Source: an uncultured Bacteroidota bacterium (lineage in GTDB: Bacteria > Bacteroidota > Bacteroidia > Bacteroidales > WCHB1-69). Taken from it: a DNA stretch of 64,000 nucleotides. The notes under the pieces were generated by a model. That model did not search any database and had not been told where the DNA came from. It saw nothing but the letters and a program-made list of their open reading frames with translations. Made by a program: the position numbers and the translations under genes. The DNA is taken from contig CADADB010000009.1 of the NCBI GenBank assembly GCA_902786595.1, forward strand, positions 1 to 64,000. Direction: 5' to 3'. Numbering within the stretch: position 1 is the stretch's first letter; every line of letters begins with the position of its first letter. Of the stretch, positions 1-64,000 are shown piece after piece.

Positions 1-368
1 CGGCTTACGCCAGCGGCGCTCAGCAGGTTGCACATCAGCTTGGCACCGATGGAAGTGCGGGGCTTGTCCTTGCGATCCTGACGGGCATAGCCAAAATAGG
101 GAATGACAGCGATGATGCTGCGTGCCGAGGCGCGCTTGGCGGCATCGATGGCGATTAATAGCTCAATGATGTTGTCAGCAGGAGCGAAGGTCGGCTGGAT
201 GATGAACACATCGCGTCCGCGAATGGTCTCGTTGAAATAGACCTGAATTTCACCGTCCTTGAATTGCATGATATCCACAGAAAGGAGTGGCTTGTGAAGA
301 CAATCAGCAATGCGCTGTGCCAACTCTGGATTCGCCCGACCGGCAACCAATACGTAATTTTGATCCAT
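1..368 (-). CDS. prs: Ribose-phosphate pyrophosphokinase (PRPP synthase), partial
   Basis: Makes phosphoribosyl pyrophosphate from ribose 5-phosphate and ATP for nucleotide, His and Trp synthesis. The first 122 residues are visible; the C-terminal part lies beyond the window start. The protein begins MDQNYVLVAGRANPELAQ and shows the family blocks FKDGEIQVYFNETIRGRD, IIQPTFAPADN and YFGYARQDRKDKPRTSI; the last holds the conserved ATP-binding Arg-Gln-Asp segment. The start at 368 is set by a Bacteroidota-type promoter at 413-444, which leaves a leader of about 40 nt. Identification is firm; only the truncation limits it. Confidence 0.95.
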   Translation of the reverse strand, partial: MDQNYVLVAGRANPELAQRIADCLHKPLLSVDIMQFKDGEIQVYFNETIRGRDVFIIQPTFAPADNIIELLIAIDAAKRASARSIIAVIPYFGYARQDRKDKPRTSIGAKLMCNLLSAAGVS

Positions 369-412
369 AAGTGATTGATATTTGATATTTTACGTTTTTG
401 ATTTTTGAAATA

Positions 413-444
413 CAAAAATAATCACTTATCGTGGATTCTCCAAA
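413..444 (-). promoter_or_regulatory. Bacteroidota-type promoter of prs
   Basis: On the minus strand, TTTG (444-441), 20 nt, then TATTTTTG (420-413). This matches the -33/-7 arrangement of the Bacteroidota primary sigma factor and sits 45 nt before the prs start. Confidence 0.65.
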
Positions 445-530
445 AAAAGATATTATTAGTTATGAACAATGGCGGTTTGCGATTTACGGTTTGCGATTTT
501 AGGAAATGGTATCTTACTATTCCAAAATCA

Positions 531-583
531 CACGTCCTACGTCCTACGTCTAACGTCTCAAGTCTAACGTCCTACGTCTAATA
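531..583. repeat. Short tandem repeat of 8-9 bp units
   Basis: Degenerate direct repeats of the type (A)CGTCCTACGTCTA fill the space downstream of the lipoprotein gene. They belong to a set of different-sequence tandem repeats occupying many intergenic gaps of this window. Confidence 0.7.
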
Positions 584-1130
584 TCTCTTCGATTTCCGAT
601 TCGGATTTCCCGAGGATGGTGAGATATTGTTGGAAGACGGGGGTGAGGGAGTCGTTGGGGAAGCGGTTGATGAAGTCGCGGTATTCGCTTTCGGCGCTGC
701 GCCAGTCGCCGAGGATGTCGTCATAGACGATAGCCCGCTGCCAATAGCAGAGCTTGGCTTGGTCGTGTTGTGGAAACTGTTCCTGGAATTGGTTGAATAT
801 GGCGAGGGCACGTTTCGCGTTGGTTGCCCTTGATGCGGGATTGTTGGCCGCCTTGGCCAGAATCATGCTGCCCACACCGGCGCGGTAGAGCATTCCCGGT
901 GCCAGCGTGTCCTGCGGGTGCGATTCCGCAAAGGCCATCGCCCGTGTGATGAACTCGTTGAAAGCCGTTGTGTCGATACGCCCGACTATCGCGTACAACG
1001 AGTCGGAATAGTGGTAAGCGGCCATCAATGAGTCGGTTTCCGCTTTGATTTCCGTTTTCGTTGCATGATCCTTGCCGCCACACGCCGCCAACAACAATCC
1101 TGCCCATAATATCGTGATAAATCTCTTCAT
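564..1130 (-). CDS. TPR-like lipoprotein
   Basis: Predicted 188-residue lipoprotein: a signal peptide with lipobox LLAAC (Cys17) directs it to the envelope. The rest is helical, with tetratricopeptide-like pairs (YRAGVGSMILAKAAN, KRALAIFNQFQEQFP, SAESEYRDFINRFPND), recalling BamD/YbgF-type periplasmic TPR proteins. It is far shorter than BamD, so it is probably a simple protein-interaction module. It lies 57 bp downstream of def on the same strand and could be transcribed with ruvX-def, although a tandem repeat separates it from def. The exact function is unknown. Confidence 0.8.
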   Translation of the reverse strand: MKRFITILWAGLLLAACGGKDHATKTEIKAETDSLMAAYHYSDSLYAIVGRIDTTAFNEFITRAMAFAESHPQDTLAPGMLYRAGVGSMILAKAANNPASRATNAKRALAIFNQFQEQFPQHDQAKLCYWQRAIVYDDILGDWRSAESEYRDFINRFPNDSLTPVFQQYLTILGKSESEIEEILDVGR

Positions 1131-1138
1131 CTTATCCT

Positions 1139-1203
1139 CTCATCGTTTCATCGTTTCATCGCTTCTTCGTCTCATCGCTTCATCGCTTCATCGTTTCATC
1201 GTC
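1139..1203. repeat. Tandem repeat of TCATCGTT/TCATCGCT units
   Basis: About eight degenerate 8-bp units. The repeat runs into the 3' end of def, so the last codons of def (Met-Lys-Arg-stop) are written in the repeat. Confidence 0.8.
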
Positions 1204-1739
1204 TTATACGCCGGATGCACCTTTCCGCCAGCGATGTCGTTGAGCGGGCGTTTGAGCACCATCTTCTTGATTTGGGAGAGGTTGTCGGTGAAGACTTTGC
1301 CCTCCAGATGATCGTATTCGTGCTGGATGATGCGGGCTAAAACGCCGTTGATGTCGCAGTCGTGGAATTCGCCGTTCTCGTCATAGTAGGTGATGTGGAT
1401 GTCGGACTTGCGGATGACCTCTTCGTTGATTTTGGGCAAGCTGAGGCAGCCCTCCGCGAAGGGGACATCCTTGCCGAAACGGTCGGTGATGGTAGGGTTG
1501 ATAAACGCGCCCTTGAACGGCTCGTGGTCGGGGTAAATCTCCTTATAAGGGGTGGAGTCAACCACGAACACGCGGACGGATTTGCCAACTTGGGGCGCGG
1601 CAAGACCTACGCCGTCAGCATTGTACATCGTTTCATACAAATCCGCCACAAAGGTTTTCAGGGTGGCGTCGTTCAGGTCAACTTCCACGGCCGTTTTCCG
1701 AAGCACGGGCTGTCCGTACAAATAAATGGGTAATATCAT
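1188..1739 (-). CDS. def: Peptide deformylase
   Basis: Removes the N-formyl group from nascent proteins. The 183-residue protein carries all three metal/catalytic motifs: GVGLAAPQ (43-50), EGCLS (96-100, ligand Cys98) and HEYDH (140-144, two His ligands and the catalytic Glu). Length is normal for the family. The start overlaps the ruvX stop by four bases (ATGA), so the two are translationally coupled. The C-terminal tail ends inside a tandem repeat, showing that the repeat can extend into coding sequence without harm. Confidence 0.97.
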   Translation of the reverse strand: MILPIYLYGQPVLRKTAVEVDLNDATLKTFVADLYETMYNADGVGLAAPQVGKSVRVFVVDSTPYKEIYPDHEPFKGAFINPTITDRFGKDVPFAEGCLSLPKINEEVIRKSDIHITYYDENGEFHDCDINGVLARIIQHEYDHLEGKVFTDNLSQIKKMVLKRPLNDIAGGKVHPAYKTMKR

Positions 1740-2188
1740 TGTTCTTTGTCTCTTAAATTAATCAAATCTTGTTGTTCCAGATAGGATTGCAGGATGATGG
1801 CCGCACTCATCTTATCGACTAGTGCCTTGTTTTGGCGGTCCTTCTTCTTCAGCCCGATGTCAATCATCGTCTGGAAGGCGATGCGGGAGGTGAAGCGCTC
1901 GTCCATGCGGGCGAGTTCGGTTCCAGGGGAGATGTTCGGCAGCTCCTTGCGCAGACGGTTGACGAAGGGCTCGATGTAGCGGCACGACTCCGAAGGAGTG
2001 TTGTCCAGTTGCTTGGCCTCCCCGATGACGATGACATCAACCTTCTCTTTTTTGAGGTAATCTTTCAGGAAATCGAAGGATTGCGCCACGGGGATAGTCT
2101 CCAAGGCGTGCGCACAGATCTGCAGTTCGTCCGTAACGGCGAACCCCACACGCTTTTGTCCGTAATCTATGGCCATAATCCTACCCAT
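1736..2188 (-). CDS. ruvX: Holliday junction resolvase-like nuclease RuvX/YqgF
   Basis: RNase H-fold nuclease of the YqgF family, implicated in 16S rRNA 3'-end maturation and possibly Holliday-junction resolution. With the start at 2188 the protein has 150 residues: [18 protein letters not shown] holds the first catalytic Asp (Asp8), VIVIGEAK the central strand, MDERFTS the Glu-containing motif and [14 protein letters not shown] the last catalytic Asp. An upstream in-frame start would add about 45 residues but would begin before the likely promoter (2211-2219), so the shorter start is preferred. It is first in an operon with def. Confidence 0.93.
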
Positions 2189-2210
2189 AACTGGCGTTTT
2201 TTTTCGAGGC

Positions 2211-2219
2211 GCAAAGATA
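2211..2219 (-). promoter_or_regulatory. -7 element of ruvX-def promoter
   Basis: TATCTTTGC on the minus strand, 23 nt before the ruvX start and back to back with the glnS promoter. A clear -33 box at the usual distance was not found. Confidence 0.55.
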
Positions 2220-2245
2220 CGGAATTTTCGGAAACAAAAAAATCG

Positions 2246-2254
2246 TATCTTTGC
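2246..2254 (+). promoter_or_regulatory. -7 element of glnS promoter
   Basis: TATCTTTGC on the plus strand, 35 nt before the glnS start codon. It forms a divergent promoter pair with ruvX. It also supports the short glnS start, since the longer in-frame start at 2169 lies upstream of it. Confidence 0.6.
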
Positions 2255-2288
2255 CGTTTGTTTTTTACCAACCCTAAAACCGAAGAAT

Positions 2289-3920
2289 ATGAATTTCATT
2301 GAGCAAATTATCGAAGAAGACATCCAGAACCGGAAAAACGATGCGAAAGTATATACCCGATTTCCACCGGAACCGAACGGCTATCTGCATATCGGCCATG
2401 CCAAGTCCATCTGTCTGAACTTCGGTATCGCTCAGAAATACGGCGGCAAGACCAACCTGCGCTTTGATGATACCAACCCCGTGAAGGAAGACACCGAATA
2501 TGTGGATTCCATCCGGGACGACATCAAATGGCTGGGTTTCCAGTGGGCGGAAGAGCATTACGCTTCCGACTACTTCGACCAGCTTTACCTTTGGGCGGAG
2601 CAGCTCATCCAGGAGGGCTTGGCGTATGTGGATGACCAGACGCAGGAGGAGATCAGCAAGGGTAGGGGAGTGCCCACCGCCCCTGGTGTGGAAAGTCCTT
2701 ACCGCAACCGCAGCGTGGAGGAGAACCTCGACCTCTTCCGCCGCATGAAGGCGGGCGAGTTCCCGGACGGCAGCCGCGTGCTCCGTGCCAAAATCGACAT
2801 GGCATCGCCCAACATGCACTTCCGCGACCCCATCATGTACCGCATCCTGCACGCCGACCATCACCGCACGGGCAGCAAGTGGTGCATCTACCCGATGTAC
2901 GACTTCGCGCACGGTCAGAGCGACTCCATCGAGGGCATCACGCACTCAATATGTACCCTCGAATTTGAGGTGCACCGTCCGCTCTATGACTGGTTCTGTG
3001 AAGCGCTGAAGATCCATCATCCGCAGCAAATCGAGTTTGCGCGACTGAACCTCAACTATACCATCATGAGCAAGCGCAAACTGTTGCAACTCGTTAAGGA
3101 ACATTATGTTAACGGTTGGGACGACCCGCGTATGCCTACCATCTGTGGTCTGCGCCGTAGAGGTTACACTCCTGCGGCTATCCGCAACTTCGCCGAAACC
3201 GTCGGTGTGGCCAAGCGCGACAATATCATCGACGTCTCCCTGCTCGAATTCTGCGCACGCGAGGACCTCAACAAGACTGCTATCCGCACGATGGCCGTCC
3301 TCGACCCGGTGAAACTCATCATCGACAATTATCCTGAGGATCAGGTGGAGATGATGGATGCCGTCAACAATCCCGAGGATGAGACTGCTGGCACCCGTAA
3401 GATCCCGTTTGCCAAGGAGTTGTGGATTGAGCGTGCCGACTTCCGCGAGAATGCCGACAAGAAGTTCTACCGTCTCTCCATCGACCGTGAGGTGCGTTTG
3501 AAATACGCCTACATCATCAAGTGCACGCACATCGTGAAAGACGAAAACGGCGAGATCACCGAGATTCACTGTACCTACGATCCGCTGACCAAGAGCGGTA
3601 TGCCCGACAGCAACCGCAAGGTGAAGGCGACGATTCACTGGGTGCCCGTGAAACACGCCAAAGCCGCTGAGGTACGTCTTTTCGACCGCCTCTTCAGCGT
3701 GCCCGCCCCCGACGATTGCGAAGAAGGCAAAACCTTCCTCGACAACCTGAACCCTAACTCCTTGGAAATCAAGCAAGCTTGGGTGGAAGAAGGTCTTACT
3801 TACGAGAAGGCATCCACTATCAAGCACTTCCAGTTCGAGCGTATCGGATACTTCTATTGCGATCCCGACTCGAATGAGGAGAAGCTGGTGTTCAACAAGA
3901 CCGTTAGTTTGAAACAATAG
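2289..3920 (+). CDS. glnS: Glutaminyl-tRNA synthetase
   Basis: Charges tRNA-Gln with glutamine in the cytoplasm. The 543-residue protein shows the class I signatures [16 protein letters not shown] (HIGH at 34-37) and MSKRK (260-264), the GlnRS/GluRS catalytic block [15 protein letters not shown], and the beta-barrel anticodon-binding domains in its C-terminal half. Length matches bacterial GlnRS. The Met at 2289 is chosen because the upstream in-frame extension precedes the promoter and lacks family similarity. It is apparently monocistronic and divergent from ruvX-def. Confidence 0.97.
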
Positions 3921-4017
3921 TTTTAATTAATAATGGATAGTTGATAATGGATAATTATGAGGGGATTCGAAACGTTTCCCCTCCATTATCAATTATCAAT
4001 TATCAATTATCAATTTA
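3921..4017. repeat. AT-rich tandem repeats (ATCAATT / GATAATG units)
   Basis: The gap after glnS carries two runs, one of ATAATGGATA-like units and one of four ATTATCAATT units ending at the next start codon. No clear promoter box was seen. Confidence 0.7.
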
Positions 4018-4437
4018 ATGAAGAGTTTATTAGATTACGACCCCAAAGTCCTGATGGCTTTCCTCAAAAGTCTGGAGGGCGACCGGAAGTTCAGCGATTT
4101 CCTGATGAACAACGGGTATCGCGAGTTGGAGGCGTTGTCGTCGGCGATACACTCCAACGAGGCGGCGTTGCAATGGCTGTTGGAGAACGGATATCCTGAG
4201 TTTGCGGTGCTGAGCAACGCCATCGACAACGAGGATGCCGCCATTGCGTGGTTAGACAAGTACCATTGCACGTTTTTGGCCACCTTCGCAGCGGCCTGTC
4301 GCAAGGAAACCGAGGCCATCAAATGGTTCGCCGACAATGATTTGCGGCTTTTCATCCTGATTATCAACGAAATCCATCACATCCTGTTGTATCAGTCGTG
4401 GGATGCGAGCGACTTCCACAAGTTTCGGAGGTCGTAG
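4018..4437 (+). CDS. Hypothetical protein, 139 residues
   Basis: Not recognised. Small, helical and cytoplasmic (no signal peptide or membrane segment). It contains loosely repeated units, NNGYRELEALSSAIHSNEAALQWLLENG and the similar stretch YPEFAVLSNAIDNEDAAIAWLDK, spaced about 30 residues apart, like degenerate helical (ankyrin/HEAT-like) repeats. The end is bounded by a strong bidirectional terminator. The repeats suggest a protein-binding role, but nothing in the context identifies a partner. Confidence 0.7.
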   Translation: MKSLLDYDPKVLMAFLKSLEGDRKFSDFLMNNGYRELEALSSAIHSNEAALQWLLENGYPEFAVLSNAIDNEDAAIAWLDKYHCTFLATFAAACRKETEAIKWFADNDLRLFILIINEIHHILLYQSWDASDFHKFRRS

Positions 4438-4449
4438 CGTAAGGATTGT

Positions 4450-4500
4450 CATAAAAAATCGTAGGGTTGTCACAATGTGGCAGCCCTACGATTTTTTATG
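4450..4500. terminator. Bidirectional intrinsic terminator
   Basis: A 17-bp stem (4450-4466 with 4484-4500) has A-rich and T-rich outer halves, so either strand ends in a GC hairpin followed by a U run. It separates the convergent genes at 4018-4437 and 4510-4998. Confidence 0.85.
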
Positions 4501-4509
4501 AGGGGATTT

Positions 4510-4998
4510 TTACACCAGCTCTCCCCAGAATTCCTTTGGCAAATGCACGTTGGGTAAGTTGATGGCTCGCACGAACAGCGGGGCGATTTCCTCATCGGAG
4601 AAACCGGCGATGCCGCAGCCGATGCGCGTCACCAGAAAGGTCAGCTCGGGGTGACAGTCAGCGAACTTGATGAACTCATTGATGTAGGGCACGATGGTTT
4701 CCACGCCGCCCTGCATCGTGGGGATGGCATAACTCTGTCCTTGCAAACCGACTCCTTGTCCCATGACCGCGCCGAATTTTTCGACCGCGATTCTCGCAGC
4801 ACCGCCTGCGTGCATCCCTGCTAAATTGCTTCCGAACACAAAAATCTCGTTGTCTTTCAGCGTGGTTATGTTGTTGGGAGTGATGCGGTTGCGGAACGTG
4901 ATCTTGTCGCCCAGCCCATTCGTTTTGGAAACATTGTTTATGTTTTCAGACTGATGCCCAGTCTCTTCCTGTTGATTTTTGAATCTTTTTGTAAACAT
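4510..4998 (-). CDS. Macro-domain-like protein (A1S_2505-type)
   Basis: 162 residues. After a 40-residue polar N-terminal extension comes EIFVFGSNLAGMHAGGAARIA, YAIPTMQGGVETIVPYINEF and LTFLVTRIGCGIAGFSDEEIAPLF. This pattern is seen in a widespread family of phage and plasmid proteins annotated as A1S_2505 phage-homologue domains. It resembles macro (ADP-ribose-binding) folds in its glycine-rich loops and the RIGCGIAGF motif. Binding or hydrolysis of an ADP-ribose-like ligand is an inference from that resemblance. Monocistronic, ending at the shared terminator. Confidence 0.7.
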   Translation of the reverse strand: MFTKRFKNQQEETGHQSENINNVSKTNGLGDKITFRNRITPNNITTLKDNEIFVFGSNLAGMHAGGAARIAVEKFGAVMGQGVGLQGQSYAIPTMQGGVETIVPYINEFIKFADCHPELTFLVTRIGCGIAGFSDEEIAPLFVRAINLPNVHLPKEFWGELV

Positions 4999-5097
4999 AA
5001 TGGGGATTTAAAATTGATGATGCATTTAAGATAAGGACAACAAACAACCCTCTAGGGCAGATTGTCCGGTTCCAAAGAGGTTGATTTTGGAAGAAAA

Positions 5098-6777
5098 TCA
5101 CTTGTAGAGATCCAAAACCGTGTTCCCGACATTGATGAGGTGGTCGGCGACACGTTCGGAGTTCTGCGCCAGGGAGAGGTATTCTGCACCGACAGCTGGG
5201 CTGCAGGTACCGTCGTTCAAACGGCGGATGTGATTGCGCTCCATCTCGTCGGTCAGGTCATCGATCTGATCTTCAATGACATTCGCCCGTTTTAGGGCCT
5301 CTATGTCTTTATGGTGATAGGCATACGTCACCTCGTCATAAAGGTTGTTCACCAGCTTTTCCATCTGAAGGATTTCGTCGGTGGCCTCTTTTGAGAATCT
5401 GGCGTCCTGTTCCTTCAGGGAGTCAGCGTATTCCACGATGTTTTCAGCGTAGTCGCCGACACGCTCCAAATCGCTGACGGTGCGGATAGTGGAGGTCAGG
5501 TAGGCCTGGTCATAGCTGCTGAAGCTGTTCTCCGAAAGGGCGATGGAATAACGTAAAAGTTCTTTGTTTAGGAAGTTAAGAGTCTTTTCTACCTGTCTGA
5601 ATTCTTCAATCTCGGAGTAGTCCATGGTGGTGATGATCTTGATAGCGCGCCTGAAATTGGTGATGGCCATCTCGGCCATGTTCTCGATTTCGCTTTTGAA
5701 CTGGCGGAGTGCCACGGCTGGGGTGGAGAGCATGGATGGGTCGAGGAATTTGAGGCGTGGACGTCCGTCATTGGGATCATTTTTCTCGGGAACAATCCGG
5801 CATGCGGTGTTCACCAGAAGGTTGGTCATCGGTAGTGCCACGAGCATGGTGCATACGTTGAAGAAGGTGTGGAACATGGCGAGCTGCACCTGCGGGGTAT
5901 TCGGGAACCAACGTTCAAAGAGGGTGCCGAAACTCCAAACGCCGGCAGTCGAGATCCGCAGAATCAAGGCAAGCAGTAAGAATATAATAACACCCATCAC
6001 GTTGAATATGAGATGGATGAGTGCAGTCCGTTTGGCATTGGTGCCGCTGGTCATACCGGCGATCATGGCCACCACGCAGGAACCGATGTTGGAACCCATG
6101 GTCAGATAGATACCTTGGTTTAGACTTACAAGTCCGGTGACGACCATTGTGATGGCAATGGAGGTCATCACAGACGACGATTGGATGATAGCCGTGAACA
6201 GGGCGCCGATGACGACCAAAAGTATCGGGTTGCTGATACTGGCGAGCATGGTTTTCACTTCCGGAAGTGCGGCAAATTCGTCCATGGCCGAGGACATCAT
6301 ACTCAGACCCACAAACAACATGCCGAAGCCGGTGAGGATGCCGCCGGTCTGTTTCCATTTGTCGCGTTTGGCGAAAAGCGAGATGAAGGCGCCGATGCCC
6401 GCGAACGCAGCGAAAATGATGGTGGTGGAGATGCTGTTGCGCCCGAACATACCCAAGGCCACCAACTGGGCGGTAACCGTGGTGCCGATGTTGGAGCCAT
6501 AGATGATGGTGGCCGCCTGTGCGAGACTCATGATGCCCACGTTCACGAAACCGATGACCATCACCGTGACGGCGCCGCTGCTCTGGATGGCGGCAGTGCC
6601 CACGAGACCGATACCGACGCCCACCCATTTGTTGTCACCCGTTTTCGCGAACAGCCGTCTTAATTTCCGGCTGCTTGCGGACTCCAGGTTGTTGCTCATC
6701 ATCTGGCAGGCCACCAGAAAAACCCCGATGCCTGCAATCAACGTCAATATCGCGATAATAACACTTGTGACACCCAT
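5098..6777 (-). CDS. Na/Pi cotransporter family membrane protein with PhoU-like tail
   Basis: 559 residues. The N-terminal half contains two inverted Na/Pi-cotransporter (NptA/YjbB) repeats with the signature motifs AAIQSSGAV (63-71) and AIIQSSSVM (196-204) inside about eight to ten membrane helices. The C-terminal 200 residues are helical and PhoU-like. The expected role is sodium-coupled phosphate movement across the inner membrane, with the PhoU-like region as a regulatory part. A leader of about 140 nt separates the gene from a candidate promoter at 6921-6929. Length and domain order are typical. Confidence 0.92.
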   Translation of the reverse strand: MGVTSVIIAILTLIAGIGVFLVACQMMSNNLESASSRKLRRLFAKTGDNKWVGVGIGLVGTAAIQSSGAVTVMVIGFVNVGIMSLAQAATIIYGSNIGTTVTAQLVALGMFGRNSISTTIIFAAFAGIGAFISLFAKRDKWKQTGGILTGFGMLFVGLSMMSSAMDEFAALPEVKTMLASISNPILLVVIGALFTAIIQSSSVMTSIAITMVVTGLVSLNQGIYLTMGSNIGSCVVAMIAGMTSGTNAKRTALIHLIFNVMGVIIFLLLALILRISTAGVWSFGTLFERWFPNTPQVQLAMFHTFFNVCTMLVALPMTNLLVNTACRIVPEKNDPNDGRPRLKFLDPSMLSTPAVALRQFKSEIENMAEMAITNFRRAIKIITTMDYSEIEEFRQVEKTLNFLNKELLRYSIALSENSFSSYDQAYLTSTIRTVSDLERVGDYAENIVEYADSLKEQDARFSKEATDEILQMEKLVNNLYDEVTYAYHHKDIEALKRANVIEDQIDDLTDEMERNHIRRLNDGTCSPAVGAEYLSLAQNSERVADHLINVGNTVLDLYK

Positions 6778-6920
6778 TGTCTTGTTGATTATTGATTATA
6801 TGTGGTGTTTGTAGGGTACATTTCTTTCAACTTTGAAAAAAAAGGCGCAAAACCTGAATGGTCCCGCACCATGAACTCAAACAACCTTGTAAAAACTTTT
6901 CGGCAATCTAACATACGGCT

Positions 6921-6929
6921 GCAAATATA
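6921..6929 (-). promoter_or_regulatory. Candidate -7 element of Na/Pi cotransporter gene
   Basis: TATATTTGC on the minus strand about 140 nt before the start codon. The leader contains a small hairpin (ATGGT/ACCAT). The -33 box is weak. Confidence 0.4.
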
Positions 6930-7013
6930 CAATTTTTTTGATATGGAAACACCGTGCCGAAAAATAGTTCGCGTGATAGGAAAAAACGACTAACTGCTAA
7001 CTACTAATTATCA

Positions 7014-8255
7014 TCACCCTCCGAAATCATCGTAATGCACCATCTCTTTCGTGACGCCTAAACTGTCGAGCATTTTCAGGACGGCCTGCAGCATCATGGG
7101 CGGACCACAGATGTAGTATTCGATGTCCTCGGGCGCGGGATGATTCTTCAGATACTGCTCGTAAATCACGTCGTGGATGAAGCCCGTGGGACCGGTCCAG
7201 TGGTCCTCGGGGAGGGCGTCGGAGAGGGCGACGTGGAACTCGAAGTTGTCGTGTTCCGCCGCGAGCCGCTCGAATTCGTCCATGTAGAAGAGTTCCTTGC
7301 GCGAACGGCCGCCGTACCAGAAGGTGGTCTTCCGTAGCGTATGTTTCACTTTGAATTGGTCGAAGATGTGCGAGCGCATGGGGGCCATGCCCGCGCCGCC
7401 GCCGATGAACATCATCTCGCGGTCGGTCTCCTCCACGAAGAAGTCACCGTAAGGTCCTGACACAAAGACTTTGTCGCCCGGCTTCAGATTGTAGATGTAG
7501 GATGATGCCACGCCGGGATTCACCTTCTCCATTCGACCTTTCTTGCGGTTGAAGGGTGGGGTGGCGATGCGCACGTTGAGCATCACGATGCCGTTCTCCG
7601 CCGGGTGGTTGGCCATCGAGTAGGCGCGCACCGTCGGGGTTCCGTTCTTCATCCGCAGGTTGAAAAGTCCCATCTTCTGCCAGTCGGCGCGGTAGGGTTC
7701 TTCCACATCCATGTCGGAGAAGTTGACGGTGCCGGCAGGGATGTCGATCTGGATGTAGCCGCCGGAGCGGAAGTCCATGACCTCGCCCTCGGGCAGCCGC
7801 AGCACCAGCTCTTTGATGAAGGTGGCCACGTTGTGGTTGGAGACAACCGTACATTCCCACTTCTTGATGCCGAAGAAGCTCTCGGGGATTTCGATTTCCA
7901 TGTCCTCGCGCACCTTCACCTGACAGAAGAGGCGGTAGTGGTCGGCGGCCTCCTTGCGGGAGATGTGCGCCAGCTCGGTGGGCAGGATCTCGCCGCCGCC
8001 GCTGAGCACTTTGCCCCGGCACGTGCCGCAGGAACCGCCCCCGCCGCACGCCGACGGCACAAAGACCTTCCCGTCGGCCAGCGCCTGCAACAACGTACAC
8101 CCGCGCTCATGCTCGATCTCCTTCTTTCCGTTGATGTTGATCTTCACCGATCCCTCGGGAATCATCTTCTTGCGGGCGAACAACAAAATTCCGACCAGTA
8201 ACCAGATGATTACCAGGAAGATGATGATTGCGGATATGATGGTTAAGATGTTCAT
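7014..8255 (-). CDS. nqrF: Na+-translocating NADH:quinone reductase subunit F
   Basis: Electron-entry subunit of Na+-NQR: oxidises NADH through FAD and a [2Fe-2S] centre. The 413-residue protein has an N-terminal membrane anchor (about 3-27), a plant-type ferredoxin domain with cluster ligands Cys70, Cys76, Cys79 and Cys111 ([12 protein letters not shown] and RLFCQ), an FAD domain with RAYSMANHP, and an NADH domain with [13 protein letters not shown] and YYICGPPMM. Complete and normal in length. It lies downstream of nqrE, from which a repeat-bearing gap of about 100 bp separates it. Confidence 0.97.
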
Positions 8256-8270
8256 AGTCTAATTCGTTTT

Positions 8271-8331
8271 ACCCCCCCCCCCTGCCCTTCGGGCATCCCC
8301 CCTAAAGGGGGGAATGGTCCTTCGACCGTAT
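8271..8331. repeat. C-rich palindromic repeat, copy 1
   Basis: A run of eleven C, a GCCCTTCGGGC hairpin, a CCCCCCTAAAGGGGGG palindrome and TGGTCCTTCGACCGTAT. Almost the same 60-bp unit recurs at 9090-9149, so nqrE is flanked by direct copies. Confidence 0.9.
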
Positions 8332-8359
8332 TATTCTTAATTCTTAATTCTTAATTATT

Positions 8360-8962
8360 CTACATTCCCAGGAACGCCATAAATCCCATGCCCAGCAGTC
8401 CCGTGATGATGTAGGCGATACCGTTGCCTTGCAGTTTGGGCGGGATTTTCGCGTATTTGAGGCGCTCGCGGATGGCGGCGAAGGCGGTGATGGCTAATAG
8501 CCAGCCGATGCCGGAACCGAGCGCGTAGGCCAGACTGTGCGCCACGGTGGGGAAGTGGCGCTCCTGCATGAAGAGCGAGCCGCCAAGGATGGCACAGTTC
8601 ACGGCAATCAGCGGCAGGAAGATGCCCAACGTCATGTACAGCGCCGGAAGATACCGTTCGAAGACCATCTCCAACAGCTGCACGATGCCCGCAATCACCG
8701 CGATGAAGATGATCAGCGACAGGAACGAGAGATCCGTGCCGGCAAAGCTCGCGCTCAGCCACGTCAACGCCCCTTCGCGGAGCAGGTATTTGTCGATTAG
8801 GTAGTTGACGGGCACGGTAACGGTCAGCACGAAGCAGACGGCCAGTCCCAACCCGAAGGCGGTCTTCACGTTCTTGGAAACGGCCAGATAGGAGCACATG
8901 CCCAAGAAGTAGGCGAAGACCATGTTGTCGATGAAGACGGAGCGTATGAAGATATCGAACAT
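8360..8962 (-). CDS. nqrE: Na+-translocating NADH:quinone reductase subunit E
   Basis: Integral membrane subunit of Na+-NQR, homologous to NqrD and to RnfA. 200 residues in about six membrane helices; the opening FIRSVFIDNMVFAYFLGMCSYL and the central LLEMVFERYLPALYMTLGIFLPLIAVNCAILGG-type region (Cys within VNCAIL) are diagnostic, the Cys being one that binds the intramembrane iron centre. No Bacteroidota promoter was found in its 217-bp upstream gap, so it probably depends on read-through from the methyltransferase gene, an arrangement created by the island that separates it from nqrD. Confidence 0.95.
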   Translation of the reverse strand: MFDIFIRSVFIDNMVFAYFLGMCSYLAVSKNVKTAFGLGLAVCFVLTVTVPVNYLIDKYLLREGALTWLSASFAGTDLSFLSLIIFIAVIAGIVQLLEMVFERYLPALYMTLGIFLPLIAVNCAILGGSLFMQERHFPTVAHSLAYALGSGIGWLLAITAFAAIRERLKYAKIPPKLQGNGIAYIITGLLGMGFMAFLGM

Positions 8963-9081
8963 TGCGGTTTGCGGTTTGCGGTTTACGATTTACGATTTAC
9001 GATTATTGTTTGTTGCTGCCCCACACTGTGCTTCGCTTGTGTGGGGATATTAGCGCTTCGCGCGTTTTGCCCCTTCGGGGC
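8963..9081. repeat. Tandem heptamers and TTCG-loop hairpins upstream of nqrE
   Basis: 8963-9003 holds GCGGTTT/ACGATTT heptamers. 9019-9046 is a hairpin with stem CCCCACAC/GTGTGGGG, and 9069-9081 is GCCCCTTCGGGGC followed on the plus strand by a T run. With the C-rich unit at 9090-9149 this is a dense block of inverted repeats with no coding sequence. Confidence 0.8.
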
Positions 9082-9089
9082 TGCTTTTT

Positions 9090-9149
9090 ACCCCCCCCCC
9101 TGCCCTTCGGGCATCCCCCCTAAAGGGGGGAAGGGTCCTTCGACCGTAT
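9090..9149. repeat. C-rich palindromic repeat, copy 2
   Basis: Near-identical to 8271-8331 in the same orientation (ten C, GCCCTTCGGGC, CCCCCCTAAAGGGGGG, GGTCCTTCGACCGTAT). Confidence 0.9.
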
Positions 9150-9179
9150 CTTTCATTCAGCATTCATAATTTTTAATTC

Positions 9180-10121
9180 TTAATTCTTAATTGAATTTCG
9201 TTCCCAAAAGACGCCGTTGGCGTATCCTTGTATTGTGGGATTCGTGTCGGCGAGGAGGAGGCGTTTGGCGGTCCAGAGGCAGTATTCGCGGTTGAGCTCG
9301 ACGCAGCAGAAGCGACGGTCGAGCTTCTTGGCGACGACGGCGGCGGTGCCGCTGCCGGAGAAGGGGTCGAGGATGCGGTCGCCGGGGTTGGAGGAGGCGA
9401 GGATGAGTTTGGCGTAGAGTTTCTCGGGCTTCTGCGTGGGGTGGTCGGTGTTCTCGGGCATCGACCAGAAGGGCACACTGATGTCGTCCCAGAAGTTGGA
9501 AGGGTGGGTGAGTCGGAATTTCCCGTCGGCGGTGTCGTCCCAGTCTTTGGGTTTCCCGTTCACTCGATATGGGGCTATCACCTTGCGTTTCATCTTGACG
9601 GCCTCCAGGTTGAAGGTGTAGTGTTTCGGGTCTTTCACGGCGAACCAGATGTCCTCCATGCTGTTCTTCCAGTTGGATTTCGCCCCGCGCCCCTTCTCGC
9701 GTTGCCAGGTGATGCGGTTGAGGATGGTAAGTCGCTCTTCGATAACCCGTTGCATAGAGGAGGAACATTTCCAGTCGCCGCACATATAGAGCGAGCCCGT
9801 CGGCTTCAGCTTGTCGCACACCTTGCCGAACCAGCTGCGCAGGAATGCTTCGTAATCGTCTGATTTCATGGACGAGAACTTCCGCCCGTTGAAGTCTTTG
9901 TCGAGGTTGTAGGGCGGGTCGAGGAGGATGAGGTCGAAGTGTCCGTCGGGGATGAGGTCGAGGCATTCGAGCAGGTCGCCGTTGACGAGCATATCGTCGC
10001 GAAAGCCAGAGCGCAGGTCGTCCGGCGTGCTGACGAGCGGTTCCAGCGCGGGGATCTCCCCGGCGGGGACCGTCAGCGTCTGATTTCTTGCAGCTCTATG
10101 TTTCTCTTTGCCCATCATCAT
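9180..10121 (-). CDS. Orphan DNA methyltransferase, beta class (N6-A or N4-C)
   Basis: 313 residues. The catalytic motif IV DPPYN (68-72) comes before the SAM-binding motif I DPFSGSGT (252-259), the order of beta-class amino-methyltransferases such as YhdJ and CcrM. HPTQKP (227-232) is also present, and the putative target-recognition region lies between. No restriction enzyme is next to it, so it is an orphan by context. Transcribed from a promoter at 10138-10146, toward nqrE. Several ATGs open the frame (Met-Met-Met); the first is reported. Target sequence unknown. Confidence 0.9.
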   Translation of the reverse strand: MMMGKEKHRAARNQTLTVPAGEIPALEPLVSTPDDLRSGFRDDMLVNGDLLECLDLIPDGHFDLILLDPPYNLDKDFNGRKFSSMKSDDYEAFLRSWFGKVCDKLKPTGSLYMCGDWKCSSSMQRVIEERLTILNRITWQREKGRGAKSNWKNSMEDIWFAVKDPKHYTFNLEAVKMKRKVIAPYRVNGKPKDWDDTADGKFRLTHPSNFWDDISVPFWSMPENTDHPTQKPEKLYAKLILASSNPGDRILDPFSGSGTAAVVAKKLDRRFCCVELNREYCLWTAKRLLLADTNPTIQGYANGVFWERNSIKN

Positions 10122-10137
10122 AATGGTTGATGAAGCC

Positions 10138-10146
10138 GCAAAAGTA
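10138..10146 (-). promoter_or_regulatory. -7 element of methyltransferase promoter
   Basis: TACTTTTGC on the minus strand, 17 nt before the methyltransferase start. It is the nearest recognisable minus-strand promoter upstream of nqrE-nqrF. It is divergent from the plus-strand promoter at 10196-10227. Confidence 0.55.
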
Positions 10147-10195
10147 CAATTTTTTTAGACGTTCGTGGACACTCTGAAATGACGATCGGAGATCA

Positions 10196-10227
10196 TTTGC
10201 GCACTATCGGATTTTTTTGTACTTTTG
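10196..10227 (+). promoter_or_regulatory. Promoter entering the defence island
   Basis: TTTG (10196-10199), 20 nt, TACTTTTG (10220-10227): a full Bacteroidota-type promoter. The predicted transcript starts near 10234 and contains the structured RNA at 10326-10436 before the helicase stump at 10504. Confidence 0.65.
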
Positions 10228-10325
10228 CACCTGTAAAAATGGATAAGAACCAAACTTTATTGAATATTAGAAGAGAGAAATAGACATTTATAATTTTTTG
10301 ATATAAAGCGTTTTTGCTTTTCAAG

Positions 10326-10436
10326 TAATCGGAAATCTGGACAATTTCCACTGTGTTACAGAAGAAGGCAGAAATGCTCACGGTGTATCCGTGGGCTTTC
10401 TCGTTTGTAACACAGGCAGTCCAGAGCCTCCGATTA
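10326..10436 (+). ncRNA. Nested four-helix structured RNA candidate
   Basis: Four helices nest in one 111-nt arm: 10326-10333 with 10429-10436 (8 bp), 10336-10342 with 10419-10425 (7 bp), 10351-10360 with 10406-10415 (10 bp) and 10370-10383 with 10389-10401 (about 12 bp, one bulge, one G-U), closing on the loop TGTAT. All but the last are perfect. No protein reads through it. It lies in the leader of the plus-strand transcript and is followed by a T-rich stretch at 10456-10462. It could be an independent small RNA, a mobile-element end, or a regulatory leader. The family is not recognised. Confidence 0.65.
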
Positions 10437-10503
10437 GACAGAAAGACTCACGGATTCTTTTTTGTGACCGCTCGAAAGGCGAAGCGCCCCAAACGCCAAG
10501 CCT

Positions 10504-10707
10504 ATGAGCACCAAGTTTTTCAACAATATCGAGACGAGGCTGATGGACAAATTCCACGGCATCGCCTCCGCCATGGCCAACTTCGACATCTTCCATGCCG
10601 TGGTTGGCTATTTTCGTTCCAGCGGCTACTTCAAACTGCGCAAGGAGCTGGAGAAGGTCAGCGAAATCCGCATCCTCGTCGGCATCAATATCGACACAAT
10701 ATTCTGA
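10504..10707 (+). pseudogene. N-terminal stump of a PLD-type helicase
   Basis: 67 residues beginning MSTKFFNNIETRLMDKFHGI and continuing FDIFHAVVGYFRSSGYFKLR and IRILVGINID. This is the start of large defence-associated helicases that open with a phospholipase D-like domain and normally exceed 900 residues. The match stops at about residue 64 and a stop codon follows, exactly where the AT-rich LRR gene region begins. Codon use is GC-rich, unlike the following genes. It is interpreted as what is left after the LRR/KAP pair inserted. Whether it is still translated is unknown. Confidence 0.7.
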
Positions 10708-10741
10708 AAATAATAAATACACGATTGCTTTTAAGAAGTAG

Positions 10742-10771
10742 TTGAAACTTGCGACTATTTTTTTAGTTTTG
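10742..10771 (+). promoter_or_regulatory. Promoter of the LRR gene
   Basis: TTG (10742-10744), 19 nt, TAGTTTTG (10764-10771). It implies transcription from about 10778 and therefore a start codon downstream of that point. Confidence 0.65.
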
Positions 10772-10816
10772 CAAAGTCATATTCAAAAGAATTGTTTTTA
10801 CAAAATATCAATAGTT

Positions 10817-13099
10817 GTGGAAAATTATAAACATGCTTGGCAATATGCTTTAAGAAATCAATTAAAGCACTTGCGGTCCGAAGGTGAGATATCTGAAAGA
10901 GAGTGCCTGTCTTTAATAGATGATATAATATCTTGTGATTCTGAAGCGGAATTTTATCGTCGTCATGACATGGATAACATTTTGAGTGGCGATATCATTC
11001 CTGACTTTGTCACAACTGATGATATTATCACAGATGACCTAACTATTGAAGACGAAGCACGTAAAATTGTATTAGAGAAAAATATACAACTTATTGATGG
11101 CGTTTATTATTGTTTGAAAGAAAAAAAAGTAATCGCTATTAAGGGCGATGTAACACATTGTCATATACGAGAAGGAATTAAAGAAATCACTTACTATGCT
11201 TTTAGAAACTACTCCGAATTTGATATTCGAGATATTCTTGAGGATTATTCTGTCTTCAGTCACAATGCTTTACTGGATATCATATTGCCTGATAGTTTAA
11301 AAAAGATAGATGACCTCGTCTTTTATAGTACTAGTTTACGTAATGTTAAATTACCTGATGGTTTAGAAATGTTGGGAGAAAAAACTTTTGCTGCTAATGA
11401 TTCTTTAGAAACAATTGTTTTACCAACCAAACTGCGCACAATAGGGAAAGGATGCTTTTCTAATTGTCCAAAACTTAAGGAAGTTGAGCTTCCCCAATCG
11501 GTAAAAATGATAAAAGATGATTGTTTCAATGGCTGCACTTCTTTAGAAAAGTTTATTTTCCCTCAAACAGTGAAATCCATTGGTAAGTGCGTTTTCGAAA
11601 AATGTGTCTCTTTAAAAGAAATTGAGCTTCCTCATTCTTTGGAAACTATAGGACAAGCCGCTTTTACTAAGTGTACATCCCTACAGTCTATTATTATACC
11701 TAAAAATGTAAAAAACATTTCCGATAATGTATTTGGATATTGTTCCTCTTTAAAGAAAATTGAGTTTTTAGGGAGCTTCGACGAATTGAAGGGTGGTTTT
11801 TTTCGCAGTTGCTATTCATTGAAAGAAGTATTGTTGCCAAATAGTTTAGTAGAAATCGGCAATGCTGCTTTTAGCTCATGTATATCCTTAAAGGGCATAA
11901 AGATTCCTGACACAGTAGAATTAATAGGCTGTAACACTTTTAGAGATTGTATTTTGTTGGAGGAGTTCAGATTTCCGAATAATCTTCAAGTTATTTTATC
12001 GCAAGCTTTTAAGGGATGCAAGAGCCTACGAGTAGTATATGCAAACAACAATATTGTAAAGATTTTTCCTAACGCCTTTGATGATTGTAGTTCATTACAA
12101 GCCATTGTTGTTCCACCAGGATCGCTAAAACGAATGCAAAGTATCTTCCCGAAACGTGTTGCTGAAAAACTAGTAGAAATAGACCAGTTTCGACCAGAAA
12201 CTATTGTTGCTGTGCAACATTATAAAAAAGATTATGTAATTAAGAATGTCAATCGTTCGTTTTTGAATTGCTTTTCATGGAAGTATATTCATACTAACAA
12301 TGTCACTCTCATGCATCCCAATGATGTAGTTGGACCATGTCCAAAACACCTTATTTATGAACGGGAAGATTTATTGTCTTTTGAAACAAAGTACCAAGAT
12401 TATTATTATAAGATTCAAAATGATTTTATACAAGGAACATTTTACAATCTCGATGACGAAATGTATAAGACGTATGCTTTCATACTATTCTTCGACTTAA
12501 TTGCATCATACAGAGATAATAAGGATTTGGGTAAAATGCTAAACCAATTAGAAATTTTGTGTATTTCCTGTCCTATAATAGGGAATTATGTCCCAGAAAA
12601 GCTAATGACAATAATAGATTATAAACAATTGACTGACACCTCTAAATTAATGATTCTTAAGGCTTTTCCGGGTTTTCGAGGCGTGATGTCCATAATGGAC
12701 TATGCCCTGTTAGTGTTAAATTATTCTGATCCTCAAATAATCAAATTGAAAATACTGGAAGACGTTCAGATTTGTGAAATACAATTGTTGAAGTCTTATG
12801 AGAAAAAATACAAAGTAACACAAGAAGAAATTATAAAGGAAGTGATAGACCTTGTGGTGCAAGTCGCAGGAAAATATGATGATTTCTCAAAGGCAGCTTT
12901 GTTGGCAGCAAAAAGGCAAAAAATCACATCTCTAACAGAGGTAGGTTCAAGATGTTTGCGCAGATGCTTTCAGGAAGTGCTTCGTAATCATAATCCAAAT
13001 ATTATTTATGGTGATGGGATAGGATATGGAGATTGTGGAATTGAGAAAATTGATGAATATCTAAAGGAAATCATGGAATCGAACACACCGATTCACTGA
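10817..13099 (+). CDS. BspA-type leucine-rich repeat protein with TerB_N-like tail
   Basis: About 760 residues from a GTG start at 10817, preferred because the promoter at 10742-10771 excludes upstream starts. A helical N-terminus (about 1-130) leads into roughly twelve 23-residue LRR_5 repeats (about 150-455) of the form LEEIxLPxxLxxIGxxAFxxCxSL. The C-terminal third contains FIQGTFYNLDDEMYKTYAFI and FFDLIASYRDNKDL, resembling the TerB_N domain of Bacteroidota proteins. No signal peptide is seen, so it is probably cytoplasmic, unlike secreted BspA proteins. AT-rich. Followed by a membrane KAP NTPase; the pair looks like a sensor and an effector, which is inference. Confidence 0.85.
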   Translation: MENYKHAWQYALRNQLKHLRSEGEISERECLSLIDDIISCDSEAEFYRRHDMDNILSGDIIPDFVTTDDIITDDLTIEDEARKIVLEKNIQLIDGVYYCLKEKKVIAIKGDVTHCHIREGIKEITYYAFRNYSEFDIRDILEDYSVFSHNALLDIILPDSLKKIDDLVFYSTSLRNVKLPDGLEMLGEKTFAANDSLETIVLPTKLRTIGKGCFSNCPKLKEVELPQSVKMIKDDCFNGCTSLEKFIFPQTVKSIGKCVFEKCVSLKEIELPHSLETIGQAAFTKCTSLQSIIIPKNVKNISDNVFGYCSSLKKIEFLGSFDELKGGFFRSCYSLKEVLLPNSLVEIGNAAFSSCISLKGIKIPDTVELIGCNTFRDCILLEEFRFPNNLQVILSQAFKGCKSLRVVYANNNIVKIFPNAFDDCSSLQAIVVPPGSLKRMQSIFPKRVAEKLVEIDQFRPETIVAVQHYKKDYVIKNVNRSFLNCFSWKYIHTNNVTLMHPNDVVGPCPKHLIYEREDLLSFETKYQDYYYKIQNDFIQGTFYNLDDEMYKTYAFILFFDLIASYRDNKDLGKMLNQLEILCISCPIIGNYVPEKLMTIIDYKQLTDTSKLMILKAFPGFRGVMSIMDYALLVLNYSDPQIIKLKILEDVQICEIQLLKSYEKKYKVTQEEIIKEVIDLVVQVAGKYDDFSKAALLAAKRQKITSLTEVGSRCLRRCFQEVLRNHNPNIIYGDGIGYGDCGIEKIDEYLKEIMESNTPIH

Positions 13100-13166
13100 G
13101 TATGCTGATTAAAAATGGGCGTGATGCCCTTTCCCCTTTTATTAGCTTAAGTTTGGGATTATTTTG

Positions 13167-13174
13167 TAATTTTG
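13167..13174 (+). promoter_or_regulatory. Candidate internal -7 element for the KAP gene
   Basis: TAATTTTG followed by C, 21 nt before the ATG at 13195. A weak GGGC/GCCC hairpin with a T-rich tail at about 13116-13140 precedes it, which could end the LRR transcript. No good -33 box. Confidence 0.4.
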
Positions 13175-13194
13175 CTGAAATAAATTTGTTTGAA

Positions 13195-15918
13195 ATGGGA
13201 AAGACAAATAAATCATTTTTGCGGTGGAATATTCCTGCTTTCATTATATCCTTATGTCTAATTGCGGTTTTTTGGGTGCCTCTTAACAACGCTATGGCGA
13301 CTGTGTTTGTCAACCCGCTTTTAATGCATGTTAAAAACCATAGCGGTTTAGTACAGTTTGTGTTAATTGTTCTGATGGCTGTCTGTTACTTCTTTGTTTC
13401 CAAACAAATGAAACGTGAGTCGTGGTGGTCTATTAGACGCATCCTTACATTTGAGGTAATATGTGTTCTTATTATCTTCCGTTTCTCAGGTTTGTATGAG
13501 TTTTATGGAATAGGTCGTGGTTTTCCCTCCTATCTGGATGTCGTTGCCATCCTTGCCGTTGTCGTTGAAATTTATGCTATTTTTTGGAATGTTCTCTCGA
13601 ATTGTAATAATACATCAACCGAGTCAGAATACACCTCATTCTTTATAGATCAACCTACAAAAAAAGATGAACTCAAAAGAAAGTCCTATGCGCAAGTTTT
13701 GGTGGAAAAAATTGTTTCGACATTTTCTATAAAACAATTCAATGATACCGAAAACCATGATATGGGATCATTTACTGTATTGCTTAGTGAACGTTATGGT
13801 CAAGGCAAATCATCGTTCTTTGAACAAATTAAGGGTGTCTGTTCCGATAAGAACATTGAAGTTATAGAATTTAAGCCATGGCTTAGCAATGATTCAGGAC
13901 AAATGATATTTAACTTTTTCAATCTTCTTAGGGAGAAGTTGGGCTTCCATGATAAAGAGTTAAGCAAGTTGTTGCAATCGTACGCTATCGTTGCTTCTGA
14001 CCACATTACAGGTAAAGCAGCAAAAGCATCCTTAAACCTTTTTGATTCGATTTCTATTGAAACACAACATGATAGAATTTCACAAATACTTCAAGAGGAA
14101 AGGAAGCTTCGCGTAGTCTTGATTGACGATGTCGATAGGTTGCAAACTGACGAGCTGCTGGCTTTGATAAAACTAATCAGAAATACTGCTGATTTTCCGT
14201 ATATAGCGTATGTAGTAGCTGCGGATAAAGCAGCCGTAAAAGAAACGTTAAGATCTGCATCAATAAGTGATACTGAAGTATATCTGAAAAAGTTTTTTAA
14301 CTTTGAATTGCTGTTCCCTGCTGATGATGATAACGTTTTGGGCAAATTGATAGATAGAATAGCTGAGATATTAAAACAGTTTGAATATACATCTCAAAAC
14401 ATCAAAGAGATAGAAGACAATATAAACAAACATCCACAATATTATACACCTGTTTTTCCCAATATGCGTGATGTGTATCGTTTTTGTAACATTTTATCTT
14501 TTGAGTTAGATTTATTGAGAAGTATGAAAAATGCAGAAGGAGTCAATATTTCTATGTTGAAAGATGTTTATATTGCTGATTTGGTAAAAATCTGTATGAT
14601 TCAATTTGTTTCGCCAGACTTATACAAAATTTTCAGAGATTATAGATTTGTTCTTTTAGAAGATTATAGACATGGTAAACTTGTTTTACGTGACGTTTGT
14701 AAGAAGTTTGTTGATACTAGTGAAAGAATGCAGTGTGTCAGAGAAACCGTGAAGAAAGCGGGAAACATAATGCCTGAAATTGATTTTGAAGGAAATTCAC
14801 AATCAGGTGAAGATAATTTTGAGGGGAAAGAAGTGGATTTTAAAACACTTTCAGAATTATTGATAAATGTTTCTCCTGACGAGGAAGAATTACTTAAGTT
14901 CTTGATTGATGACTTATGGGATAAAACGGATGTTTATGTCGATTTAAGAAAAGTATGCTATCGTAACCAATATTTCTTGTATTTTTCAGGAAAATACCGG
15001 AGAGATGAATTGTCAGACCAAGAAGCATTGAACCTTTATAGCAGTGACGGAGCTCTTTTTGTTCAGGAAACCGAAAAAAAGATCGCTAACAAGAAAGAAT
15101 CTATGCTCCACAAACTAAACTCTATCGTGGTAAGAGGGATGATGGAAGATAGGTTGTTGTTGTTTGAAAATATTTTATTTATGTCACAAATTGACCATAA
15201 AGAATATCTCAAACAAAATCCAATGCTGCCAATTGGTTACTATGAATTCTTCCAAACTCAACAATATGGAGAAATCATACGGAAGTTATATTTGCTACAA
15301 GGTGATGAAACTATTGATAAAGATGCATTTTTAACGGCACATGAAGAATTATTTAGGACCACAAAAGAATTTGCGTCTAATGCTCTCGGAATACATTGGA
15401 TTAAGTGTGCTTCTTTATTAGGGTACGGTTTCTTACCGATATTTACAAAGGAACAAGCGCTCTGTTTCTCAAAGATTCTAATTGATAGGTTTTACGATGA
15501 GGTTTTTATCAAAACTCCTTTTGATGAAAAGGCAATCGAAGCTATTCCTTGTATGAGATTGGCCAATGAAACATATTGGAACGAATTATTTGTAAAATAC
15601 ATTCAGGCATCAGATAATCCAATGGAGTGGATGTTTCGTTTGTTCAAACTGAATAGGAATGGTAAGGGCATGTCTTGGAATAGACAAACGGTGTTAGCTG
15701 TTTGTGGAGAATACCCTCAGTTAAAAACTATTAAGGATTTGGCAAAAGAAATTGTTGGCGATGAAATATTCCAAAAATATGAAGAGAAATCGGACCTTAT
15801 TGTACCACTCCATGGTGAGTTCGATAATATTGAGAGTATCATGAATAAACCATTTACGAAAGCCGCATACGAATGGCTCACCAACAATCCTAAAAGATTT
15901 GTCCACTGTTCATCCTAA
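13195..15918 (+). CDS. KAP-family P-loop NTPase with four N-terminal membrane helices
   Basis: 907 residues from 13195; an in-frame ATG at 13102 would add 31 residues but lies upstream of the candidate promoter. Membrane helices fall at about 13-30, 52-69, 83-99 and 114-134. The NTPase domain follows: Walker A ERYGQGKSS (199-207; the usual first Gly is Glu), EFKPWLSND (the KAP F-x-PW motif) and Walker B RVVLIDDVDRL (306-316), followed by the KAP-type IAYVVAADKAAV strand. The C-terminal 500 residues are helical and unrecognised. KAP NTPases include the T7-excluding PifA. Here the helices precede the P-loop instead of interrupting the domain. AT-rich like its LRR neighbour. Confidence 0.88.
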   Translation: MGKTNKSFLRWNIPAFIISLCLIAVFWVPLNNAMATVFVNPLLMHVKNHSGLVQFVLIVLMAVCYFFVSKQMKRESWWSIRRILTFEVICVLIIFRFSGLYEFYGIGRGFPSYLDVVAILAVVVEIYAIFWNVLSNCNNTSTESEYTSFFIDQPTKKDELKRKSYAQVLVEKIVSTFSIKQFNDTENHDMGSFTVLLSERYGQGKSSFFEQIKGVCSDKNIEVIEFKPWLSNDSGQMIFNFFNLLREKLGFHDKELSKLLQSYAIVASDHITGKAAKASLNLFDSISIETQHDRISQILQEERKLRVVLIDDVDRLQTDELLALIKLIRNTADFPYIAYVVAADKAAVKETLRSASISDTEVYLKKFFNFELLFPADDDNVLGKLIDRIAEILKQFEYTSQNIKEIEDNINKHPQYYTPVFPNMRDVYRFCNILSFELDLLRSMKNAEGVNISMLKDVYIADLVKICMIQFVSPDLYKIFRDYRFVLLEDYRHGKLVLRDVCKKFVDTSERMQCVRETVKKAGNIMPEIDFEGNSQSGEDNFEGKEVDFKTLSELLINVSPDEEELLKFLIDDLWDKTDVYVDLRKVCYRNQYFLYFSGKYRRDELSDQEALNLYSSDGALFVQETEKKIANKKESMLHKLNSIVVRGMMEDRLLLFENILFMSQIDHKEYLKQNPMLPIGYYEFFQTQQYGEIIRKLYLLQGDETIDKDAFLTAHEELFRTTKEFASNALGIHWIKCASLLGYGFLPIFTKEQALCFSKILIDRFYDEVFIKTPFDEKAIEAIPCMRLANETYWNELFVKYIQASDNPMEWMFRLFKLNRNGKGMSWNRQTVLAVCGEYPQLKTIKDLAKEIVGDEIFQKYEEKSDLIVPLHGEFDNIESIMNKPFTKAAYEWLTNNPKRFVHCSS

Positions 15919-15946
15919 GTAGACACCATCGCAAGGCAGGAAGAGT

Positions 15947-16027
15947 TTCCCTTCCAGGGACATGTCGGCTTTGGAGCGTGAGATTAATGGGTTGCTGTAT
16001 GAGGAAGTGAAGGTGGTGGAGCAATGA
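15947..16027 (+). pseudogene. C-terminal tail remnant of a restriction-modification enzyme
   Basis: In frame: PSRDMSALEREINGLLY then EEVKVVEQ and stop. Intact Eco57I-type (IIG) or helicase-linked methylases end with DTSALEREIDxLVYELYGLTEEEIKVVE. Here the tail is recognisable but a few residues (the LYGLTE part) are missing and there is no upstream coding sequence. It starts 29 bp after the KAP stop, so it marks the right edge of the inserted pair. Confidence 0.6.
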
Positions 16028-16201
16028 TCTATTAACCAAGTTAAAGAGCGACAATGAATGAAAGAAATGCTGTCAAGAAAAGGTCTTATCAGAAATATAT
16101 TGGCTTGTGAGAATAGATTTTTGCCGTAACAAAAATATGTCTAAAACAACGATTTCTTCGTTGTATGATGTTATAAAATGATTTTTTTTGTTGTCAGAAT
16201 A

Positions 16202-16231
16202 TTTGTGTGTAACGAAATTTTCGTATTTTTG
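16202..16231 (+). promoter_or_regulatory. Promoter of the AbiL-type operon
   Basis: TTTG (16202-16205), 18 nt, TATTTTTG (16224-16231), 26 nt before the ATG at 16258. One of the clearest promoters in the window. Confidence 0.7.
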
Positions 16232-16257
16232 CAGCGTGTTATTTAAATAATACGGTT

Positions 16258-17610
16258 ATGTTAGTAAGAATAGTAACAGAGAATTTCAGGTCTTACGGAC
16301 AGGAAACAGAGTTTAACATGCTTCCATCTTCGAACGTCCGTAGGTACGACTGGCACGTGCATACCCGCAAGAAGGGTGCAGGTGTACTGCGCACCGCCGT
16401 GATATATGGTGCCAACGCCGCCGGTAAGTCATGCTTGATTAAGGCACTAGCCAGACTCCAGGAAATGGTAATCATCGGAGGCCTTCCGCCGCTCTATATG
16501 CGAGATGCCAATAAGTTTAACGACCCCGAAAAGCCCGTGAGCATAGAAATAGAGTTCGGGACAGAAGACAACCAGTACTCATACGGCGTAAGCTACAAGG
16601 ACAACGTGTGCGTAGAGGAATGGTTGTATTCTACCTTAAAGACCCCCGTGCGCATATTTGAACGGAAGTGGAACGCCAAGACCGGCAAGACCAAGATAGA
16701 GCTGGAGGCTAAGAAGAAAGACGACGCCAAGAGCAAGATGCTGGTGTCGTTGCTGGAAGACAACCTGCTGAAAGGCAACGAACTGCTGCTTTCAAAACAA
16801 GATGTGCTGAAGAACAAGTTCATCACAGATGCGTACGACTGGATTACCCAGAAACTGCAAGTGATATATCCGCAAACGCGGTCGACTTCTATCTTTGACA
16901 ACCGGTATTCGGATGATACGTTCAAGGAACAGTCGGAAAAACTGCTCGCCGCTCTGGATTTGGGTATCAGCGCACTGACACTGAAAGATGAAGATGTGGA
17001 GTCCTTCAAGCTCAGGATGGCAGAGTGGCCAGAACTGAACAGGAGCATCGACAGAATCATTAGAATGCTGTCTAAAAGCCCTGAGGGGAAAAACGAAGCG
17101 TTCATTGACAGCGGCGTGTTTACCGTAAGTCTTCGCAGGGAAGGGGATAAATACTATGCTCGTCGTGTCCAGGCCCAGCATGAAGTGAAAGAAAAACGTT
17201 ACGACTTTGAACTTAAAGAAGAGTCGGACGGAACACAGCGCGTGTTTGACTTTGTGCCCATGGTGCAGAACGTGAAATCGAAAGATTATACGTATGTGAT
17301 AGACGAGATTGACCGCAGTCTGCACCCCACACTGGTAAGAGCCTTGGTGACCAAGATAGTGACCGACAAGAACATGAAGGGACAGCTGATCTTCACCACG
17401 CACGACGCAGGACTGTTGGACGGCAAGATATTCCGCAACGACGAGATTTGGTTTGCAGAGAAAGACCGCGAGACTCAGAATACACACTTGTATACACTGG
17501 ATGAATTCAAACCTCGCACAGACCTTGACATTGAGAAAGGCTACCTGAATGGACGTTTTGGTGCCATCCCCTTTCTGGCAAAACTTAACGAATTAAATTG
17601 GGAGGAATAG
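16258..17610 (+). CDS. AbiLi/RloA-type AAA ATPase
   Basis: 450 residues, ABC/SMC-like ATPase of the RloA/AbiLi group: it opens MLVRIVTENFRSYGQETEF, then Walker A GANAAGKS (51-58), a signature-like ESDGTQRVFDFVPM, Walker B YTYVIDEIDRSLHP and a switch His in LIFTTHDAGLL. With the RloB-type gene starting one base after its stop it matches AbiL, a two-gene abortive-infection system in which the ATPase is thought to control the TOPRIM partner. Complete and with its own promoter at 16202-16231. GC is nearer to the chromosome than that of the preceding pair. Confidence 0.88.
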   Translation: MLVRIVTENFRSYGQETEFNMLPSSNVRRYDWHVHTRKKGAGVLRTAVIYGANAAGKSCLIKALARLQEMVIIGGLPPLYMRDANKFNDPEKPVSIEIEFGTEDNQYSYGVSYKDNVCVEEWLYSTLKTPVRIFERKWNAKTGKTKIELEAKKKDDAKSKMLVSLLEDNLLKGNELLLSKQDVLKNKFITDAYDWITQKLQVIYPQTRSTSIFDNRYSDDTFKEQSEKLLAALDLGISALTLKDEDVESFKLRMAEWPELNRSIDRIIRMLSKSPEGKNEAFIDSGVFTVSLRREGDKYYARRVQAQHEVKEKRYDFELKEESDGTQRVFDFVPMVQNVKSKDYTYVIDEIDRSLHPTLVRALVTKIVTDKNMKGQLIFTTHDAGLLDGKIFRNDEIWFAEKDRETQNTHLYTLDEFKPRTDLDIEKGYLNGRFGAIPFLAKLNELNWEE

Positions 17611-17611
17611 G

Positions 17612-18319
17612 ATGGGATTCAAGGTGAGAGGATATACGCGAGAAGTGCCTCAGGAAAAAGTGCGTGACTATTCGTTGTTTGCCATTGCCTCGGAAGGCAG
17701 TGTACGGGAGCCTGAATATTTTCTGCCCTTTGACGGCATTGAACGGATAAAGGTGGATATTATTGAGTCCGAACTTGCTGAGGAGGATGGCCAAAGGGAG
17801 AGCACCGGTTCCTCTCCCTCGCAAGTGCTGAAAAGGGTGATGGAATACATCGTCAAGTATCAGTTGAGTGTCGAGAACGGTGATTCACTATGGTGTGTGA
17901 TTGACGTAGACCGATGGCCGCAGGAGCAGATAGAGGAGCTGCATGCGTTCTGTGCTCAGAAAGAAAACTGGCACTTGGTGATTAGTAATCCCTGCATTGA
18001 GATATGGCTGCTATATCACAAGATGGCTGACCTTACGGGACTTGGGATTATTGAAGCCAAGGACGCAAAGCGGGCACTGGGCGAGATTGACGGAGGTTAC
18101 TATTATATCAAATATCTGCCTCTGATGCTGGATGCCATTGAGAACGCTTCCCGTGCGGATTCGATGCCGGATGGTTGGATGCCCGGATTGCTAGAAACGA
18201 AGGTCTATCATCTTGCCCGTGCACTATATGAGCGGATGGGTAAGGTTAGGTTTGAAAAGTTCGTGGCCTGGCTGCCCCAGTTGGACAGAGAGATGAGGAA
18301 AAAGAATGTGAGGAAATAG
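17612..18319 (+). CDS. RloB/AbiLii-type TOPRIM-like nuclease
   Basis: 235 residues. RloB family markers: ASEGSVREPEYF near the N-terminus, CVIDVDRWP (the TOPRIM D-x-D) and VISNPCIEIWLLYH. TOPRIM proteins of this type are presumed nucleic-acid nickases or nucleases. Coupled to the ATPase gene by a one-base gap, and 26 bp before the helicase gene, which suggests a three-gene operon. Complete in length for RloB. Confidence 0.87.
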   Translation: MGFKVRGYTREVPQEKVRDYSLFAIASEGSVREPEYFLPFDGIERIKVDIIESELAEEDGQRESTGSSPSQVLKRVMEYIVKYQLSVENGDSLWCVIDVDRWPQEQIEELHAFCAQKENWHLVISNPCIEIWLLYHKMADLTGLGIIEAKDAKRALGEIDGGYYYIKYLPLMLDAIENASRADSMPDGWMPGLLETKVYHLARALYERMGKVRFEKFVAWLPQLDREMRKKNVRK

Positions 18320-18345
18320 AAGTGATTTGGAGAAGATCGTTTGTT

Positions 18346-21300
18346 ATGGATGAATACAAATTGACAGAGCTCTGTAGACGAGAAGGTGCCAAAAACATCA
18401 TTAGCCAATTGTTGGCTCCTGGCCAGATCATCAGCTTGAATGAGGTAGAAGAGACGAGAAGTTATGTGGTGGCAATTGATGGCGGTGTGCGTTATTGTTT
18501 GACAGGTAATCCTAATATTTTTGATCCATTAGCTCAGTACATTATTCTGACTGAACATACACCAACCAAACAAAAACTGCTGGATGGAACTGCTAAACAG
18601 AAGAAGTGGCTGTGGCATCCCAAAATCTCAGAATATACTCCTAACGAGGTGCTCGCTTCTTGGACCAACCAGTTTGTTTTTAAACAGGAAATTGATGAGG
18701 AACATCCCGGACTGAGAAAACCGCAGTTGGGAGCGTTACATGCCGTATTGGGTCATTTCCTCGCCCCGAATGAGGTGGCGACAGTGGTTCTTCCCACAGG
18801 AACGGGTAAAACCGAGACGATGCTTTCCGCGTTGGTGGCGGGTAAGTGCAAGAAATTACTTGTAATTGTGCCATCAAGTGCATTAAGAAATCAGCTCTAT
18901 GGAAAATTCAAGAATCTGGGTATATTAAAAGATCCTAAATTTGGGATAGTAGGTGAGAATGCTCTATATCCTATTGTTGGTGTTGTCAATACAGCTTTTC
19001 GTTCAGTAGCTGAACTGACTGCTTTTGTGGAGAAATGTAATGTGGTAATTACCACAATGCAAATAATAAATTCTGCACCACAGGAACAACAGAACGTCTA
19101 TGTGTCAGCTTTTACAAGTGTTTTTGTAGATGAGGCTCATCATATAGTTGCGGCATCGTGGAGGCGATTTGCTGACCGCTTCCCGAAAGATCGCTTAGTG
19201 CAATTTACTGCTACTCCATGCCGAAACGACGGGCAAAGGCTTGAAGGAAAGATAATTTTTAACTACCCGCTTAAGCAGGCTCAGGAAGATGGCTATTACA
19301 AAACCATTAATTTCTTGCCTATTAGAGAGTATGATGATGACAAAGTAGATAGAGCAATCGCGGCTAAGGCGATTGAAAAGTTGAGGGAAGATTTGGCCGC
19401 AGGTTGCCATCATATGCTGATGGCACGATGTGAGAATAAAAGCCGTGCAATAGATGTTTATGGTATTTATCAGGAACTATGCCCGGACCTGAATCCTGTT
19501 ATTCTGTATTCTGGGCATCCACAATACAAGGAGAACTATAGAATTGTATTGCGACGTGAGGCCAAGGTGATAGTTTGCGTGAATATGCTCGGGGAAGGAT
19601 TTGACCTACCAGAACTAAAGATTGCGGCTTTCCATGATATAAGAAAGAGTCTTCCTGTTACTTTACAGTTTGCTGGTCGTTTTACCCGTACAAGCCGTGA
19701 TGCAAACTTGGGGGACGCCTCGTTTGTGGCGAATTTGGCAGATGTTACGGTACAGCAGGAGCTGAACAACCTTTATGAGGAGGATGCAGACTGGAACATT
19801 CTGTTGGCTAATGCAAATGACAATAGGGTTAACAATCAGGAAGAATACAAGCAATTATTAGATGGATTCCGAAACGGAGTCAGTTCTAAGATTCCGGTGA
19901 GCAGTGTCTATCCCAAACTGAGTGCAGTGGTGTATAAAAGCTACACAAATACGTGGCATCCAGAAGATTTCCTGAAAGGTATTCGAAGCTTTGATGATTT
20001 AGATTTTACCTCGTATGACATCAATGACACAGAGAAGCTTGTTGTTGCCGTTTACGCCAAAGAGCAGAATATAGAAGGCATTCGTATTAAGGATGTTAAG
20101 ACTTTGGCTTGGAGCTACTTGGTGTTGTTTTGGGATAGCAACAAGAACTTGTTATTTATCAATAGTTCGGATAACGGAAGCGTCTATAAGGATGTTGCTA
20201 ACCATGTGATAGGTGAAAATGGCAGAGAGCCTGTTTTGATAAACGGAATAAACGTGTTTAGGACATTCTACAATGTAAAGAGGACAAAACTGAGGAATGT
20301 TGGATTGAAAGTGTATCTCGGTAAAGATGTTCGTTTCAGAATGCACGCTGGCCGTGATGTGGAGAAAGCATTGTCGGATGCGGAATTGCGCAACAGTGAG
20401 AAGGCTTTTGTGGTAGGTGATGGCTTCGAGAATGGTGACAAAACTTCAATAGGAGCCTCGTTCAAGGGAAGGATTTGGAGCCTGAATGGCGCAGGTGATA
20501 TTCTGACATTTAAGAATTGGTGTTTGGCGCAGGGTGATAAACTGACTAACGAGGAGATCAACGGCAATCAGATATTAACCGAGACATTGATACCTAAGAC
20601 AACACATCAGATGCCACAAAGAGCTGTCCCGTTTGCTATTGATTGGGATGCTTTATTGTGGACTGAAACGGAGAATCATTTTACATTCAACCTTCAGGGA
20701 GTAGAGTCTCATTTGTATAATACAGAAATTGAACTGAGAGAAAATAATTTGATTCAAGACAATGCTGTGTTTTTTGCGGTGACAAATGGCAATCAAAGAG
20801 TGGAGTTCAAGTTGGAACTGTTTGAGAACAGGATGAACCCAGACAATGTTTATCCCGATTATAGGGTTGTAAAAATAACAGACGGGGATGCCACTATCAA
20901 ATACGGCAGGCAAGAGGTGGATTTGGCTACTTTTTTTTATAATTATGCTCCTACTATCTTTTTCACGGACGGATCATGCCTGTGTGGTACAGAATATATT
21001 GAATTAAAAGTCCAACCAGCACTATATGATAGAAATCGTATCATTGGTTGGAACTGGCAAGGTGTGAACTTGGCTTTGGAGTCGCAAGGTGTTGCCCCAA
21101 ACTTAAAAACAAACTCTATACAGTATCGTGTCATTCAAAAGCTCATGAATGAAGACTATGATATCATCTATGATGATGATAATTCAGGCGAGATTGCGGA
21201 TGTGATTACACTCAAGCAAGAGAACAATGAAATACACATAGAATTGTATCACTTGAAATTTGCTCAAGGCGGAGCTGTGACAGGAAGGATAGGCAATTTT

Positions 21301-21624
21301 TATGAGGTTTGTGGACAGGCCCAGAAGTCTTCTAATTGGAAGTACAGGGAGCCTGAAGAAATGATGAATCACCTATTGCGCAGAGAAATAAAGCGGGAAG
21401 GCAAGGAAGAGTGCTCGCGCATTCAGAAAGGAGACCATGATACGCTGGTGAAACTGTTGAAGTTGGCAAAGAAAAAGATACCAGTAAAGTATAGTATATA
21501 TATCGTACAACCTGGCGCATCAAAAGTTGGTTTGTCTAATGAAATCCTAACATTACTGGGAGTGACAGATAGTTTTTTGAAAGATAGAACGGGGATAGAT
21601 TTGCAAGTTATCACTAGTGAATAA
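18346..21624 (+). CDS. SF2 DEAD/DEAH helicase with C-terminal nuclease-like domain
   Basis: About 1092 residues from ATG 18346, which follows a GGAGAAG stretch; an in-frame GTG eight codons upstream is an alternative. Helicase motifs: LPTGTGKTE (149-157), VDEAHHIV (261-268), QFTATPCRND, and motif V/VI GEGFDLPELK and LQFAGRFTRT. Near the C-terminus, DDDNSGEIADVITLKQENN then IHIELYHLKFAQG (about 940-972) has the acidic-strand / E-x-x-H-x-K layout of restriction-endonuclease-like domains fused to such helicases. It probably tracks along DNA and cuts. It lies directly downstream of the AbiL pair. Confidence 0.85.
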   Translation: MDEYKLTELCRREGAKNIISQLLAPGQIISLNEVEETRSYVVAIDGGVRYCLTGNPNIFDPLAQYIILTEHTPTKQKLLDGTAKQKKWLWHPKISEYTPNEVLASWTNQFVFKQEIDEEHPGLRKPQLGALHAVLGHFLAPNEVATVVLPTGTGKTETMLSALVAGKCKKLLVIVPSSALRNQLYGKFKNLGILKDPKFGIVGENALYPIVGVVNTAFRSVAELTAFVEKCNVVITTMQIINSAPQEQQNVYVSAFTSVFVDEAHHIVAASWRRFADRFPKDRLVQFTATPCRNDGQRLEGKIIFNYPLKQAQEDGYYKTINFLPIREYDDDKVDRAIAAKAIEKLREDLAAGCHHMLMARCENKSRAIDVYGIYQELCPDLNPVILYSGHPQYKENYRIVLRREAKVIVCVNMLGEGFDLPELKIAAFHDIRKSLPVTLQFAGRFTRTSRDANLGDASFVANLADVTVQQELNNLYEEDADWNILLANANDNRVNNQEEYKQLLDGFRNGVSSKIPVSSVYPKLSAVVYKSYTNTWHPEDFLKGIRSFDDLDFTSYDINDTEKLVVAVYAKEQNIEGIRIKDVKTLAWSYLVLFWDSNKNLLFINSSDNGSVYKDVANHVIGENGREPVLINGINVFRTFYNVKRTKLRNVGLKVYLGKDVRFRMHAGRDVEKALSDAELRNSEKAFVVGDGFENGDKTSIGASFKGRIWSLNGAGDILTFKNWCLAQGDKLTNEEINGNQILTETLIPKTTHQMPQRAVPFAIDWDALLWTETENHFTFNLQGVESHLYNTEIELRENNLIQDNAVFFAVTNGNQRVEFKLELFENRMNPDNVYPDYRVVKITDGDATIKYGRQEVDLATFFYNYAPTIFFTDGSCLCGTEYIELKVQPALYDRNRIIGWNWQGVNLALESQGVAPNLKTNSIQYRVIQKLMNEDYDIIYDDDNSGEIADVITLKQENNEIHIELYHLKFAQGGAVTGRIGNFYEVCGQAQKSSNWKYREPEEMMNHLLRREIKREGKEECSRIQKGDHDTLVKLLKLAKKKIPVKYSIYIVQPGASKVGLSNEILTLLGVTDSFLKDRTGIDLQVITSE

Positions 21625-21689
21625 ATGTTGTTCACTTGTATCATTGTAAACGGGGAAAGAGGGCTGTTAAAAGGAATGTAGGCGAACTG

Positions 21690-21881
21690 CGTTTTGATAG
21701 TGATTGACCTTGCCTTTGCGAAGCACAATGCACAATATCAGCCCATCGACATAAAACAGTACAACCATGTTTACGACAGATACCTTTGCATCGGAACCTC
21801 CTTCTATCGCATCGTTACCTCATAAAGGACTTCGGCAAATGGTGGCTCTCCTTCGACAAGATGGAGATTACTGCGAAATGA
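21690..21881 (+). pseudogene. C-terminal ghost of an ORF6N-domain protein
   Basis: Reads IDLAFAKHNAQYQPIDIK, then YNHVYDRYLCIGTSFYRI, then a frameshift to LIKDFGKWWLSFDKMEITAK and stop. Intact Bacteroidota ORF6N proteins end DIxRHNAQYxPIxIxxFxxxHDRFLCI...VYHIGASLKDLGKKWFAFSKME. Only the last 60 or so codons remain and they are frameshifted near 21820. No start or ORF6N DNA-binding domain is present. Confidence 0.65.
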
Positions 21882-22076
21882 CTACTAGAAAGTGTGAAAT
21901 GATGAGATGCGAACAAGTTGGTCATAATTAGGTCATGCTTTAGAAGATTTGTTGGTCATAGTGGAGATATTTTGAGTATTTCAAAAAAAATTAAAATAAG
22001 CAATAACAACTAATAAGAGCCAACGACTTCTTCTTTTCAGAGTCCCTTATTGGGTTATGCCCTATATCCTACCGCA

Positions 22077-22574
22077 AACGGCTACAGACAGAGAAATTCT
22101 AACGAAGTTTAGAGGAACACGGGAACGAACCCATCACCGCCCTGCCGAAATCAACGCCGACATCCGCAAGGCCGAAGCCCTTCTCCGTCACAACCTCGCA
22201 TCCCGTGGCCTGCTCCGCCCGTAACCGCCGTCACGCGCCTCCCTGTCCCACACCGTCTCCCAGCCGCCACGCCTCCGACACCCGCATCGGGCTGATGGAC
22301 AGCACCGTGCCGGTGGAAGCACTGGTGTGCGGGGTGAATCATCCCCGTCAGGGGATGCCTGTCTGTAGCGGATGCCCATGCGCGGGTTCAAATCCCCAGA
22401 GGGGATTCATGTGCAACGGGTTGCTGAAACATTGTCGTGCCCGATGTGCAACCCCTCACGGGGTTGTGGGGGCTGCCGCATCGCCAACGGCTACAGATAG
22501 GGAACCCCTCACGGGGTTCGGGGAGCGCGGTCGGGAACGTCCTCGCGTCACAGAGATGGAAGCCCTGGCGGGCT
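22077..22574. repeat. Cluster of palindromic interspersed repeats
   Basis: Units pair a conserved GCTACAGA(C/T)AG flank with a variable palindrome: 22077-22115 (degenerate), 22336-22371 (inverted; CATCCCC/GGGGATG), 22391-22407 (AATCCCC/GGGGATT), 22450-22465 (AACCCC/GGGGTT), 22486-22525 (flank plus AACCCC/GGGGTT) and 22561-22574 (AGCCC/GGGCT). Looks like a REP-type dispersed repeat array; no transposase is adjacent. Confidence 0.75.
22147..22224 (+). pseudogene. Possible gene-end remnant
   Basis: An open segment reads EINADIRKAEALLRHNLASR then GLLRP and stop, with protein-like composition but no start codon or homologue that I recognise. It sits between repeat units and is probably the tail of a lost gene. 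Confidence 0.3.
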
Positions 22575-22618
22575 GAATTAGAGAAAGGGAAAATTTTTTC
22601 AAAAAAATCAAACAAATA

Positions 22619-22646
22619 TTGAACAATAAAAAAAAGTGTATTTTTG
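22619..22646 (+). promoter_or_regulatory. Promoter of the AbiF-associated RNA
   Basis: TTG (22619-22621), 17 nt, TATTTTTG (22639-22646), then C. It directs transcription into the hairpin at 22657-22705, about 80 nt before the first codon of the broken Abi gene. Confidence 0.5.
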
Positions 22647-22649
22647 CAG

Positions 22650-22706
22650 TCCCAGAACCCGCCAAGCCTCTCTACGATGCTCAAATGTGCGGGTCGTTTT
22701 TTTTTA
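22650..22706 (+). ncRNA. Short RNA with terminator ahead of the Abi_2 gene
   Basis: A perfect stem ACCCGC (22657-22662) / GCGGGT (22689-22694) encloses a 26-nt loop and is followed by a run of nine T (22697-22705). With the promoter just upstream this would give an RNA of about 55 nt ending at an intrinsic terminator, before the Abi_2 reading frame at 22725. AbiF/AbiD-family HEPN genes have been reported with adjacent structured RNAs; equating this hairpin with that RNA is inference from position. It may instead act as an attenuator. Confidence 0.55.
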
Positions 22707-22724
22707 CGTGAAACCAGACATATT

Positions 22725-23422
22725 ATGAAGGAAACAAAAACACCGTTCAACAAAAAATATAACACACCAGCAGAGCTTGTAAAACTATTACAATCAAGAG
22801 GTTTGCATATAGCAGATACCTCTATTGCCGCACGGCATATCCAGAATATCGGCTATTTTGGATAACAAATCAAGACAATTTCAAAGATGTGAACAAATTT
22901 AAACATACTTTGGAACTGATAGAATCTGAAATCAACCATTCACAAGAGGAGTTTATCCTCCATTTCAAACAAAAGTATTGTGAAAATTATCCTCCAGCCT
23001 GGATTTTGGCAGAAATTTTGCCTTTTGGGGTTGTCACCAACATATACAGCAATATCAAATGCTTGCGATTGAAAAAGAATGTGGCACAGCAATTCGGTTT
23101 GCAAGTCTCTCCATTTGAGTTGTGGCTTACCATCGTGACCTTAACCCGTAACTCATGTTGTCATCATGCACGAGTGTAGAACAAACGAAACACCATTCGT
23201 CCAATGCAACCTCACCGTACAGCTTATTCATGGATTCACAATCCAGCAGATCCATTAAGGATTTTCTTCGACCTTTGCATTATCAAATATTTTGTCAATG
23301 TCATCTCTCCAAGCAACGATATGACAAACAAACTCAAAACGCTTCTTTCCGACTTTCCCGAGGTGGATTCCACCGCCATGGGCTTCCCTCGTGATTGGGA
23401 AAAGGAACCTGTGTGGAAATAG
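22725..23422 (+). pseudogene. Broken Abi_2 (AbiD/AbiF-family) HEPN gene
   Basis: The start MKETKTPFNKKYNTPAELV and LLQSRGLHIADTSIA...NIGYF is the Abi_2 N-terminus. The frame then shifts at about 22860, with loss of roughly 100 residues compared with the family. It resumes as LELIESEINHSQEEFILHF, YPPAWILAEILPFGVVTNIYS and LTRNSCCHHARV, the last holding the HEPN R-x4-H motif. An in-frame TAG (23177-23179) replaces the expected Trp codon of HHAR-x-WN, and the frame then continues 80 codons to 23422. With two lesions and an internal deletion it is inactive. It ends 23 bp before the nqrD stop. Confidence 0.85.
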
Positions 23423-23445
23423 AGGATTCGCGAGTGACCATTTGC

Positions 23446-24036
23446 CTACACCGCCTTCGGACCTTTCGCCCAAATAATCACCCCAATCAAGATCAGCGCC
23501 ATGGGCGGCAAAATCATCAGCCCGTTGTTGAGGTAGCCGGCGGCGTACCAGCTGTCGGGGACGACCTGGTTGTTCCACAACGTGCCGGAGCCGAGCAGCT
23601 CGCGGAAGAAGGCCACCACGACGAGCACCAGCCCGTAGCCGAGACCGTTCATCACGCCGTCCATGAACGACGGGAACGGCCTATGCGACAACGCGAAGGC
23701 CTCCAAACGGCCCATGATGATGCAGTTGGTGATGATCAAGCCCACGAACACCGACAGCATCTTGCTCACGTCGTAGAGATACGACTGCAGCAACAGATCC
23801 ACGAGGATAACGAAGAAGGAGACCACCAACAGCTGCACGATGATGCGGATGCGCGGCGGTATCGTGTTGCGCATCAGGGAGATGATGAAGTTGGAACAGG
23901 CGCAGACCACAGTCACTGAGAGCGCCATGACCACGGCGGGCTTGAGCTGCGCGGTCACTGCCAACGCCGAGCAGACGCCGAGCGTCTGCACTAAAATAGG
24001 GTTGTCTTTGCTGAGGGGGCCGAGGTATTTTTTCAT
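23446..24036 (-). CDS. nqrD: Na+-translocating NADH:quinone reductase subunit D
   Basis: Membrane subunit of Na+-NQR, paired with NqrE around the intramembrane iron centre. 196 residues with about six helices; opens KKYLGPLSKDNPILVQTLGV and contains VGLIITNCIIMGRLEAFAL with the conserved Cys. The next gene in the normal operon, nqrE, is 14.5 kb away. It has its own strong promoter (24053-24084), consistent with it being cut off from nqrABC by the plus-strand gene upstream. Confidence 0.95.
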   Translation of the reverse strand: MKKYLGPLSKDNPILVQTLGVCSALAVTAQLKPAVVMALSVTVVCACSNFIISLMRNTIPPRIRIIVQLLVVSFFVILVDLLLQSYLYDVSKMLSVFVGLIITNCIIMGRLEAFALSHRPFPSFMDGVMNGLGYGLVLVVVAFFRELLGSGTLWNNQVVPDSWYAAGYLNNGLMILPPMALILIGVIIWAKGPKAV

Positions 24037-24052
24037 AGTTTGATTTTAGTCG

Positions 24053-24084
24053 GCAAAGGTACACAAATTCCAAATATACACAAA
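24053..24084 (-). promoter_or_regulatory. Promoter of nqrD
   Basis: Minus strand: TTTG (24084-24081), 19 nt, TACCTTTG (24061-24054), then C; 17 nt before the nqrD start. A complete Bacteroidota-type promoter. Confidence 0.7.
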
Positions 24085-24162
24085 CAGATAAAACTTCTCT
24101 GTTTGATTGTCTCATTATGGCAGCCCTGCAATGGACGGTGTGCAGGATGTGAAAAGAAAATG

Positions 24163-24170
24163 TATTTTTG
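24163..24170 (+). promoter_or_regulatory. -7 element of the membrane-protein gene
   Basis: TATTTTTG followed by C, 55 nt before the ATG at 24226. No convincing -33 box at the right distance. Confidence 0.45.
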
Positions 24171-24225
24171 CAACGATGTTTCGAGCACTGTAGTGTTTTT
24201 AGTTGAAAGATTGACGAATTATTAA

Positions 24226-25449
24226 ATGAAAAATCAAGTTGTAAAATACGCGGTTCTTTATCTCTCTTTGATGGCGGTATTTTTCCTCTTTGGGGTCATC
24301 TCATGTTGGCTGCCGGACCAATCTATAAAAAAACATGTGTCGCAGATCGCTCCCGTTATGCAGGAACAGGGCTGCTATCCTCAAGCCATCATTATGGATA
24401 CGGCATGCCGTCAGGATAATTTTACGGAAGCACTGATACTCAATCAGATATATAATGTTGATAGAAAACATCCTATCAGATCGTCGATGATGTTGATGAG
24501 TCATGTTTATGAGTCGGGTTACGACATGACTAATTCGCTGTTACGCTCCACCTGCCAGGAGTCTGGCGGGTGGTTTAAGCTGTACCCCCGTTATTGGCAC
24601 GGCAATTCATTTTTATTTCGTGTTCTGTTGATTTTTGCAAGCTATCCCGCTTTGCAGTGGATGATGTTTGCGGTGAGCTCATTGTTGCTTGTGTTGTTTT
24701 TATGCACGTATTATGGGCGTGCCGGAATTGGAAAGACCTTGGCATTCCTGCTCAGCTGGCTGCTGGTTTACGGTTTTGTGTCCCAGTTTTCCATCCAGTT
24801 CTTCCCCGTGCTTGCAATAGCGCTTGTCACATCCACGCTGGTTGTCCGCCACGATTCCGATCTGCCGTATTTGTCGGTGCTATTTTTCGTGGTTGCTTGT
24901 CTGACTTGCTATTTTGACCTGCTGACCACACCGTTACTCACTTTCGGATGGCCGCTGGTGGTATGGGTCTCATTACAGGATTCAGCCACGCTGCGTGACC
25001 GTGACCATCTTTCGCGTATGGTCGGATGGGGGTTGCTTTGGGTGACGGGATACGCTCTGACATTTTTTACCAAATGGGTTTTGGGAAGTGCTTTTTTGGA
25101 GATGAATGTGCTGAAGGATGGTTTCAACCAGGTGTTTTATCGCATAGGAGCTGAAGAATTCAGCCGATGGGATGCTGTTGTGCAGAATATCAAGATGATT
25201 CCTTGGATTTTTGTGTGTATTGTGTTTGTTGTTATGATGGTATTGAGCGTGTCACATTTTAGAGCTAAGGGATGGTTTAAGGCCGTTCTTTTGTTGGTTA
25301 TCGGTGTTATGCCATACGTGTGGTATTTGGCTCTCTCCAACCATAGTTTTATCCATTTTTGGTTCACCTATCGGCTTCAAGCGATTACATTGGCGGCACT
25401 GTTTTTATCGGTGCTGAGCTTGCATCGCAGCGATTCGTTAAAACGGTAG
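24226..25449 (+). CDS. Polytopic membrane protein of unknown function
   Basis: 407 residues. One N-terminal helix (about 8-28), then a 110-residue extracytoplasmic stretch with Cys residues (QEQGCYPQAIIMDTACRQDN), then about eight helices. The segment LYPRYWHGNSFLFRVLL and a helix pair with CYFDLLTTPLLTFGWPL recur in an uncharacterised family of bacterial membrane proteins, some near cell-surface polysaccharide genes. No catalytic motif is evident. It is transcribed against the nqr genes and sits exactly between nqrC and nqrD, its stop 9 bp from that of nqrC, so it is an insertion into the ancestral operon. Confidence 0.75.
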   Translation: MKNQVVKYAVLYLSLMAVFFLFGVISCWLPDQSIKKHVSQIAPVMQEQGCYPQAIIMDTACRQDNFTEALILNQIYNVDRKHPIRSSMMLMSHVYESGYDMTNSLLRSTCQESGGWFKLYPRYWHGNSFLFRVLLIFASYPALQWMMFAVSSLLLVLFLCTYYGRAGIGKTLAFLLSWLLVYGFVSQFSIQFFPVLAIALVTSTLVVRHDSDLPYLSVLFFVVACLTCYFDLLTTPLLTFGWPLVVWVSLQDSATLRDRDHLSRMVGWGLLWVTGYALTFFTKWVLGSAFLEMNVLKDGFNQVFYRIGAEEFSRWDAVVQNIKMIPWIFVCIVFVVMMVLSVSHFRAKGWFKAVLLLVIGVMPYVWYLALSNHSFIHFWFTYRLQAITLAALFLSVLSLHRSDSLKR

Positions 25450-25458
25450 GTTGGGGAT

Positions 25459-26055
25459 CTAGTTGTCGGATTTGATACCCTGTAGCATCTCATCCACACC
25501 CCTCGACGTGATTGTCGCTCCGGAGATGGCATCCACACGATTCTCTTCGGCGATTTCGGTGGAAGTTCCGGGTTTCAGCACCCTCACTGACACAAAATTG
25601 CCGTCCTTGTCGTACAATTTCTTGCCTTTGAAGGATTTGAGGAATGCCTCTTCGGTGATTTTCGCACCCAGACCAGGAGTTTCCGACTTGTGGTCAAGGG
25701 AGATACCTTTGAGTGTCTGTCCGTCTTCTGAGATGACCGCATAGCCCCAAATCGGTCCCCAAAGCCCTTTGCCATCGAGACGGATTGCTGTGCCCTTCGA
25801 ACCGTCGGCGAAGATGACACGGTACTGCTGACCGTCATCGGTCAACGGCTCGGCAAGGTTTGCGAACGCCGCCACGGCTTTCGAACGGTCAATGTCGTGC
25901 CCTGCCGCCCGCAGGATCTGCTGATACGTCTCGGCCTGCCGATTGCGGTCGCGTCGCGGCTTCAACCCCGTGGAAACCAGAGTAAGCACCACCGCTATCA
26001 CCACAACTAAAGCCGTGATGTAGAGGAAGATGTAGGTGTTGGTGTATTTTTTCAT
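25459..26055 (-). CDS. nqrC: Na+-translocating NADH:quinone reductase subunit C
   Basis: Membrane-anchored flavoprotein subunit of Na+-NQR. 198 residues: one N-terminal helix (about 7-30) and a periplasmic FMN-binding domain. The ApbE flavinylation motif is DAISGAT (175-181), so FMN should be esterified to Thr181. The domain also shows GLWGPIWGYAVI and DHKSETPGLGAKI. Complete, although shorter than proteobacterial NqrC (about 255). The window's only apbE is broken, so flavinylation must depend on another copy. Confidence 0.95.
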   Translation of the reverse strand: MKKYTNTYIFLYITALVVVIAVVLTLVSTGLKPRRDRNRQAETYQQILRAAGHDIDRSKAVAAFANLAEPLTDDGQQYRVIFADGSKGTAIRLDGKGLWGPIWGYAVISEDGQTLKGISLDHKSETPGLGAKITEEAFLKSFKGKKLYDKDGNFVSVRVLKPGTSTEIAEENRVDAISGATITSRGVDEMLQGIKSDN

Positions 26056-26128
26056 TCTTCAAGTTTCAAGTTCAAAGTTCAAAGCTCAAGGTTCAAAGCT
26101 CAAGGTTCAAGGTTTCAGGTTTCAAGTT
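26056..26128. repeat. Tandem repeat of TTCAAGG/TTCAAAG units between nqrB and nqrC
   Basis: About nine degenerate 7-8 bp units fill the whole nqrB-nqrC spacer, inside a transcribed operon. Confidence 0.85.
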
Positions 26129-27190
26129 TCAAGTCTTACGTTTCCTTCTCCGTTTGATGTGGTTTTGAACGACACACCAGTCGATGAGGGGGGCGAAGAT
26201 GTTCATGAGCAGGATGGCGAGCATCATGCCTTCGGGGTAGCCTTTGTTGAGGGTGCGGATGAGGATGGCAAGGATGCCGATGAGCAGTCCGTATATGTAT
26301 TTGCCGTTGCGGGTGTGAGCGGCGGTGACGGGGTCGGTGGCCATGAAGACCGCGCCGAACATGAATCCGCCCATCAGCAGCTGGTTGTGGGCGGCGACGG
26401 GACAAAGTCCTGTCAGCTGGCAGACCACCGCTGTCGCGTAGCCGCCGACGAACACGGAGAGCATGATCCGCCAGTCGGCCACCTGCGTGAAAATCAGGAT
26501 GGCTGCGCCGATGAGAATGGCGATCTTGCAAGTCTCCCCGATACAGCCGGGAATCGTGCCGAAGAAGAGTTCCCACGTGGAGGGCATCGCCTCGGGGTGA
26601 CCGTTCATGACGAGGGCGAGGGGAGTGGCGCCGGTGACTGCGTCCGCGCCGGAAATCCAGACTTTGTCACCGGAGATCACCGACGGGTAGGCGAAGAAGA
26701 CGAAGGCACGGGCCAGCAACGCAGGGTTCAGGAAGTTGTAGCCGGTTCCGCCGAAGACCTCCTTGCCGAAGATCACGGCGAAGATAGTGGCCACCGCCAC
26801 GATCCAGAGCGGCACGTCGGGCGGCATGATCATCGGGATGAGGAAGCCCGTGACGAAGAAGCCCTCCGCTACCTCCTCCTTGCGAATCTGCGCGAAGAGA
26901 ACTTCCACACCGAGCCCGCTGACATAGGTCACGATGACCAACGGCAGCCATTTCAGGAAGCCGTACCAAAGGCAAGGCCACAGTGCAGTCTGTCCCCCGA
27001 TAGCGAGGAAATGCTGATAGCCCACGTTCCACCAGCCGAACAGTAGCGCGGGACAGAGCGCAATCATCACGGTAATCATGATGCGCTTCATATCGACCGC
27101 GTCGCGCACGTGACAGCGGCCGTCCGTGACTGTCGCGGGCGTGCGCAGGAACGTGTCCATGGCGTCGAGCAGGGCGTTGAACTTTCTCAT
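26129..27190 (-). CDS. nqrB: Na+-translocating NADH:quinone reductase subunit B
   Basis: Largest membrane subunit of Na+-NQR; carries covalent FMN and riboflavin and forms part of the Na+ path. 353 residues with about ten helices. The flavinylation motif DAVTGAT (183-189) places FMN on Thr189. Also seen: WNVGYQHF, FFVTGFLIPMIMPPDVPLW and FGKEVFGGTGYNFLNPALLARAF-type loops (homologous to RnfD). Starts one base after the nqrA stop. Somewhat shorter at the N-terminus than Vibrio NqrB. Confidence 0.96.
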   Translation of the reverse strand: MRKFNALLDAMDTFLRTPATVTDGRCHVRDAVDMKRIMITVMIALCPALLFGWWNVGYQHFLAIGGQTALWPCLWYGFLKWLPLVIVTYVSGLGVEVLFAQIRKEEVAEGFFVTGFLIPMIMPPDVPLWIVAVATIFAVIFGKEVFGGTGYNFLNPALLARAFVFFAYPSVISGDKVWISGADAVTGATPLALVMNGHPEAMPSTWELFFGTIPGCIGETCKIAILIGAAILIFTQVADWRIMLSVFVGGYATAVVCQLTGLCPVAAHNQLLMGGFMFGAVFMATDPVTAAHTRNGKYIYGLLIGILAILIRTLNKGYPEGMMLAILLMNIFAPLIDWCVVQNHIKRRRKRKT

Positions 27191-27191
27191 A

Positions 27192-28532
27192 TTAATTCTG
27201 CGTTCTCAATTCAAAAATAGCGTCTTCCACAATCTTTTGGCACTCTTTCTTCGATGGACAAACCAGCTCGCACAGGGCGAAATCCTCGCTATCGACTTCG
27301 TAGATGCCGAGCGCCTCCATCTGTTCTAAATCTTTGATTTCGCAGGCTTTGAGCAGTTGCAGCGGCATCAGGTCGAAGGGGAAGACTTTGTCATAGACGT
27401 CCGTCATCATGAAGGCGCGGCGGCCTCCCTGCAACGATGTGTTGACGGCATACGTGCGCTTGGGGGTGAGCCAAGCCAGGAAAGTGTGCGACAGACTCCA
27501 CTTCTTCAACCCGGGCAGCAACCAGCCAATGAACTCCCGTTTGCCGCCTTCCGCAATGACAGATATTTGATGGTCATGGAAGCTAAGGGTTGGATTATCT
27601 GTTAACTTTCTGCCATTCAATATACTACCGCTGATTATGCGCACGTCCTTCTGCGTGAGGCTGTCGCTGAGAAAGGCGGAAAGATCGGCTCCGTGTATGG
27701 TCTGGAAATAGCCGGTCGCCTTAACCTCTGGACCCGTGAGCGCCGCCGTTTTCCCGAACTGCAGCTTGTGCTCCGCAAAGAATTGGCCGATGCGGGCAAC
27801 CTCTTGCGGATCCATATACCACACTACCTCCCCTTTGTCCAAAGGGTCAATACGGTGGATGTGCGTGCCGACATTGCCAGCTGGATGCGGGCCGCTGAAG
27901 TAGTGCTTCTGCACGTTCTCGACAGTTTCAAACAGTTCGTTCTCTGCGTCTTTCCGCATACAGAGATGGATCGGGGCGTTTTCTGCGGCCAAATGCAACA
28001 TTTTAAGTCCGTGTCGGAAATGTTCCTCTTTGTCGCGCATCATTACATTAAAGTCGGGCGCTAACGGATTGCTGTCGAAACAGGGGATGAAAACGGATTT
28101 CGGGCGGATGTCGGGATTTGGGATGACCGAGTAGGGGCGTTGCCGCAGACAAGGCCATAAACCGTATTGTAACAGCAGTTTACGATCCGATTCACCATCA
28201 GTGGGGTCGTCAAAATCTACCAAAGTTTCCAAAGCGGTCTCGCAGTTACGAACGATGGTGATCTCCTCGATGACGCGTTTTTCGCCCCTCACAATCTCTT
28301 TCACCGTACCCGCCACGGGCGAGACCGTCACGACCCGTTCCTCTTTTTTGTCTGCGAACAGCGGGGTGCCGATTTGCACGCGGTCGCCGGGTTGCACAAG
28401 CAGCTTCGGGGTAAGCCATCGGAAATCGTCCGGACGGATGTGGAACAATTCAGGCAGCGCGAAATCCAACATCGTGTCGGGTGCACCGCCGTCAATCTTC
28501 AAATCCAGCCCTTTGGTAATCTTGACGTTCAT
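27192..28532 (-). CDS. nqrA: Na+-translocating NADH:quinone reductase subunit A
   Basis: Peripheral cytoplasmic subunit of Na+-NQR, linked to quinone binding. 446 residues from the Met at 28532 (MNVKITKGLDLKIDGGAPD). An upstream in-frame ATG at 28553 lies inside the promoter box and is rejected. Typical features: DFRWLTPKLLVQPGDRVQIG, RPYSVIPNPDIRPKSVFI and HPAGNVGTHIHRIDPLDKGE. First gene of the nqrABC part of the split operon, with the promoter at 28550-28558. Confidence 0.96.
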   Translation of the reverse strand: MNVKITKGLDLKIDGGAPDTMLDFALPELFHIRPDDFRWLTPKLLVQPGDRVQIGTPLFADKKEERVVTVSPVAGTVKEIVRGEKRVIEEITIVRNCETALETLVDFDDPTDGESDRKLLLQYGLWPCLRQRPYSVIPNPDIRPKSVFIPCFDSNPLAPDFNVMMRDKEEHFRHGLKMLHLAAENAPIHLCMRKDAENELFETVENVQKHYFSGPHPAGNVGTHIHRIDPLDKGEVVWYMDPQEVARIGQFFAEHKLQFGKTAALTGPEVKATGYFQTIHGADLSAFLSDSLTQKDVRIISGSILNGRKLTDNPTLSFHDHQISVIAEGGKREFIGWLLPGLKKWSLSHTFLAWLTPKRTYAVNTSLQGGRRAFMMTDVYDKVFPFDLMPLQLLKACEIKDLEQMEALGIYEVDSEDFALCELVCPSKKECQKIVEDAIFELRTQN

Positions 28533-28549
28533 CGTTTCGTTTTGAAACT

Positions 28550-28558
28550 GCAAAAGTA
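28550..28558 (-). promoter_or_regulatory. -7 element of nqrABC
   Basis: TACTTTTGC on the minus strand, 17 nt before the preferred nqrA start. No clear -33 box, as a tandem repeat (28570-28612) abuts it. Confidence 0.5.
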
Positions 28559-28569
28559 CAATTTTTTGG

Positions 28570-28612
28570 GATTAGTGATTAGTGAATAGTGAATGGTGAT
28601 TTGTGATTGAAG
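28570..28612. repeat. Tandem repeat of GATTAGT/GAATAGT units
   Basis: About six degenerate 7-8 bp units in the gap between the YqaA gene and nqrA, touching the nqrA promoter region. Confidence 0.75.
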
Positions 28613-28621
28613 ATGCCTTTG

Positions 28622-29056
28622 TCAAATAAGAGCGGAGAAGAGTCCTGCCACGACCATATAGCGCAGTCCTTTGCCGATGAACATGAGGAGGGTGGTGGGC
28701 ACCACGCGGGTGCGCATAAGCCCCATGGCGAGGGCGATCGGGTCGCCGATGATGGGAATCCAAGTGAGGAGTGCGGCGAAAGAACCGTATTTTTCGACTT
28801 TTTGATGCGCTTTTGCCAGCGTTTCCTCCTTCACTTTCAGGAAACGTTCAATCCAGGACCATTTGCAGAGCCAACCCAACAGGTAACAGGTCATGCCACC
28901 GATGGTGTTGCCTAATGTCGCCACAAGGATGACAGTCCACGGCGAATAGTCAAGCAGCAGCGCCCCTGTCACTAATGCTTCCGATGAAAACGGGATGATA
29001 GTGGCCGACAGCAGACAGCCCAAAAACAACCCCCAAAGTCCAAGCTGATTCAGCAA
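28622..29056 (-). CDS. YqaA/DedA-family membrane protein
   Basis: 144 residues, SNARE-associated (DedA superfamily) protein of the short YqaA type: LFLGCLLSATIIPFSSEALV at the N-terminus, GNTIGGMTCYLLGWL in the middle and WIPIIGDPIALAMGLMR with the conserved G-D and R residues. DedA proteins are lipid scramblases/flippases needed for envelope homeostasis; the substrate here is unknown. Thirty bases downstream of the aldo/keto reductase gene on the same strand, so probably co-transcribed. Confidence 0.9.
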   Translation of the reverse strand: MLNQLGLWGLFLGCLLSATIIPFSSEALVTGALLLDYSPWTVILVATLGNTIGGMTCYLLGWLCKWSWIERFLKVKEETLAKAHQKVEKYGSFAALLTWIPIIGDPIALAMGLMRTRVVPTTLLMFIGKGLRYMVVAGLFSALI

Positions 29057-29086
29057 CTCAACTACTAACTACTAACTGCTAACTGA

Positions 29087-30493
29087 TTATAGCGTTCCCT
29101 GTTTCAGCTTCTCCACATATTCGTCCACCATCTGCATCATTTCGGGAATCCGGATGCGTTGCGGGCAATGCGTTACGCACTCGCCGCAGTGGGTGCAGTG
29201 GTCGGCTTGGCGAAGTTTCGGCACGCTGCGGTCGTAGCCGATGAGGAACGCCTGCCGCATCTTCTTGTATTCGCTCTCGTCCCGCGATTTGGCCAAGTTG
29301 CCCTCTTTGATGCACTTGTTGTAGTGTGAGAAGATGCCGGGGATATCTAAACCGAATGGACAGGGCATGCAATACTGGCAGGCGGTGCAGGGTATGTTTT
29401 TCAGGTCGTAAATCTCTTTTGCGATCTCTTCCAGGAAGTTAAGCTCTTCATCAGTAAGCGGTTTCAGCGGACAGTGAGTGGCGAGGTTGTCATCGAGGTG
29501 GTCCATGTAGGTCATGCCGCTGAGGGAGGTGAGCACATTGGGGAAGGTGCCGCAGAAACGGAATGCCCACGAGGCCACGCTGCGCTCGGGCTCGCGGGTC
29601 TTCATCTCCTGCACGATGTGGTCGGGAACGTTGGCGAGGCGACCGCCCAACAGCGGTTCCATGATAACGGCAGGTATGTTTCTCTTTGTCAGTTCGTTGT
29701 AAAGATATTCGGCATCCGTGTTCCGATCGTTGATCTCGTCGGCGAAGTGCCAGTCGAGGTAGTTCATCTCGATTTGCACGAAGTCCCACTTGTACTCGTC
29801 GTGGCGCGACAGCAGGTAGTCGAACACCTTGACGTCGCCGTGGTAGGAAAATCCGAGGTTTCGGATGACTCCCTTCTCGCGTTGCTCCAACAGGTAGTCG
29901 AGGATGCCGTTGTCGTAGTAGCGTTTGCGGAGCGTCTCCATGCCAGCCTCGCCGCCGCCGATGCTGTGCAAAAGCAGGTAGTCGATATAATCGGTTTGCA
30001 ACTCCTTGAGGGAATTTTCGAACATTTTGATGGATTCCTCACGCGGCCAGGTGCCGGGCGCGAAGTTCGACATCTTGGTGGCGATGAAGTACTCGTCGCG
30101 TTTGTGCCGCGACAGGGCGATACCCGTGGCATGTTCGCTGCGTCCCTGACAGTAGGCCGGGGAGGTGTCGAAGTAGTTGACACCATATTCGATGGCTTTA
30201 TCGACCATCTTGTTGACCATCTCCTGGTCGATGGGGGCGGGCACCTCACGACCGGAGGCGCCGCTCGGGCCATCCTCCTCAATCACGGGAAGCCGCATCA
30301 TCCCGAATCCTAACAACGACACTTTATCGCCGGTTTTCGGGTTCGTGCGGTAGGTCATCTGCCCTTTCTGGGGCTTGATGGTGCCTTTGGGGTCAAGGTC
30401 GCTGTCGTTTTTGCACCCTGCCATCGTCGCGGCCGTCGCGACGGTGCCGGCACCTAATATTTTGAGGAAATCTCGTCTGGATATGTCTTTCAT
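29087..30493 (-). CDS. Aldo/keto reductase fused to a 2[4Fe-4S] ferredoxin domain
   Basis: 468 residues. Starts MKDISRRDFLKILGAGTVAT with Cys27 after AATMAG, that is a twin-arginine signal with a possible lipobox. An AKR barrel follows (EYGVNYFDTSPAYCQGRSE and DYLLLHSIGGG with the catalytic-region Tyr and His). The C-terminus carries CTACQYCMPCP and CTHCGECVTHCP, typical cluster motifs. Probably an exported redox enzyme; the substrate is unknown. It is downstream of a membrane polyferredoxin (30666-32198) that could feed it electrons, an inference from the gene order. Confidence 0.92.
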   Translation of the reverse strand: MKDISRRDFLKILGAGTVATAATMAGCKNDSDLDPKGTIKPQKGQMTYRTNPKTGDKVSLLGFGMMRLPVIEEDGPSGASGREVPAPIDQEMVNKMVDKAIEYGVNYFDTSPAYCQGRSEHATGIALSRHKRDEYFIATKMSNFAPGTWPREESIKMFENSLKELQTDYIDYLLLHSIGGGEAGMETLRKRYYDNGILDYLLEQREKGVIRNLGFSYHGDVKVFDYLLSRHDEYKWDFVQIEMNYLDWHFADEINDRNTDAEYLYNELTKRNIPAVIMEPLLGGRLANVPDHIVQEMKTREPERSVASWAFRFCGTFPNVLTSLSGMTYMDHLDDNLATHCPLKPLTDEELNFLEEIAKEIYDLKNIPCTACQYCMPCPFGLDIPGIFSHYNKCIKEGNLAKSRDESEYKKMRQAFLIGYDRSVPKLRQADHCTHCGECVTHCPQRIRIPEMMQMVDEYVEKLKQGTL

Positions 30494-30600
30494 TAATGAT
30501 GAATGTTGAATGATGAATGCTGAATGCTGAATGCTGAATGTAGAATGTAGAATGAAGAATGAAGAATGAAGAATGAAGAATAGTAGTTGATAGTTATTAG
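30494..30600. repeat. Tandem repeat of GAATGCT/GAATGTA/GAAGAAT units
   Basis: More than a dozen 7-bp units drifting from AATGATG through GAATGCT and GAATGTA to GAAGAAT; followed by TCTATG-type units up to about 30620. Confidence 0.85.
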
Positions 30601-30665
30601 TCTAAGTCTATGTCTATGTCTTTATTAGTAGAAGCTAATAGCCAAAAGCCAATAGCCAAAAGCCG

Positions 30666-32198
30666 TTAAATCGTCCGTTGTTGTTCGACGCCTTCGACGT
30701 AAATGGCGGACAATGGGCGGGCGGGGCAGACGTATTCGCAGGCGCCGCAGCCGATGCACTTGCTCTCGTTGATGGCGGGGATGAACAGTTTGCCGGTGTC
30801 GTCGCCGCGTTTGGGCACCATCTCGATGGCTTCGGCGGGACAGTGGCGGGCGCAGTTGCCGCAGGGGATGCCGTCAGCCACCACGATGCAGTTCTGGACC
30901 ACCCAGATGGCCTGTCCTTTCTTGGTCACCGCTTTCTCTTCCTTGAGCAGTTTCTGGATCGCGCCGGTGGGGCACACATCGCTGCAGGCGGTGCATTCGG
31001 GACGGCAGTAGCCGCGTTCGAACGACATCACCGGCTGCATCAAGTGCATCAGGTCGGTGGAAGGACGCAGTACATCGTTAGGACACTGTGACACACAGAG
31101 TTGGCAGCCAGTGCAACGGGTGCGGAACCGTTGGAGGGAACCCGCGCCGGCAGGCACAATAGGCGTTTTCCTTTCGGGAGCCACCTTGTCCTCTATGGCT
31201 GCCAAACCACCATCGACTTTCTTCTTCTCCTGTGCGAAGGCGGCGGTGCCGAGGGCCACGGCGGAACCAATCAGGAAGGCGCGCTTGCCGGTATCAACGG
31301 TTTCGGAGGACGTTTCGTTGTTGCCCGATAGGGGCGAATGATTATTCGCCTCTACAACGGTGGTATTGCCTTTAACGTGTTTGTATTCAATCGCCTCTTT
31401 CGGGCACACCGCCATGCAATTGCCGCAGGTCACGCACCGCGAATAATCGACAAAGCCGTTCTTGCCATCAATGCAGGAGGCCTTGCAGTTCTTGGTGCAG
31501 AGACCGCATTGCACGCATTTCTCCTCGTTGATGTGCATCTTGAACCAGGAAAACCGGCTGAAGAAGCTGAGGAAAGTGCCTACGGGGCAGATGTTGTTGC
31601 AGTAAGTGCGGCCGTTGCGCCATGCCAACACCACGATGACCACGAAGGTCACCGCCGCAATGATGAAGGTGGGCAGACTGCGCATCCACACTTCTTTGCT
31701 GTAGAAGGCGTAGCTGTTGAAATGTTCGCTGAGGTTAGCCAGACCGTTGTTGCACCACTGCCATATCGGGGCGAAGAGGTTCTGCACGATGCGGCCGTAG
31801 GCGGAGTAAGGGGCCAAAAGCGCAGCCAGTGAGCTCACACCTGCGATGAGCGTAATGACGAATACTCCCAACATGATGTAACGCAGGATGTTGTGCGCCT
31901 TAGAGAACGTGTAGCGGTTCTTCTTCGCCCAGTTGTGGACGTGCGCAACCCCGTCCTGGAACACGCCTAACGGACAGATGACGGAGCAGTAGATGCGTCC
32001 GAACAGCAAAGTGATAATCAATAGGATGGCGACAACTATGAAGTTGAGGGCGAGCACTGCGGGCAGGAACTGCACCTTGGCCATCCAGGCCAAAAACTTG
32101 TGCAACGTGCCAGTGAAATCGAGGAACATTAGCGTGATGCCGAGGAAAAAGATGGCCGCGAGCACCCGCCGGATCCGTTGTAAGGTTTTCTTGTGCAT
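30666..32198 (-). CDS. Membrane polyferredoxin (NapH-like plus ferredoxin domains)
   Basis: 510 residues. The N-terminal half has about four to five helices and two NapH/CcoG-type motifs, GRIYCSVICPLGVFQD and GRTYCNNICPVGTFLSF, then CVQCGLCTKNCKASC and CVTCGNCMAVCP. A second hydrophobic segment KRAFLIGSAVALGTAAFA leads to another ferredoxin block: CTGCQLCVSQCP, CRPECTACSDVCPTGA, CGNCARHCP and CIGCGACEYVCPARP. The composition resembles a NapH-NapG fusion that passes electrons from quinol or a cytoplasmic donor to an exported enzyme, here possibly the adjacent aldo/keto reductase. Confidence 0.9.
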   Translation of the reverse strand: MHKKTLQRIRRVLAAIFFLGITLMFLDFTGTLHKFLAWMAKVQFLPAVLALNFIVVAILLIITLLFGRIYCSVICPLGVFQDGVAHVHNWAKKNRYTFSKAHNILRYIMLGVFVITLIAGVSSLAALLAPYSAYGRIVQNLFAPIWQWCNNGLANLSEHFNSYAFYSKEVWMRSLPTFIIAAVTFVVIVVLAWRNGRTYCNNICPVGTFLSFFSRFSWFKMHINEEKCVQCGLCTKNCKASCIDGKNGFVDYSRCVTCGNCMAVCPKEAIEYKHVKGNTTVVEANNHSPLSGNNETSSETVDTGKRAFLIGSAVALGTAAFAQEKKKVDGGLAAIEDKVAPERKTPIVPAGAGSLQRFRTRCTGCQLCVSQCPNDVLRPSTDLMHLMQPVMSFERGYCRPECTACSDVCPTGAIQKLLKEEKAVTKKGQAIWVVQNCIVVADGIPCGNCARHCPAEAIEMVPKRGDDTGKLFIPAINESKCIGCGACEYVCPARPLSAIYVEGVEQQRTI

Positions 32199-32229
32199 TA
32201 TCGGTTGTTTTTGTTGACAGAATCAGGGT

Positions 32230-32238
32230 GCAAAAATA
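32230..32238 (-). promoter_or_regulatory. -7 element of the polyferredoxin operon
   Basis: TATTTTTGC on the minus strand, 31 nt before the start at 32198 and just after the rnr stop. Confidence 0.5.
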
Positions 32239-32248
32239 CAAAAAAGAA

Positions 32249-34387
32249 TTACACCCTCTCGAAATCCATCCTGCGTCTGATAATATCCACCGCCACGACG
32301 CGCACGCGCACAGGGTCGCCGAAACGGAGGTTCTTGCCGTGATGCAAACCCACCAACGTGTAGTTCTCTTCGTCAATGTAGTAGAAGTCGTCGTCGAAAC
32401 TGCGCATCGGGATCATGCCCTCGCAGTGGGAATCCTTCAGCTCGGCATAGACGCCCCACTTGGAAATGCCCGACACTACCGCGTCGAACTCCTGCCCGAT
32501 TTTGTCGGCCAGGTACTCGGCCTGCTTGTACTTGATGGAGTTCCGCTCGGCCTCCATCGCCTGCCGCTCCATGTCGGAACAGTGTTTGCAGTAGTCTTCG
32601 TACTGCTCTTTGTTCACCGACGGCTCATGCGCTAAGTAGCGGTCTAACAATCTGTGTACCATCAAGTCAGGATAACGGCGGATGGGCGAGGTGAAGTGGG
32701 TGTAGTAGGGGAACGCCAAGCCGTAGTGGCCGATGTTGTCGGTGGTATAGACGGCTCGCGCCATGATGCGGATGGAGAGCTTGCTCAGCATGTCGTAGTC
32801 GGGCTTGCCCTTCTCGCCCTCCAGCATTTTGTTCAGCGAGCTGCTGAAGGCCTTCGTGGAGGTGGTCTTCAAATCGAAGCCCAACTTCTTGACGAAATTC
32901 TTGAAGATGCCCAATTTGTCCTCTAACGGTTTGTCGTGGACACGATAGACGAAGACGTTTGTGGGCTGTGTGGCAGTGCGTTTCTTTCCGATTTTCTCGG
33001 CCACGCGCTTGTTGGCTAACAGCATGAACTCCTCGATGAGCCAGTTGGCCTCTTTCTGCTCTTTGAGATAGACGCCGATGGGCTTGCCGTTCTCGTCGAG
33101 TTTGAATTTGACCTCCTCGGTTTCGAAACTGATGGCGTTGTTGTCGAAACGTTGCTTTCGCATCACCTGTGCGAGTTTGTGCAGTTGCAGGATGGCCTCG
33201 CTGAGGTCGCCTTCGCCCGTCTCGATGATTTGCTGCGCCTGCTCGTAGTCGAAGCGGCGGTTGGAGCGGATGACCGTGTGGCCGAACCACTCCTTGTGGA
33301 CTTTGGCCTTGTCGTCGAGGTCGAAGACGGCACTGTAGCAGAGCTTGTCCTCGTCGGGACGCAGCGAGCAGAGGTTATTGGAGAGCGCTTCGGGCAGCAT
33401 CGGGATGGTGCGATCGACGAGATACACGGAAGTGCCTCGGCTGTAGGCCTCCGCGTCGATGCCGCTGCCGGGCTTCACGTAGTAGGAGACGTCGGCGATG
33501 TGGATGCCCACGCGGTAGAGACCGCTCTCAAGCACCTCAAAGGAGAGGGCGTCGTCGAAGTCCTTGGCATCGGCGGGGTCGATGGTGAAGGTGGTCACGT
33601 CGCGGAAGTCGCGGCGGCGCAGGATCTCCTTTTCTGGAATTTCCGTGGGAATCGCTTCGGCCTCCAGCTCGACGGCTTTCGGGAAAGAGACAGGGAAGTC
33701 GCTCTCGGCGAGGATGCTGAGCATTTCCACATCGTTGCTGCCGGGCTTGCCGAGCACGTTGAGAACTTCGCCGATGGGGTTGCGGTGGTTGCCCGACCAG
33801 TCGAGGATGCGCACCACCACCTTGTCGCCGCTCTTGGCTTTGCGCAGGTCCTTGCCGGGGATGATGACGTCGCGGCGCAGAATCGTGTTGTCGGGCACGA
33901 AGAAGGCGATGCCTTGCTTGATGTGGATGGTGCCGACAAGCTGCCGTTTGCTGCGCTGCACGACCTCAACCACCTGTCCTTCAAGACGTTTTCCCTTGCG
34001 GGCGGGAAAGAGGACCACCTTCACGAGGTCGCCGTTGAGGGCGTTGTCGAGGTTGCCGTCCGCCACGAAGATGTCATCGATTGTGGATTCGTCAGGCGTG
34101 TCGTCCTGCTTGCCCTGCGGGATGACGAAGGCCATGCCGCTGCGTTTCTGCTCCACACGGCCGATAATGTAGTGCTTGCCGGTGGTTTTGGTGTCCTGGA
34201 ACTTGCTGTTCAGCTTGTACTTGCCGCGGCCCGCCTTCAGCACGACCTTGGCATTGATGAGCTTCTCAAGCTCTTTCTTCACTTCTTCGCGGCCTTTCTT
34301 GTCGAAAATCTTCATTTTGGCCGCTATCTGCTTGTAATTCAGTTTTTCGCTGCTGTTCGACAGCACTTCTATGATTTGTTTGTTCAT
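32249..34387 (-). CDS. rnr: Ribonuclease R
   Basis: 3'-5' exoribonuclease for structured RNA, rRNA quality control and mRNA decay. 712 residues: N-terminal winged-helix/cold-shock domains, the RNB catalytic core with TIDPADAKDFDDALSFEV (metal-binding Asp cluster) and VGIHIADVSYYV, FTSPIRRYPDLMVHRLL, and a C-terminal S1 domain (SKWGVYAELKDSHCEGMIP). Normal length and order. The 85-nt leader between promoter (34479-34487) and start is made almost wholly of GGTTATG/GGTTTAT-type tandem repeat. Confidence 0.97.
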   Translation of the reverse strand: MNKQIIEVLSNSSEKLNYKQIAAKMKIFDKKGREEVKKELEKLINAKVVLKAGRGKYKLNSKFQDTKTTGKHYIIGRVEQKRSGMAFVIPQGKQDDTPDESTIDDIFVADGNLDNALNGDLVKVVLFPARKGKRLEGQVVEVVQRSKRQLVGTIHIKQGIAFFVPDNTILRRDVIIPGKDLRKAKSGDKVVVRILDWSGNHRNPIGEVLNVLGKPGSNDVEMLSILAESDFPVSFPKAVELEAEAIPTEIPEKEILRRRDFRDVTTFTIDPADAKDFDDALSFEVLESGLYRVGIHIADVSYYVKPGSGIDAEAYSRGTSVYLVDRTIPMLPEALSNNLCSLRPDEDKLCYSAVFDLDDKAKVHKEWFGHTVIRSNRRFDYEQAQQIIETGEGDLSEAILQLHKLAQVMRKQRFDNNAISFETEEVKFKLDENGKPIGVYLKEQKEANWLIEEFMLLANKRVAEKIGKKRTATQPTNVFVYRVHDKPLEDKLGIFKNFVKKLGFDLKTTSTKAFSSSLNKMLEGEKGKPDYDMLSKLSIRIMARAVYTTDNIGHYGLAFPYYTHFTSPIRRYPDLMVHRLLDRYLAHEPSVNKEQYEDYCKHCSDMERQAMEAERNSIKYKQAEYLADKIGQEFDAVVSGISKWGVYAELKDSHCEGMIPMRSFDDDFYYIDEENYTLVGLHHGKNLRFGDPVRVRVVAVDIIRRRMDFERV

Positions 34388-34478
34388 TTTTGTAATGGTT
34401 ATTGGTTATGGGTTATAGGTTATTGAGGGTTAATGGTTTATGGTTTATGGTTAGTGGGTTGATAGGTTAGGGTGTGGG

Positions 34479-34487
34479 GCAAAGATA
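34479..34487 (-). promoter_or_regulatory. -7 element of rnr
   Basis: TATCTTTGC on the minus strand, separated from the rnr start by a tandem repeat leader (about 34393-34465). Confidence 0.45.
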
Positions 34488-34493
34488 TATTTT

Positions 34494-35618
34494 CTATGTT
34501 TCTTCGATTTTGTATAAAAGCAAGTCATCGCAATTTGATTTGACCTCCTCGAAAATTTCACGGCAGCGTTCAGCGCTCATCTTGTTTTTTGTTCCGACAG
34601 CTATCATGTCTTGTAGGGTGGGGGTGCCTGTCCTGTTGACAGATGTTGCATGCTCTCCATTGTATCCATCCGTACACAGCGTCAAATCGTATGCGGGCGC
34701 AAGATGCCAGGAATATCGGTCACTTCCAGTTTTTGAAACAAAAAAACTGAAATTTTTGCAGTGGTCGTCTTTGTTGTCAGTCAAATAGTTGAACACCATG
34801 CGTCGATACATTTCCTCCACCTCCTTGGCATTTTGGGTGAGAAAACCGGTCAACGCAAGCAGGTTTTCATAGTCAAGAAAAGGCATACTCAACGACAGGC
34901 ACAGCAATCCGCCTGCTGTTGCCGTATGAATTCGCTTCCCGTCAGGCGCAATGTCGAATCGGCGGGTTGTAAAATAGCGACCGTTCGTGAGCTTGCAGTC
35001 TGGGATGTTGATGCCGCATCTTTTGGCCACCTCATTGTAATGGAACTCTTGTTGTCCAATATCGGTAGGGTCGTAATAGTGGCGGAACTTGATCAGCCAA
35101 TGCCCTTCGTTATCGCTGAAAATGGCTTTCGGACGTGCTCCGCCGCTGTTGCCGCTATTGTATAGAAGCAACCCCGCATCGGTGTCTTGCTGTTCTTTCA
35201 ACACTTGCAACGCTTTCTCTTGAAGGAGATCGAAATCAAGAATCTCGGAATCTTTAATTGCTTTTGTCTCAGGATGATACGTTAAAGCCCCCATTCCACT
35301 ATTGCCCACAATGCTCAATCTGTCAAGGGCAGACAAGTTGGCGTCGTTGATGCCTTCATGCAACAGCGCTTTGTGAAGCAGATAGCGCCCGTAACCATCG
35401 GGGAGACTGTCTTCGAAAATGCCGAAGTTGCCGTGGAAAGGCTGATGTTTGGCAATAAACAGACCAGCTTTCAGCGGAAGCTCTAATGGTGATATGCTGA
35501 ATCCGTCGGACAGCCATGCACTGTCGTATTCGAAGGCGCACAGACGATCGTCGGGGGTGAGGGTCAGCGTTCCGACAACTCGGTCGTGATATTTCACCAT
35601 CAATTTATCTGTTTTCAT
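34494..35618 (-). CDS. hipA: HipA-type toxin kinase
   Basis: Ser/Thr kinase toxin of a type II toxin-antitoxin pair; the E. coli protein phosphorylates glutamyl-tRNA synthetase. 374 residues, shorter than E. coli HipA (440) but with both HipA domains: FHGNFGIFEDSLPDGYGRYL, the ATP loop GNSGGARPKAIF, WLIKFRH, and the catalytic segment LTDNKDDHCKNFSF followed by LAPAYDLT. Start overlaps hipB by four bases. The target is unknown. Complete. Confidence 0.93.
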   Translation of the reverse strand: MKTDKLMVKYHDRVVGTLTLTPDDRLCAFEYDSAWLSDGFSISPLELPLKAGLFIAKHQPFHGNFGIFEDSLPDGYGRYLLHKALLHEGINDANLSALDRLSIVGNSGMGALTYHPETKAIKDSEILDFDLLQEKALQVLKEQQDTDAGLLLYNSGNSGGARPKAIFSDNEGHWLIKFRHYYDPTDIGQQEFHYNEVAKRCGINIPDCKLTNGRYFTTRRFDIAPDGKRIHTATAGGLLCLSLSMPFLDYENLLALTGFLTQNAKEVEEMYRRMVFNYLTDNKDDHCKNFSFFVSKTGSDRYSWHLAPAYDLTLCTDGYNGEHATSVNRTGTPTLQDMIAVGTKNKMSAERCREIFEEVKSNCDDLLLYKIEET

Positions 35619-35959
35619 TTCTTATAAGCTTTTGTCTTTCCTGTGTTTTTCCGAATTTGTGTCAGTTCCTCCATTGTCGAGTATTTTGGGTGGGCAAACA
35701 GGCTTTTGACTTCCGCGGTGTAGCCCAGCGCCATTGCCAGTCCTATCAGATTTTTCAGCGAAACAAGCCCTTTCTGCTCGAACCTCGCCACGTTACTCAA
35801 CGCAATATCAGCACGTTCGGCGACCTCTTCGCGCGTCATCCCTTTTTCCACCCTGCGATGGCGAAAATCCGCCGCTATCTGCTTGCTGATGTTGTCAACA
35901 TTGTCAAGCAGATAGTTGTCAAGAACTGATAACATATTATCTATTCCATCGTTGATCAT
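35615..35959 (-). CDS. hipB: HipB-type antitoxin with XRE helix-turn-helix
   Basis: 114 residues; the HTH_3 region is FRHRRVEKGMTREEVAERAD plus IALSNVARFEQKG, followed by LKNLIGLAMALGY. It should bind HipA and repress the operon. First gene of the pair, with translation coupled to hipA by a four-base overlap. Candidate promoter at 35987-35995. Confidence 0.88.
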   Translation of the reverse strand: MINDGIDNMLSVLDNYLLDNVDNISKQIAADFRHRRVEKGMTREEVAERADIALSNVARFEQKGLVSLKNLIGLAMALGYTAEVKSLFAHPKYSTMEELTQIRKNTGKTKAYKK

Positions 35960-35986
35960 ATAGAAACAATCAAAATATTACCAGTT

Positions 35987-35995
35987 GCAAAGATA
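35987..35995 (-). promoter_or_regulatory. -7 element of hipBA
   Basis: TATCTTTGC on the minus strand, 28 nt before the hipB start. Expected site of autoregulation; no clear operator palindrome was recognised. Confidence 0.5.
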
Positions 35996-36091
35996 CACTT
36001 TTTTTGAATAATTGCGTCAAACATTATAAATCGACAACATCCCCTGATAATCATTCAGCATTCAACATTCATAATTCATCATTCTTCATAG

Positions 36092-36122
36092 TTGGCGCAT
36101 ATTCGTAATTTGTGTACCTTTG
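36092..36122 (+). promoter_or_regulatory. Promoter of the Ser/Thr kinase gene
   Basis: TTG (36092-36094), 20 nt, TACCTTTG (36115-36122). The predicted start of transcription at about 36129 makes a 36131 ATG leaderless, while the ATG at 36155 would have a 25-nt leader. Confidence 0.6.
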
Positions 36123-36130
36123 CCGCCGAT

Positions 36131-37477
36131 ATGCACACTTCTGACGAACTGCAAATGGATTCGCGATTGCCTTCCTCTTCCGGCGAAATCACCTCCTCGT
36201 TCGAGAACATCTCGGACGTGTTCACTGCGTATGCGGAAATCCCGTCGAGTGGGTTCAACCGCTTGTATAAGGCGAAGCGGTACGGAAAGTGGTTTGTGCT
36301 GAAGGGCCTGAAGCCGGAATTTCAGAGAAAAGCTGTCTATAATGAGCTGCTGACTAAGGAGTTTGAGTTGGGGGTGCAGATGGACCACCCCAATATCGCG
36401 CATACGTTCAGCTTCGAGACTGACCCTGTCGCGGGGCCGTGCATCGTGATGGAGTATGTGGATGGCTGTACGCTCAAGGAGTTCCTCGCACAGAGTCCAT
36501 CGCGGGCCCTACGGATAAAGGTTGCGAAGGAGATACTATCGGCAATGTCCTATTTCCACGGCAAACAGATTATCCATCGTGATCTGAAGCCCGACAACAT
36601 CTTGATCACGCACAACGGACACAATGTGAAGATCATTGATTTCGGGTTGGCGGACACCGATTACCACGGCATTCTGAAGCAGCCGGCGGGTTCGGACAAG
36701 TACGCTGCGCCTGAACAGAAGAGCGGTGGCGTGCCGTTGGACTGTCGTGCCGACCTCTATGCTTTCGGGGTTATCTTGCATCAGCTTTTCCCCTATGGCT
36801 ACGGAGGTGTGGTTCGCAAGTGCACGCAACCCGACCGTGAGAAGCGCTTCGGCAATGCGGAGGAGATTCTGCGGCGGATGCAGCAGCAACTGCAGTTGGT
36901 TCCGCTCCTTGTTGTACTGGCGGTTTTGATCTGCGGCGGGATAGGGACGTGGGTGCTGCAACCAAAGACACCAGAAAGTTCGGAAGAAGGACAATCCGTT
37001 GAGGTTGAGGAGGCATCAATGGAAGAAGAATCCTCCAGCTTGGTTGAGGAAAAGGATGAGATACCGTTGCAGTCGCCCGTTCAGGAGGTGTCAAATCATG
37101 CGGATTCGCCTTCCAAAGAGGAGAGCGTTTCTTTGGAAAAACCAGATGGCCGGCAGATTCCGGCAGAAGTGGAGAAGCGGGTAGAACAGGCCGTAGATAC
37201 GCTTTTCCGTCCGTTTTGGGAATGGAACAAGGCGGCAGAAGCTCGCGGGTTGTCACCGGTTGACAAGTTGGCGGAATACACTCAGTCCGACTTCTTCAAG
37301 AACAATTACGAAATCCGGGAACGGCACCGCGAGGCCGTTGTCAACGATATATTGCGGCGTTACCCGCAGTGTGGGCCTATCAAGGAGAAAGTGACCATGT
37401 ACTATAACACCCTGTTTGCGAAGCGGATGATTGCGGTGGGCAACGTGGTGTACGAGTGGCAGAAGGCCGCGCGCTAA
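36131..37477 (+). CDS. Transmembrane Ser/Thr protein kinase (Hanks type)
   Basis: 448 residues from 36131 (36155 is an alternative). Kinase domain from about 35 to 250: FNRLYKAKRYGKWFVLKGL (ATP lysine), CIVMEYVDGCTLKEFL, catalytic loop HRDLKPDN (149-156), DFG (170-172) and APEQKSGG. A single membrane helix (about 258-275) is followed by an acidic linker and an extracytoplasmic C-terminal region ending LFAKRMIAVGNVVYEWQKA. The layout is that of a sensor kinase. The gene converges on the FISUMP gene and their stop codons overlap (37474-37477), so there is no room for a terminator between them. Confidence 0.9.
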   Translation: MHTSDELQMDSRLPSSSGEITSSFENISDVFTAYAEIPSSGFNRLYKAKRYGKWFVLKGLKPEFQRKAVYNELLTKEFELGVQMDHPNIAHTFSFETDPVAGPCIVMEYVDGCTLKEFLAQSPSRALRIKVAKEILSAMSYFHGKQIIHRDLKPDNILITHNGHNVKIIDFGLADTDYHGILKQPAGSDKYAAPEQKSGGVPLDCRADLYAFGVILHQLFPYGYGGVVRKCTQPDREKRFGNAEEILRRMQQQLQLVPLLVVLAVLICGGIGTWVLQPKTPESSEEGQSVEVEEASMEEESSSLVEEKDEIPLQSPVQEVSNHADSPSKEESVSLEKPDGRQIPAEVEKRVEQAVDTLFRPFWEWNKAAEARGLSPVDKLAEYTQSDFFKNNYEIRERHREAVVNDILRRYPQCGPIKEKVTMYYNTLFAKRMIAVGNVVYEWQKAAR

Positions 37478-40119
37478 TCGCGGAGGCAGCGAACGGAAAA
37501 CCCGTTATGAAGCTCAGATCCACCACCAAAACACGCATAGGGACTAAAATAGTCTAGGTACACGCAAAAGCCCCCGTACTCGCAAATTCCGCCGGCTTGC
37601 GTAGAAGACCAGAATCCAGTGAAGCTGTGTTCGTCGCAAACAGGAATAATCGAGAAGCCCGAAGCGTTGTTCGTATTCTGGTTGTAACCTACAGCACAAG
37701 GAGAGTAACACATGCTGCCGCTGCACTCCCACCATCCTTCTGTGGAGGATAGAGCCTTGGCAATATATTCACTGTTGCTGTCGCAGATGTATTCGCTTTG
37801 GCTGCCCATATAGTTCTTCAATTGCAGCCAATCTGTGTCGCTCGGCAGATGCCACCCTGCAGGACAGATGCCTCTGCGGGATCCGATAAACGTCACTAAC
37901 AATATATTCTGGTAATCATCGTTCACGCTGGTTTCCCCGAAGGCCGTATTGAATGTATCTACAGCCGCATACCAGTTGTACAGCAGGCCGTAGTTCATCG
38001 GCGCATACGTCGCTGAGTCGTTGTATAGCCAGCATGCCTGCTTGCCCGTATAGGTGGAACCAGTACCCGCAGCCGGGATGAGGTACGTCCCCGTGCTCGG
38101 AGAGGTTGTGGTCCGCAGGTTATCCCGCATCCAGCACTGGTTACCGATCTGCACGGTGTTGTAGATGTTACCCTCATGGTCGGTAACTGTAGGAGTGCCG
38201 GGACAAGGTTGCGCATCACCTGCGGGGACGACTATTTCTTCCGTGGTGAAGAACACCTCCTCCCCGTATCCTGTGCCCGCGCTGTTGGTGGCGTAAGCCC
38301 GTACGTAGTAGGTGGTGCTGGGTGACAAACCAACGATGTAGCTCGTGAAACTGCCGATGTCGTTGCCATCCGAGGTGTGACTGTCGTTCAGTGTGGGGTT
38401 CTGCGATGTACTCCAGCAGACACCGCGCGCAGTCACATTCGAACCGCCTGTGCCAGTTACATCGCCACCACAGGTGGCGGTATAGATAGTGATGTCGGTC
38501 ACCATGCTGGTTGATACCGTAGGGAGTGCCAATGCAGTGAAAGAAGTCTGCTGCCCGTAAGCTGTCCCCGCGCTGTTGGTGGCATACGCCCGCACATAAT
38601 AGGTGGTTCCAATGGCCAATCCTGTGATGTTACAGGAAAAATAACCTATACCAGTACCTCCTGAAGTATGACTGTCGTTCAGTGTGGGATTCTGGGAGGT
38701 GCTCCAGCAGATGCCCCTTGCCGTAACGATGTCGCCTCCATTCGAAATCACATTGCCTCCACAGGTGGCAGAGGAAGCGGTGATGTTGGTTACATTGCCA
38801 GTTGACACTTCTGGAAGATTTGCCAAGGTAGTGAAAGAAATCTCTTGTCCGTATGTTATTCCTATACTGTTGGTGGCATAGGCACGCACATAGTAGTCGG
38901 TGTTGGGCGACAGTTCTGTGAGGATGCTTGAGAAAACGCCTGTGCCGGAGCCGTCGTTGGTGAAGTTGTCGTTTATCGTGGGGTTCTGCAAAGTGCTCCA
39001 GCAAATACCCCGTGAGGTTACATCCGCTCCGCCGTCAGCGGTAACCTCACCGCCGCAGGTGGCAGAGTAGGAGGTGATATTCTCTACCGCAAAGGTTTGT
39101 ACCACTGGAGGTTCCGATTGTGTGTCAAAAAAGAGCATGTCACCGTAAGTGAATCCGAACGCCGTTTGGGCGTAGGCACGGTAATAATAGCGGGTGGCAT
39201 TTTGCAAGTCATGGGCTTCGTAGTGGAAATGCTCGCCGTCGGCAGTTGCTATGAGTTGAACCATCCCCGTTAGCTGTTCATTGTCGGCGAGTTGGAAGCC
39301 CCTCTCTGTAACTGGATATTCGGCATCTTCGATCACAGAGCCGTTCAGCCAAGCTTCTGTAGGGAGGATGTTAGAGGCAGCTTCCGTAGTCACTATCGGC
39401 AACGGCAGTGTGAAAGTCAACGGAAGCAACTCCGAGTTATATTGTTCTTTCATTTCGGTCGCACTGGTAAACTCTGTGTTCGCTAATTGGGCATAGCCGA
39501 TGTAGGACATGATGTCGCCGTAGTTGAACGGCAGGTCAGTGCTTCCCTTGGTATCGCCATCCGCTTTTTCCATCGGTGATATGCTTCCCTTGCCGAGATA
39601 TTCGAGGCGGTTCTGTCCGGCGCGGCCCGCATTGACCATCTTGATCTGGATGGTGCCGTTGTCTGTCCGGGCGTTGAGCAGGTAGGTTTGCGGGGACGCT
39701 AACCAGGATCGGAATTTGTGGCTTCCCGGATCTAAAGAACCTGAGTAGGTGGCCGTCACGATGCCGTTCATGTCGCAGATTTCGAGCAGTACCTCTGAAG
39801 CTTCCGGCAGATAAAGCTCAAAGTCTGTCACCCCGTCAAACGGATTCGGCACATTTTGGAAAAGTCGCACGCCATCACTGAGCTGTTCGATTTCTTCAAT
39901 GCCGGTTTGCCCTATGAAGAGAGTAGTGTCGGGATAGTAGAGCATCTCCTGCCAATGCCGGGTGACGTTTTCCACGGTGACGGTGCTCAGCGGAACGTAC
40001 TGCCCGTATTGGTTCTGCCCGGTGAATTGCAGGGTGACGGGGTCTTGGGCGTGGCCTAACAATGAGCAAACGACCAAGACGGTCATACAGACAATCTTAT
40101 TCAAGTCAAGTTGTGCCAT
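37474..40119 (-). CDS. FISUMP-domain surface protein with tandem FN3-like repeats
   Basis: 881 residues from the Met at 40119, which gives a clean signal peptide (1-25, ending LLGHAQ). Then a T9SS-sorting-like segment NVPNPFDGVTDFELYLPEAS, about four 88-residue repeats (about 335-690) containing TATCGGDVTGTGG, RGVCWSTSQNPTLND and TTYYVRAYATNSAGTGYG, and a C-terminal FISUMP domain (WMRDNLRTT, YGLLYNWYAAV, CPAGWHLPSDTDW, FWSSTQ, GFSVRCLRD). Probably a secreted or outer-surface protein; FISUMP domains are C-type-lectin/FGE-related. Three 31-bp repeats overlie its promoter. Confidence 0.85.
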   Translation of the reverse strand: MAQLDLNKIVCMTVLVVCSLLGHAQDPVTLQFTGQNQYGQYVPLSTVTVENVTRHWQEMLYYPDTTLFIGQTGIEEIEQLSDGVRLFQNVPNPFDGVTDFELYLPEASEVLLEICDMNGIVTATYSGSLDPGSHKFRSWLASPQTYLLNARTDNGTIQIKMVNAGRAGQNRLEYLGKGSISPMEKADGDTKGSTDLPFNYGDIMSYIGYAQLANTEFTSATEMKEQYNSELLPLTFTLPLPIVTTEAASNILPTEAWLNGSVIEDAEYPVTERGFQLADNEQLTGMVQLIATADGEHFHYEAHDLQNATRYYYRAYAQTAFGFTYGDMLFFDTQSEPPVVQTFAVENITSYSATCGGEVTADGGADVTSRGICWSTLQNPTINDNFTNDGSGTGVFSSILTELSPNTDYYVRAYATNSIGITYGQEISFTTLANLPEVSTGNVTNITASSATCGGNVISNGGDIVTARGICWSTSQNPTLNDSHTSGGTGIGYFSCNITGLAIGTTYYVRAYATNSAGTAYGQQTSFTALALPTVSTSMVTDITIYTATCGGDVTGTGGSNVTARGVCWSTSQNPTLNDSHTSDGNDIGSFTSYIVGLSPSTTYYVRAYATNSAGTGYGEEVFFTTEEIVVPAGDAQPCPGTPTVTDHEGNIYNTVQIGNQCWMRDNLRTTTSPSTGTYLIPAAGTGSTYTGKQACWLYNDSATYAPMNYGLLYNWYAAVDTFNTAFGETSVNDDYQNILLVTFIGSRRGICPAGWHLPSDTDWLQLKNYMGSQSEYICDSNSEYIAKALSSTEGWWECSGSMCYSPCAVGYNQNTNNASGFSIIPVCDEHSFTGFWSSTQAGGICEYGGFCVYLDYFSPYACFGGGSELHNGFSVRCLRD

Positions 40120-40199
40120 ACAAATTTCCGCGAATAAAACGTGCAAAAATACAAATTTTCGCGAATAAAAGCGGGGAATATACAAATTTTCGCAAATAA
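40119..40199. repeat. Three 31-bp-period repeats over the FISUMP promoter
   Basis: Near-identical 20-bp blocks TACAAATTTTCGCGAATAAA start at 40119, 40150 and 40181 (first copy with TTTCC, last with GCAAATAA). The spacing is exactly 31 bp, about three helical turns, so all copies face one side of the DNA. The minus-strand -7 box TATTTTTG (40151-40144) lies between copies 1 and 2, and copy 1 reaches the start codon. It looks like an operator array. Confidence 0.7.
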
Positions 40200-40215
40200 C
40201 GGTCTTGCGGCGTGG

Positions 40216-41142
40216 CTAAGGGTGGTGTTCCATTGCCACCCTGAAACCGACGGAAACGCTGGCATCGTTGCCACTGAAGGAATCCCGGCAGGTCACGCGG
40301 CAATAGGTGGGGAAGTAGGTCCATGCACCGCCGCGCAGCACGAATTGGCTTCCGGAATTGGCCACAGGGTTCGTCTGCAACGTGCTGGGGTACGGCCCGT
40401 AGGTGTCCAGGCACCACTCCCACAGACTGCCGCTCATGTCGTGGAGACCCAATTCGTTGGGGAGTTTCCCGCCCACAGGGTGCAGCGTCCCGTTGGCATT
40501 CTCCTTGTGCCAGGCAACCTCATCTACATCGTTGCTGCCGCTGTAACACAAATGCAGAGACCGGTTCCCGCCCCGTGCGGCAAATTCCCATTGCGCCTCG
40601 GTGGGCAGCCGGAAGGGAAGACGAGTCATGGCACTCAACTTTTCCATAAACCGTAATGCGTCGGTTCGCGACACGTTGTAGGCGGGGAAATCATCTCCTC
40701 TTCCGTATTGTTCCGGCCAGTCCAGCTCGTCGCCCATAATCGTGCGCCATTCCCGCTGGGTGATTTCGAACTTGCCGATATAGTAATTGCTGAGTGTCAC
40801 CTCATGTACGGGATTTTCATTGTCGCGGGCTTCGGTGTCGTAATTGTCGGCTTGGGGATTGGTACGCTGGGCACCCATCTGGAAACTGCCGCCTTCCACC
40901 CGCACCAGATTCGCAACGAGGTTCCGCACCACGGTTTTCTGTTCGTCGCTGATGTCCATCGTGTCGGCCCAGTGGATGAGGATCCCGTTGATATCATCCA
41001 CCTTCGAGAAATCGTCGTGCTCGTAGAGGTAGTCCCCCTGCTCGAAGACAGGATCTTTCCCGCAAAAGCTAAGGAGAAGCCCCATCGTAAAAAAGAGAGC
41101 TACCCATTTTTTTTTATACCAATATCTTTTCACCCTTTTCAT
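40216..41142 (-). CDS. FGE-sulfatase (SUMF1)-family lipoprotein
   Basis: 308 residues. Signal with lipobox LLLSFC (Cys27). After a 70-residue N-terminal region comes a full formylglycine-generating-enzyme fold: VEGGSFQMGAQ, EITQREWRTIMG, RLPTEAQWEFAARGG, LHDMSGSLWEWCLD, FVLRGGAW and GFRVAM. The domain is usually a structural or binding fold in Bacteroidota lipoproteins. Whether this one has copper/oxygen-dependent activity is unclear: I did not find the paired active-site cysteines in the usual context. It lies just downstream of the FGE/beta-barrel gene on the same strand. Confidence 0.87.
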   Translation of the reverse strand: MKRVKRYWYKKKWVALFFTMGLLLSFCGKDPVFEQGDYLYEHDDFSKVDDINGILIHWADTMDISDEQKTVVRNLVANLVRVEGGSFQMGAQRTNPQADNYDTEARDNENPVHEVTLSNYYIGKFEITQREWRTIMGDELDWPEQYGRGDDFPAYNVSRTDALRFMEKLSAMTRLPFRLPTEAQWEFAARGGNRSLHLCYSGSNDVDEVAWHKENANGTLHPVGGKLPNELGLHDMSGSLWEWCLDTYGPYPSTLQTNPVANSGSQFVLRGGAWTYFPTYCRVTCRDSFSGNDASVSVGFRVAMEHHP

Positions 41143-41179
41143 TGTCTATTCTTCATTCTACATTCATAATTCATAATTC

Positions 41180-42382
41180 TTAATTCTTAATTGGAAAACT
41201 AACCCCCACCCCCATCCGTACGCCCCATGCGCATCTTACCTCGTTGATCGGGTTGAGGTTATAGACCATCCCTGTGGCTTCGGCGGAAAGGGCGAGGTGC
41301 CAGACGTGGAACATCACACCGAGCGAGGCGGTGGGACCATAGTAGTTCCGTTTCGGGAAGTTGTGCCAGCCCTGGTCGCTCTCGAAGTTAAGAGTGCGGT
41401 AGCCGAATCCGGCTCCAATATGGAGGGAGAACAGGTCGTGGGGACGGACAACCAACCCCAATTGGCCTTCGAGGTAGGTGGTCTTAGAGACACCGGTGAG
41501 GATGTAATGTACGTTAGGGCTGAAAGATGAGAAAGCGCCTTTGTAGTTGAAGTTGGTCATCGCGCTGAGGTACCAGCCGAAGCGTTTCACGGTGCCGATC
41601 TTGAATCCGAAGGACCATTGTGGCATCGCGGTGTAGGTGGTGTTGAGGGTGAAGAAGGTGGTCAGCGGGTAGGCGTTGAGGAATGCCTTTCGTTTGTCGG
41701 CTTTTCCCTGTCTTTCGGCGGCCTTTTCTGCGGCGAGAAGGGCCCGTATGGAGACCTTTGTGGTGTCGTTGGCGGTTGTTTGGGAGGGTGGGGGAGTGCT
41801 CCTCGCCATCCTGAGGCTATCCTCCTTGCTCCACACAGATTCCTCATCATCATTGCCTAAGTCTAAGTAATCGTCATCATCCTCGCCGTCGTAATCCATC
41901 GCCAGTCGGAAACCCGTGGAGGCATCGTTTCCACCAAGGTAGAAGGAGGGGGTGATGTCTGGGAGGAGACCCGTCTGGACGGCACACGTCCATTCCGATT
42001 CCGTGGGGAGGCGGTACTGCATATTCGTTTTCTGGTTAAGCCAGAAGATGAAAAGCTGCACCTCGTCGCGGGAGACGTTGGTCACGGGCAGATAGTCGTC
42101 GGCTTCTCCGTTCGCATGGGTGCCCATGACCTCGTTCCAAAGCCGCCTCGTGACCTTGTGCTTGGCGATGTAGAATCCCTTGACGGGACCGGCACTCGTT
42201 TGCGCGGCTGAAGCGTCGGTCGTGGGCGTGCAGGACGGCACAAAGCGCATCTCGATGACGGGGTTGCTGTTGTGTGAGATGTCGTTTTGGGAATAGAGAA
42301 GTGAAGGGAATACGTTTGATAAAAGGCACACTATCAGCGTGATAAGAAATATTTGCCGTGATGCTGATAGGTTCTTTGCCAT
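41180..42382 (-). CDS. Partial FGE-like domain fused to an outer-membrane beta-barrel-like domain
   Basis: 400 residues with a signal peptide (about 1-32). Residues about 45-175 read as a shortened FGE fold (EMRFVPS, GFYIAKHKVTRRLWNEVMG, NVSRDEVQLFIFWLNQKT, YRLPTESEWTCAV, ASTGFRLAMDYDG), but the core GxxWEW and RGGSW motifs are missing. After an acidic linker (DGEDDDDY) and a charged helix, residues about 240-400 alternate like beta-barrel strands (WYLSAMTNFNYKG, GFGYRTLNF, WGVRMGVGVSFPI). An unusual join that would present an FGE-like cap on an outer-membrane barrel. Confidence 0.78.
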   Translation of the reverse strand: MAKNLSASRQIFLITLIVCLLSNVFPSLLYSQNDISHNSNPVIEMRFVPSCTPTTDASAAQTSAGPVKGFYIAKHKVTRRLWNEVMGTHANGEADDYLPVTNVSRDEVQLFIFWLNQKTNMQYRLPTESEWTCAVQTGLLPDITPSFYLGGNDASTGFRLAMDYDGEDDDDYLDLGNDDEESVWSKEDSLRMARSTPPPSQTTANDTTKVSIRALLAAEKAAERQGKADKRKAFLNAYPLTTFFTLNTTYTAMPQWSFGFKIGTVKRFGWYLSAMTNFNYKGAFSSFSPNVHYILTGVSKTTYLEGQLGLVVRPHDLFSLHIGAGFGYRTLNFESDQGWHNFPKRNYYGPTASLGVMFHVWHLALSAEATGMVYNLNPINEVRCAWGVRMGVGVSFPIKN

Positions 42383-42418
42383 AAAGTCCGAAATTCTTCC
42401 ATGATCTTGAAAGATTCG

Positions 42419-42427
42419 GCAAAATTA
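42419..42427 (-). promoter_or_regulatory. -7 element upstream of the FGE/barrel gene
   Basis: TAATTTTGC on the minus strand, 37 nt before the start at 42382; likely also drives the 40216-41142 gene. Confidence 0.5.
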
Positions 42428-42577
42428 CAAAAAAAACAAATTCTCACTTATTTGAGAACAATAATATCAGGGTATTTGCGGACGGTGTTCATGACGAGTT
42501 GGTTTTCTGGCGGAAAAGATACAAATTTTAGTGAACAGAGAAGAGAGAAATTTGTCGTTGACCGTTAGAATAATAAA

Positions 42578-42617
42578 TCGGGCTAAACTGGCGATTCTTC
42601 CCTCCAGTTCAACCCGA
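42578..42617 (-). terminator. Intrinsic terminator of the 43-46 kb genes
   Basis: Stem TCGGGCTAAACTGG (42578-42591) with CCAGTTCAACCCGA (42604-42617), 12-13 pairs, with a T/A-rich minus-strand tail. Lies 37 bp beyond the stop of the 42654-43289 gene. Confidence 0.6.
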
Positions 42618-42653
42618 TTCGATTGGTGAAACAGTGCGGAATATTCTTCTGTA

Positions 42654-43289
42654 TTATTCTTCGATTTCTAAAGATGTACCATCGTCATAGATGATTGACG
42701 ACACATGGTACTCTATCTGTAATTTGTCTAATTCAGCAGCTTTTAGTTTGGCAAGGGCATCACTGTGGTCGTATGTTATTACAATTCGATTAATGACAGT
42801 GGATGCTTTTGCCTTGACAGGGCTTCCCGCTACGTTCCACGAACCCTCTTCCAGTGTGTTACCTGCACCATCTTTGATGTCAACATAGAATTGGAATCCA
42901 TTGATTTTTTTGTCTGTGTTGTTGGTCGCTTTCAAGTCGAACGTGATGTACTGATCCTGCCAATCAGATGTGAAGTACTTCTTTACAAAACAAATAGACA
43001 TAGCTTTGTCAAGCTCTTTTTGGATTTCTTTGTTTCGATTCTCTTTATCTTTTTCGGCTTTTGCCGAGGTAAAAAGACTTTCATACGTGACACTATCATA
43101 GATTGAGTAACCATAAGAGGATGCATAATCTTTGATAAGGGAGGCTTCCTCGTCAGTCACAAGTCCTTGCTTTACTAACGAGGCAAGGTCATTGTCAACT
43201 GTTTTTTCGTTATAACAGTTGTTCAAGCTTACTTTTGAGCTGCAGGCAAACAATAAGCCCGCTAACATCATAATAAATAATTTTTTCAT
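42654..43289 (-). CDS. Lipoprotein of unknown function, 211 residues
   Basis: Signal with lipobox LLFAC (Cys16). The rest is a charged helix (about 30-95) followed by a beta-rich C-terminal half (YFTSDWQDQYITFDLKAT, INGFQFYVDIKDGAG, VINRIVITYDHSDA), resembling Ig-like folds of small Bacteroidota lipoproteins. It follows the 43324-46134 gene by 34 bp and ends at a terminator; it is probably the second gene of that operon. Confidence 0.75.
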   Translation of the reverse strand: MKKLFIMMLAGLLFACSSKVSLNNCYNEKTVDNDLASLVKQGLVTDEEASLIKDYASSYGYSIYDSVTYESLFTSAKAEKDKENRNKEIQKELDKAMSICFVKKYFTSDWQDQYITFDLKATNNTDKKINGFQFYVDIKDGAGNTLEEGSWNVAGSPVKAKASTVINRIVITYDHSDALAKLKAAELDKLQIEYHVSSIIYDDGTSLEIEE

Positions 43290-43323
43290 AACGGATTTTT
43301 TTAATTTGTTACTTTACGGATTT

Positions 43324-46134
43324 TTATTTAAGTTCTTTTAAAACACTTTCTAGACTTTTGTCTTTTAGTTTTTTGATTTTCAGATCAAGTTCTTCGGCAT
43401 TTGATGCATTGACAGCTATTTGGAACTGTTTTTGGATTTCGATGACTTTCCGCAGTTTGTCGCAACAGTTTAGTTCCGGGGTCCAGGTCAAATCTGCGGA
43501 TTTTATGTAAGAGGAATAGGATTTAGAAATATTTTTTGCAGAATTGTTGCTTACTATCGAATTATCCTGAATGGCAATCGTTTCGCGTAGATTCTGGAAT
43601 GCCAAACAGGTGTCTTGAATGTTTATTAGTGAGATAATCCTATGATAGCTGTCAGCTGTGTCAGAGGTGATGCTAACATTGTTTTTTTTCATAAAACCTG
43701 AATACGACTTCACTACATCCTCGTTTTGTTTGTTGTTTTTGATTTGAACGTCTTTTTGTGCAAGTGTTTCACGCAATTTGATGAATTTGTAGAAGAAATT
43801 TAACATTCGACAAGATTCGCTAACCCTATTTACACTTTTTTGAAGGTCTGGTTCGATTTTTAACACACAGTTTTTGTTGAAATCTTGGTATGTTTTTGCA
43901 ATGTCAGGAAATTGTTTGTTATAAATTTCAATGGAATCTTGTAGAGAAGTAATCTCTTTACGGATTTTGATAAACCTCAACAAATAATTTTGAATTCCGA
44001 TATAATGATTCGTTGAGGTTTTAATGTAGATGCTGTCATTGCTAATATAGGGTCGTAGTTTATAGTTTTCTTTGAATGAAGAATATAGTTCTAATACATC
44101 TGATAGTTGATTAACATCAGTCTCATTCAATATCAGTTTGTCGTTTTGTGAAACTTTTTTTTCTATTTCAATAAAAGAAAGATACGCTTGCTGTATTTGA
44201 TGTAATTTGTTGAGTTGTTCAGTGTTCCTTTTGTCCATTAAATTGTATGCATCAAGTTCAAGAACGTCTTTCATTCTTCTTGTTTCGGAATTGTACGGGT
44301 TGACAATAGATGACAGACCTATATTCGAAATAACTTGATCTGTACTATCTATCAAGTCTCTTAGATCTTGGATATCATCGTATACAGATCGAATTCGAAC
44401 AGCTTTATTGGTGTCCAGTGACAAGTCCAAATCAATAAATTCTCCACCCACCACAACTTGAGTCTTCCATACTTTTGGAACACCTGTTGAGTGATAATAG
44501 TGACGAGCCCCATCTTCTTCTTGTACCATGGTTAGTTGCGTTATTTTGTAGGTGATCCATGTCGTATCTTTTGTGGAGTATACTGAGTCTATTTCATAAT
44601 CCTTATAGGGGAAAAAAGGTAGAATCTTGTCTATTATAAGCCCAGACAATTCGGATAAATTAGTAATTTGATTACCTTTTGAGGAAAAATGTCGCGTTCT
44701 TTCCTTGTCCACAACTGATTCGCTATTGAACGTGTTTTTTAACGCAAGCTCATACCTGTATGTTGTTTCCTTTTTATAATCGGATGGAATCTCTTGCTTG
44801 TCAAATTTGTTGCTCCTTAACCATTTATTTGCAATTTCAATTCTTTCCTGTTCAGCAAATCTGAAAGCTTTTGCATCTGCGGAATCTTGTGCGATACGCA
44901 GTTTTTCCTCGTATAATGGAATTAGTGATCGAATAGTCTCCTTTTGCTGGTCGGTCACCTTGTAGGTGCTAGATGAATTATCTGAGATGAGGAAATAGTT
45001 GTCAGTGTTATCTTTAAAAATGAGAAATTGTTCATCTTCATTTTTGAGAAGTGTTTGTAATGCTAGAAGTCGCGCCCGCAAATAATCAGCCTGTGTTTTA
45101 TAACCGAAAAGGAGAATAGTCCTCGAATGTTTAGCATCATTCTCAATAAAATTTTTCATATCTTCCAAACAGTTGTCTTCCAATTCTTTCGATTTGTATC
45201 GGATGATGGTTTTGTATCCAGATCCCATTTGAAAATTTTTTGCATCTTCTTCTTTAACTATAATATCTTTATCTATGTGCCTTTCTGCATAGTGTTTCTT
45301 CATTGGCGAACCCAATGTTTTATCTCCTCCTATATATTCCAAGTTGAACAAGTCTCTACGATATATAAAGTCCAACAAATCTGACCAGTCGTTCAAGGAT
45401 GAGGCATCTTTCACCAACACATTAACATGTTCCTTTCGCATAATTTCAGGGGTGATTTCATAATTGTATTTTTTCAGAAAGGATTTGTCATCTTCTGTCA
45501 ATTCACTAAGATAAAAGCCATTCATAGAAAACTGTTTGGTATATTCCTCATCACTTATAGTCCAATTGCCTGCAAAATATCCATCAGTGGTGTATTGCCC
45601 TTTTGCGTTCTGTGGAGAAAAGCCGTGTATCTTAAATGAAAATGGACCAGACAAGTTACCATTGTTGAAATTAATCTTGATGAAATCGTACGATTCACCT
45701 CTGTCCACAAAAGTATAGCTCCAAGAGCCATGTGGTACACCATTACTGAAATTTGCCACTAATGTTTTTATGCTTAATCCGGGTTTGTCATTCAGATTAC
45801 TGAAGGTTTGTTTTACCGTTAAAGGGCCATCCAACCATCCATCTTTGAATGTTCCAGAGGCTTCATATTTTATAGAAAAATAATACGTGAGTGTATGGTG
45901 GCCTGGTTTGATAGCTTGGTAAGTGTCTTGACAAATTATACTCATTTTTCCATGACGGATACGTTCCCCTTTTTCATTCTCATAATAAGTATAAGTGATT
46001 TTTCCTGGAATACCGTCGACACCTGAATTAATATGATATTCGTCATAAGAATAGGTTTTCAATTGCCTTTGTTGAGCAAATGAACAAAAGAATAGACAAA
46101 TAATAATTAATGTGAGGAAGTATTTTATGTTCAT
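43324..46134 (-). CDS. Secreted 936-residue protein with MORN-like N-terminus and coiled coils
   Basis: Signal peptide (1-20, LFFCSFAQ). Residues about 30-240 hold MORN-like beta repeats (GERIRHGKMSII, SGTFKDGWLDGPLT, SNGVPHGSWSYTF, NNGNLSGPFSF, GYFAGNWTI) of the kind found in YwqK-type proteins. The remaining 700 residues are mostly helical with long heptad stretches (SLQDSIEIYNKQFPDIAKTY, ETIAIQDNSIVSNNSAKN). No enzymatic motif was seen. AT-rich compared with neighbours, and followed in the operon by a small lipoprotein. Function unknown. Confidence 0.75.
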   Translation of the reverse strand: MNIKYFLTLIIICLFFCSFAQQRQLKTYSYDEYHINSGVDGIPGKITYTYYENEKGERIRHGKMSIICQDTYQAIKPGHHTLTYYFSIKYEASGTFKDGWLDGPLTVKQTFSNLNDKPGLSIKTLVANFSNGVPHGSWSYTFVDRGESYDFIKINFNNGNLSGPFSFKIHGFSPQNAKGQYTTDGYFAGNWTISDEEYTKQFSMNGFYLSELTEDDKSFLKKYNYEITPEIMRKEHVNVLVKDASSLNDWSDLLDFIYRRDLFNLEYIGGDKTLGSPMKKHYAERHIDKDIIVKEEDAKNFQMGSGYKTIIRYKSKELEDNCLEDMKNFIENDAKHSRTILLFGYKTQADYLRARLLALQTLLKNEDEQFLIFKDNTDNYFLISDNSSSTYKVTDQQKETIRSLIPLYEEKLRIAQDSADAKAFRFAEQERIEIANKWLRSNKFDKQEIPSDYKKETTYRYELALKNTFNSESVVDKERTRHFSSKGNQITNLSELSGLIIDKILPFFPYKDYEIDSVYSTKDTTWITYKITQLTMVQEEDGARHYYHSTGVPKVWKTQVVVGGEFIDLDLSLDTNKAVRIRSVYDDIQDLRDLIDSTDQVISNIGLSSIVNPYNSETRRMKDVLELDAYNLMDKRNTEQLNKLHQIQQAYLSFIEIEKKVSQNDKLILNETDVNQLSDVLELYSSFKENYKLRPYISNDSIYIKTSTNHYIGIQNYLLRFIKIRKEITSLQDSIEIYNKQFPDIAKTYQDFNKNCVLKIEPDLQKSVNRVSESCRMLNFFYKFIKLRETLAQKDVQIKNNKQNEDVVKSYSGFMKKNNVSITSDTADSYHRIISLINIQDTCLAFQNLRETIAIQDNSIVSNNSAKNISKSYSSYIKSADLTWTPELNCCDKLRKVIEIQKQFQIAVNASNAEELDLKIKKLKDKSLESVLKELK

Positions 46135-46670
46135 TTTTTTGTCATAGAGCCCTTAATTGTTGTTTATGGTCTCAACATAGGGAGGACTCATTTAACCTAT
46201 GTCTTAACCTGAGCATTGTTTAATATTTAACTCTCTTGGCAAAATCAGATTGAACCACAATCATTATCAACGCCACGAGTCGGCTTCCAGAATGGAGACT
46301 GTGTTTGGGTGTCTCTTTCAAAGTAAGGTGGTGACATCTTCGAATGTTTCTGCAATCTTAGCCTTAGTCAAACACAAATACTTGTTCATGAATATTTCGC
46401 AATCGAACTTTATCAGTCCTTTTGACTCAATGAAAGGTTCCTTTTGTCACATGCATTCTCGCTTGAAACATCGAAGAACTCGTGATTGTTACGATTTTAT
46501 CGAGGTCTTTTTTACGAATAAATGATAACGTGATCATTATTATTGTCTTTTTATTTCCGCCTACCTCCTTTCCCGCGAATCGGCTTTTTCGTTTTTATAG
46601 CTTTGCTGTTTGTCTATCTGTTTTGGCATCGCTTCTTACTCCACATCAATTGCAATCCTCTTCGCAGGGC
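46135..46670. other. Intergenic region without recognisable genes
   Basis: About 540 bp between the 936-residue protein gene and the dispersed repeat. No open frame with protein-like content, no RNA gene and no clear promoter for the downstream gene were recognised. Confidence 0.6.
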
Positions 46671-46832
46671 ACAAAAAAAGGCGTGGCCTGTCTTTGTCGT
46701 CAAAGAGGTTCTAGCAAAACCCAAGCAGAAAACAAAAAACAAAAGAACGGCGTGAAATCCGTTGTCGGTGATTTCACGCCGCAAAAATAACAAGTTGATG
46801 GATAGGCCGCTTGGTCCGAATTGGTCCGAATT
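46671..46832 (-). repeat. Dispersed repeat, copy 1 (modules A and B joined)
   Basis: Module A (46671-46742, 72 bp) is essentially identical to 58254-58326; module B (46743-46832) is about 92% identical to 58507-58597. On the minus strand B holds a tandem TTCGGACCAA pair, a TTATTTTTGC promoter-like box and a perfect 12-bp hairpin CGGCGTGAAATC/GATTTCACGCCG. A follows with CTTTG-ACGA-CAAAG and ends AGGCCACGCC plus seven T. It could encode a small RNA of about 115 nt or be a non-autonomous mobile element. Confidence 0.7.
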
Positions 46833-46944
46833 AATTTCATAATCACCCTCCAACCGCAAAGACGCGGTTGGCACCAAAAAGGGCGCGACCACGTCGGTCA
46901 CGCCCTTATACTTGTTGACGTTCCATTGAGGAAGACAGCCCTTT

Positions 46945-48267
46945 CTACCATCCGCCGGATGAGGAGTTGCCGCCGAGTTTCGGCTTGCTGCCACCACCGC
47001 CACCGAGCTTTGGCTTGCTACCGCTTGAGTTCGATTTGGGCTTGCCGCTGCCGCCGAGTTTTGGCTTGCCACTGGCGGTTTTACCAGCTTTGTTTTTCTT
47101 CTTGAAGACAGATCCGATGTCGCTCAGCAAACCGCCTTCGTCGTCATCACCGTCTTTTCCCCGGCGGTTTTTCACGATTTTGCCGACCACTGCGGCACCG
47201 GCCACCCCGGCAGCCACTTTTCCTACCGTCCCTAAGATTTTTCTGCCTTTGCCCGTGGACTCTTGGCTTCTGGACATCTTCTCCAACATGTCCTCTAAGT
47301 CAGAAGTGGATTTTCTTTCTTCGTAGTCGTCACGGTCGTCGTAATCGTCGTAGTCGCGGTCGTCGTAATCATCATAGTCGCGTTGGCGGGTCCTTTCGTT
47401 TCGCTCGCTCCTTTCCCGCATGGCGTCGTATTCGTCGTCCAAATCCCGACTTTCTTTCTCCAGTCTGTTCAATTCTTCAATATCTCTCTTCCGTCTCTCG
47501 ATTTCCTGTCGTTTGTCTGCAATGGCTGTGGAAATCTCCTCAGAATCGTTTCGGCTGGAAAAGTTCGAGGGTCTGGGGGCTTGAGCTTCTTCCCGATCTT
47601 CTTTTTCTTCTTTTTTCATGATGATCAACCACACAATGATACCGACTACTGCTGCGATGGCGAGCAGGATAAGTCCCCATTTGACGATGGTGGCCGCCCC
47701 GACCCCGACATCGGAAAGGAATTCCATGAATTTCGAAGAGGACTTTTGTTCGTTCTCGGAGGGTGTGACGGCCACCGCCTCCTGCGCCCCTTCTTCATCC
47801 GACATATTGTTCATGTACTCCAAAGCCGCTTCGATGCCACCGAAATAATCGTCCTGTTTGAAGTGCGGAATCATTTGCTCCTGCACGATTTCATCGCATA
47901 CATCGTTGGTGAAGACATCCTTCAGGTCGCTACTGGCCAAGAGCAGGGCCTCACCGCGTTCCTCGTCGGACTTGGGCTTCACCAGGATGAGCATTGTGTT
48001 CTCGTCGCTGAGGTCCCATTTCCCGGCGAGTTCACCGGCATATTCGTCGATGTCGTAGTCACCGAAGGTGGACACAATACCGACGACGATGCGGGTGGAG
48101 TAGTAGTCGCACATCGACTTCACGTCAGTACGCAATTGTTTTAGTTCGGATCTGGACAGTATGTCTGCCGCATCCGTCACGTAGGCGTCCTTCATTCTCG
48201 GGAGGGACTGGGCGAACATACTTGCGGTCGCCAGAAACATTAAAAATGTAACAAAAATCTTTCTCAT
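46945..48267 (-). CDS. TPM-domain membrane protein
   Basis: 440 residues. Signal peptide (1-19, ending SMFAQ), a TPM domain (about 25-165; VTDAADILSRSELKQLRTDV, STRIVVGIVSTFGDYDIDEYA, TMLILVKPKSDE), a membrane helix at about 190-215 and then a highly charged cytoplasmic region of Arg/Asp/Glu repeats (YDDYDDRDYDDYDDRDD). A Gly/Lys/Ser-rich tail with repeated KPKLGG units follows. TPM proteins are linked to photosystem repair, respiratory assembly or phosphatase activity; no role can be assigned here. It follows the 445-residue lipoprotein gene by 42 bp and is probably co-transcribed. Confidence 0.85.
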   Translation of the reverse strand: MRKIFVTFLMFLATASMFAQSLPRMKDAYVTDAADILSRSELKQLRTDVKSMCDYYSTRIVVGIVSTFGDYDIDEYAGELAGKWDLSDENTMLILVKPKSDEERGEALLLASSDLKDVFTNDVCDEIVQEQMIPHFKQDDYFGGIEAALEYMNNMSDEEGAQEAVAVTPSENEQKSSSKFMEFLSDVGVGAATIVKWGLILLAIAAVVGIIVWLIIMKKEEKEDREEAQAPRPSNFSSRNDSEEISTAIADKRQEIERRKRDIEELNRLEKESRDLDDEYDAMRERSERNERTRQRDYDDYDDRDYDDYDDRDDYEERKSTSDLEDMLEKMSRSQESTGKGRKILGTVGKVAAGVAGAAVVGKIVKNRRGKDGDDDEGGLLSDIGSVFKKKNKAGKTASGKPKLGGSGKPKSNSSGSKPKLGGGGGSKPKLGGNSSSGGW

Positions 48268-48309
48268 TTTTTGTGGTTATTTGTGATTATAAAATTCCAT
48301 ACCGTTGTT

Positions 48310-49647
48310 TTACTCTTTGACAACATACTTCGCCCGGTAGTATTCCGTGGTGGGCATTGTGGCCAAGGATTCGAGCCACAGATAGACGGAGTAGCGCACG
48401 CGGGTGTTCTCGAAGCCGAAGTAGAGAGTCTTCACCCCTTTGGTGGGGATGCGGTCGTTGCACGACTGGGTGCCCTTCTTTGAAAGATCGACGTTGTATT
48501 TCAGCTGGTCCACGGGCTTACCGTCGGCGAACTTCTTGGCTTCAACGGAGCTGGTGAAGATGTAGAGGTTACAGTAGGCCTCCTCCTCACGGTAGGGCTC
48601 GCAGGCGTTCAGCAGCTCGCGGAAGATGTTGGAGGAGGAACCGTGCGATTCGTAAACAGGTAATCCCAACAGCTTGATTTCCTTGTATTTTTCGTCCATT
48701 CTGCGGCAGAACTGTCCATCGGCGTTTTGGTCGCTTTGGGAGGTGGAGATACGCAGGCTGTAGGCTACGTCTGTGCTGCCGGCGGGTACTTGCATGGCAA
48801 CCACCGAACGGGTGCCGCCGCCCGAAAACAAGGCCTTGCCCTGCGAGCGCAGCGTGACCTTCCTCGGTTCCTCGAACACGCTCTTCAGCTTGATGCCCTG
48901 GATTTTCTGCGCCCCGAAGTCTTTGGCGGTGCATTCCGATTTTTCCTCTTCGATGTCGGGGGTGTCTTTGGAGAGATCCTCGGCCTTCGCCACGGACTTG
49001 GTTGCTGTGAAATCAACGTACTGGCTGCCCACGGGCTTGAGTTCCACCACATACACGGCGGTGTGGGCGACGGGGATGGAGTCGTGTACCGCCTTCTTCC
49101 CGGCGTACGTTTTCAGCGCGGAATGGCTGTCGGCGTTATAGACCCGCAAGGTAACGTTGCCCTGCGTCTCGAAATCGAGGAACAGTTTCTCGCCTTTGCG
49201 CAGATATACCGGGTGGGATTCCGTTTCCGCAATCAGGTGGTCGCTTTCGGAGAACAGCGGCTTGCGAATGCGTTTCAGTCCCGTTTCCAACAGGGCTTTG
49301 ACGGACTGTGCGGTGGAGTCGGCCTCTGCCGCCAGCTTCCGGTCCGCACGGAAAAGGTCCTCGTCGTCGCAGAGCGTCTGCAGCTCGTCATAGACCTTCA
49401 TCAGTCGTTTGAAGTTCTTCTCCGAGGGTTCCCGTTCGAACTTGCGCACGGCGAGGGCGGCATCGCCCAGCAGGTCGTCGGCGTTTTCGGTGAGTTTTTC
49501 CTCGGGACTTTTCTGGGATTGTTCGCTCATCAAACCGTTTTTAGCAGTTTCTTGCGAGGACTGGTTTTTGCTTCCGCAAGCGGAAATGCCCAGCGACAGG
49601 GTCAGGAGGGCGATGGATGCGAGTGTGAATTGTTTTAAGGGGGTCAT
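48310..49647 (-). CDS. Lipoprotein of unknown function, 445 residues
   Basis: Lipobox GISAC (Cys24). A helical segment (about 45-130) precedes a beta-rich middle with two repeats of a cap-like pattern, HPVYLRKGEKLFLDFETQG and AHTAVYVVELKPVGSQYVDF. The C-terminal part includes VRYSVYLWLESLA and IFTSSVEAKKFAD. Probably periplasmic or on the inner leaflet of the outer membrane. Its location upstream of the TPM protein suggests a shared envelope task, but no family was recognised. Confidence 0.75.
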   Translation of the reverse strand: MTPLKQFTLASIALLTLSLGISACGSKNQSSQETAKNGLMSEQSQKSPEEKLTENADDLLGDAALAVRKFEREPSEKNFKRLMKVYDELQTLCDDEDLFRADRKLAAEADSTAQSVKALLETGLKRIRKPLFSESDHLIAETESHPVYLRKGEKLFLDFETQGNVTLRVYNADSHSALKTYAGKKAVHDSIPVAHTAVYVVELKPVGSQYVDFTATKSVAKAEDLSKDTPDIEEEKSECTAKDFGAQKIQGIKLKSVFEEPRKVTLRSQGKALFSGGGTRSVVAMQVPAGSTDVAYSLRISTSQSDQNADGQFCRRMDEKYKEIKLLGLPVYESHGSSSNIFRELLNACEPYREEEAYCNLYIFTSSVEAKKFADGKPVDQLKYNVDLSKKGTQSCNDRIPTKGVKTLYFGFENTRVRYSVYLWLESLATMPTTEYYRAKYVVKE

Positions 49648-49729
49648 ATTGTCGTTTTTTTTTGTTATATCGGTGTACAGATGTTGTGCGCAACGTCTAT
49701 ACAGAGGGTGACTTTTGTTCTGGGAATCA

Positions 49730-50494
49730 CTAATTAATCAACCACGCCACGCCGAGACCGATGCCGTTGAAATTACGGGGATCTTGGCAGTTAAACATCC
49801 CGTAGAGATCGAGTTGCACGCGGGGATGCACGAGGCAGGTGAAGCCGAAGTCGAGGTTACATTCCGCCTCGGTGTTCCGCTTGCCGTAGCGGGTGATGTA
49901 GTTGTAGCTCTCTACGAAGGCTCCGAAGCGTTCGCCGATGTTGAAGCCGAGGCAGAGGGCCAGGAAGGTGTTGGGAATGTGCGACACGCCCGACCATTCC
50001 GCGCCCACATTGTAGCCGATGTTAAACCAGTCGGTGACGTCGTTTTGGAAAAGCAGGTAGAGCGAGGGGGCCGTGTGGGGTTGCACAAAGCCGTCGGGCA
50101 CGCGGGTGAGCGGGATGGCGAGGTTGGCCATCAGGGAAATTTTGGGCACCCATTTGTAGCCCTCGAAGATTTTGACCTTGGTGCCGATGACGAGCGGTTG
50201 CACATCATAGGACCAGTGGCGGTCGTAAAGCCGGCCAAAAGTGCCGTCGTACTCTAACCGCAGTTCAGCGAACTTGGTGACACCGAAACGCAGCATCGTG
50301 GTGGGCAGCAGGAAGGCGGGATCCCCGTCCCAAGTGCTCTCAAAGCCAGTTTCCCATACCACTTTCAGGAAGGGTGTGACGTCAGTGCCGGTAGCCATCC
50401 CGGGCCGGTCGGCGGAGAGGGTAGGGGAGTCGGTTTGGGCGAAAGAGGCGAAGCATGTGCCAAACAACGCAATAAATATTAGGAGTTTTCTCAT
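49730..50494 (-). CDS. Outer-membrane transporter-like beta-barrel (phenol-degradation MetA type)
   Basis: 254 residues from the Met at 50494, which yields a clean signal peptide (LLIFIALFGTCFASFAQ). The mature start TLSADRPGMATGTDVTPFLK is characteristic of the MetA-pathway-of-phenol-degradation/channel family, followed by alternating barrel strands (FAELRLEYDGTFGR, WFNIGYNVGAEWSG, FGAFVESYNYITR) to the terminal WLIN. A small-solute outer-membrane channel is likely; the substrate is unknown. Confidence 0.82.
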   Translation of the reverse strand: MRKLLIFIALFGTCFASFAQTDSPTLSADRPGMATGTDVTPFLKVVWETGFESTWDGDPAFLLPTTMLRFGVTKFAELRLEYDGTFGRLYDRHWSYDVQPLVIGTKVKIFEGYKWVPKISLMANLAIPLTRVPDGFVQPHTAPSLYLLFQNDVTDWFNIGYNVGAEWSGVSHIPNTFLALCLGFNIGERFGAFVESYNYITRYGKRNTEAECNLDFGFTCLVHPRVQLDLYGMFNCQDPRNFNGIGLGVAWLIN

Positions 50495-50539
50495 AAGCTT
50501 GTCGCATTGTTGCAAATTAATATAGATACATACTGAAAA

Positions 50540-51172
50540 TCATTGGTTTTTTGCCGATTTGTGCATCACCGTGGAGAGCGAAACTTTGTAGTTCCCATTC
50601 ATTGCGGCTAAGTTATTGGCTCGGTTGCTTTGTGCTTTCAAGCCTACGTATGCCGCAGCGGTGGCGGCACCGGCAACGAGAAGGAACTTTCCCAATTTCT
50701 GGACCTTTTCGGTGAAATTTGCTTTGTTTACTTTTCTTTTTTCTTCCTGAATTCTTTTTTGTTCCATTGTGTATTTCGACACCGCTTCGGATATCTGGAT
50801 TTTTAACTCTGCTTCGCCAACCCCAATCTCTTTTGCCCGAGACATCAGGTTTTTCATTTCCGATTCATCCACTATGCCATCATCTTCAACAAAAAGTTTG
50901 ATTTTTTCATTTAAGGTTTTTTTGTATTCGCTCCGAATCATCTCATTGAGCTCGAAGTTGTTAACGCCCACTTGCGCAGTCAAGTCGCAGAGTTCATCGT
51001 ATTCCAATTTGGTGATTTCCCCGTCTTCTGCCGCTTTTCTCACTAAGTCTGTCAACTCTCTCCGTTTTTGACTCAACAATTGCGGATCAGAGATGGTTGG
51101 GACTAATTTGTCCTCGTTTTTGTTTACCTTCACAGGAAGAAGCTGTGATTTTTTGTTAAATAACTCAAACAT
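50540..51172 (-). CDS. TerB-like helical protein with C-terminal membrane segment
   Basis: 210 residues from the Met at 51172 (MFELFNKKSQLLPVKV); an in-frame ATG 14 codons upstream is less likely. Two tandem acidic-helix units, KAAEDGEITKLEYDELCDL and LFVEDDGIVDESEMKNLMSR, have the D/E-DG-x-I/V-x-x-x-E pattern of TerB-like or EF-hand-like repeats. An Ala/Gly-rich helix FLLVAGAATAAAYVGLKA near the end may anchor it. It is third in a close set with the 51219 and 52037 genes. Confidence 0.7.
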   Translation of the reverse strand: MFELFNKKSQLLPVKVNKNEDKLVPTISDPQLLSQKRRELTDLVRKAAEDGEITKLEYDELCDLTAQVGVNNFELNEMIRSEYKKTLNEKIKLFVEDDGIVDESEMKNLMSRAKEIGVGEAELKIQISEAVSKYTMEQKRIQEEKRKVNKANFTEKVQKLGKFLLVAGAATAAAYVGLKAQSNRANNLAAMNGNYKVSLSTVMHKSAKNQ

Positions 51173-51218
51173 AATACCGTATTCTTTATAAAAATATGAT
51201 TTGAACAAATACATATTA

Positions 51219-52034
51219 CTATATGTCCCACTCTGTTTCTGCGTCGCCGAGTGCCTGTTGCACCTGATTGATGTCAGAGAGATTTTTGAACGGGCTGGAA
51301 GCGGCCAGGGAGTTGATGCTGTTGAGGGTCAAGGCTAACATTTCTGTGTTGCCTTCACGTAAGGCAGCATCAACACACTCGAATTGTTTAGCGAAAATTG
51401 CGCTGCGTTCGTCAAAAGTCTTCTCCAGATAGAGCTTGATGTTGTCGCTCATCGCATGAATGCGTGCAATTGCCACATCGCGCTCGGCACGGATTTCCTC
51501 CCGCTTGGTCTCCTGTTCGGCCACATATTTTATGGTTTCGTTGGAGACTTGTGTGAGGGTGGCAAGGGCTGCCATTACTTCCTGAGGATTCTTGGGGTCG
51601 GTGTTTTTTACAGTGTTCCATAAATTATCCAGATTGTCCTCAAAGAAGGTGTCCTCTTCCTTGATTTCCGTATCAGGATCCGCTTCCGGAAGGTATTCGG
51701 GTTCTTCCACCATATCTTCCTCAGACACGTCTTCGTTTACTTCTTCCATATCATGAACCATAACATCTTCTTCCACTTCATTTGCACTGGAATTGGGAGC
51801 GGAGAAAAGCCCTACTGCTTCCGTAACGACTTCCTTTCCTGAATCCGCCCAAGCATTCTGACCTGCTTTCACAACCTCCATAATGTTACTGACGGACATT
51901 TTCTTCCCTTTTTTGGGAATGGCATTTTTGACTGCTTCCGTGAGTTCTGCACCATGTGCATCCCAAAATTCTTTACCCTTTTTAACTGTGCCTATTAAAT
52001 TATTAAGTTTGATTTTTTTTTCTTTTTTTGCCAT
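51219..52034 (-). CDS. Acidic protein of unknown function, 271 residues
   Basis: Basic N-terminus (MAKKEKKIKLNNLIG), two related amphipathic segments (VKKGKEFWDAHGAELTEAVK and VVKAGQNAWADSGKEVVTEA) about 35 residues apart, then a long acidic stretch (DMEEVNEDVSEEDMVEEPEY) and a helical C-terminus with VKNTDPKNPQEVMAALATL. No signal peptide. Starts 2 bp after the 634-residue gene, so tightly coupled. It may bind the hydrophobic partner protein encoded upstream; this is inference. Confidence 0.7.
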   Translation of the reverse strand: MAKKEKKIKLNNLIGTVKKGKEFWDAHGAELTEAVKNAIPKKGKKMSVSNIMEVVKAGQNAWADSGKEVVTEAVGLFSAPNSSANEVEEDVMVHDMEEVNEDVSEEDMVEEPEYLPEADPDTEIKEEDTFFEDNLDNLWNTVKNTDPKNPQEVMAALATLTQVSNETIKYVAEQETKREEIRAERDVAIARIHAMSDNIKLYLEKTFDERSAIFAKQFECVDAALREGNTEMLALTLNSINSLAASSPFKNLSDINQVQQALGDAETEWDI

Positions 52035-52036
52035 AA

Positions 52037-53941
52037 TTATAATGATGTGTTTAAAACTTTCTCTGTTTTTGCTGCTACGATGTTGGCTTGTTCATTCAAG
52101 TTGCCGTCCTCGTCCAATATGGGGACTTGTGCCAACTCACTCATGGATTTCACCATAATGGCAGCCTGCTGGAAGAGGCCAACTTGAGTCATATCCGTAT
52201 TGTTGAAATTATCCACGTAAGGATCCAGCTTGTGCAATTGGGCAATCGTGCGGGTTTCGAGGTCTGTTGTCAGTCCTTGTAATTCAAGTACACGCTGTTT
52301 GATGCCGGCCATCACAGTCCAGCTGGCCTCGGTTTGCGCTACCCATTCCTGCACTTCGGCGAGATGCTTGGTGGCTTCGGTGTATTTTCTGGAGTAGAAA
52401 GCAGAAGCAAGGGTGCCGACCGCAATCACAGCTAAGCCTGCAGTGGCTGTTGCGGTCAAGGCTGCCATTACCGTAGCCCCCGCTGCCATTCCTCCGCCCC
52501 CTGCAGCCACGGCACCGCCGCCTAACCAAGCCAACACGGCATTGGTGGCCGCCGCACCGGAAAGAGAGCTGATGGCAGTACCCGTACTGGCGGTTGCAAA
52601 TGCGGTCACCATACTTGTAACCAATGCAGGCGTGCCAGCTAACCCGATAGCTGCGAAACCGCCACCCACGGCCAACACCTTGGCAGCTTCGGAAGCCTTC
52701 ATATCGATTTGCTTCATTTCGGCAATTTCTTCAGGCTTAATATCAATTTCGGTTAAGAACTCGTATTCCTTGGCCTTGGATTTCTGGTTAAGACGTTCCA
52801 AATAGTCCAAGAATACTCCCACAGTATTGTGTAATGCTTCTAATCTTCTTTTGCCGAAAGTTTCTAATGCATCGTTCAGGTCATCACGGACAGCTTCGTT
52901 GGTGGCTTCCACTTCGGCTTGCAGCTTTTCAGCCTCTTCTTTGGTCTTAATGGATTTCTTCCGATCTTGTACGGCCTGAATGCCTGAAATCACTTTTAGC
53001 CCTTTGACAGAAGTTTGTCCTGCTTTCTTGGCTAATTCTCCTGACTTCTCAACGGTTTGTCGCCACAACTCAATTCGTTGTTCTGGATCTTTCAGTTCCA
53101 TGAGTTTGCCTCCGACAACTTGTACGGTGACCATTTTGTTGGACATCGAAAGATAGGCTTGCTGTCCTTTTTGGAGAGCGATCTGGGCAGTCTGCTTGGT
53201 CCACTCGCCCGCTTGGGCTGCGGCATCTTTTGTGTTTTCCCATGTTTTCTGTGCCACATCAGTCACTTTGTCTGTGGCCGTCTCGGCAAAATCGGTGATT
53301 TTGCTGATCAGATTGTCGTCCTCTTCTTTTGGCTTCTCTACAATCTTCATCACTTTGCGGACTTTCTGACCGGCTTCGTTAATGTAAATCTCATCGTAAG
53401 GAACTTTGCTTTTGGGGATTCGGGTGCCATCCAACAAGGTGACGATTTTATCCGTGGCCGCCACTTTTTCTGCAATGGCTACGGCTTTGTCGTCCAGTTT
53501 CGATTGTTTTACCAGCCCCCAGATTTGGGTGGCGGCCACGGGCCAAGCCACAAGTGCTGCAACCGCTGTTGGGAGCGCCTGCTGTCCGAACACTCCAACG
53601 CCGGCATCTATATGTATGTTGCCATTGTTAGGGTAAATGTTGATTTTCAAGGCGGTTTTCAAACCAACTGCGGATTTGACCAAGCCACCATTGGTGAGCG
53701 AGATGTCGTAATGGTTTTCTATTTTTTTGCAGTCCACCTCATATCCTTCCGCCTTGAACTCTTTCGTGATTTGTTCGGCAATACAGGGAATCAAGAGCAG
53801 GTCGCCGTTGATTTCTTTTGACGATTTGAATACGGCATCGTGCTTCTCTCTTGCTGCTTGAGCGATTCCCTGTCCTTTTTCTTTTGCGGCCTTTGCGACT
53901 TCCTGGCTTTTTTCTTTTAATTTGTCGAACAGTTTTGCCAT
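52037..53941 (-). CDS. 634-residue protein with Gly/Ala-rich hydrophobic core
   Basis: N-terminal amphipathic helix rich in Lys/Ala (KLKEKSQEVAKAAKEKGQG), a beta-rich part (LLLIPCIAEQITKEFKAEGY, KINIYPNNGNIHIDAGVGVFG), a long coiled-coil region, then at about 425-525 GTAISSLSGAAATNAVLAWL, GGGAVAAGGGGMAAGATVMA and AGLAVIAVGTLASAFYS. The last block recurs in otherwise unrelated bacterial proteins and looks membrane-inserting. A helical tail follows. No signal peptide. Pore formation or membrane remodelling is possible but unproven. Forms a tight gene set with the two downstream genes. Confidence 0.72.
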   Translation of the reverse strand: MAKLFDKLKEKSQEVAKAAKEKGQGIAQAAREKHDAVFKSSKEINGDLLLIPCIAEQITKEFKAEGYEVDCKKIENHYDISLTNGGLVKSAVGLKTALKINIYPNNGNIHIDAGVGVFGQQALPTAVAALVAWPVAATQIWGLVKQSKLDDKAVAIAEKVAATDKIVTLLDGTRIPKSKVPYDEIYINEAGQKVRKVMKIVEKPKEEDDNLISKITDFAETATDKVTDVAQKTWENTKDAAAQAGEWTKQTAQIALQKGQQAYLSMSNKMVTVQVVGGKLMELKDPEQRIELWRQTVEKSGELAKKAGQTSVKGLKVISGIQAVQDRKKSIKTKEEAEKLQAEVEATNEAVRDDLNDALETFGKRRLEALHNTVGVFLDYLERLNQKSKAKEYEFLTEIDIKPEEIAEMKQIDMKASEAAKVLAVGGGFAAIGLAGTPALVTSMVTAFATASTGTAISSLSGAAATNAVLAWLGGGAVAAGGGGMAAGATVMAALTATATAGLAVIAVGTLASAFYSRKYTEATKHLAEVQEWVAQTEASWTVMAGIKQRVLELQGLTTDLETRTIAQLHKLDPYVDNFNNTDMTQVGLFQQAAIMVKSMSELAQVPILDEDGNLNEQANIVAAKTEKVLNTSL

Positions 53942-54044
53942 ATTAAAGTTGTTTGTTTATGTTTGGGATTTTGTGATTAACAACAAGTAGAGCTTTTGTG
54001 TTGAAAATGCTAAATTTTGTAAGAAGAGACAGTCGTTACACTGA

Positions 54045-54287
54045 TTATTTCTCCCGTTTCAACGCCTCCTTTGCACTTTCGATGTTTCGCTTGATGGACT
54101 CGATGTTTCGGTCGTGAGAGACCGCGTGGTCGATTTTGGATTTGCGGTACGATGCCTTTGAGGAGGGCGAGGATGCGTTCTTGATCAGGCTCGCATAGCG
54201 TTCGTTGTCTCTTTTCTTGGCCTCGCGCTCGCGCTCCAACTGCGCCCGCAGGTCGATGATTTTCTTTTTGTAGTACTCTTTGCTCAT
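54045..54287 (-). CDS. Small coiled-coil protein, 80 residues
   Basis: Highly charged and wholly helical (MSKEYYKKKIIDLRAQLERE, IESIKRNIESAKEALKREK), with heptad periodicity at both ends and a Ser-rich middle (NASSPSSKASYRKSK). No family recognised. The leader shares a 20-bp motif (54313-54332) with that of the 57737 gene. Confidence 0.65.
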   Translation of the reverse strand: MSKEYYKKKIIDLRAQLEREREAKKRDNERYASLIKNASSPSSKASYRKSKIDHAVSHDRNIESIKRNIESAKEALKREK

Positions 54288-54350
54288 AATTATGTTATTT
54301 CTGTTATTTCGTCTATTCTTTTCCGGATTTTCGACGGACTCCGTTTATAC

Positions 54351-54521
54351 TTATCTCTGTCGTTTCTTTCCTTTGAGAAGACTGAGGATACCGCGTCCAA
54401 TCTTGCGTTCCAGACCGCCTCGGGTGGTGGGAATGCGGGTCTTGCGGGCGACTTTGGCCTTGATACCAGATATGCCGACGGCTCGTTTCAGGGAAAAAGA
54501 TAATCCTCGGAATAGTGACAT
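54351..54521 (-). CDS. Basic microprotein, 56 residues
   Basis: Short open frame MSLFRGLSFSLKRAVGISGI then KAKVARKTRIPTTRGGLERK and IGRGILSLLKGKKRQR with stop. Strongly basic (about 16 Lys/Arg), with an amphipathic start. It fits neatly between the 272-residue membrane protein and the coiled-coil protein genes (23 bp and 63 bp gaps) on the same strand. Nucleic-acid or membrane binding is plausible from composition only. Confidence 0.6.
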   Translation of the reverse strand: MSLFRGLSFSLKRAVGISGIKAKVARKTRIPTTRGGLERKIGRGILSLLKGKKRQR

Positions 54522-54544
54522 GATTTTTTTTTGAAATATGAGTG

Positions 54545-55363
54545 CTATAGATTTTTATTCTCTCGGAACCTTCTGTCTGGTGTGCCGTCTTTTTTCAAAT
54601 GTCTTTCTTCAATATAGTCACCCTCGATGTCAAAGTCGGGATATTCATTCAGGAACACGTATGTAATAAACTTCAAATGTGTTCCGATACGACTGCCTAA
54701 TTCTTTAATCGCATCACAGGTTCCTTTTCGTAATACTTTAGCCCAAACTGTATAAAACAAGCATCCACAAAGTATCATAATGGAAAGACCTTCAACAAAA
54801 ATCGCACCAATCCTCAACAGAACTTTGAAAATGCCGCCCACAATGATTCGAGCCATGCTTCTTTCATCGCCAATCATAAATCCATTGCCATCATCTTTGC
54901 CGCCGGAAATCATCGCTATGATGCATTCGAAATTATTCTTGATTTCCCTATACATTCCTTTAACATCATCCACAACTATCTGGCGTAAGAATGGGATAAA
55001 GAGAGAGTAAGCAGCAAAGCCAACAAAACACATTACCCAGAGACCCAGGAACAATATCGTAGCTATACGAAGCAAAAATATTCCAATCCAAGAAAGGATA
55101 CATAGCACCTTATTTTCCCCTTCGTAACAAATCGAGTCAATAAGTTTATTATATTGCTTTGCTATACTTGATGAAAGTTTGTTTATCCCATTATGGATAG
55201 GTTTTCGCAGAGGAAAAATAATGAGAGCGAAAAACATACAAGCCACAAGACCCATGATCAGGAAAGCATCAAACAAAATGATAGCAACAGCCAGCAAAGC
55301 TGTAATGACTCTCAATAATACTGCTAAAATAATTCTTGAAATTTTTGTTGTTTTTTCTGACAT
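54545..55363 (-). CDS. Membrane protein of unknown function, 272 residues
   Basis: About six hydrophobic segments in three pairs (VITALLAVAIILFDAFLIMG and MFFALIIFPL; ILSWIGIFLLRIATILFLG and WVMCFVGFAAYSLFI; ILCGCLFYTVWAKVL), the first and second pairs followed by similar amphipathic stretches, which suggests internal duplication. The tail HLKKDGTPDRRFRENKN carries the KDGTPD-x-RF motif seen at the ends of many small Bacteroidota proteins. It lies 24 bp after the ATP-grasp gene, so it is a candidate transporter or immunity protein for the graspetide-like product; this is inference. Confidence 0.7.
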   Translation of the reverse strand: MSEKTTKISRIILAVLLRVITALLAVAIILFDAFLIMGLVACMFFALIIFPLRKPIHNGINKLSSSIAKQYNKLIDSICYEGENKVLCILSWIGIFLLRIATILFLGLWVMCFVGFAAYSLFIPFLRQIVVDDVKGMYREIKNNFECIIAMISGGKDDGNGFMIGDERSMARIIVGGIFKVLLRIGAIFVEGLSIMILCGCLFYTVWAKVLRKGTCDAIKELGSRIGTHLKFITYVFLNEYPDFDIEGDYIEERHLKKDGTPDRRFRENKNL

Positions 55364-55387
55364 AATATTTGGTTTTTTATTGTTTTG

Positions 55388-56404
55388 TTAATTGTCGTCC
55401 TTTTTTGAATATGTCTTTTCGTATTTCGCCAAATTTCTAGCCACAATCTTGGAAATGTCATAACCCGTAAGTATCTCAATCCACAGCCACTGGCCGTTAG
55501 GATTACACTCCAAGAAGACGTAGTCGCCTTCTGGGGTCACGATAAAGTCGAAACAGCCGAATTTGAGCTTCATTTTCTCTAAAAATTGGAGGCAGAATGT
55601 CTTTATCTTTTCGGGGAGTTCCACAATTTCGTGTTTCAGGTCATAGTCGTAGCCCTGTCGCCAGTCAATTTTCCCCTTGTCGTCATCCATCGCCTGCGAG
55701 TCGATTTTGCAGGCGACGACATCATTGCAGCATACAGTGATTCGCAACTCATACGCTTTTTCCACGTAGTTCTGGACGAAGTTCACGCTTTGCGAGAAGG
55801 CACTTTCCGGCATTTGTTGCAAATCGGCAGTCCTCACTTTTTGTGAGTAGAAAACGTACTCTTCGTCGGTGTCACCGACCAGCACACTGCTGCTGCCAAT
55901 GGGTTTCAACGACAGGAACTCGTAAGGCGCGGTCATCGCTATGATTTTATCCCGCATGTTGGAGAAGCACGTGTCGGGAATGTGCATCCCTAATGAACGG
56001 GCAACCGATAGCTGTAGCATCTTTGAGTCGGCGGGGCGGTCTTCCACGATGTTGCCGATAGAGTAAATGTTGCGCATCCAATAACGCAGGAAACTCAGGA
56101 AGCTGTGTGCCTCATCCAAGATGTGTTTGTTGATTTCCTCGTTCTCGTGTTGTACGGGTAATGAGGACGGTACCGAGGGACGGCGGTCCCAGACCGCCGT
56201 CACCTGATGCCCGTACATTTCCCGTCCGTTGCGGATGTTTCTGATATAGAAGTCGTATCCCTCATCGTTGCACCACCATCCAAACCGATAGTCCGTCATA
56301 AGACATTCCGTGTTAAACCGGAACACCTCAACGCCCCATTCGGTCAAATATTTGATGACGTTGGTCGGGTGTGTATCTTCCTTGTTTGTGAAAATCAGGA
56401 TCAT
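55388..56404 (-). CDS. ATP-grasp peptide maturase (graspetide ligase, MvdD/GwsG-like)
   Basis: 338 residues. N-terminal Rossmann-like start MILIFTNKEDTHPTNVIKYL, the substrate region VWDRRPSVP typical of MvdC/D-type ligases, then the ATP-grasp fold: LKPIGSSSVL (ATP lysine loop), YELRITVCCNDVVACKIDSQ, and FGCFDFIVTPEGDYVFLECN leading to the Mg-binding Glu299 and Asn301/Asn303 in ECNPNGQW. Such enzymes make ester or amide macrocycles between acidic and Thr/Ser/Lys side chains of a precursor peptide. The candidate precursor is encoded 9 bp upstream. Confidence 0.88.
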   Translation of the reverse strand: MILIFTNKEDTHPTNVIKYLTEWGVEVFRFNTECLMTDYRFGWWCNDEGYDFYIRNIRNGREMYGHQVTAVWDRRPSVPSSLPVQHENEEINKHILDEAHSFLSFLRYWMRNIYSIGNIVEDRPADSKMLQLSVARSLGMHIPDTCFSNMRDKIIAMTAPYEFLSLKPIGSSSVLVGDTDEEYVFYSQKVRTADLQQMPESAFSQSVNFVQNYVEKAYELRITVCCNDVVACKIDSQAMDDDKGKIDWRQGYDYDLKHEIVELPEKIKTFCLQFLEKMKLKFGCFDFIVTPEGDYVFLECNPNGQWLWIEILTGYDISKIVARNLAKYEKTYSKKDDN

Positions 56405-56413
56405 CAGCCTATC

Positions 56414-56668
56414 TTATTTCACGGTTTTTGAATCGTCAATCTCGTTCTTTTTATCAGTTGTGTAAAGAACGCCAGTTCCTGCTGATTTCTTTTTTGTTGA
56501 TTGGGATTTTAAGCAGCGGGTGCCGATGGTTCGCATCTCGTAAGAGAGTTGGTTTTCCTCGTCATAGTTGAACACCATAGGCGTTATTTCCTGTATTGGT
56601 GTCGGTGTCGTGAAATTCATCAGCAACGGCATAATGTTGCTGTTCCCATTTTGATTAACTCTTAACAT
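56414..56668 (-). CDS. Candidate graspetide precursor peptide
   Basis: 84 residues. The leader part contains FNYDEENQLSYE (33-44), similar to the YDxxxQ-x motif of ATP-grasp target peptides, and MPLLMNFTTPTPIQE, reminiscent of leader helices bound by these ligases. The C-terminal 20 residues (65-84; TGVLYTTDKKNEIDDSKTVK) combine Thr/Lys/Ser donors with Asp/Glu acceptors, as expected for a crosslinked core. It lies 9 bp before the ligase gene. No protease motif (GG) is evident at the junction. Assignment rests on position and composition. Confidence 0.68.
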   Translation of the reverse strand: MLRVNQNGNSNIMPLLMNFTTPTPIQEITPMVFNYDEENQLSYEMRTIGTRCLKSQSTKKKSAGTGVLYTTDKKNEIDDSKTVK

Positions 56669-56795
56669 AATTAATTGATTTATTTGATGATTAGAGGATT
56701 TTTGGGACCTCTTATACCCGTTTTTGTTTTGTTTTTTGTTTTTCCTCGCTATGTCAATAATGACGAGGGCATTTTCGATTTTGGTTGATTTGAGA

Positions 56796-57737
56796 TTAAT
56801 CTTGTTCGAACGTGTTATATATCAGAGTTATATTTTCAACGAACCACTGTATGACAGTATCTTCTTCGCCACTATAATCACCTGTTACTTCCCAATAATA
56901 TTTGTCTTTGGCCTTAACACCTTGTTTTGTAGAACTTAATGAGGGGATTTTTGTATAAACATCATTGTCGTCAATAAAAGCTTCAATCTTTTCTTTGTTT
57001 GCTTCACCTCTTACTTCAACAAACACATTGGTTGTTGAATATCTTGTAGAATATTGAGCGAAATATTTAAGATAATCTTTTTCCGACTTTATGCCCATAT
57101 AAGGTCTGCCAGTGGGATAGGAACATTTCTCCTTGATTTCTGTCGGAAGATTGCTTTGTAATTTTTCAAAAAAGTCACTTGCTTTTTGTGCCTGTTCACC
57201 TGCTAAAGGGGCTGAATTAGTGTCATCACTCTCACTTGAAAGGTCTTTTTTATTCTGATCAACCATCCTTTTCAAGTCATTAAATGTTTTACTGTCGGAG
57301 TTGATTAACAAATCGCGTTCAAATATTGCAATCGCATTTGTCACATGCTTTCTGGAGGCTCCATAAACAAATTCTTGACCTGCTTTGATTTCGTACTGAC
57401 TATTGTCCACCTCCTTGTTTTTCTTTTTTGAGGTCTGTAGGTGATCATAAATCTGATTAGTAAGAATATTACGGATAATGTCGTCTGGCTTTCCTTCTAT
57501 ATAGGGATATTCAAAAACATCAAATAGCTTGCAAGTCTCACATAATTCAGTATGGGTTCCATTCCAACGTTGTTTCATCGCAACATCCCATTTGTCATCG
57601 TAATTGTCATCGTTGGCAGTAGTCATACCTATTTTCAGCCAATATCCCAATTCAATGGACATTTTATCCTTCACGTTTTTTCTATAAATGCTTTCAACTC
57701 GTTTGGGACCTAACACATAAATAATAGTTCTTTTCAT
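56796..57737 (-). CDS. GIY-YIG/T5orf172-like protein
   Basis: 313 residues. N-terminal block IIYVLGPKRVESIYRKNV, LGYWLKIGMTTANDDN, AMKQRWNGTHT and CKLFDVFEYPYI matches the pattern of T5orf172-type GIY-YIG nucleases (Y..L...Y.KIG.T....R). A helical middle with an acidic patch (LSSESDDTNSAPLAGEQAQK) and a C-terminal (RPYMGIKSEKDYLKYFAQYS, TTNVFVEVRGEANKEKI) are unrecognised. The catalytic Glu of GIY-YIG enzymes could not be placed. AT-rich. May be unrelated to the graspetide-like genes that follow. Confidence 0.6.
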   Translation of the reverse strand: MKRTIIYVLGPKRVESIYRKNVKDKMSIELGYWLKIGMTTANDDNYDDKWDVAMKQRWNGTHTELCETCKLFDVFEYPYIEGKPDDIIRNILTNQIYDHLQTSKKKNKEVDNSQYEIKAGQEFVYGASRKHVTNAIAIFERDLLINSDSKTFNDLKRMVDQNKKDLSSESDDTNSAPLAGEQAQKASDFFEKLQSNLPTEIKEKCSYPTGRPYMGIKSEKDYLKYFAQYSTRYSTTNVFVEVRGEANKEKIEAFIDDNDVYTKIPSLSSTKQGVKAKDKYYWEVTGDYSGEEDTVIQWFVENITLIYNTFEQD

Positions 57738-57888
57738 AATTATGATAATGTCGATAAGTATTACTTCTTCATTCTTACTCGTTCCTATTATCTTCCGGAT
57801 TTTCTGCTTTCTCCGAATGAATCAAAACTGTTTTTGTTGTCAAATTAGTTTTCTCAAATCAAAAGCCTTTTTAGATAAGTTCTCTACT

Positions 57889-58140
57889 TTACAAATTGTC
57901 CTTCAATGCTTTTTTGCTTCCAAAACATAGTTCTTCAGGAAACAGAACCATTTTCTTGATCTCGGGCAGTTCAAGGCTGTAAAGAATGGTTGTCTCCAGT
58001 TCGGAAACGCCCATTTTGAACGTGCAGTCAATCTGACGAACAACACCCTCTTGGATCTTGTTGTCGTATAGGACAAATACTGGTTCGTTAATTCCGAACT
58101 TTGCAGAAAAATTCTCGACTCGTTTGGGATTGTGCCTCAT
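57889..58140 (-). CDS. Hypothetical protein, 83 residues
   Basis: Soluble, beta-rich (NEPVFVLYDNKIQEGVVRQID, MGVSELETTILYSLEL, KMVLFPEELCFGSK), suggestive of a small SH3/KOW-like barrel. No family recognised. First gene of the minus-strand run; the dispersed repeat copy 2 begins 114 bp upstream. Confidence 0.6.
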   Translation of the reverse strand: MRHNPKRVENFSAKFGINEPVFVLYDNKIQEGVVRQIDCTFKMGVSELETTILYSLELPEIKKMVLFPEELCFGSKKALKDNL

Positions 58141-58253
58141 TCTTTTGATGACTTCTTATGTGATTACACTCATAATTTCAAGTTTCTGTTGTTGTTTTTT
58201 GTTTTTGTTAGAAATATCATTTCCTCCGCTTGAGCATGCAACCGCTTTTCCGA

Positions 58254-58404
58254 ACAAAAAAAAGGCGTGGCCTGTCTTTGTCGTCAAAGAGGTTCTAGCA
58301 AAACCCAAGCAGAAAACAAAAAACAATCCACGCCTGTTGCAGGCATGATCACTGTAATTGCTTTTCTGCTGTTGATTAAAATTTGCTAGATTTCTTTGAC
58401 AAAC
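58254..58404. repeat. Dispersed repeat copy 2, module A within a long imperfect inverted repeat
   Basis: Module A (58254-58326) matches 46671-46742. Here it forms one arm of a hairpin: 58283-58302 pairs with 58379-58400 and 58307-58327 with 58356-58370, around an apex stem GCCTG/CAGGC (58332-58344). Copy 1 lacks the second arm and apex. The shape suggests a MITE-like element or a long structured RNA. Confidence 0.7.
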
Positions 58405-58506
58405 AAAAAGCGATTGCACGATAACTAAAGAACGTCAATTTTTCGAGGAAAACATGCTGCAAAAATATAAAAAAATCATACACAAGCGTGAATTGTGTTT
58501 TTTTCA

Positions 58507-58597
58507 AAGAACGGCGTGAAATCCGTTGCCTGTGATTTCACGCCGCAAAAATAACAACTTGATGGATAGGCTGTTTGGTCCGAATTGGTCCGAATTA
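58507..58597 (-). repeat. Dispersed repeat copy 2, module B
   Basis: Matches 46743-46832: tandem TTCGGACCAA, a TTATTTTTGC promoter-like box and a perfect 12-bp hairpin CGGCGTGAAATC/GATTTCACGCCG on the minus strand. A second promoter-like TATATTTTTGC lies between modules B and A near 58453-58463. A diverged GGTCC pair also occurs at 60186-60205. Confidence 0.7.
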
Positions 58598-58777
58598 GGG
58601 TCGGCTGTTATGGGTTGCTCTCGCAAGGGCCCCTATCATCGTCGCTTCATCGTTTCATCGCTTCATCGTCAAATTTTCGCCAAATCACGACCTTAAAATT
58701 TACAATTAGAAATCGAATAGTTAACTGAATTTTTGTAAAAGATTGACTCTCAGCGAGAAATAAATTACGCAAAGCCC

Positions 58778-58808
58778 TTGACAAACGGGATGTTTTGTTG
58801 TACCTTTG
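58778..58808 (+). promoter_or_regulatory. Promoter of the PBECR-like nuclease gene
   Basis: TTG (58778-58780), 20 nt, TACCTTTG (58801-58808). It gives a leader of about 100 nt that contains the inverted repeat at 58855-58878. Confidence 0.65.
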
Positions 58809-58854
58809 TCATCGGAAATGCGGTTGAACAATGGGGCATTTGTGTTCCCGTTTC

Positions 58855-58878
58855 AGAGACGCGCCATGGCACGTCTCT
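58855..58878. repeat. 24-bp palindrome in the nuclease leader
   Basis: AGAGACG-C-GCCATGGC-A-CGTCTCT: 7 + 4 base pairs with one mismatch. Centred 49 bp before the start codon; could be an operator, an RNA hairpin, or a dispersed repeat unit. Confidence 0.7.
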
Positions 58879-58915
58879 ACGGATGACTGCCTGACCGGAA
58901 CGAACAAAAAAAAGA

Positions 58916-59365
58916 ATGACGAAAACTAATATTAAAGAAGCAGTTGTAGAAACAGGGAAATATGGTCCAGTGTACAGACAATTTGCGGGGAAGCCAAAAG
59001 AGGCTATCAAATTTCTACGTGAAAAGAAAAATGGCGAATGTATAGCAGCCCTGTACCGCAGCGACATTGGGGACATTGACATCGTTTGGGGAGAAATTAC
59101 AGACCCGATCAAACACAAAGGATATGGTTTGGCTCACATTATTGACAAGCACGAACTTGAAATCAATAAGTTGGGATTTAATGTGGAAGATTTTGTACCT
59201 ATCGTCGTTCAATTTGGCAATTTCAATCTAAAGAAGTCAGACAGTCAGAAAAAAGTGTTTGAAAGCGAGACTTTCAGATTTGTTGTGGCATTGGAAAACG
59301 AACAGAATGGGAAGATAAAGAAATGGTTGCTCTCAGCCTTTGATATATTAAAAAGACCGAAGTGA
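58916..59365 (+). CDS. Stand-alone PBECR-like (barnase-EndoU-ColicinE5/D-RelE) nuclease
   Basis: 149 residues. The core IDIVWGEITDPIKHKGYGLA plus HIIDKHELEI and later FRFVVALENEQNGKIKKWLL follows the pattern of phage-barnase-EndoU-ColicinE5/D-RelE-like nucleases (VxWGxxxxxGxGLxHIxxKH), with His in HII and KHE as likely catalytic residues. These domains normally sit at the C-terminus of phage or conjugative proteins; here it is the entire protein, with its own promoter and terminator. No obvious immunity gene follows. RNA is the presumed target by family. Confidence 0.75.
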   Translation: MTKTNIKEAVVETGKYGPVYRQFAGKPKEAIKFLREKKNGECIAALYRSDIGDIDIVWGEITDPIKHKGYGLAHIIDKHELEINKLGFNVEDFVPIVVQFGNFNLKKSDSQKKVFESETFRFVVALENEQNGKIKKWLLSAFDILKRPK

Positions 59366-59376
59366 ACCTTCGGTCT
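59354..59376 (+). terminator. Terminator overlapping the nuclease stop codon
   Basis: Stem AGACCGAAG (59354-59362) / CTTCGGTCT (59368-59376). The last three codons and the TGA lie in the 5' arm and loop; a T-rich tail follows. Confidence 0.7.
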
Positions 59377-59567
59377 TATATTGTTCGTCACTGCCAAAAA
59401 CATCGACGCTGACAGTCTTCGTTACCTGCGCTGTATGGTAAAACGACACCGCAAAGATACACTTTTTTAATGTCCACACAATATTCGATATTTTTTTTAT
59501 AAACCGAAAAGGCACGTTTTGTCAACCAACGCACCATCTATCGTTCCAATCATCGTCATTCATCGCT

Positions 59568-60137
59568 TCATCGCATCATCGACACTTCCGTGAGACCGCC
59601 TTTGTTGCCGACCACGAACAGTGTCGGGGCGTTGCTACCGTGTACGAAGTTGTCGAGGTAGAGCGGCTCCCCGATGACGAAACAGGAACAGGAGAAGGAG
59701 TCGCCGGGCTTGAGCTTGGAGTTCTCGCTTTCCATCACCATGAAACTCCCTTCGCCGAGGTGACGCAGCAGCACACGGCGGTCAGGAGACCACGCGATGC
59801 GCACGAGACCTTCCTCAGGGATCTCTTCGGGATGCAGGGCGCGACCAAGCACCAGGTTCGAGGATTCGCCTGTGCGGTTGTGGTTGGTCAGGAAGTCCTC
59901 CCAGTCGCGGAAACCCACGCAACGGGCGAGAACGGATAGGGTGGAGTAGCGGGTGGTGTCGTAGCCCTCCACATAACCCCAGATGCGCTTGAGGGTAGTC
60001 ACGCCGAGCGTCTCTTTGCAACGCTCCTGGATCACGCCGGTCAGGAACTGGAAGTCGGCTGGGGTCTTCATCTTGCGTGACACGGACTCCTCCACCATTT
60101 CGCGAAGTTGCAGGATTTCTGTTTCGTTGGGCTTCAT
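59568..60137 (-). CDS. Conserved Bacteroidota hypothetical with helical N-terminal domain
   Basis: 189 residues. N-terminal helical domain (about 1-90) with TTLKRIWGYVEGYDTTRYST and CVGFRDWEDFL, a recurring Bacteroidota module that resembles an HTH-like fold. It is followed by a small beta domain (PDRRVLLRHLGEGSFMVMES, KPGDSFSCSCFVIGEPLYLD). Probably a cytoplasmic regulator or sensor; function unknown. Own promoter at 60156-60164. Downstream of the stop a TCATCGC-type tandem repeat (59555-59583) begins. Confidence 0.75.
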   Translation of the reverse strand: MKPNETEILQLREMVEESVSRKMKTPADFQFLTGVIQERCKETLGVTTLKRIWGYVEGYDTTRYSTLSVLARCVGFRDWEDFLTNHNRTGESSNLVLGRALHPEEIPEEGLVRIAWSPDRRVLLRHLGEGSFMVMESENSKLKPGDSFSCSCFVIGEPLYLDNFVHGSNAPTLFVVGNKGGLTEVSMMR

Positions 60138-60155
60138 AAGGGATTTTTTAGACGC

Positions 60156-60164
60156 GCAAAATTA
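60156..60164 (-). promoter_or_regulatory. -7 element of the 59568-60137 gene
   Basis: TAATTTTGC on the minus strand, 19 nt before the start. A GGTCC-type repeat resembling module B lies just upstream (60186-60205). Confidence 0.5.
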
Positions 60165-60224
60165 TAAAATTCGAAAATCTGTTGACAGTCCGATTTGGTC
60201 CTAATTCTGGCCCTCAGCTGTAGG

Positions 60225-61164
60225 TTATTTTCTCATCGTGAACCCTCCGTCCCCCTCCGCAACAATAAACCACGCCTCCAGTTCCGGATGCTGCTTCACG
60301 ATTTGTTCGGACTTTTCGTGGCCGAGGACCATGAAGGCGGTGGCGTAGGCGTCGGCGGTGGCGCAGTCGGGGGCGACGACCGTGACACTCAGCAGGTTGG
60401 TGCGCTCGGGTTGACCGGTGCGCGGGTCGAGGATGTGGGTGTAGCGCACGCCGCCCTCCTCGAAGTAGTTGCGGTAGTTGCCGCTCGTGGCCACGGCCCG
60501 ATGGTCGGGCAGGGGAATTGTTTCGAAGCTCTCACGCGCCCCGTCGGCTGTCTTGGTCGGCACCTGGATGCCCACCTTCCAGGGCTTGCCGTTTTTGGTG
60601 CCGCGGGCCGCCACCTCGCCGCCAATTTCGACGAGACAGTCCGTGTAGCCGTTTTCCACCAACCAGTCGGCCACCCGATCAACCGCATAGCCCTTCGCCA
60701 CGGCATTGAAGTTCAGCTGCACGCGAGGATCTTGGCGAAGGATGCTGTCGCCTTGCAGGTCAACAAGATGGAAACCGACGAATTCGCGAACCGCTGCGAG
60801 AGTGTCCTTGCCCACGGTATGGCGCGGTGCAGTCGAACGCGCCGTCGGTGAATGCACTCACACTTTTGGAAAGTCGGAGAACGGCGAGGAAATCCTCGTT
60901 CAACGGAACATCTTCTCCCTTGTTCCAACGGTAAATGATGGAGGTGGTGTCGAAAATGGAGAACGTGTGCGACAGTTCCGACAGTAGCGAGTCGATTTGC
61001 GAACGTAATTGCCTGCTGGCATCCGGGGAAATGTTCCCGATGCAGTTGATGGAGTACATCGTACCAAATGCCTGACCTTCAATGTGTATGACGGACTTCT
61101 GATGGCAGGAACACATCGTCAGTGTCAGGAAGGACAATAATATGTATATGACTTTCTTTTTCAT
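60225..61164 (-). pseudogene. apbE: FAD:protein FMN transferase, frameshifted with internal loss
   Basis: ApbE attaches FMN to Thr of NqrB, NqrC and related proteins. The N-terminal part (from 61164) has a lipobox LTMCSC, then GQAFGTMYSI and FTDGAFDCTAP. It leaves frame at about 60818-60825. The C-terminal frame resumes at TVGKDTLAAVREFVGFH and contains LNFNAVAKGYAVDRVADWLV, CLVEIGGEVAARG, THILDPRTGQPE and CATADAYATAFMV (Mg/FAD motifs). The block after DGxFDxT (normally VxPLVxxWGF) is absent, so a short deletion accompanies the shift. Start overlaps the upstream gene by four bases. A sequencing error could explain the shift but hardly the missing block. Confidence 0.8.
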
Positions 61165-62624
61165 TTCGAGGATTTTTGTGAAATAAGGCAAATGGTAGGC
61201 GGAATGGCAAGCAATGCCAGACAAAAAATAATCAATAGGTAAGCTAAAGGATTGTGTTTGTAGTCGTACTCGATAAGTTGAGATTGATACAGTTTCTCAG
61301 GTGGAAAGGCGTTGATTCTGTCTAACTGGTTGCTGGAAAGGCAACGTAGTACAAGCTGGTGAGAACCAGCAGGAACACTTTCGGAAAAAACAATGTCCAG
61401 ACGGCTCTTTAAGGCGTTGGAGTCCAGCGTAAACGTCTTGTCGGCATGTTCTTCCCCATTGATAAGTAATTGGAAATCATTATCTTCTAAGTCGTTGATG
61501 GACAAGAGGAAAAGGGCGGATGCATTATGCAGGCGTGCCTCTTTGTTCATGAAATCCTCCAAATAGAGGTGTAACGTGTCTGGACGGTTTGCTTTCCAAA
61601 ACAGAAATTTAGGGTAATGTTGCGGTTGAAGCTCGGAAAACCACGAGCGGGGCAGATACAGGATGCGTTCCGGTTTGTTGACCACGCGCACTTGGATGCT
61701 GTCCGTAACAAGCCACACCAAATCATTGTCTGCTTTCAGTTGAATGTCAAAGAGATACTCATTTTGACCAGACAAATGGTCTTCAATGGTTTTGGAGGAT
61801 TTTGGCATGACATTGACGCTCCCGTAAGCATTTGCGACTTGGATTTTGTTCTGGGTTTGGAAAAGAGTGTCTGATGTCTTGGCGGAAATGGTGAAAACCC
61901 CGTCGTAAGAGCAATGGATGCGTTGTTCAGACATCACCCCAAACGGCCAAATATCTCGTCTGTCTTCTTGCATGTCTTGCAGGTTCACCACTAATTCTCG
62001 AGGCATAAAAGCACAGATATGCTTCATTTTCTTCCCCTTAGCGTCTATGAGAAAGAAATCAGGGCAAAGATTGACGGCTTTTACCAGGGACTCGTCGTAG
62101 GCGTTACGACTGAGCATGACGTAAAAGACATAGACATTGGCAGGTTTCATATTGCACCAGTTCCGTATGAAACGAGCTGTCATTTCAGGGTCATTCATCT
62201 GATCCACGCTGTTGGTCAGGATGTAAATGAAATTGTCTTTTTTGTTGTCGATGTGCTTCACGGCATCTTTCAAGGCGGCGTAAAGATTGGCCTTGCTCTC
62301 CTCTCGCATCAGCCGTTCAATATTGTTGAGTACTTTGTTTATGATTCCATCTGTTTGGTTCTCAGTGATTTCATTGGCGTTAAAAGAGGTGGCATCAAGT
62401 GTTTCTTCTTGGAATGGTATCACAGTCACTCGGCCTTCCTGCAAGGATTTGATGTCTTGTTCAAGCCATTTCCGGGTGTTCTTCCATAGATTCTCAGTTG
62501 TGTTCAATGCGGGCGTGGCATCAACCATGTAAATATGGTTTCGTTCGTGCTGCGCAAGCACATTGCTGGTTGCGAGCAAAACCAAGGAAGAAATGAATAT
62601 GCTGTGGATTAGACGTCTCATCAT
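61161..62624 (-). CDS. VWA-like membrane-anchored protein
   Basis: 487 residues. Signal peptide (1-24), then a von Willebrand A-like domain: HIYMVDATPALNTTENLW (MIDAS-like D-x-T), NLYAALKDAVKHIDNKKDN, FIYILTNSVDQMNDPEMTA. A beta-rich middle follows, with a C-terminal membrane helix at about 458-478 (AYLLIIFCLALLAIPPTICL) and a short cytoplasmic tail. The bulk is therefore extracytoplasmic. It precedes apbE with a four-base overlap. A role as a binding or assembly factor is possible; no partner is identified. Confidence 0.75.
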   Translation of the reverse strand: MMRRLIHSIFISSLVLLATSNVLAQHERNHIYMVDATPALNTTENLWKNTRKWLEQDIKSLQEGRVTVIPFQEETLDATSFNANEITENQTDGIINKVLNNIERLMREESKANLYAALKDAVKHIDNKKDNFIYILTNSVDQMNDPEMTARFIRNWCNMKPANVYVFYVMLSRNAYDESLVKAVNLCPDFFLIDAKGKKMKHICAFMPRELVVNLQDMQEDRRDIWPFGVMSEQRIHCSYDGVFTISAKTSDTLFQTQNKIQVANAYGSVNVMPKSSKTIEDHLSGQNEYLFDIQLKADNDLVWLVTDSIQVRVVNKPERILYLPRSWFSELQPQHYPKFLFWKANRPDTLHLYLEDFMNKEARLHNASALFLLSINDLEDNDFQLLINGEEHADKTFTLDSNALKSRLDIVFSESVPAGSHQLVLRCLSSNQLDRINAFPPEKLYQSQLIEYDYKHNPLAYLLIIFCLALLAIPPTICLISQKSSK

Positions 62625-62702
62625 GATCTATATTCGTGCTGCCAGCAGTGATTAGTGAATCCTGTTCTTTATATCAGACGTCATACATCACACGTCATAC
62701 GA

Positions 62703-64000
62703 TTAAAAATGCAGATACAAATTCACGGGCACTAAATTCGTCCCTTTCTCCATCGTTTCGCAGCTGAGCGAGAGGATGCGCAGATTCTGTCCAAAATGAG
62801 ATGCCCTGCCTTTGTCGGAAAGCCGCGACTGCCAATAAGGGAAGCTCTCGTTGTTGAAGAGGACGAAGTTCAGCACGGAAGAAGATGCGACAGCATCATT
62901 CACAAAGGGATAATTGCGATTTTGGGATAATGAGCCGGCTTCTTTCACGCTTTTCTGATAAACTTTCATGGCTTCAACAGAAGGTGCCAAAACCACACCG
63001 CATCCTCTTTGCGAGAAACATTTGACAGAATCTGGTGCAAAGGTTTTCAATAATCTCGCAAAATGGTGTGGAATGGGATACAGACCGTCAGGATGGGCGA
63101 TTCGCATGGAGTCTGCCTGGTCACCATAAAATGCCTCAAACACGTTCTTTGTGGTGTCAGAGTGTAATATAACATACTTGTATTCAACAGAATCAGAACT
63201 TAGTGAAAAGTACCCGATTTCGCAGGGTCTCAGTTGCTCGAGAGGGGCTGATTCTTCTCTCGTGAAATTGTGCATAATATCCAATTGCTCTACTCGAGGG
63301 GTTTCCAAATGTGCATACCATGAACATTGGGCGGGATATAAGTCTGTGATGGACATACCGTCCCCACTTCGATTCACCAGAATGTTGAACTCGTCCGCAT
63401 CTGGAGAATCCGTGAACATATACCCTGACAAAAACATTTCGTTGCTGGAAAACCGTAGCTGCAGTGCCGTCCACCCAGACATCTTCAGACTCATGGACAG
63501 TTTTTTCGACAAATCCTCATTCAAGAAGCTGGAAAAATATGGAGTATAACTTACAGGGTTGATTATCAGCCAGTTCTGTTTTTGGTTTTTTTCTGTAAGG
63601 TTATATATTTCCTTGAATTGTTTGTCCGACAGCAGGTTTTTTGGATGGGAGTGTTGCACGATGGCGCGTTTCAACAACTCTATGTCGGTGGAGAAGGAGA
63701 TGATGTGGTTGGTATAGACGAACTTCATGCTCTTGAAGTTGGTACCGTATGTATAGATTCGGTTGTTCTCAAAAGCGGTGTAGTTGTTGGGGTCGATGCT
63801 GAGGGCGCGCAAAAGCCGTTTGAATGACGCTTTGTCGGCATGAGTGTTGAAAAGCAAACTGACGGAGTTGTCCTGGACATGTCCTGAAATGGTGAGATCG
63901 TATTCTCCAGTGGGAAGTTTGCCGCGCATGGTCTCGTATGCAGGCAGAGCGTCCAGAAGGAACAGCTCGTTCAAACAGGCCGTGACGGATTTCGAGTCTT
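62703..64000 (-). CDS. Large protein of unknown function, 5' end outside the window
   Basis: The frame is open to the window edge (DSKSVTACLNELFLLDAL at the edge), so the start is missing; about 432 C-terminal residues are seen. Soluble, mixed alpha/beta (DNSVSLLFNTHADKASFKRL, FVYTNHIISFSTDIELLKRA, SSNEMFLSGYMFTDSPDADE). The pattern is reminiscent of DUF3352-type extracytoplasmic proteins, but this is a weak resemblance. It lies 78 bp before the VWA-like gene on the same strand. Confidence 0.65.
   Translation of the reverse strand, partial: DSKSVTACLNELFLLDALPAYETMRGKLPTGEYDLTISGHVQDNSVSLLFNTHADKASFKRLLRALSIDPNNYTAFENNRIYTYGTNFKSMKFVYTNHIISFSTDIELLKRAIVQHSHPKNLLSDKQFKEIYNLTEKNQKQNWLIINPVSYTPYFSSFLNEDLSKKLSMSLKMSGWTALQLRFSSNEMFLSGYMFTDSPDADEFNILVNRSGDGMSITDLYPAQCSWYAHLETPRVEQLDIMHNFTREESAPLEQLRPCEIGYFSLSSDSVEYKYVILHSDTTKNVFEAFYGDQADSMRIAHPDGLYPIPHHFARLLKTFAPDSVKCFSQRGCGVVLAPSVEAMKVYQKSVKEAGSLSQNRNYPFVNDAVASSSVLNFVLFNNESFPYWQSRLSDKGRASHFGQNLRILSLSCETMEKGTNLVPVNLYLHF

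Follow-up and report, generated by a model that had tools for sequence, protein, structure and literature searches.

Two adjacent genes on the forward strand of an uncultured Bacteroidota genome, one encoding an LRR protein and the other a KAP-family NTPase, raise the question of whether they belong together, as a dedicated defense system or as a sensor with an exchangeable effector, or merely met in a variable region. Here, the window denotes the whole 64,000-nucleotide stretch of DNA that was analyzed. An earlier note on this DNA had described an AT-rich gene pair lying inside an anti-phage island and between the ghosts of another defense locus, and this description of the site was confirmed. 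The long open reading frames (ORFs) span positions 10742-13099 and 13102-15918, both on the + strand, and the GC content measured 33-37% in 2-kb windows over the pair, as compared to 50-57% on its left and 40-47% just downstream.

The pair is framed by two gene remnants. On the left, a PLD-nuclease/SNF2-type helicase gene is represented by its first 67 codons (10504..10704, +; 95.5% identity by tblastn to residues 1-67 of 1100 of the protein in locus L128), and on the right an Eco57I/TaqI_C-type methyltransferase gene is represented by its end (15938..16021, +; tblastn match to L128 residues 939-973 of 975, 51% identity, E = 7e-5). Where the genus has this locus intact (L122, L128, L129 and L131), a 1098-1151-aa ORF precedes one of 975-1103 aa; in L128, Pfam identified the former as a PLD/SNF2-type helicase and the latter as an Eco57I/TaqI_C methyltransferase. 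The LRR and KAP genes make up the entire content between the two remnants in the window. Alignment of window positions 10121-10741 with genus genomes ended exactly at position 10696 in 10 of 12 strong matches, counting genomes with at least 379 bits besides the own genome and RUG083 (G807) and setting weaker ones aside. Ahead of the helicase remnant, at about 10268-10467, lies what appears to be an unexplained interspersed repeat, with many copies at 70-79% in the genus genomes; at gathering scores, Rfam matched nothing there.

The whole defense-type island sits between two Rnf-Nqr subunit genes on the - strand, read as nqrE (8360-8962) and nqrD (23446-24036). In locus L121 (G816), too, a helicase remnant adjoins an nqrE-like ORF. 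The pair is followed in the island by an AbiLi/AbiLii-like gene pair and then a large helicase-type gene (16258-21624; domain and model matches), and further on by an abiF RNA (RF03085) ahead of a 96-aa Abi_2/AbiD piece (22658-23179; Rfam and Pfam). This piece covers profile positions 94-182 of 184 only, and the protein thus seems to lack its front half.

The upstream gene was first read as the long ORF at 10742-13099 (+), with its start at TTG 10742. That start was abandoned: it falls inside a promoter-like box, and the ATG of the homologue in RUG11690 (locus L089) aligns with GTG 10817, which is therefore most likely the true start and gives a protein of 760 aa (10817..13099, +). The box, TTG-19-TAgtTTTG (10742..10771, +), resembles the Bacteroidota promoter consensus, and its -7 element by itself had a p of about 0.09 against shuffles. 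The protein is a member of the BspA-type LRR family PF13306 (310 bits against a curated cut-off of 27.7; E = 1.1e-93, scored with the longer ORF) and has no hydropathy peak of membrane-helix strength at the threshold applied to the KAP protein, in agreement with the cytoplasmic, BspA-type protein initially proposed. LRRs of the BspA type are also found in many other kinds of protein, several of them in the own genome.

An AlphaFold2 model built from three sequences (mean pLDDT 60.9), reliable for the solenoid only, placed the LRR solenoid at residues of about 150-461 (11264..12200, +), with strands 23 residues apart, pLDDT mostly of 80-94 from residue 171, a last repeat strand at residues 452-454 and a collapse at residue 463. 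It is followed by a helical tail domain (12203..13096, +; low-confidence model). The tail had been called TerB_N-like, and what stands of this is a weak, indirect resemblance: PF13208 (TerB_N) matched nothing in the own genome at E ≤ 10, and a profile of the tail matched a protein of G057 (E = 8.5e-7; hhalign probability 91%) in which Pfam found a TerB_C domain. At L055 (7565-13013), the N-terminal part of a TerB_C-bearing protein matches the LRR tail; the next two ORFs, as judged by eye, are one of 438 aa with a P-loop-like motif and a helicase-like one.

The downstream gene was first read as a 938-aa ORF (13102-15918, +); judging from the sequence, ATG 13195 is most likely its start, giving about 907 aa (13195..15918, +). 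Membership in the KAP family is supported by PF07693 (87 bits against a curated cut-off of 20; E = 1.7e-24), and four hydropathy peaks, predicted as membrane helices at residues 12-124 (13228..13566, +), all precede Walker A, so the KAP-family NTPase with four N-terminal membrane helices announced in the earlier note was borne out. By hydropathy, two or more peaks precede the P-loop in 20 of 31 KAP relatives. The family, going by the title of a 2004 paper, is said to carry membrane segments inside the NTPase domain, whereas those of the window protein precede it.

Alignment and a motif scan located Walker A (ERYGQGKS) at residues 199-206 (13789..13812, +), and the Walker B region (14110..14139, +) contains D311, D312, D314 and R315, all invariant in 12 aligned sequences. 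The modified Walker A reported at the outset is real in that Glu occupies the first-Gly position, but it is not peculiar to the window gene, being common to its two closest relatives (L031 and L032), with Gly, Ser or Ala in the others. As the mark of a dead or special NTPase this change was ruled out: the position varies in the family, and the Walker A Lys is invariant in 12/12 aligned KAP sequences. Pfam found no NACHT or NB-ARC domain in the KAP protein at E ≤ 1, and a structure model built from this one sequence was useless (mean pLDDT 37.5).

The two genes need not form one operon, since a separate promoter-like box seems to precede each of them. The box ahead of KAP, TAATTTTG (13167..13174, +), lies upstream of ATG 13195 (shuffle p = 0.13), and TAnnTTTG was present within 70 bases of all four starts examined, namely those of the LRR and KAP genes of the window and of the LRR and AbiH genes of L089. 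Taken alone, each of these boxes is weak evidence (shuffle p = 0.05-0.13); the motif occurs at 6 of 35 window ORFs of at least 200 aa, as compared to 3% of random 70-mers. A terminator scan reported no terminator between LRR and KAP, and a 4-bp GC hairpin noticed by eye at 13117-13129 is too weak to be one. Separate boxes are consistent with two independent single-gene cassettes that met in the defense island, with KAP defending alone, like Tmn, and the LRR protein having a separate role; we regard this explanation as possible, if somewhat doubtful.

Comparison of the pair with other genomes revealed no conserved co-occurrence of the two genes. The DNA of the pair had one real relative among 40 genus genomes, RUG083 (G807, contig OMYJ01000007.1), of the same genus as the window, which matched bases 1-2415 of 5174 at 97% and has the LRR gene, but not KAP, at the corresponding site; its LRR ORF is intact and has no companion gene. 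A 36-base match in G814 was taken as chance. A profile of the LRR tail matched four of 104 family genomes (the own genome, G807, G839 and G782). In 393 order genomes it recovered the own protein, the TerB_C-bearing protein of G057 and three weak matches (E = 0.003-0.0065), which were set aside, and in 130 phylum genomes the own protein only. Also set aside was a tail match in G044, whose 4.3-kb contig showed neither a recognizable LRR gene nor a KAP gene, and plasmids contained no tail domain at E ≤ 0.01. A protein search found no KAP protein in G807, G839, G782 or G814; such an empty result carries little weight in the absence of a positive control, but nearly the same query matched relatives in the order and phylum searches.

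The two-gene LRR+KAP system of the earlier note was therefore not upheld, no conserved pairing having been found: the LRR gene stands without KAP in RUG083 and with AbiH in RUG11690, and the tail was present in 0 of the 31 loci with KAP relatives that were fetched. Its underlying reading, a dedicated split-NLR system with conserved pairing, agrees with the adjacency of the two genes, their common strand and the way they occupy the gap between the remnants. We nevertheless judge it very improbable, given that the searches used turned up no second LRR+KAP locus in the order (393 genomes), phylum (395), family (104) or genus (40) and that AbiH takes the place of KAP in RUG11690.

The locus in RUG11690 (G839, L089) contains the only other full homologue found besides that of RUG083, an LRR protein of 766 aa that is 52% identical to that of the window. 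About 140 bp after its gene lies an AbiH gene (ATG 7306; PF14253, E = 8e-22; PADLOC AbiH, E = 8e-5), a companion absent beside the window LRR gene. Identity between L089 and the sister genome G834 is 97% over 2856-4871 and 8406-8647 and 87% thereafter; between 4871 and 8406, L089 has the LRR and AbiH genes and G834 an unrelated, secreted-protein-like ORF of 255 aa. This comparison on either side indicates that LRR and AbiH are the whole variable stretch in RUG11690, at a site unlike that of the window. The LRR gene is thus found again, elsewhere, with a defense-type companion as the only other long ORF of the stretch, which argues against two cassettes that met by accident. In G782, the tail domain belongs to a 549-aa protein in which no LRR was seen (L135, 772-3660), adjoined by a 390-aa protein that looks WG-repeat-like by eye; neither protein had a PADLOC match.

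Alignment of the window and RUG083 alleles revealed a sharp change within the LRR gene. Only 1 of 1451 bases differs over 10742-12192, as compared to 53 of 908 (5.8%) over 12193-13100 (Fisher p = 1.4e-21), placing the inferred recombination junction at 12143..12193 (95% interval; residues 443-459), near the last strand and the collapse of the modeled solenoid. The near-identity spans the promoter-like box and the solenoid and extends left to about 10200, with a flank (9151-10050) that is 93-98% identical. Downstream, the window has KAP and 35 methyltransferase residues, and RUG083 has no KAP and 60 residues. Together, the junction and the differing downstream content indicate one near-identical head joined to two different lower halves; within the gene, the recent history of the solenoid differs from that of the tail. 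The tail has a dN of 0.037 against a dS of 0.158, as expected under purifying selection. The position of the junction at a domain end is a single event and could be due to chance, and a chimeric contig is possible, since the records are assemblies of uncultured bacteria.

KAP matches at E ≤ 1e-10 were obtained for 18 of the 393 genomes in the order and 17 of the 395 in the phylum, the own genome being counted in both. We fetched 20 of the 21 non-own places in the order (G082:C111 was omitted) and 11 of the 16 new ones in the phylum. None of these 31 loci contained the LRR tail domain, and in two an LRR gene of some kind was present, at a distance of over 4 kb from KAP; neighbors can be missing, as some of the contigs are short (L036, 8.3 kb; L047, 5.6 kb). 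Sugar-metabolism genes and an EPSP synthase gene adjoin the two relatives closest to the window protein (identity of 27% and 24%), and AAA_21 and RloB genes adjoin the L045 relative; others lie beside peptidase or O-acyltransferase genes, and several have no close same-strand neighbor. Such varied neighbors suggest that KAP proteins in these loci often have no fixed partner. At L033 (1895-8145), a KAP relative precedes a HamA gene and a DEAD helicase gene, resembling a Hachiman-like operon with KAP in front.

Phage records contained no KAP relative at E ≤ 1e-5, and viral contigs no confirmed one. Relatives in plasmids (15 records) stayed below 30% identity, and in no case was 80% of the query covered; no named genome contig with the KAP protein was confirmed by a search sensitive to close relatives only. 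KAP NTPases are reported among the targets of diversity-generating retroelements (PMC10907252).

The scarcity of LRR neighbors around KAP relatives, the relatives without close same-strand neighbors and the LRR gene without KAP in RUG083 are all consistent with two separate cassettes. A stand-alone KAP is a strong rival because Tmn, a KAP-family NTPase defense system with two membrane domains that was tested in E. coli, inhibits several phages, by a mechanism that the paper terms unexplored (PMC11846954). The window KAP protein resembles Tmn as a KAP NTPase with membrane segments, phage defense having been demonstrated for Tmn, but has four such segments against two membrane domains, and no LRR partner of Tmn was found described there (PMC11846954). 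No PADLOC match named Tmn was returned for the window proteins at E ≤ 1, from a library that may not contain such a model.

Other known systems resemble the pair in part. The PADLOC model for PifA (PDLC02361) matches the NTPase part of the 938-aa ORF (residues 228-515, E = 5.8e-26), but over model positions 45-350 of 720 only, and includes no LRR gene. QatA of QatABCD is a KAP-type NTPase, and its model matched the window at E = 0.0038 over 49 residues; QatB, QatC and QatD gave no match among the five window proteins scanned, and the pair was not assigned to QatABCD. NLR-like and bNACHT proteins combine NTPase and sensor in one protein. The window pair shares with them the idea of LRR-type sensing coupled to an NTPase, but its LRR and KAP are separate ORFs, and by Pfam KAP is not of the NACHT/STAND type, which sets the pair apart from NLR and STAND sensors.

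A role outside defense, as regulatory or surface-related genes in a variable island, has some basis in the KAP relatives near sugar-metabolism, O-acyltransferase or peptidase genes, in the commonness of BspA-type LRRs among proteins of other kinds and in the secreted-type gene that occupies the RUG11690 slot in G834. With anti-phage-type genes beside the pair, an AbiH companion in RUG11690 and a restriction-type locus replaced by the pair, we consider this improbable, and a defense role of the pair likely.

Across the three loci, the LRR gene is what stays constant, its companion being KAP, AbiH or nothing, and where there is a companion within the variable stretch, it is a defense-type gene. 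The pair thus resembles an exchangeable combination of sensor and effector more than it does a two-part system of fixed composition. We tentatively favor, at somewhat less than even confidence, a modular unit in which the LRR protein would act as the sensor and the downstream gene as an exchangeable defense effector. The LRR homologues in RUG083 and RUG11690, the AbiH gene beside the latter, the sharp junction near the solenoid end and the defense-type neighbors support this reading, as do the variable stretch made up of LRR and AbiH alone, the gap between remnants that contains LRR and KAP alone, and the dN and dS of the tail. Against it stand the three loci only, RUG083 without a companion, KAP relatives usually without an LRR neighbor, the own promoter-like boxes, the single LRR+KAP locus and a junction that may be one event, chance or a chimera; we give two unrelated cassettes nearly equal weight. 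Were the modular unit correct, the solenoid would bind an invader product in the cytosol and the helical tail would relay the signal to the effector; the window KAP, anchored by its four helices, might then use NTP binding or hydrolysis to halt the growth of the infected cell or to harm its membrane. A combinatorial toxin-antitoxin/phage-defense network reportedly has a constant module with swapped partners, and the LRR loci resemble it in idea only, its proteins being toxin-antitoxin.

A bolder and rather unlikely version supposes a rare sensor family of uncultured Bacteroidales, consisting of an LRR solenoid and a relay tail, that is moved by homologous recombination over conserved restriction-type locus ends. 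In this version, the junction near the solenoid end suggests that sensor heads and tail-plus-effector halves are shuffled, with unrelated effectors (a membrane KAP NTPase or AbiH) plugged in behind. If sensor and effector are indeed exchangeable, some bacteria would assemble NLR-like immunity out of separately encoded parts, combining a portable LRR head with interchangeable killers, and recombination of sensing and killing would be directly testable. The loci also caution against equating one adjacent pair with a "system", as the same sensor has another neighbor elsewhere. The parts of the pair are of known kinds; neither an LRR+KAP nor an LRR+AbiH pair was found described in the openly licensed literature, among the matches listed.

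Elsewhere in the window, another AT-rich stretch carries an MvdD-like ATP-grasp gene (55388-56404) and a gene for a protein with a PBECR1-type nuclease domain (58916-59365).
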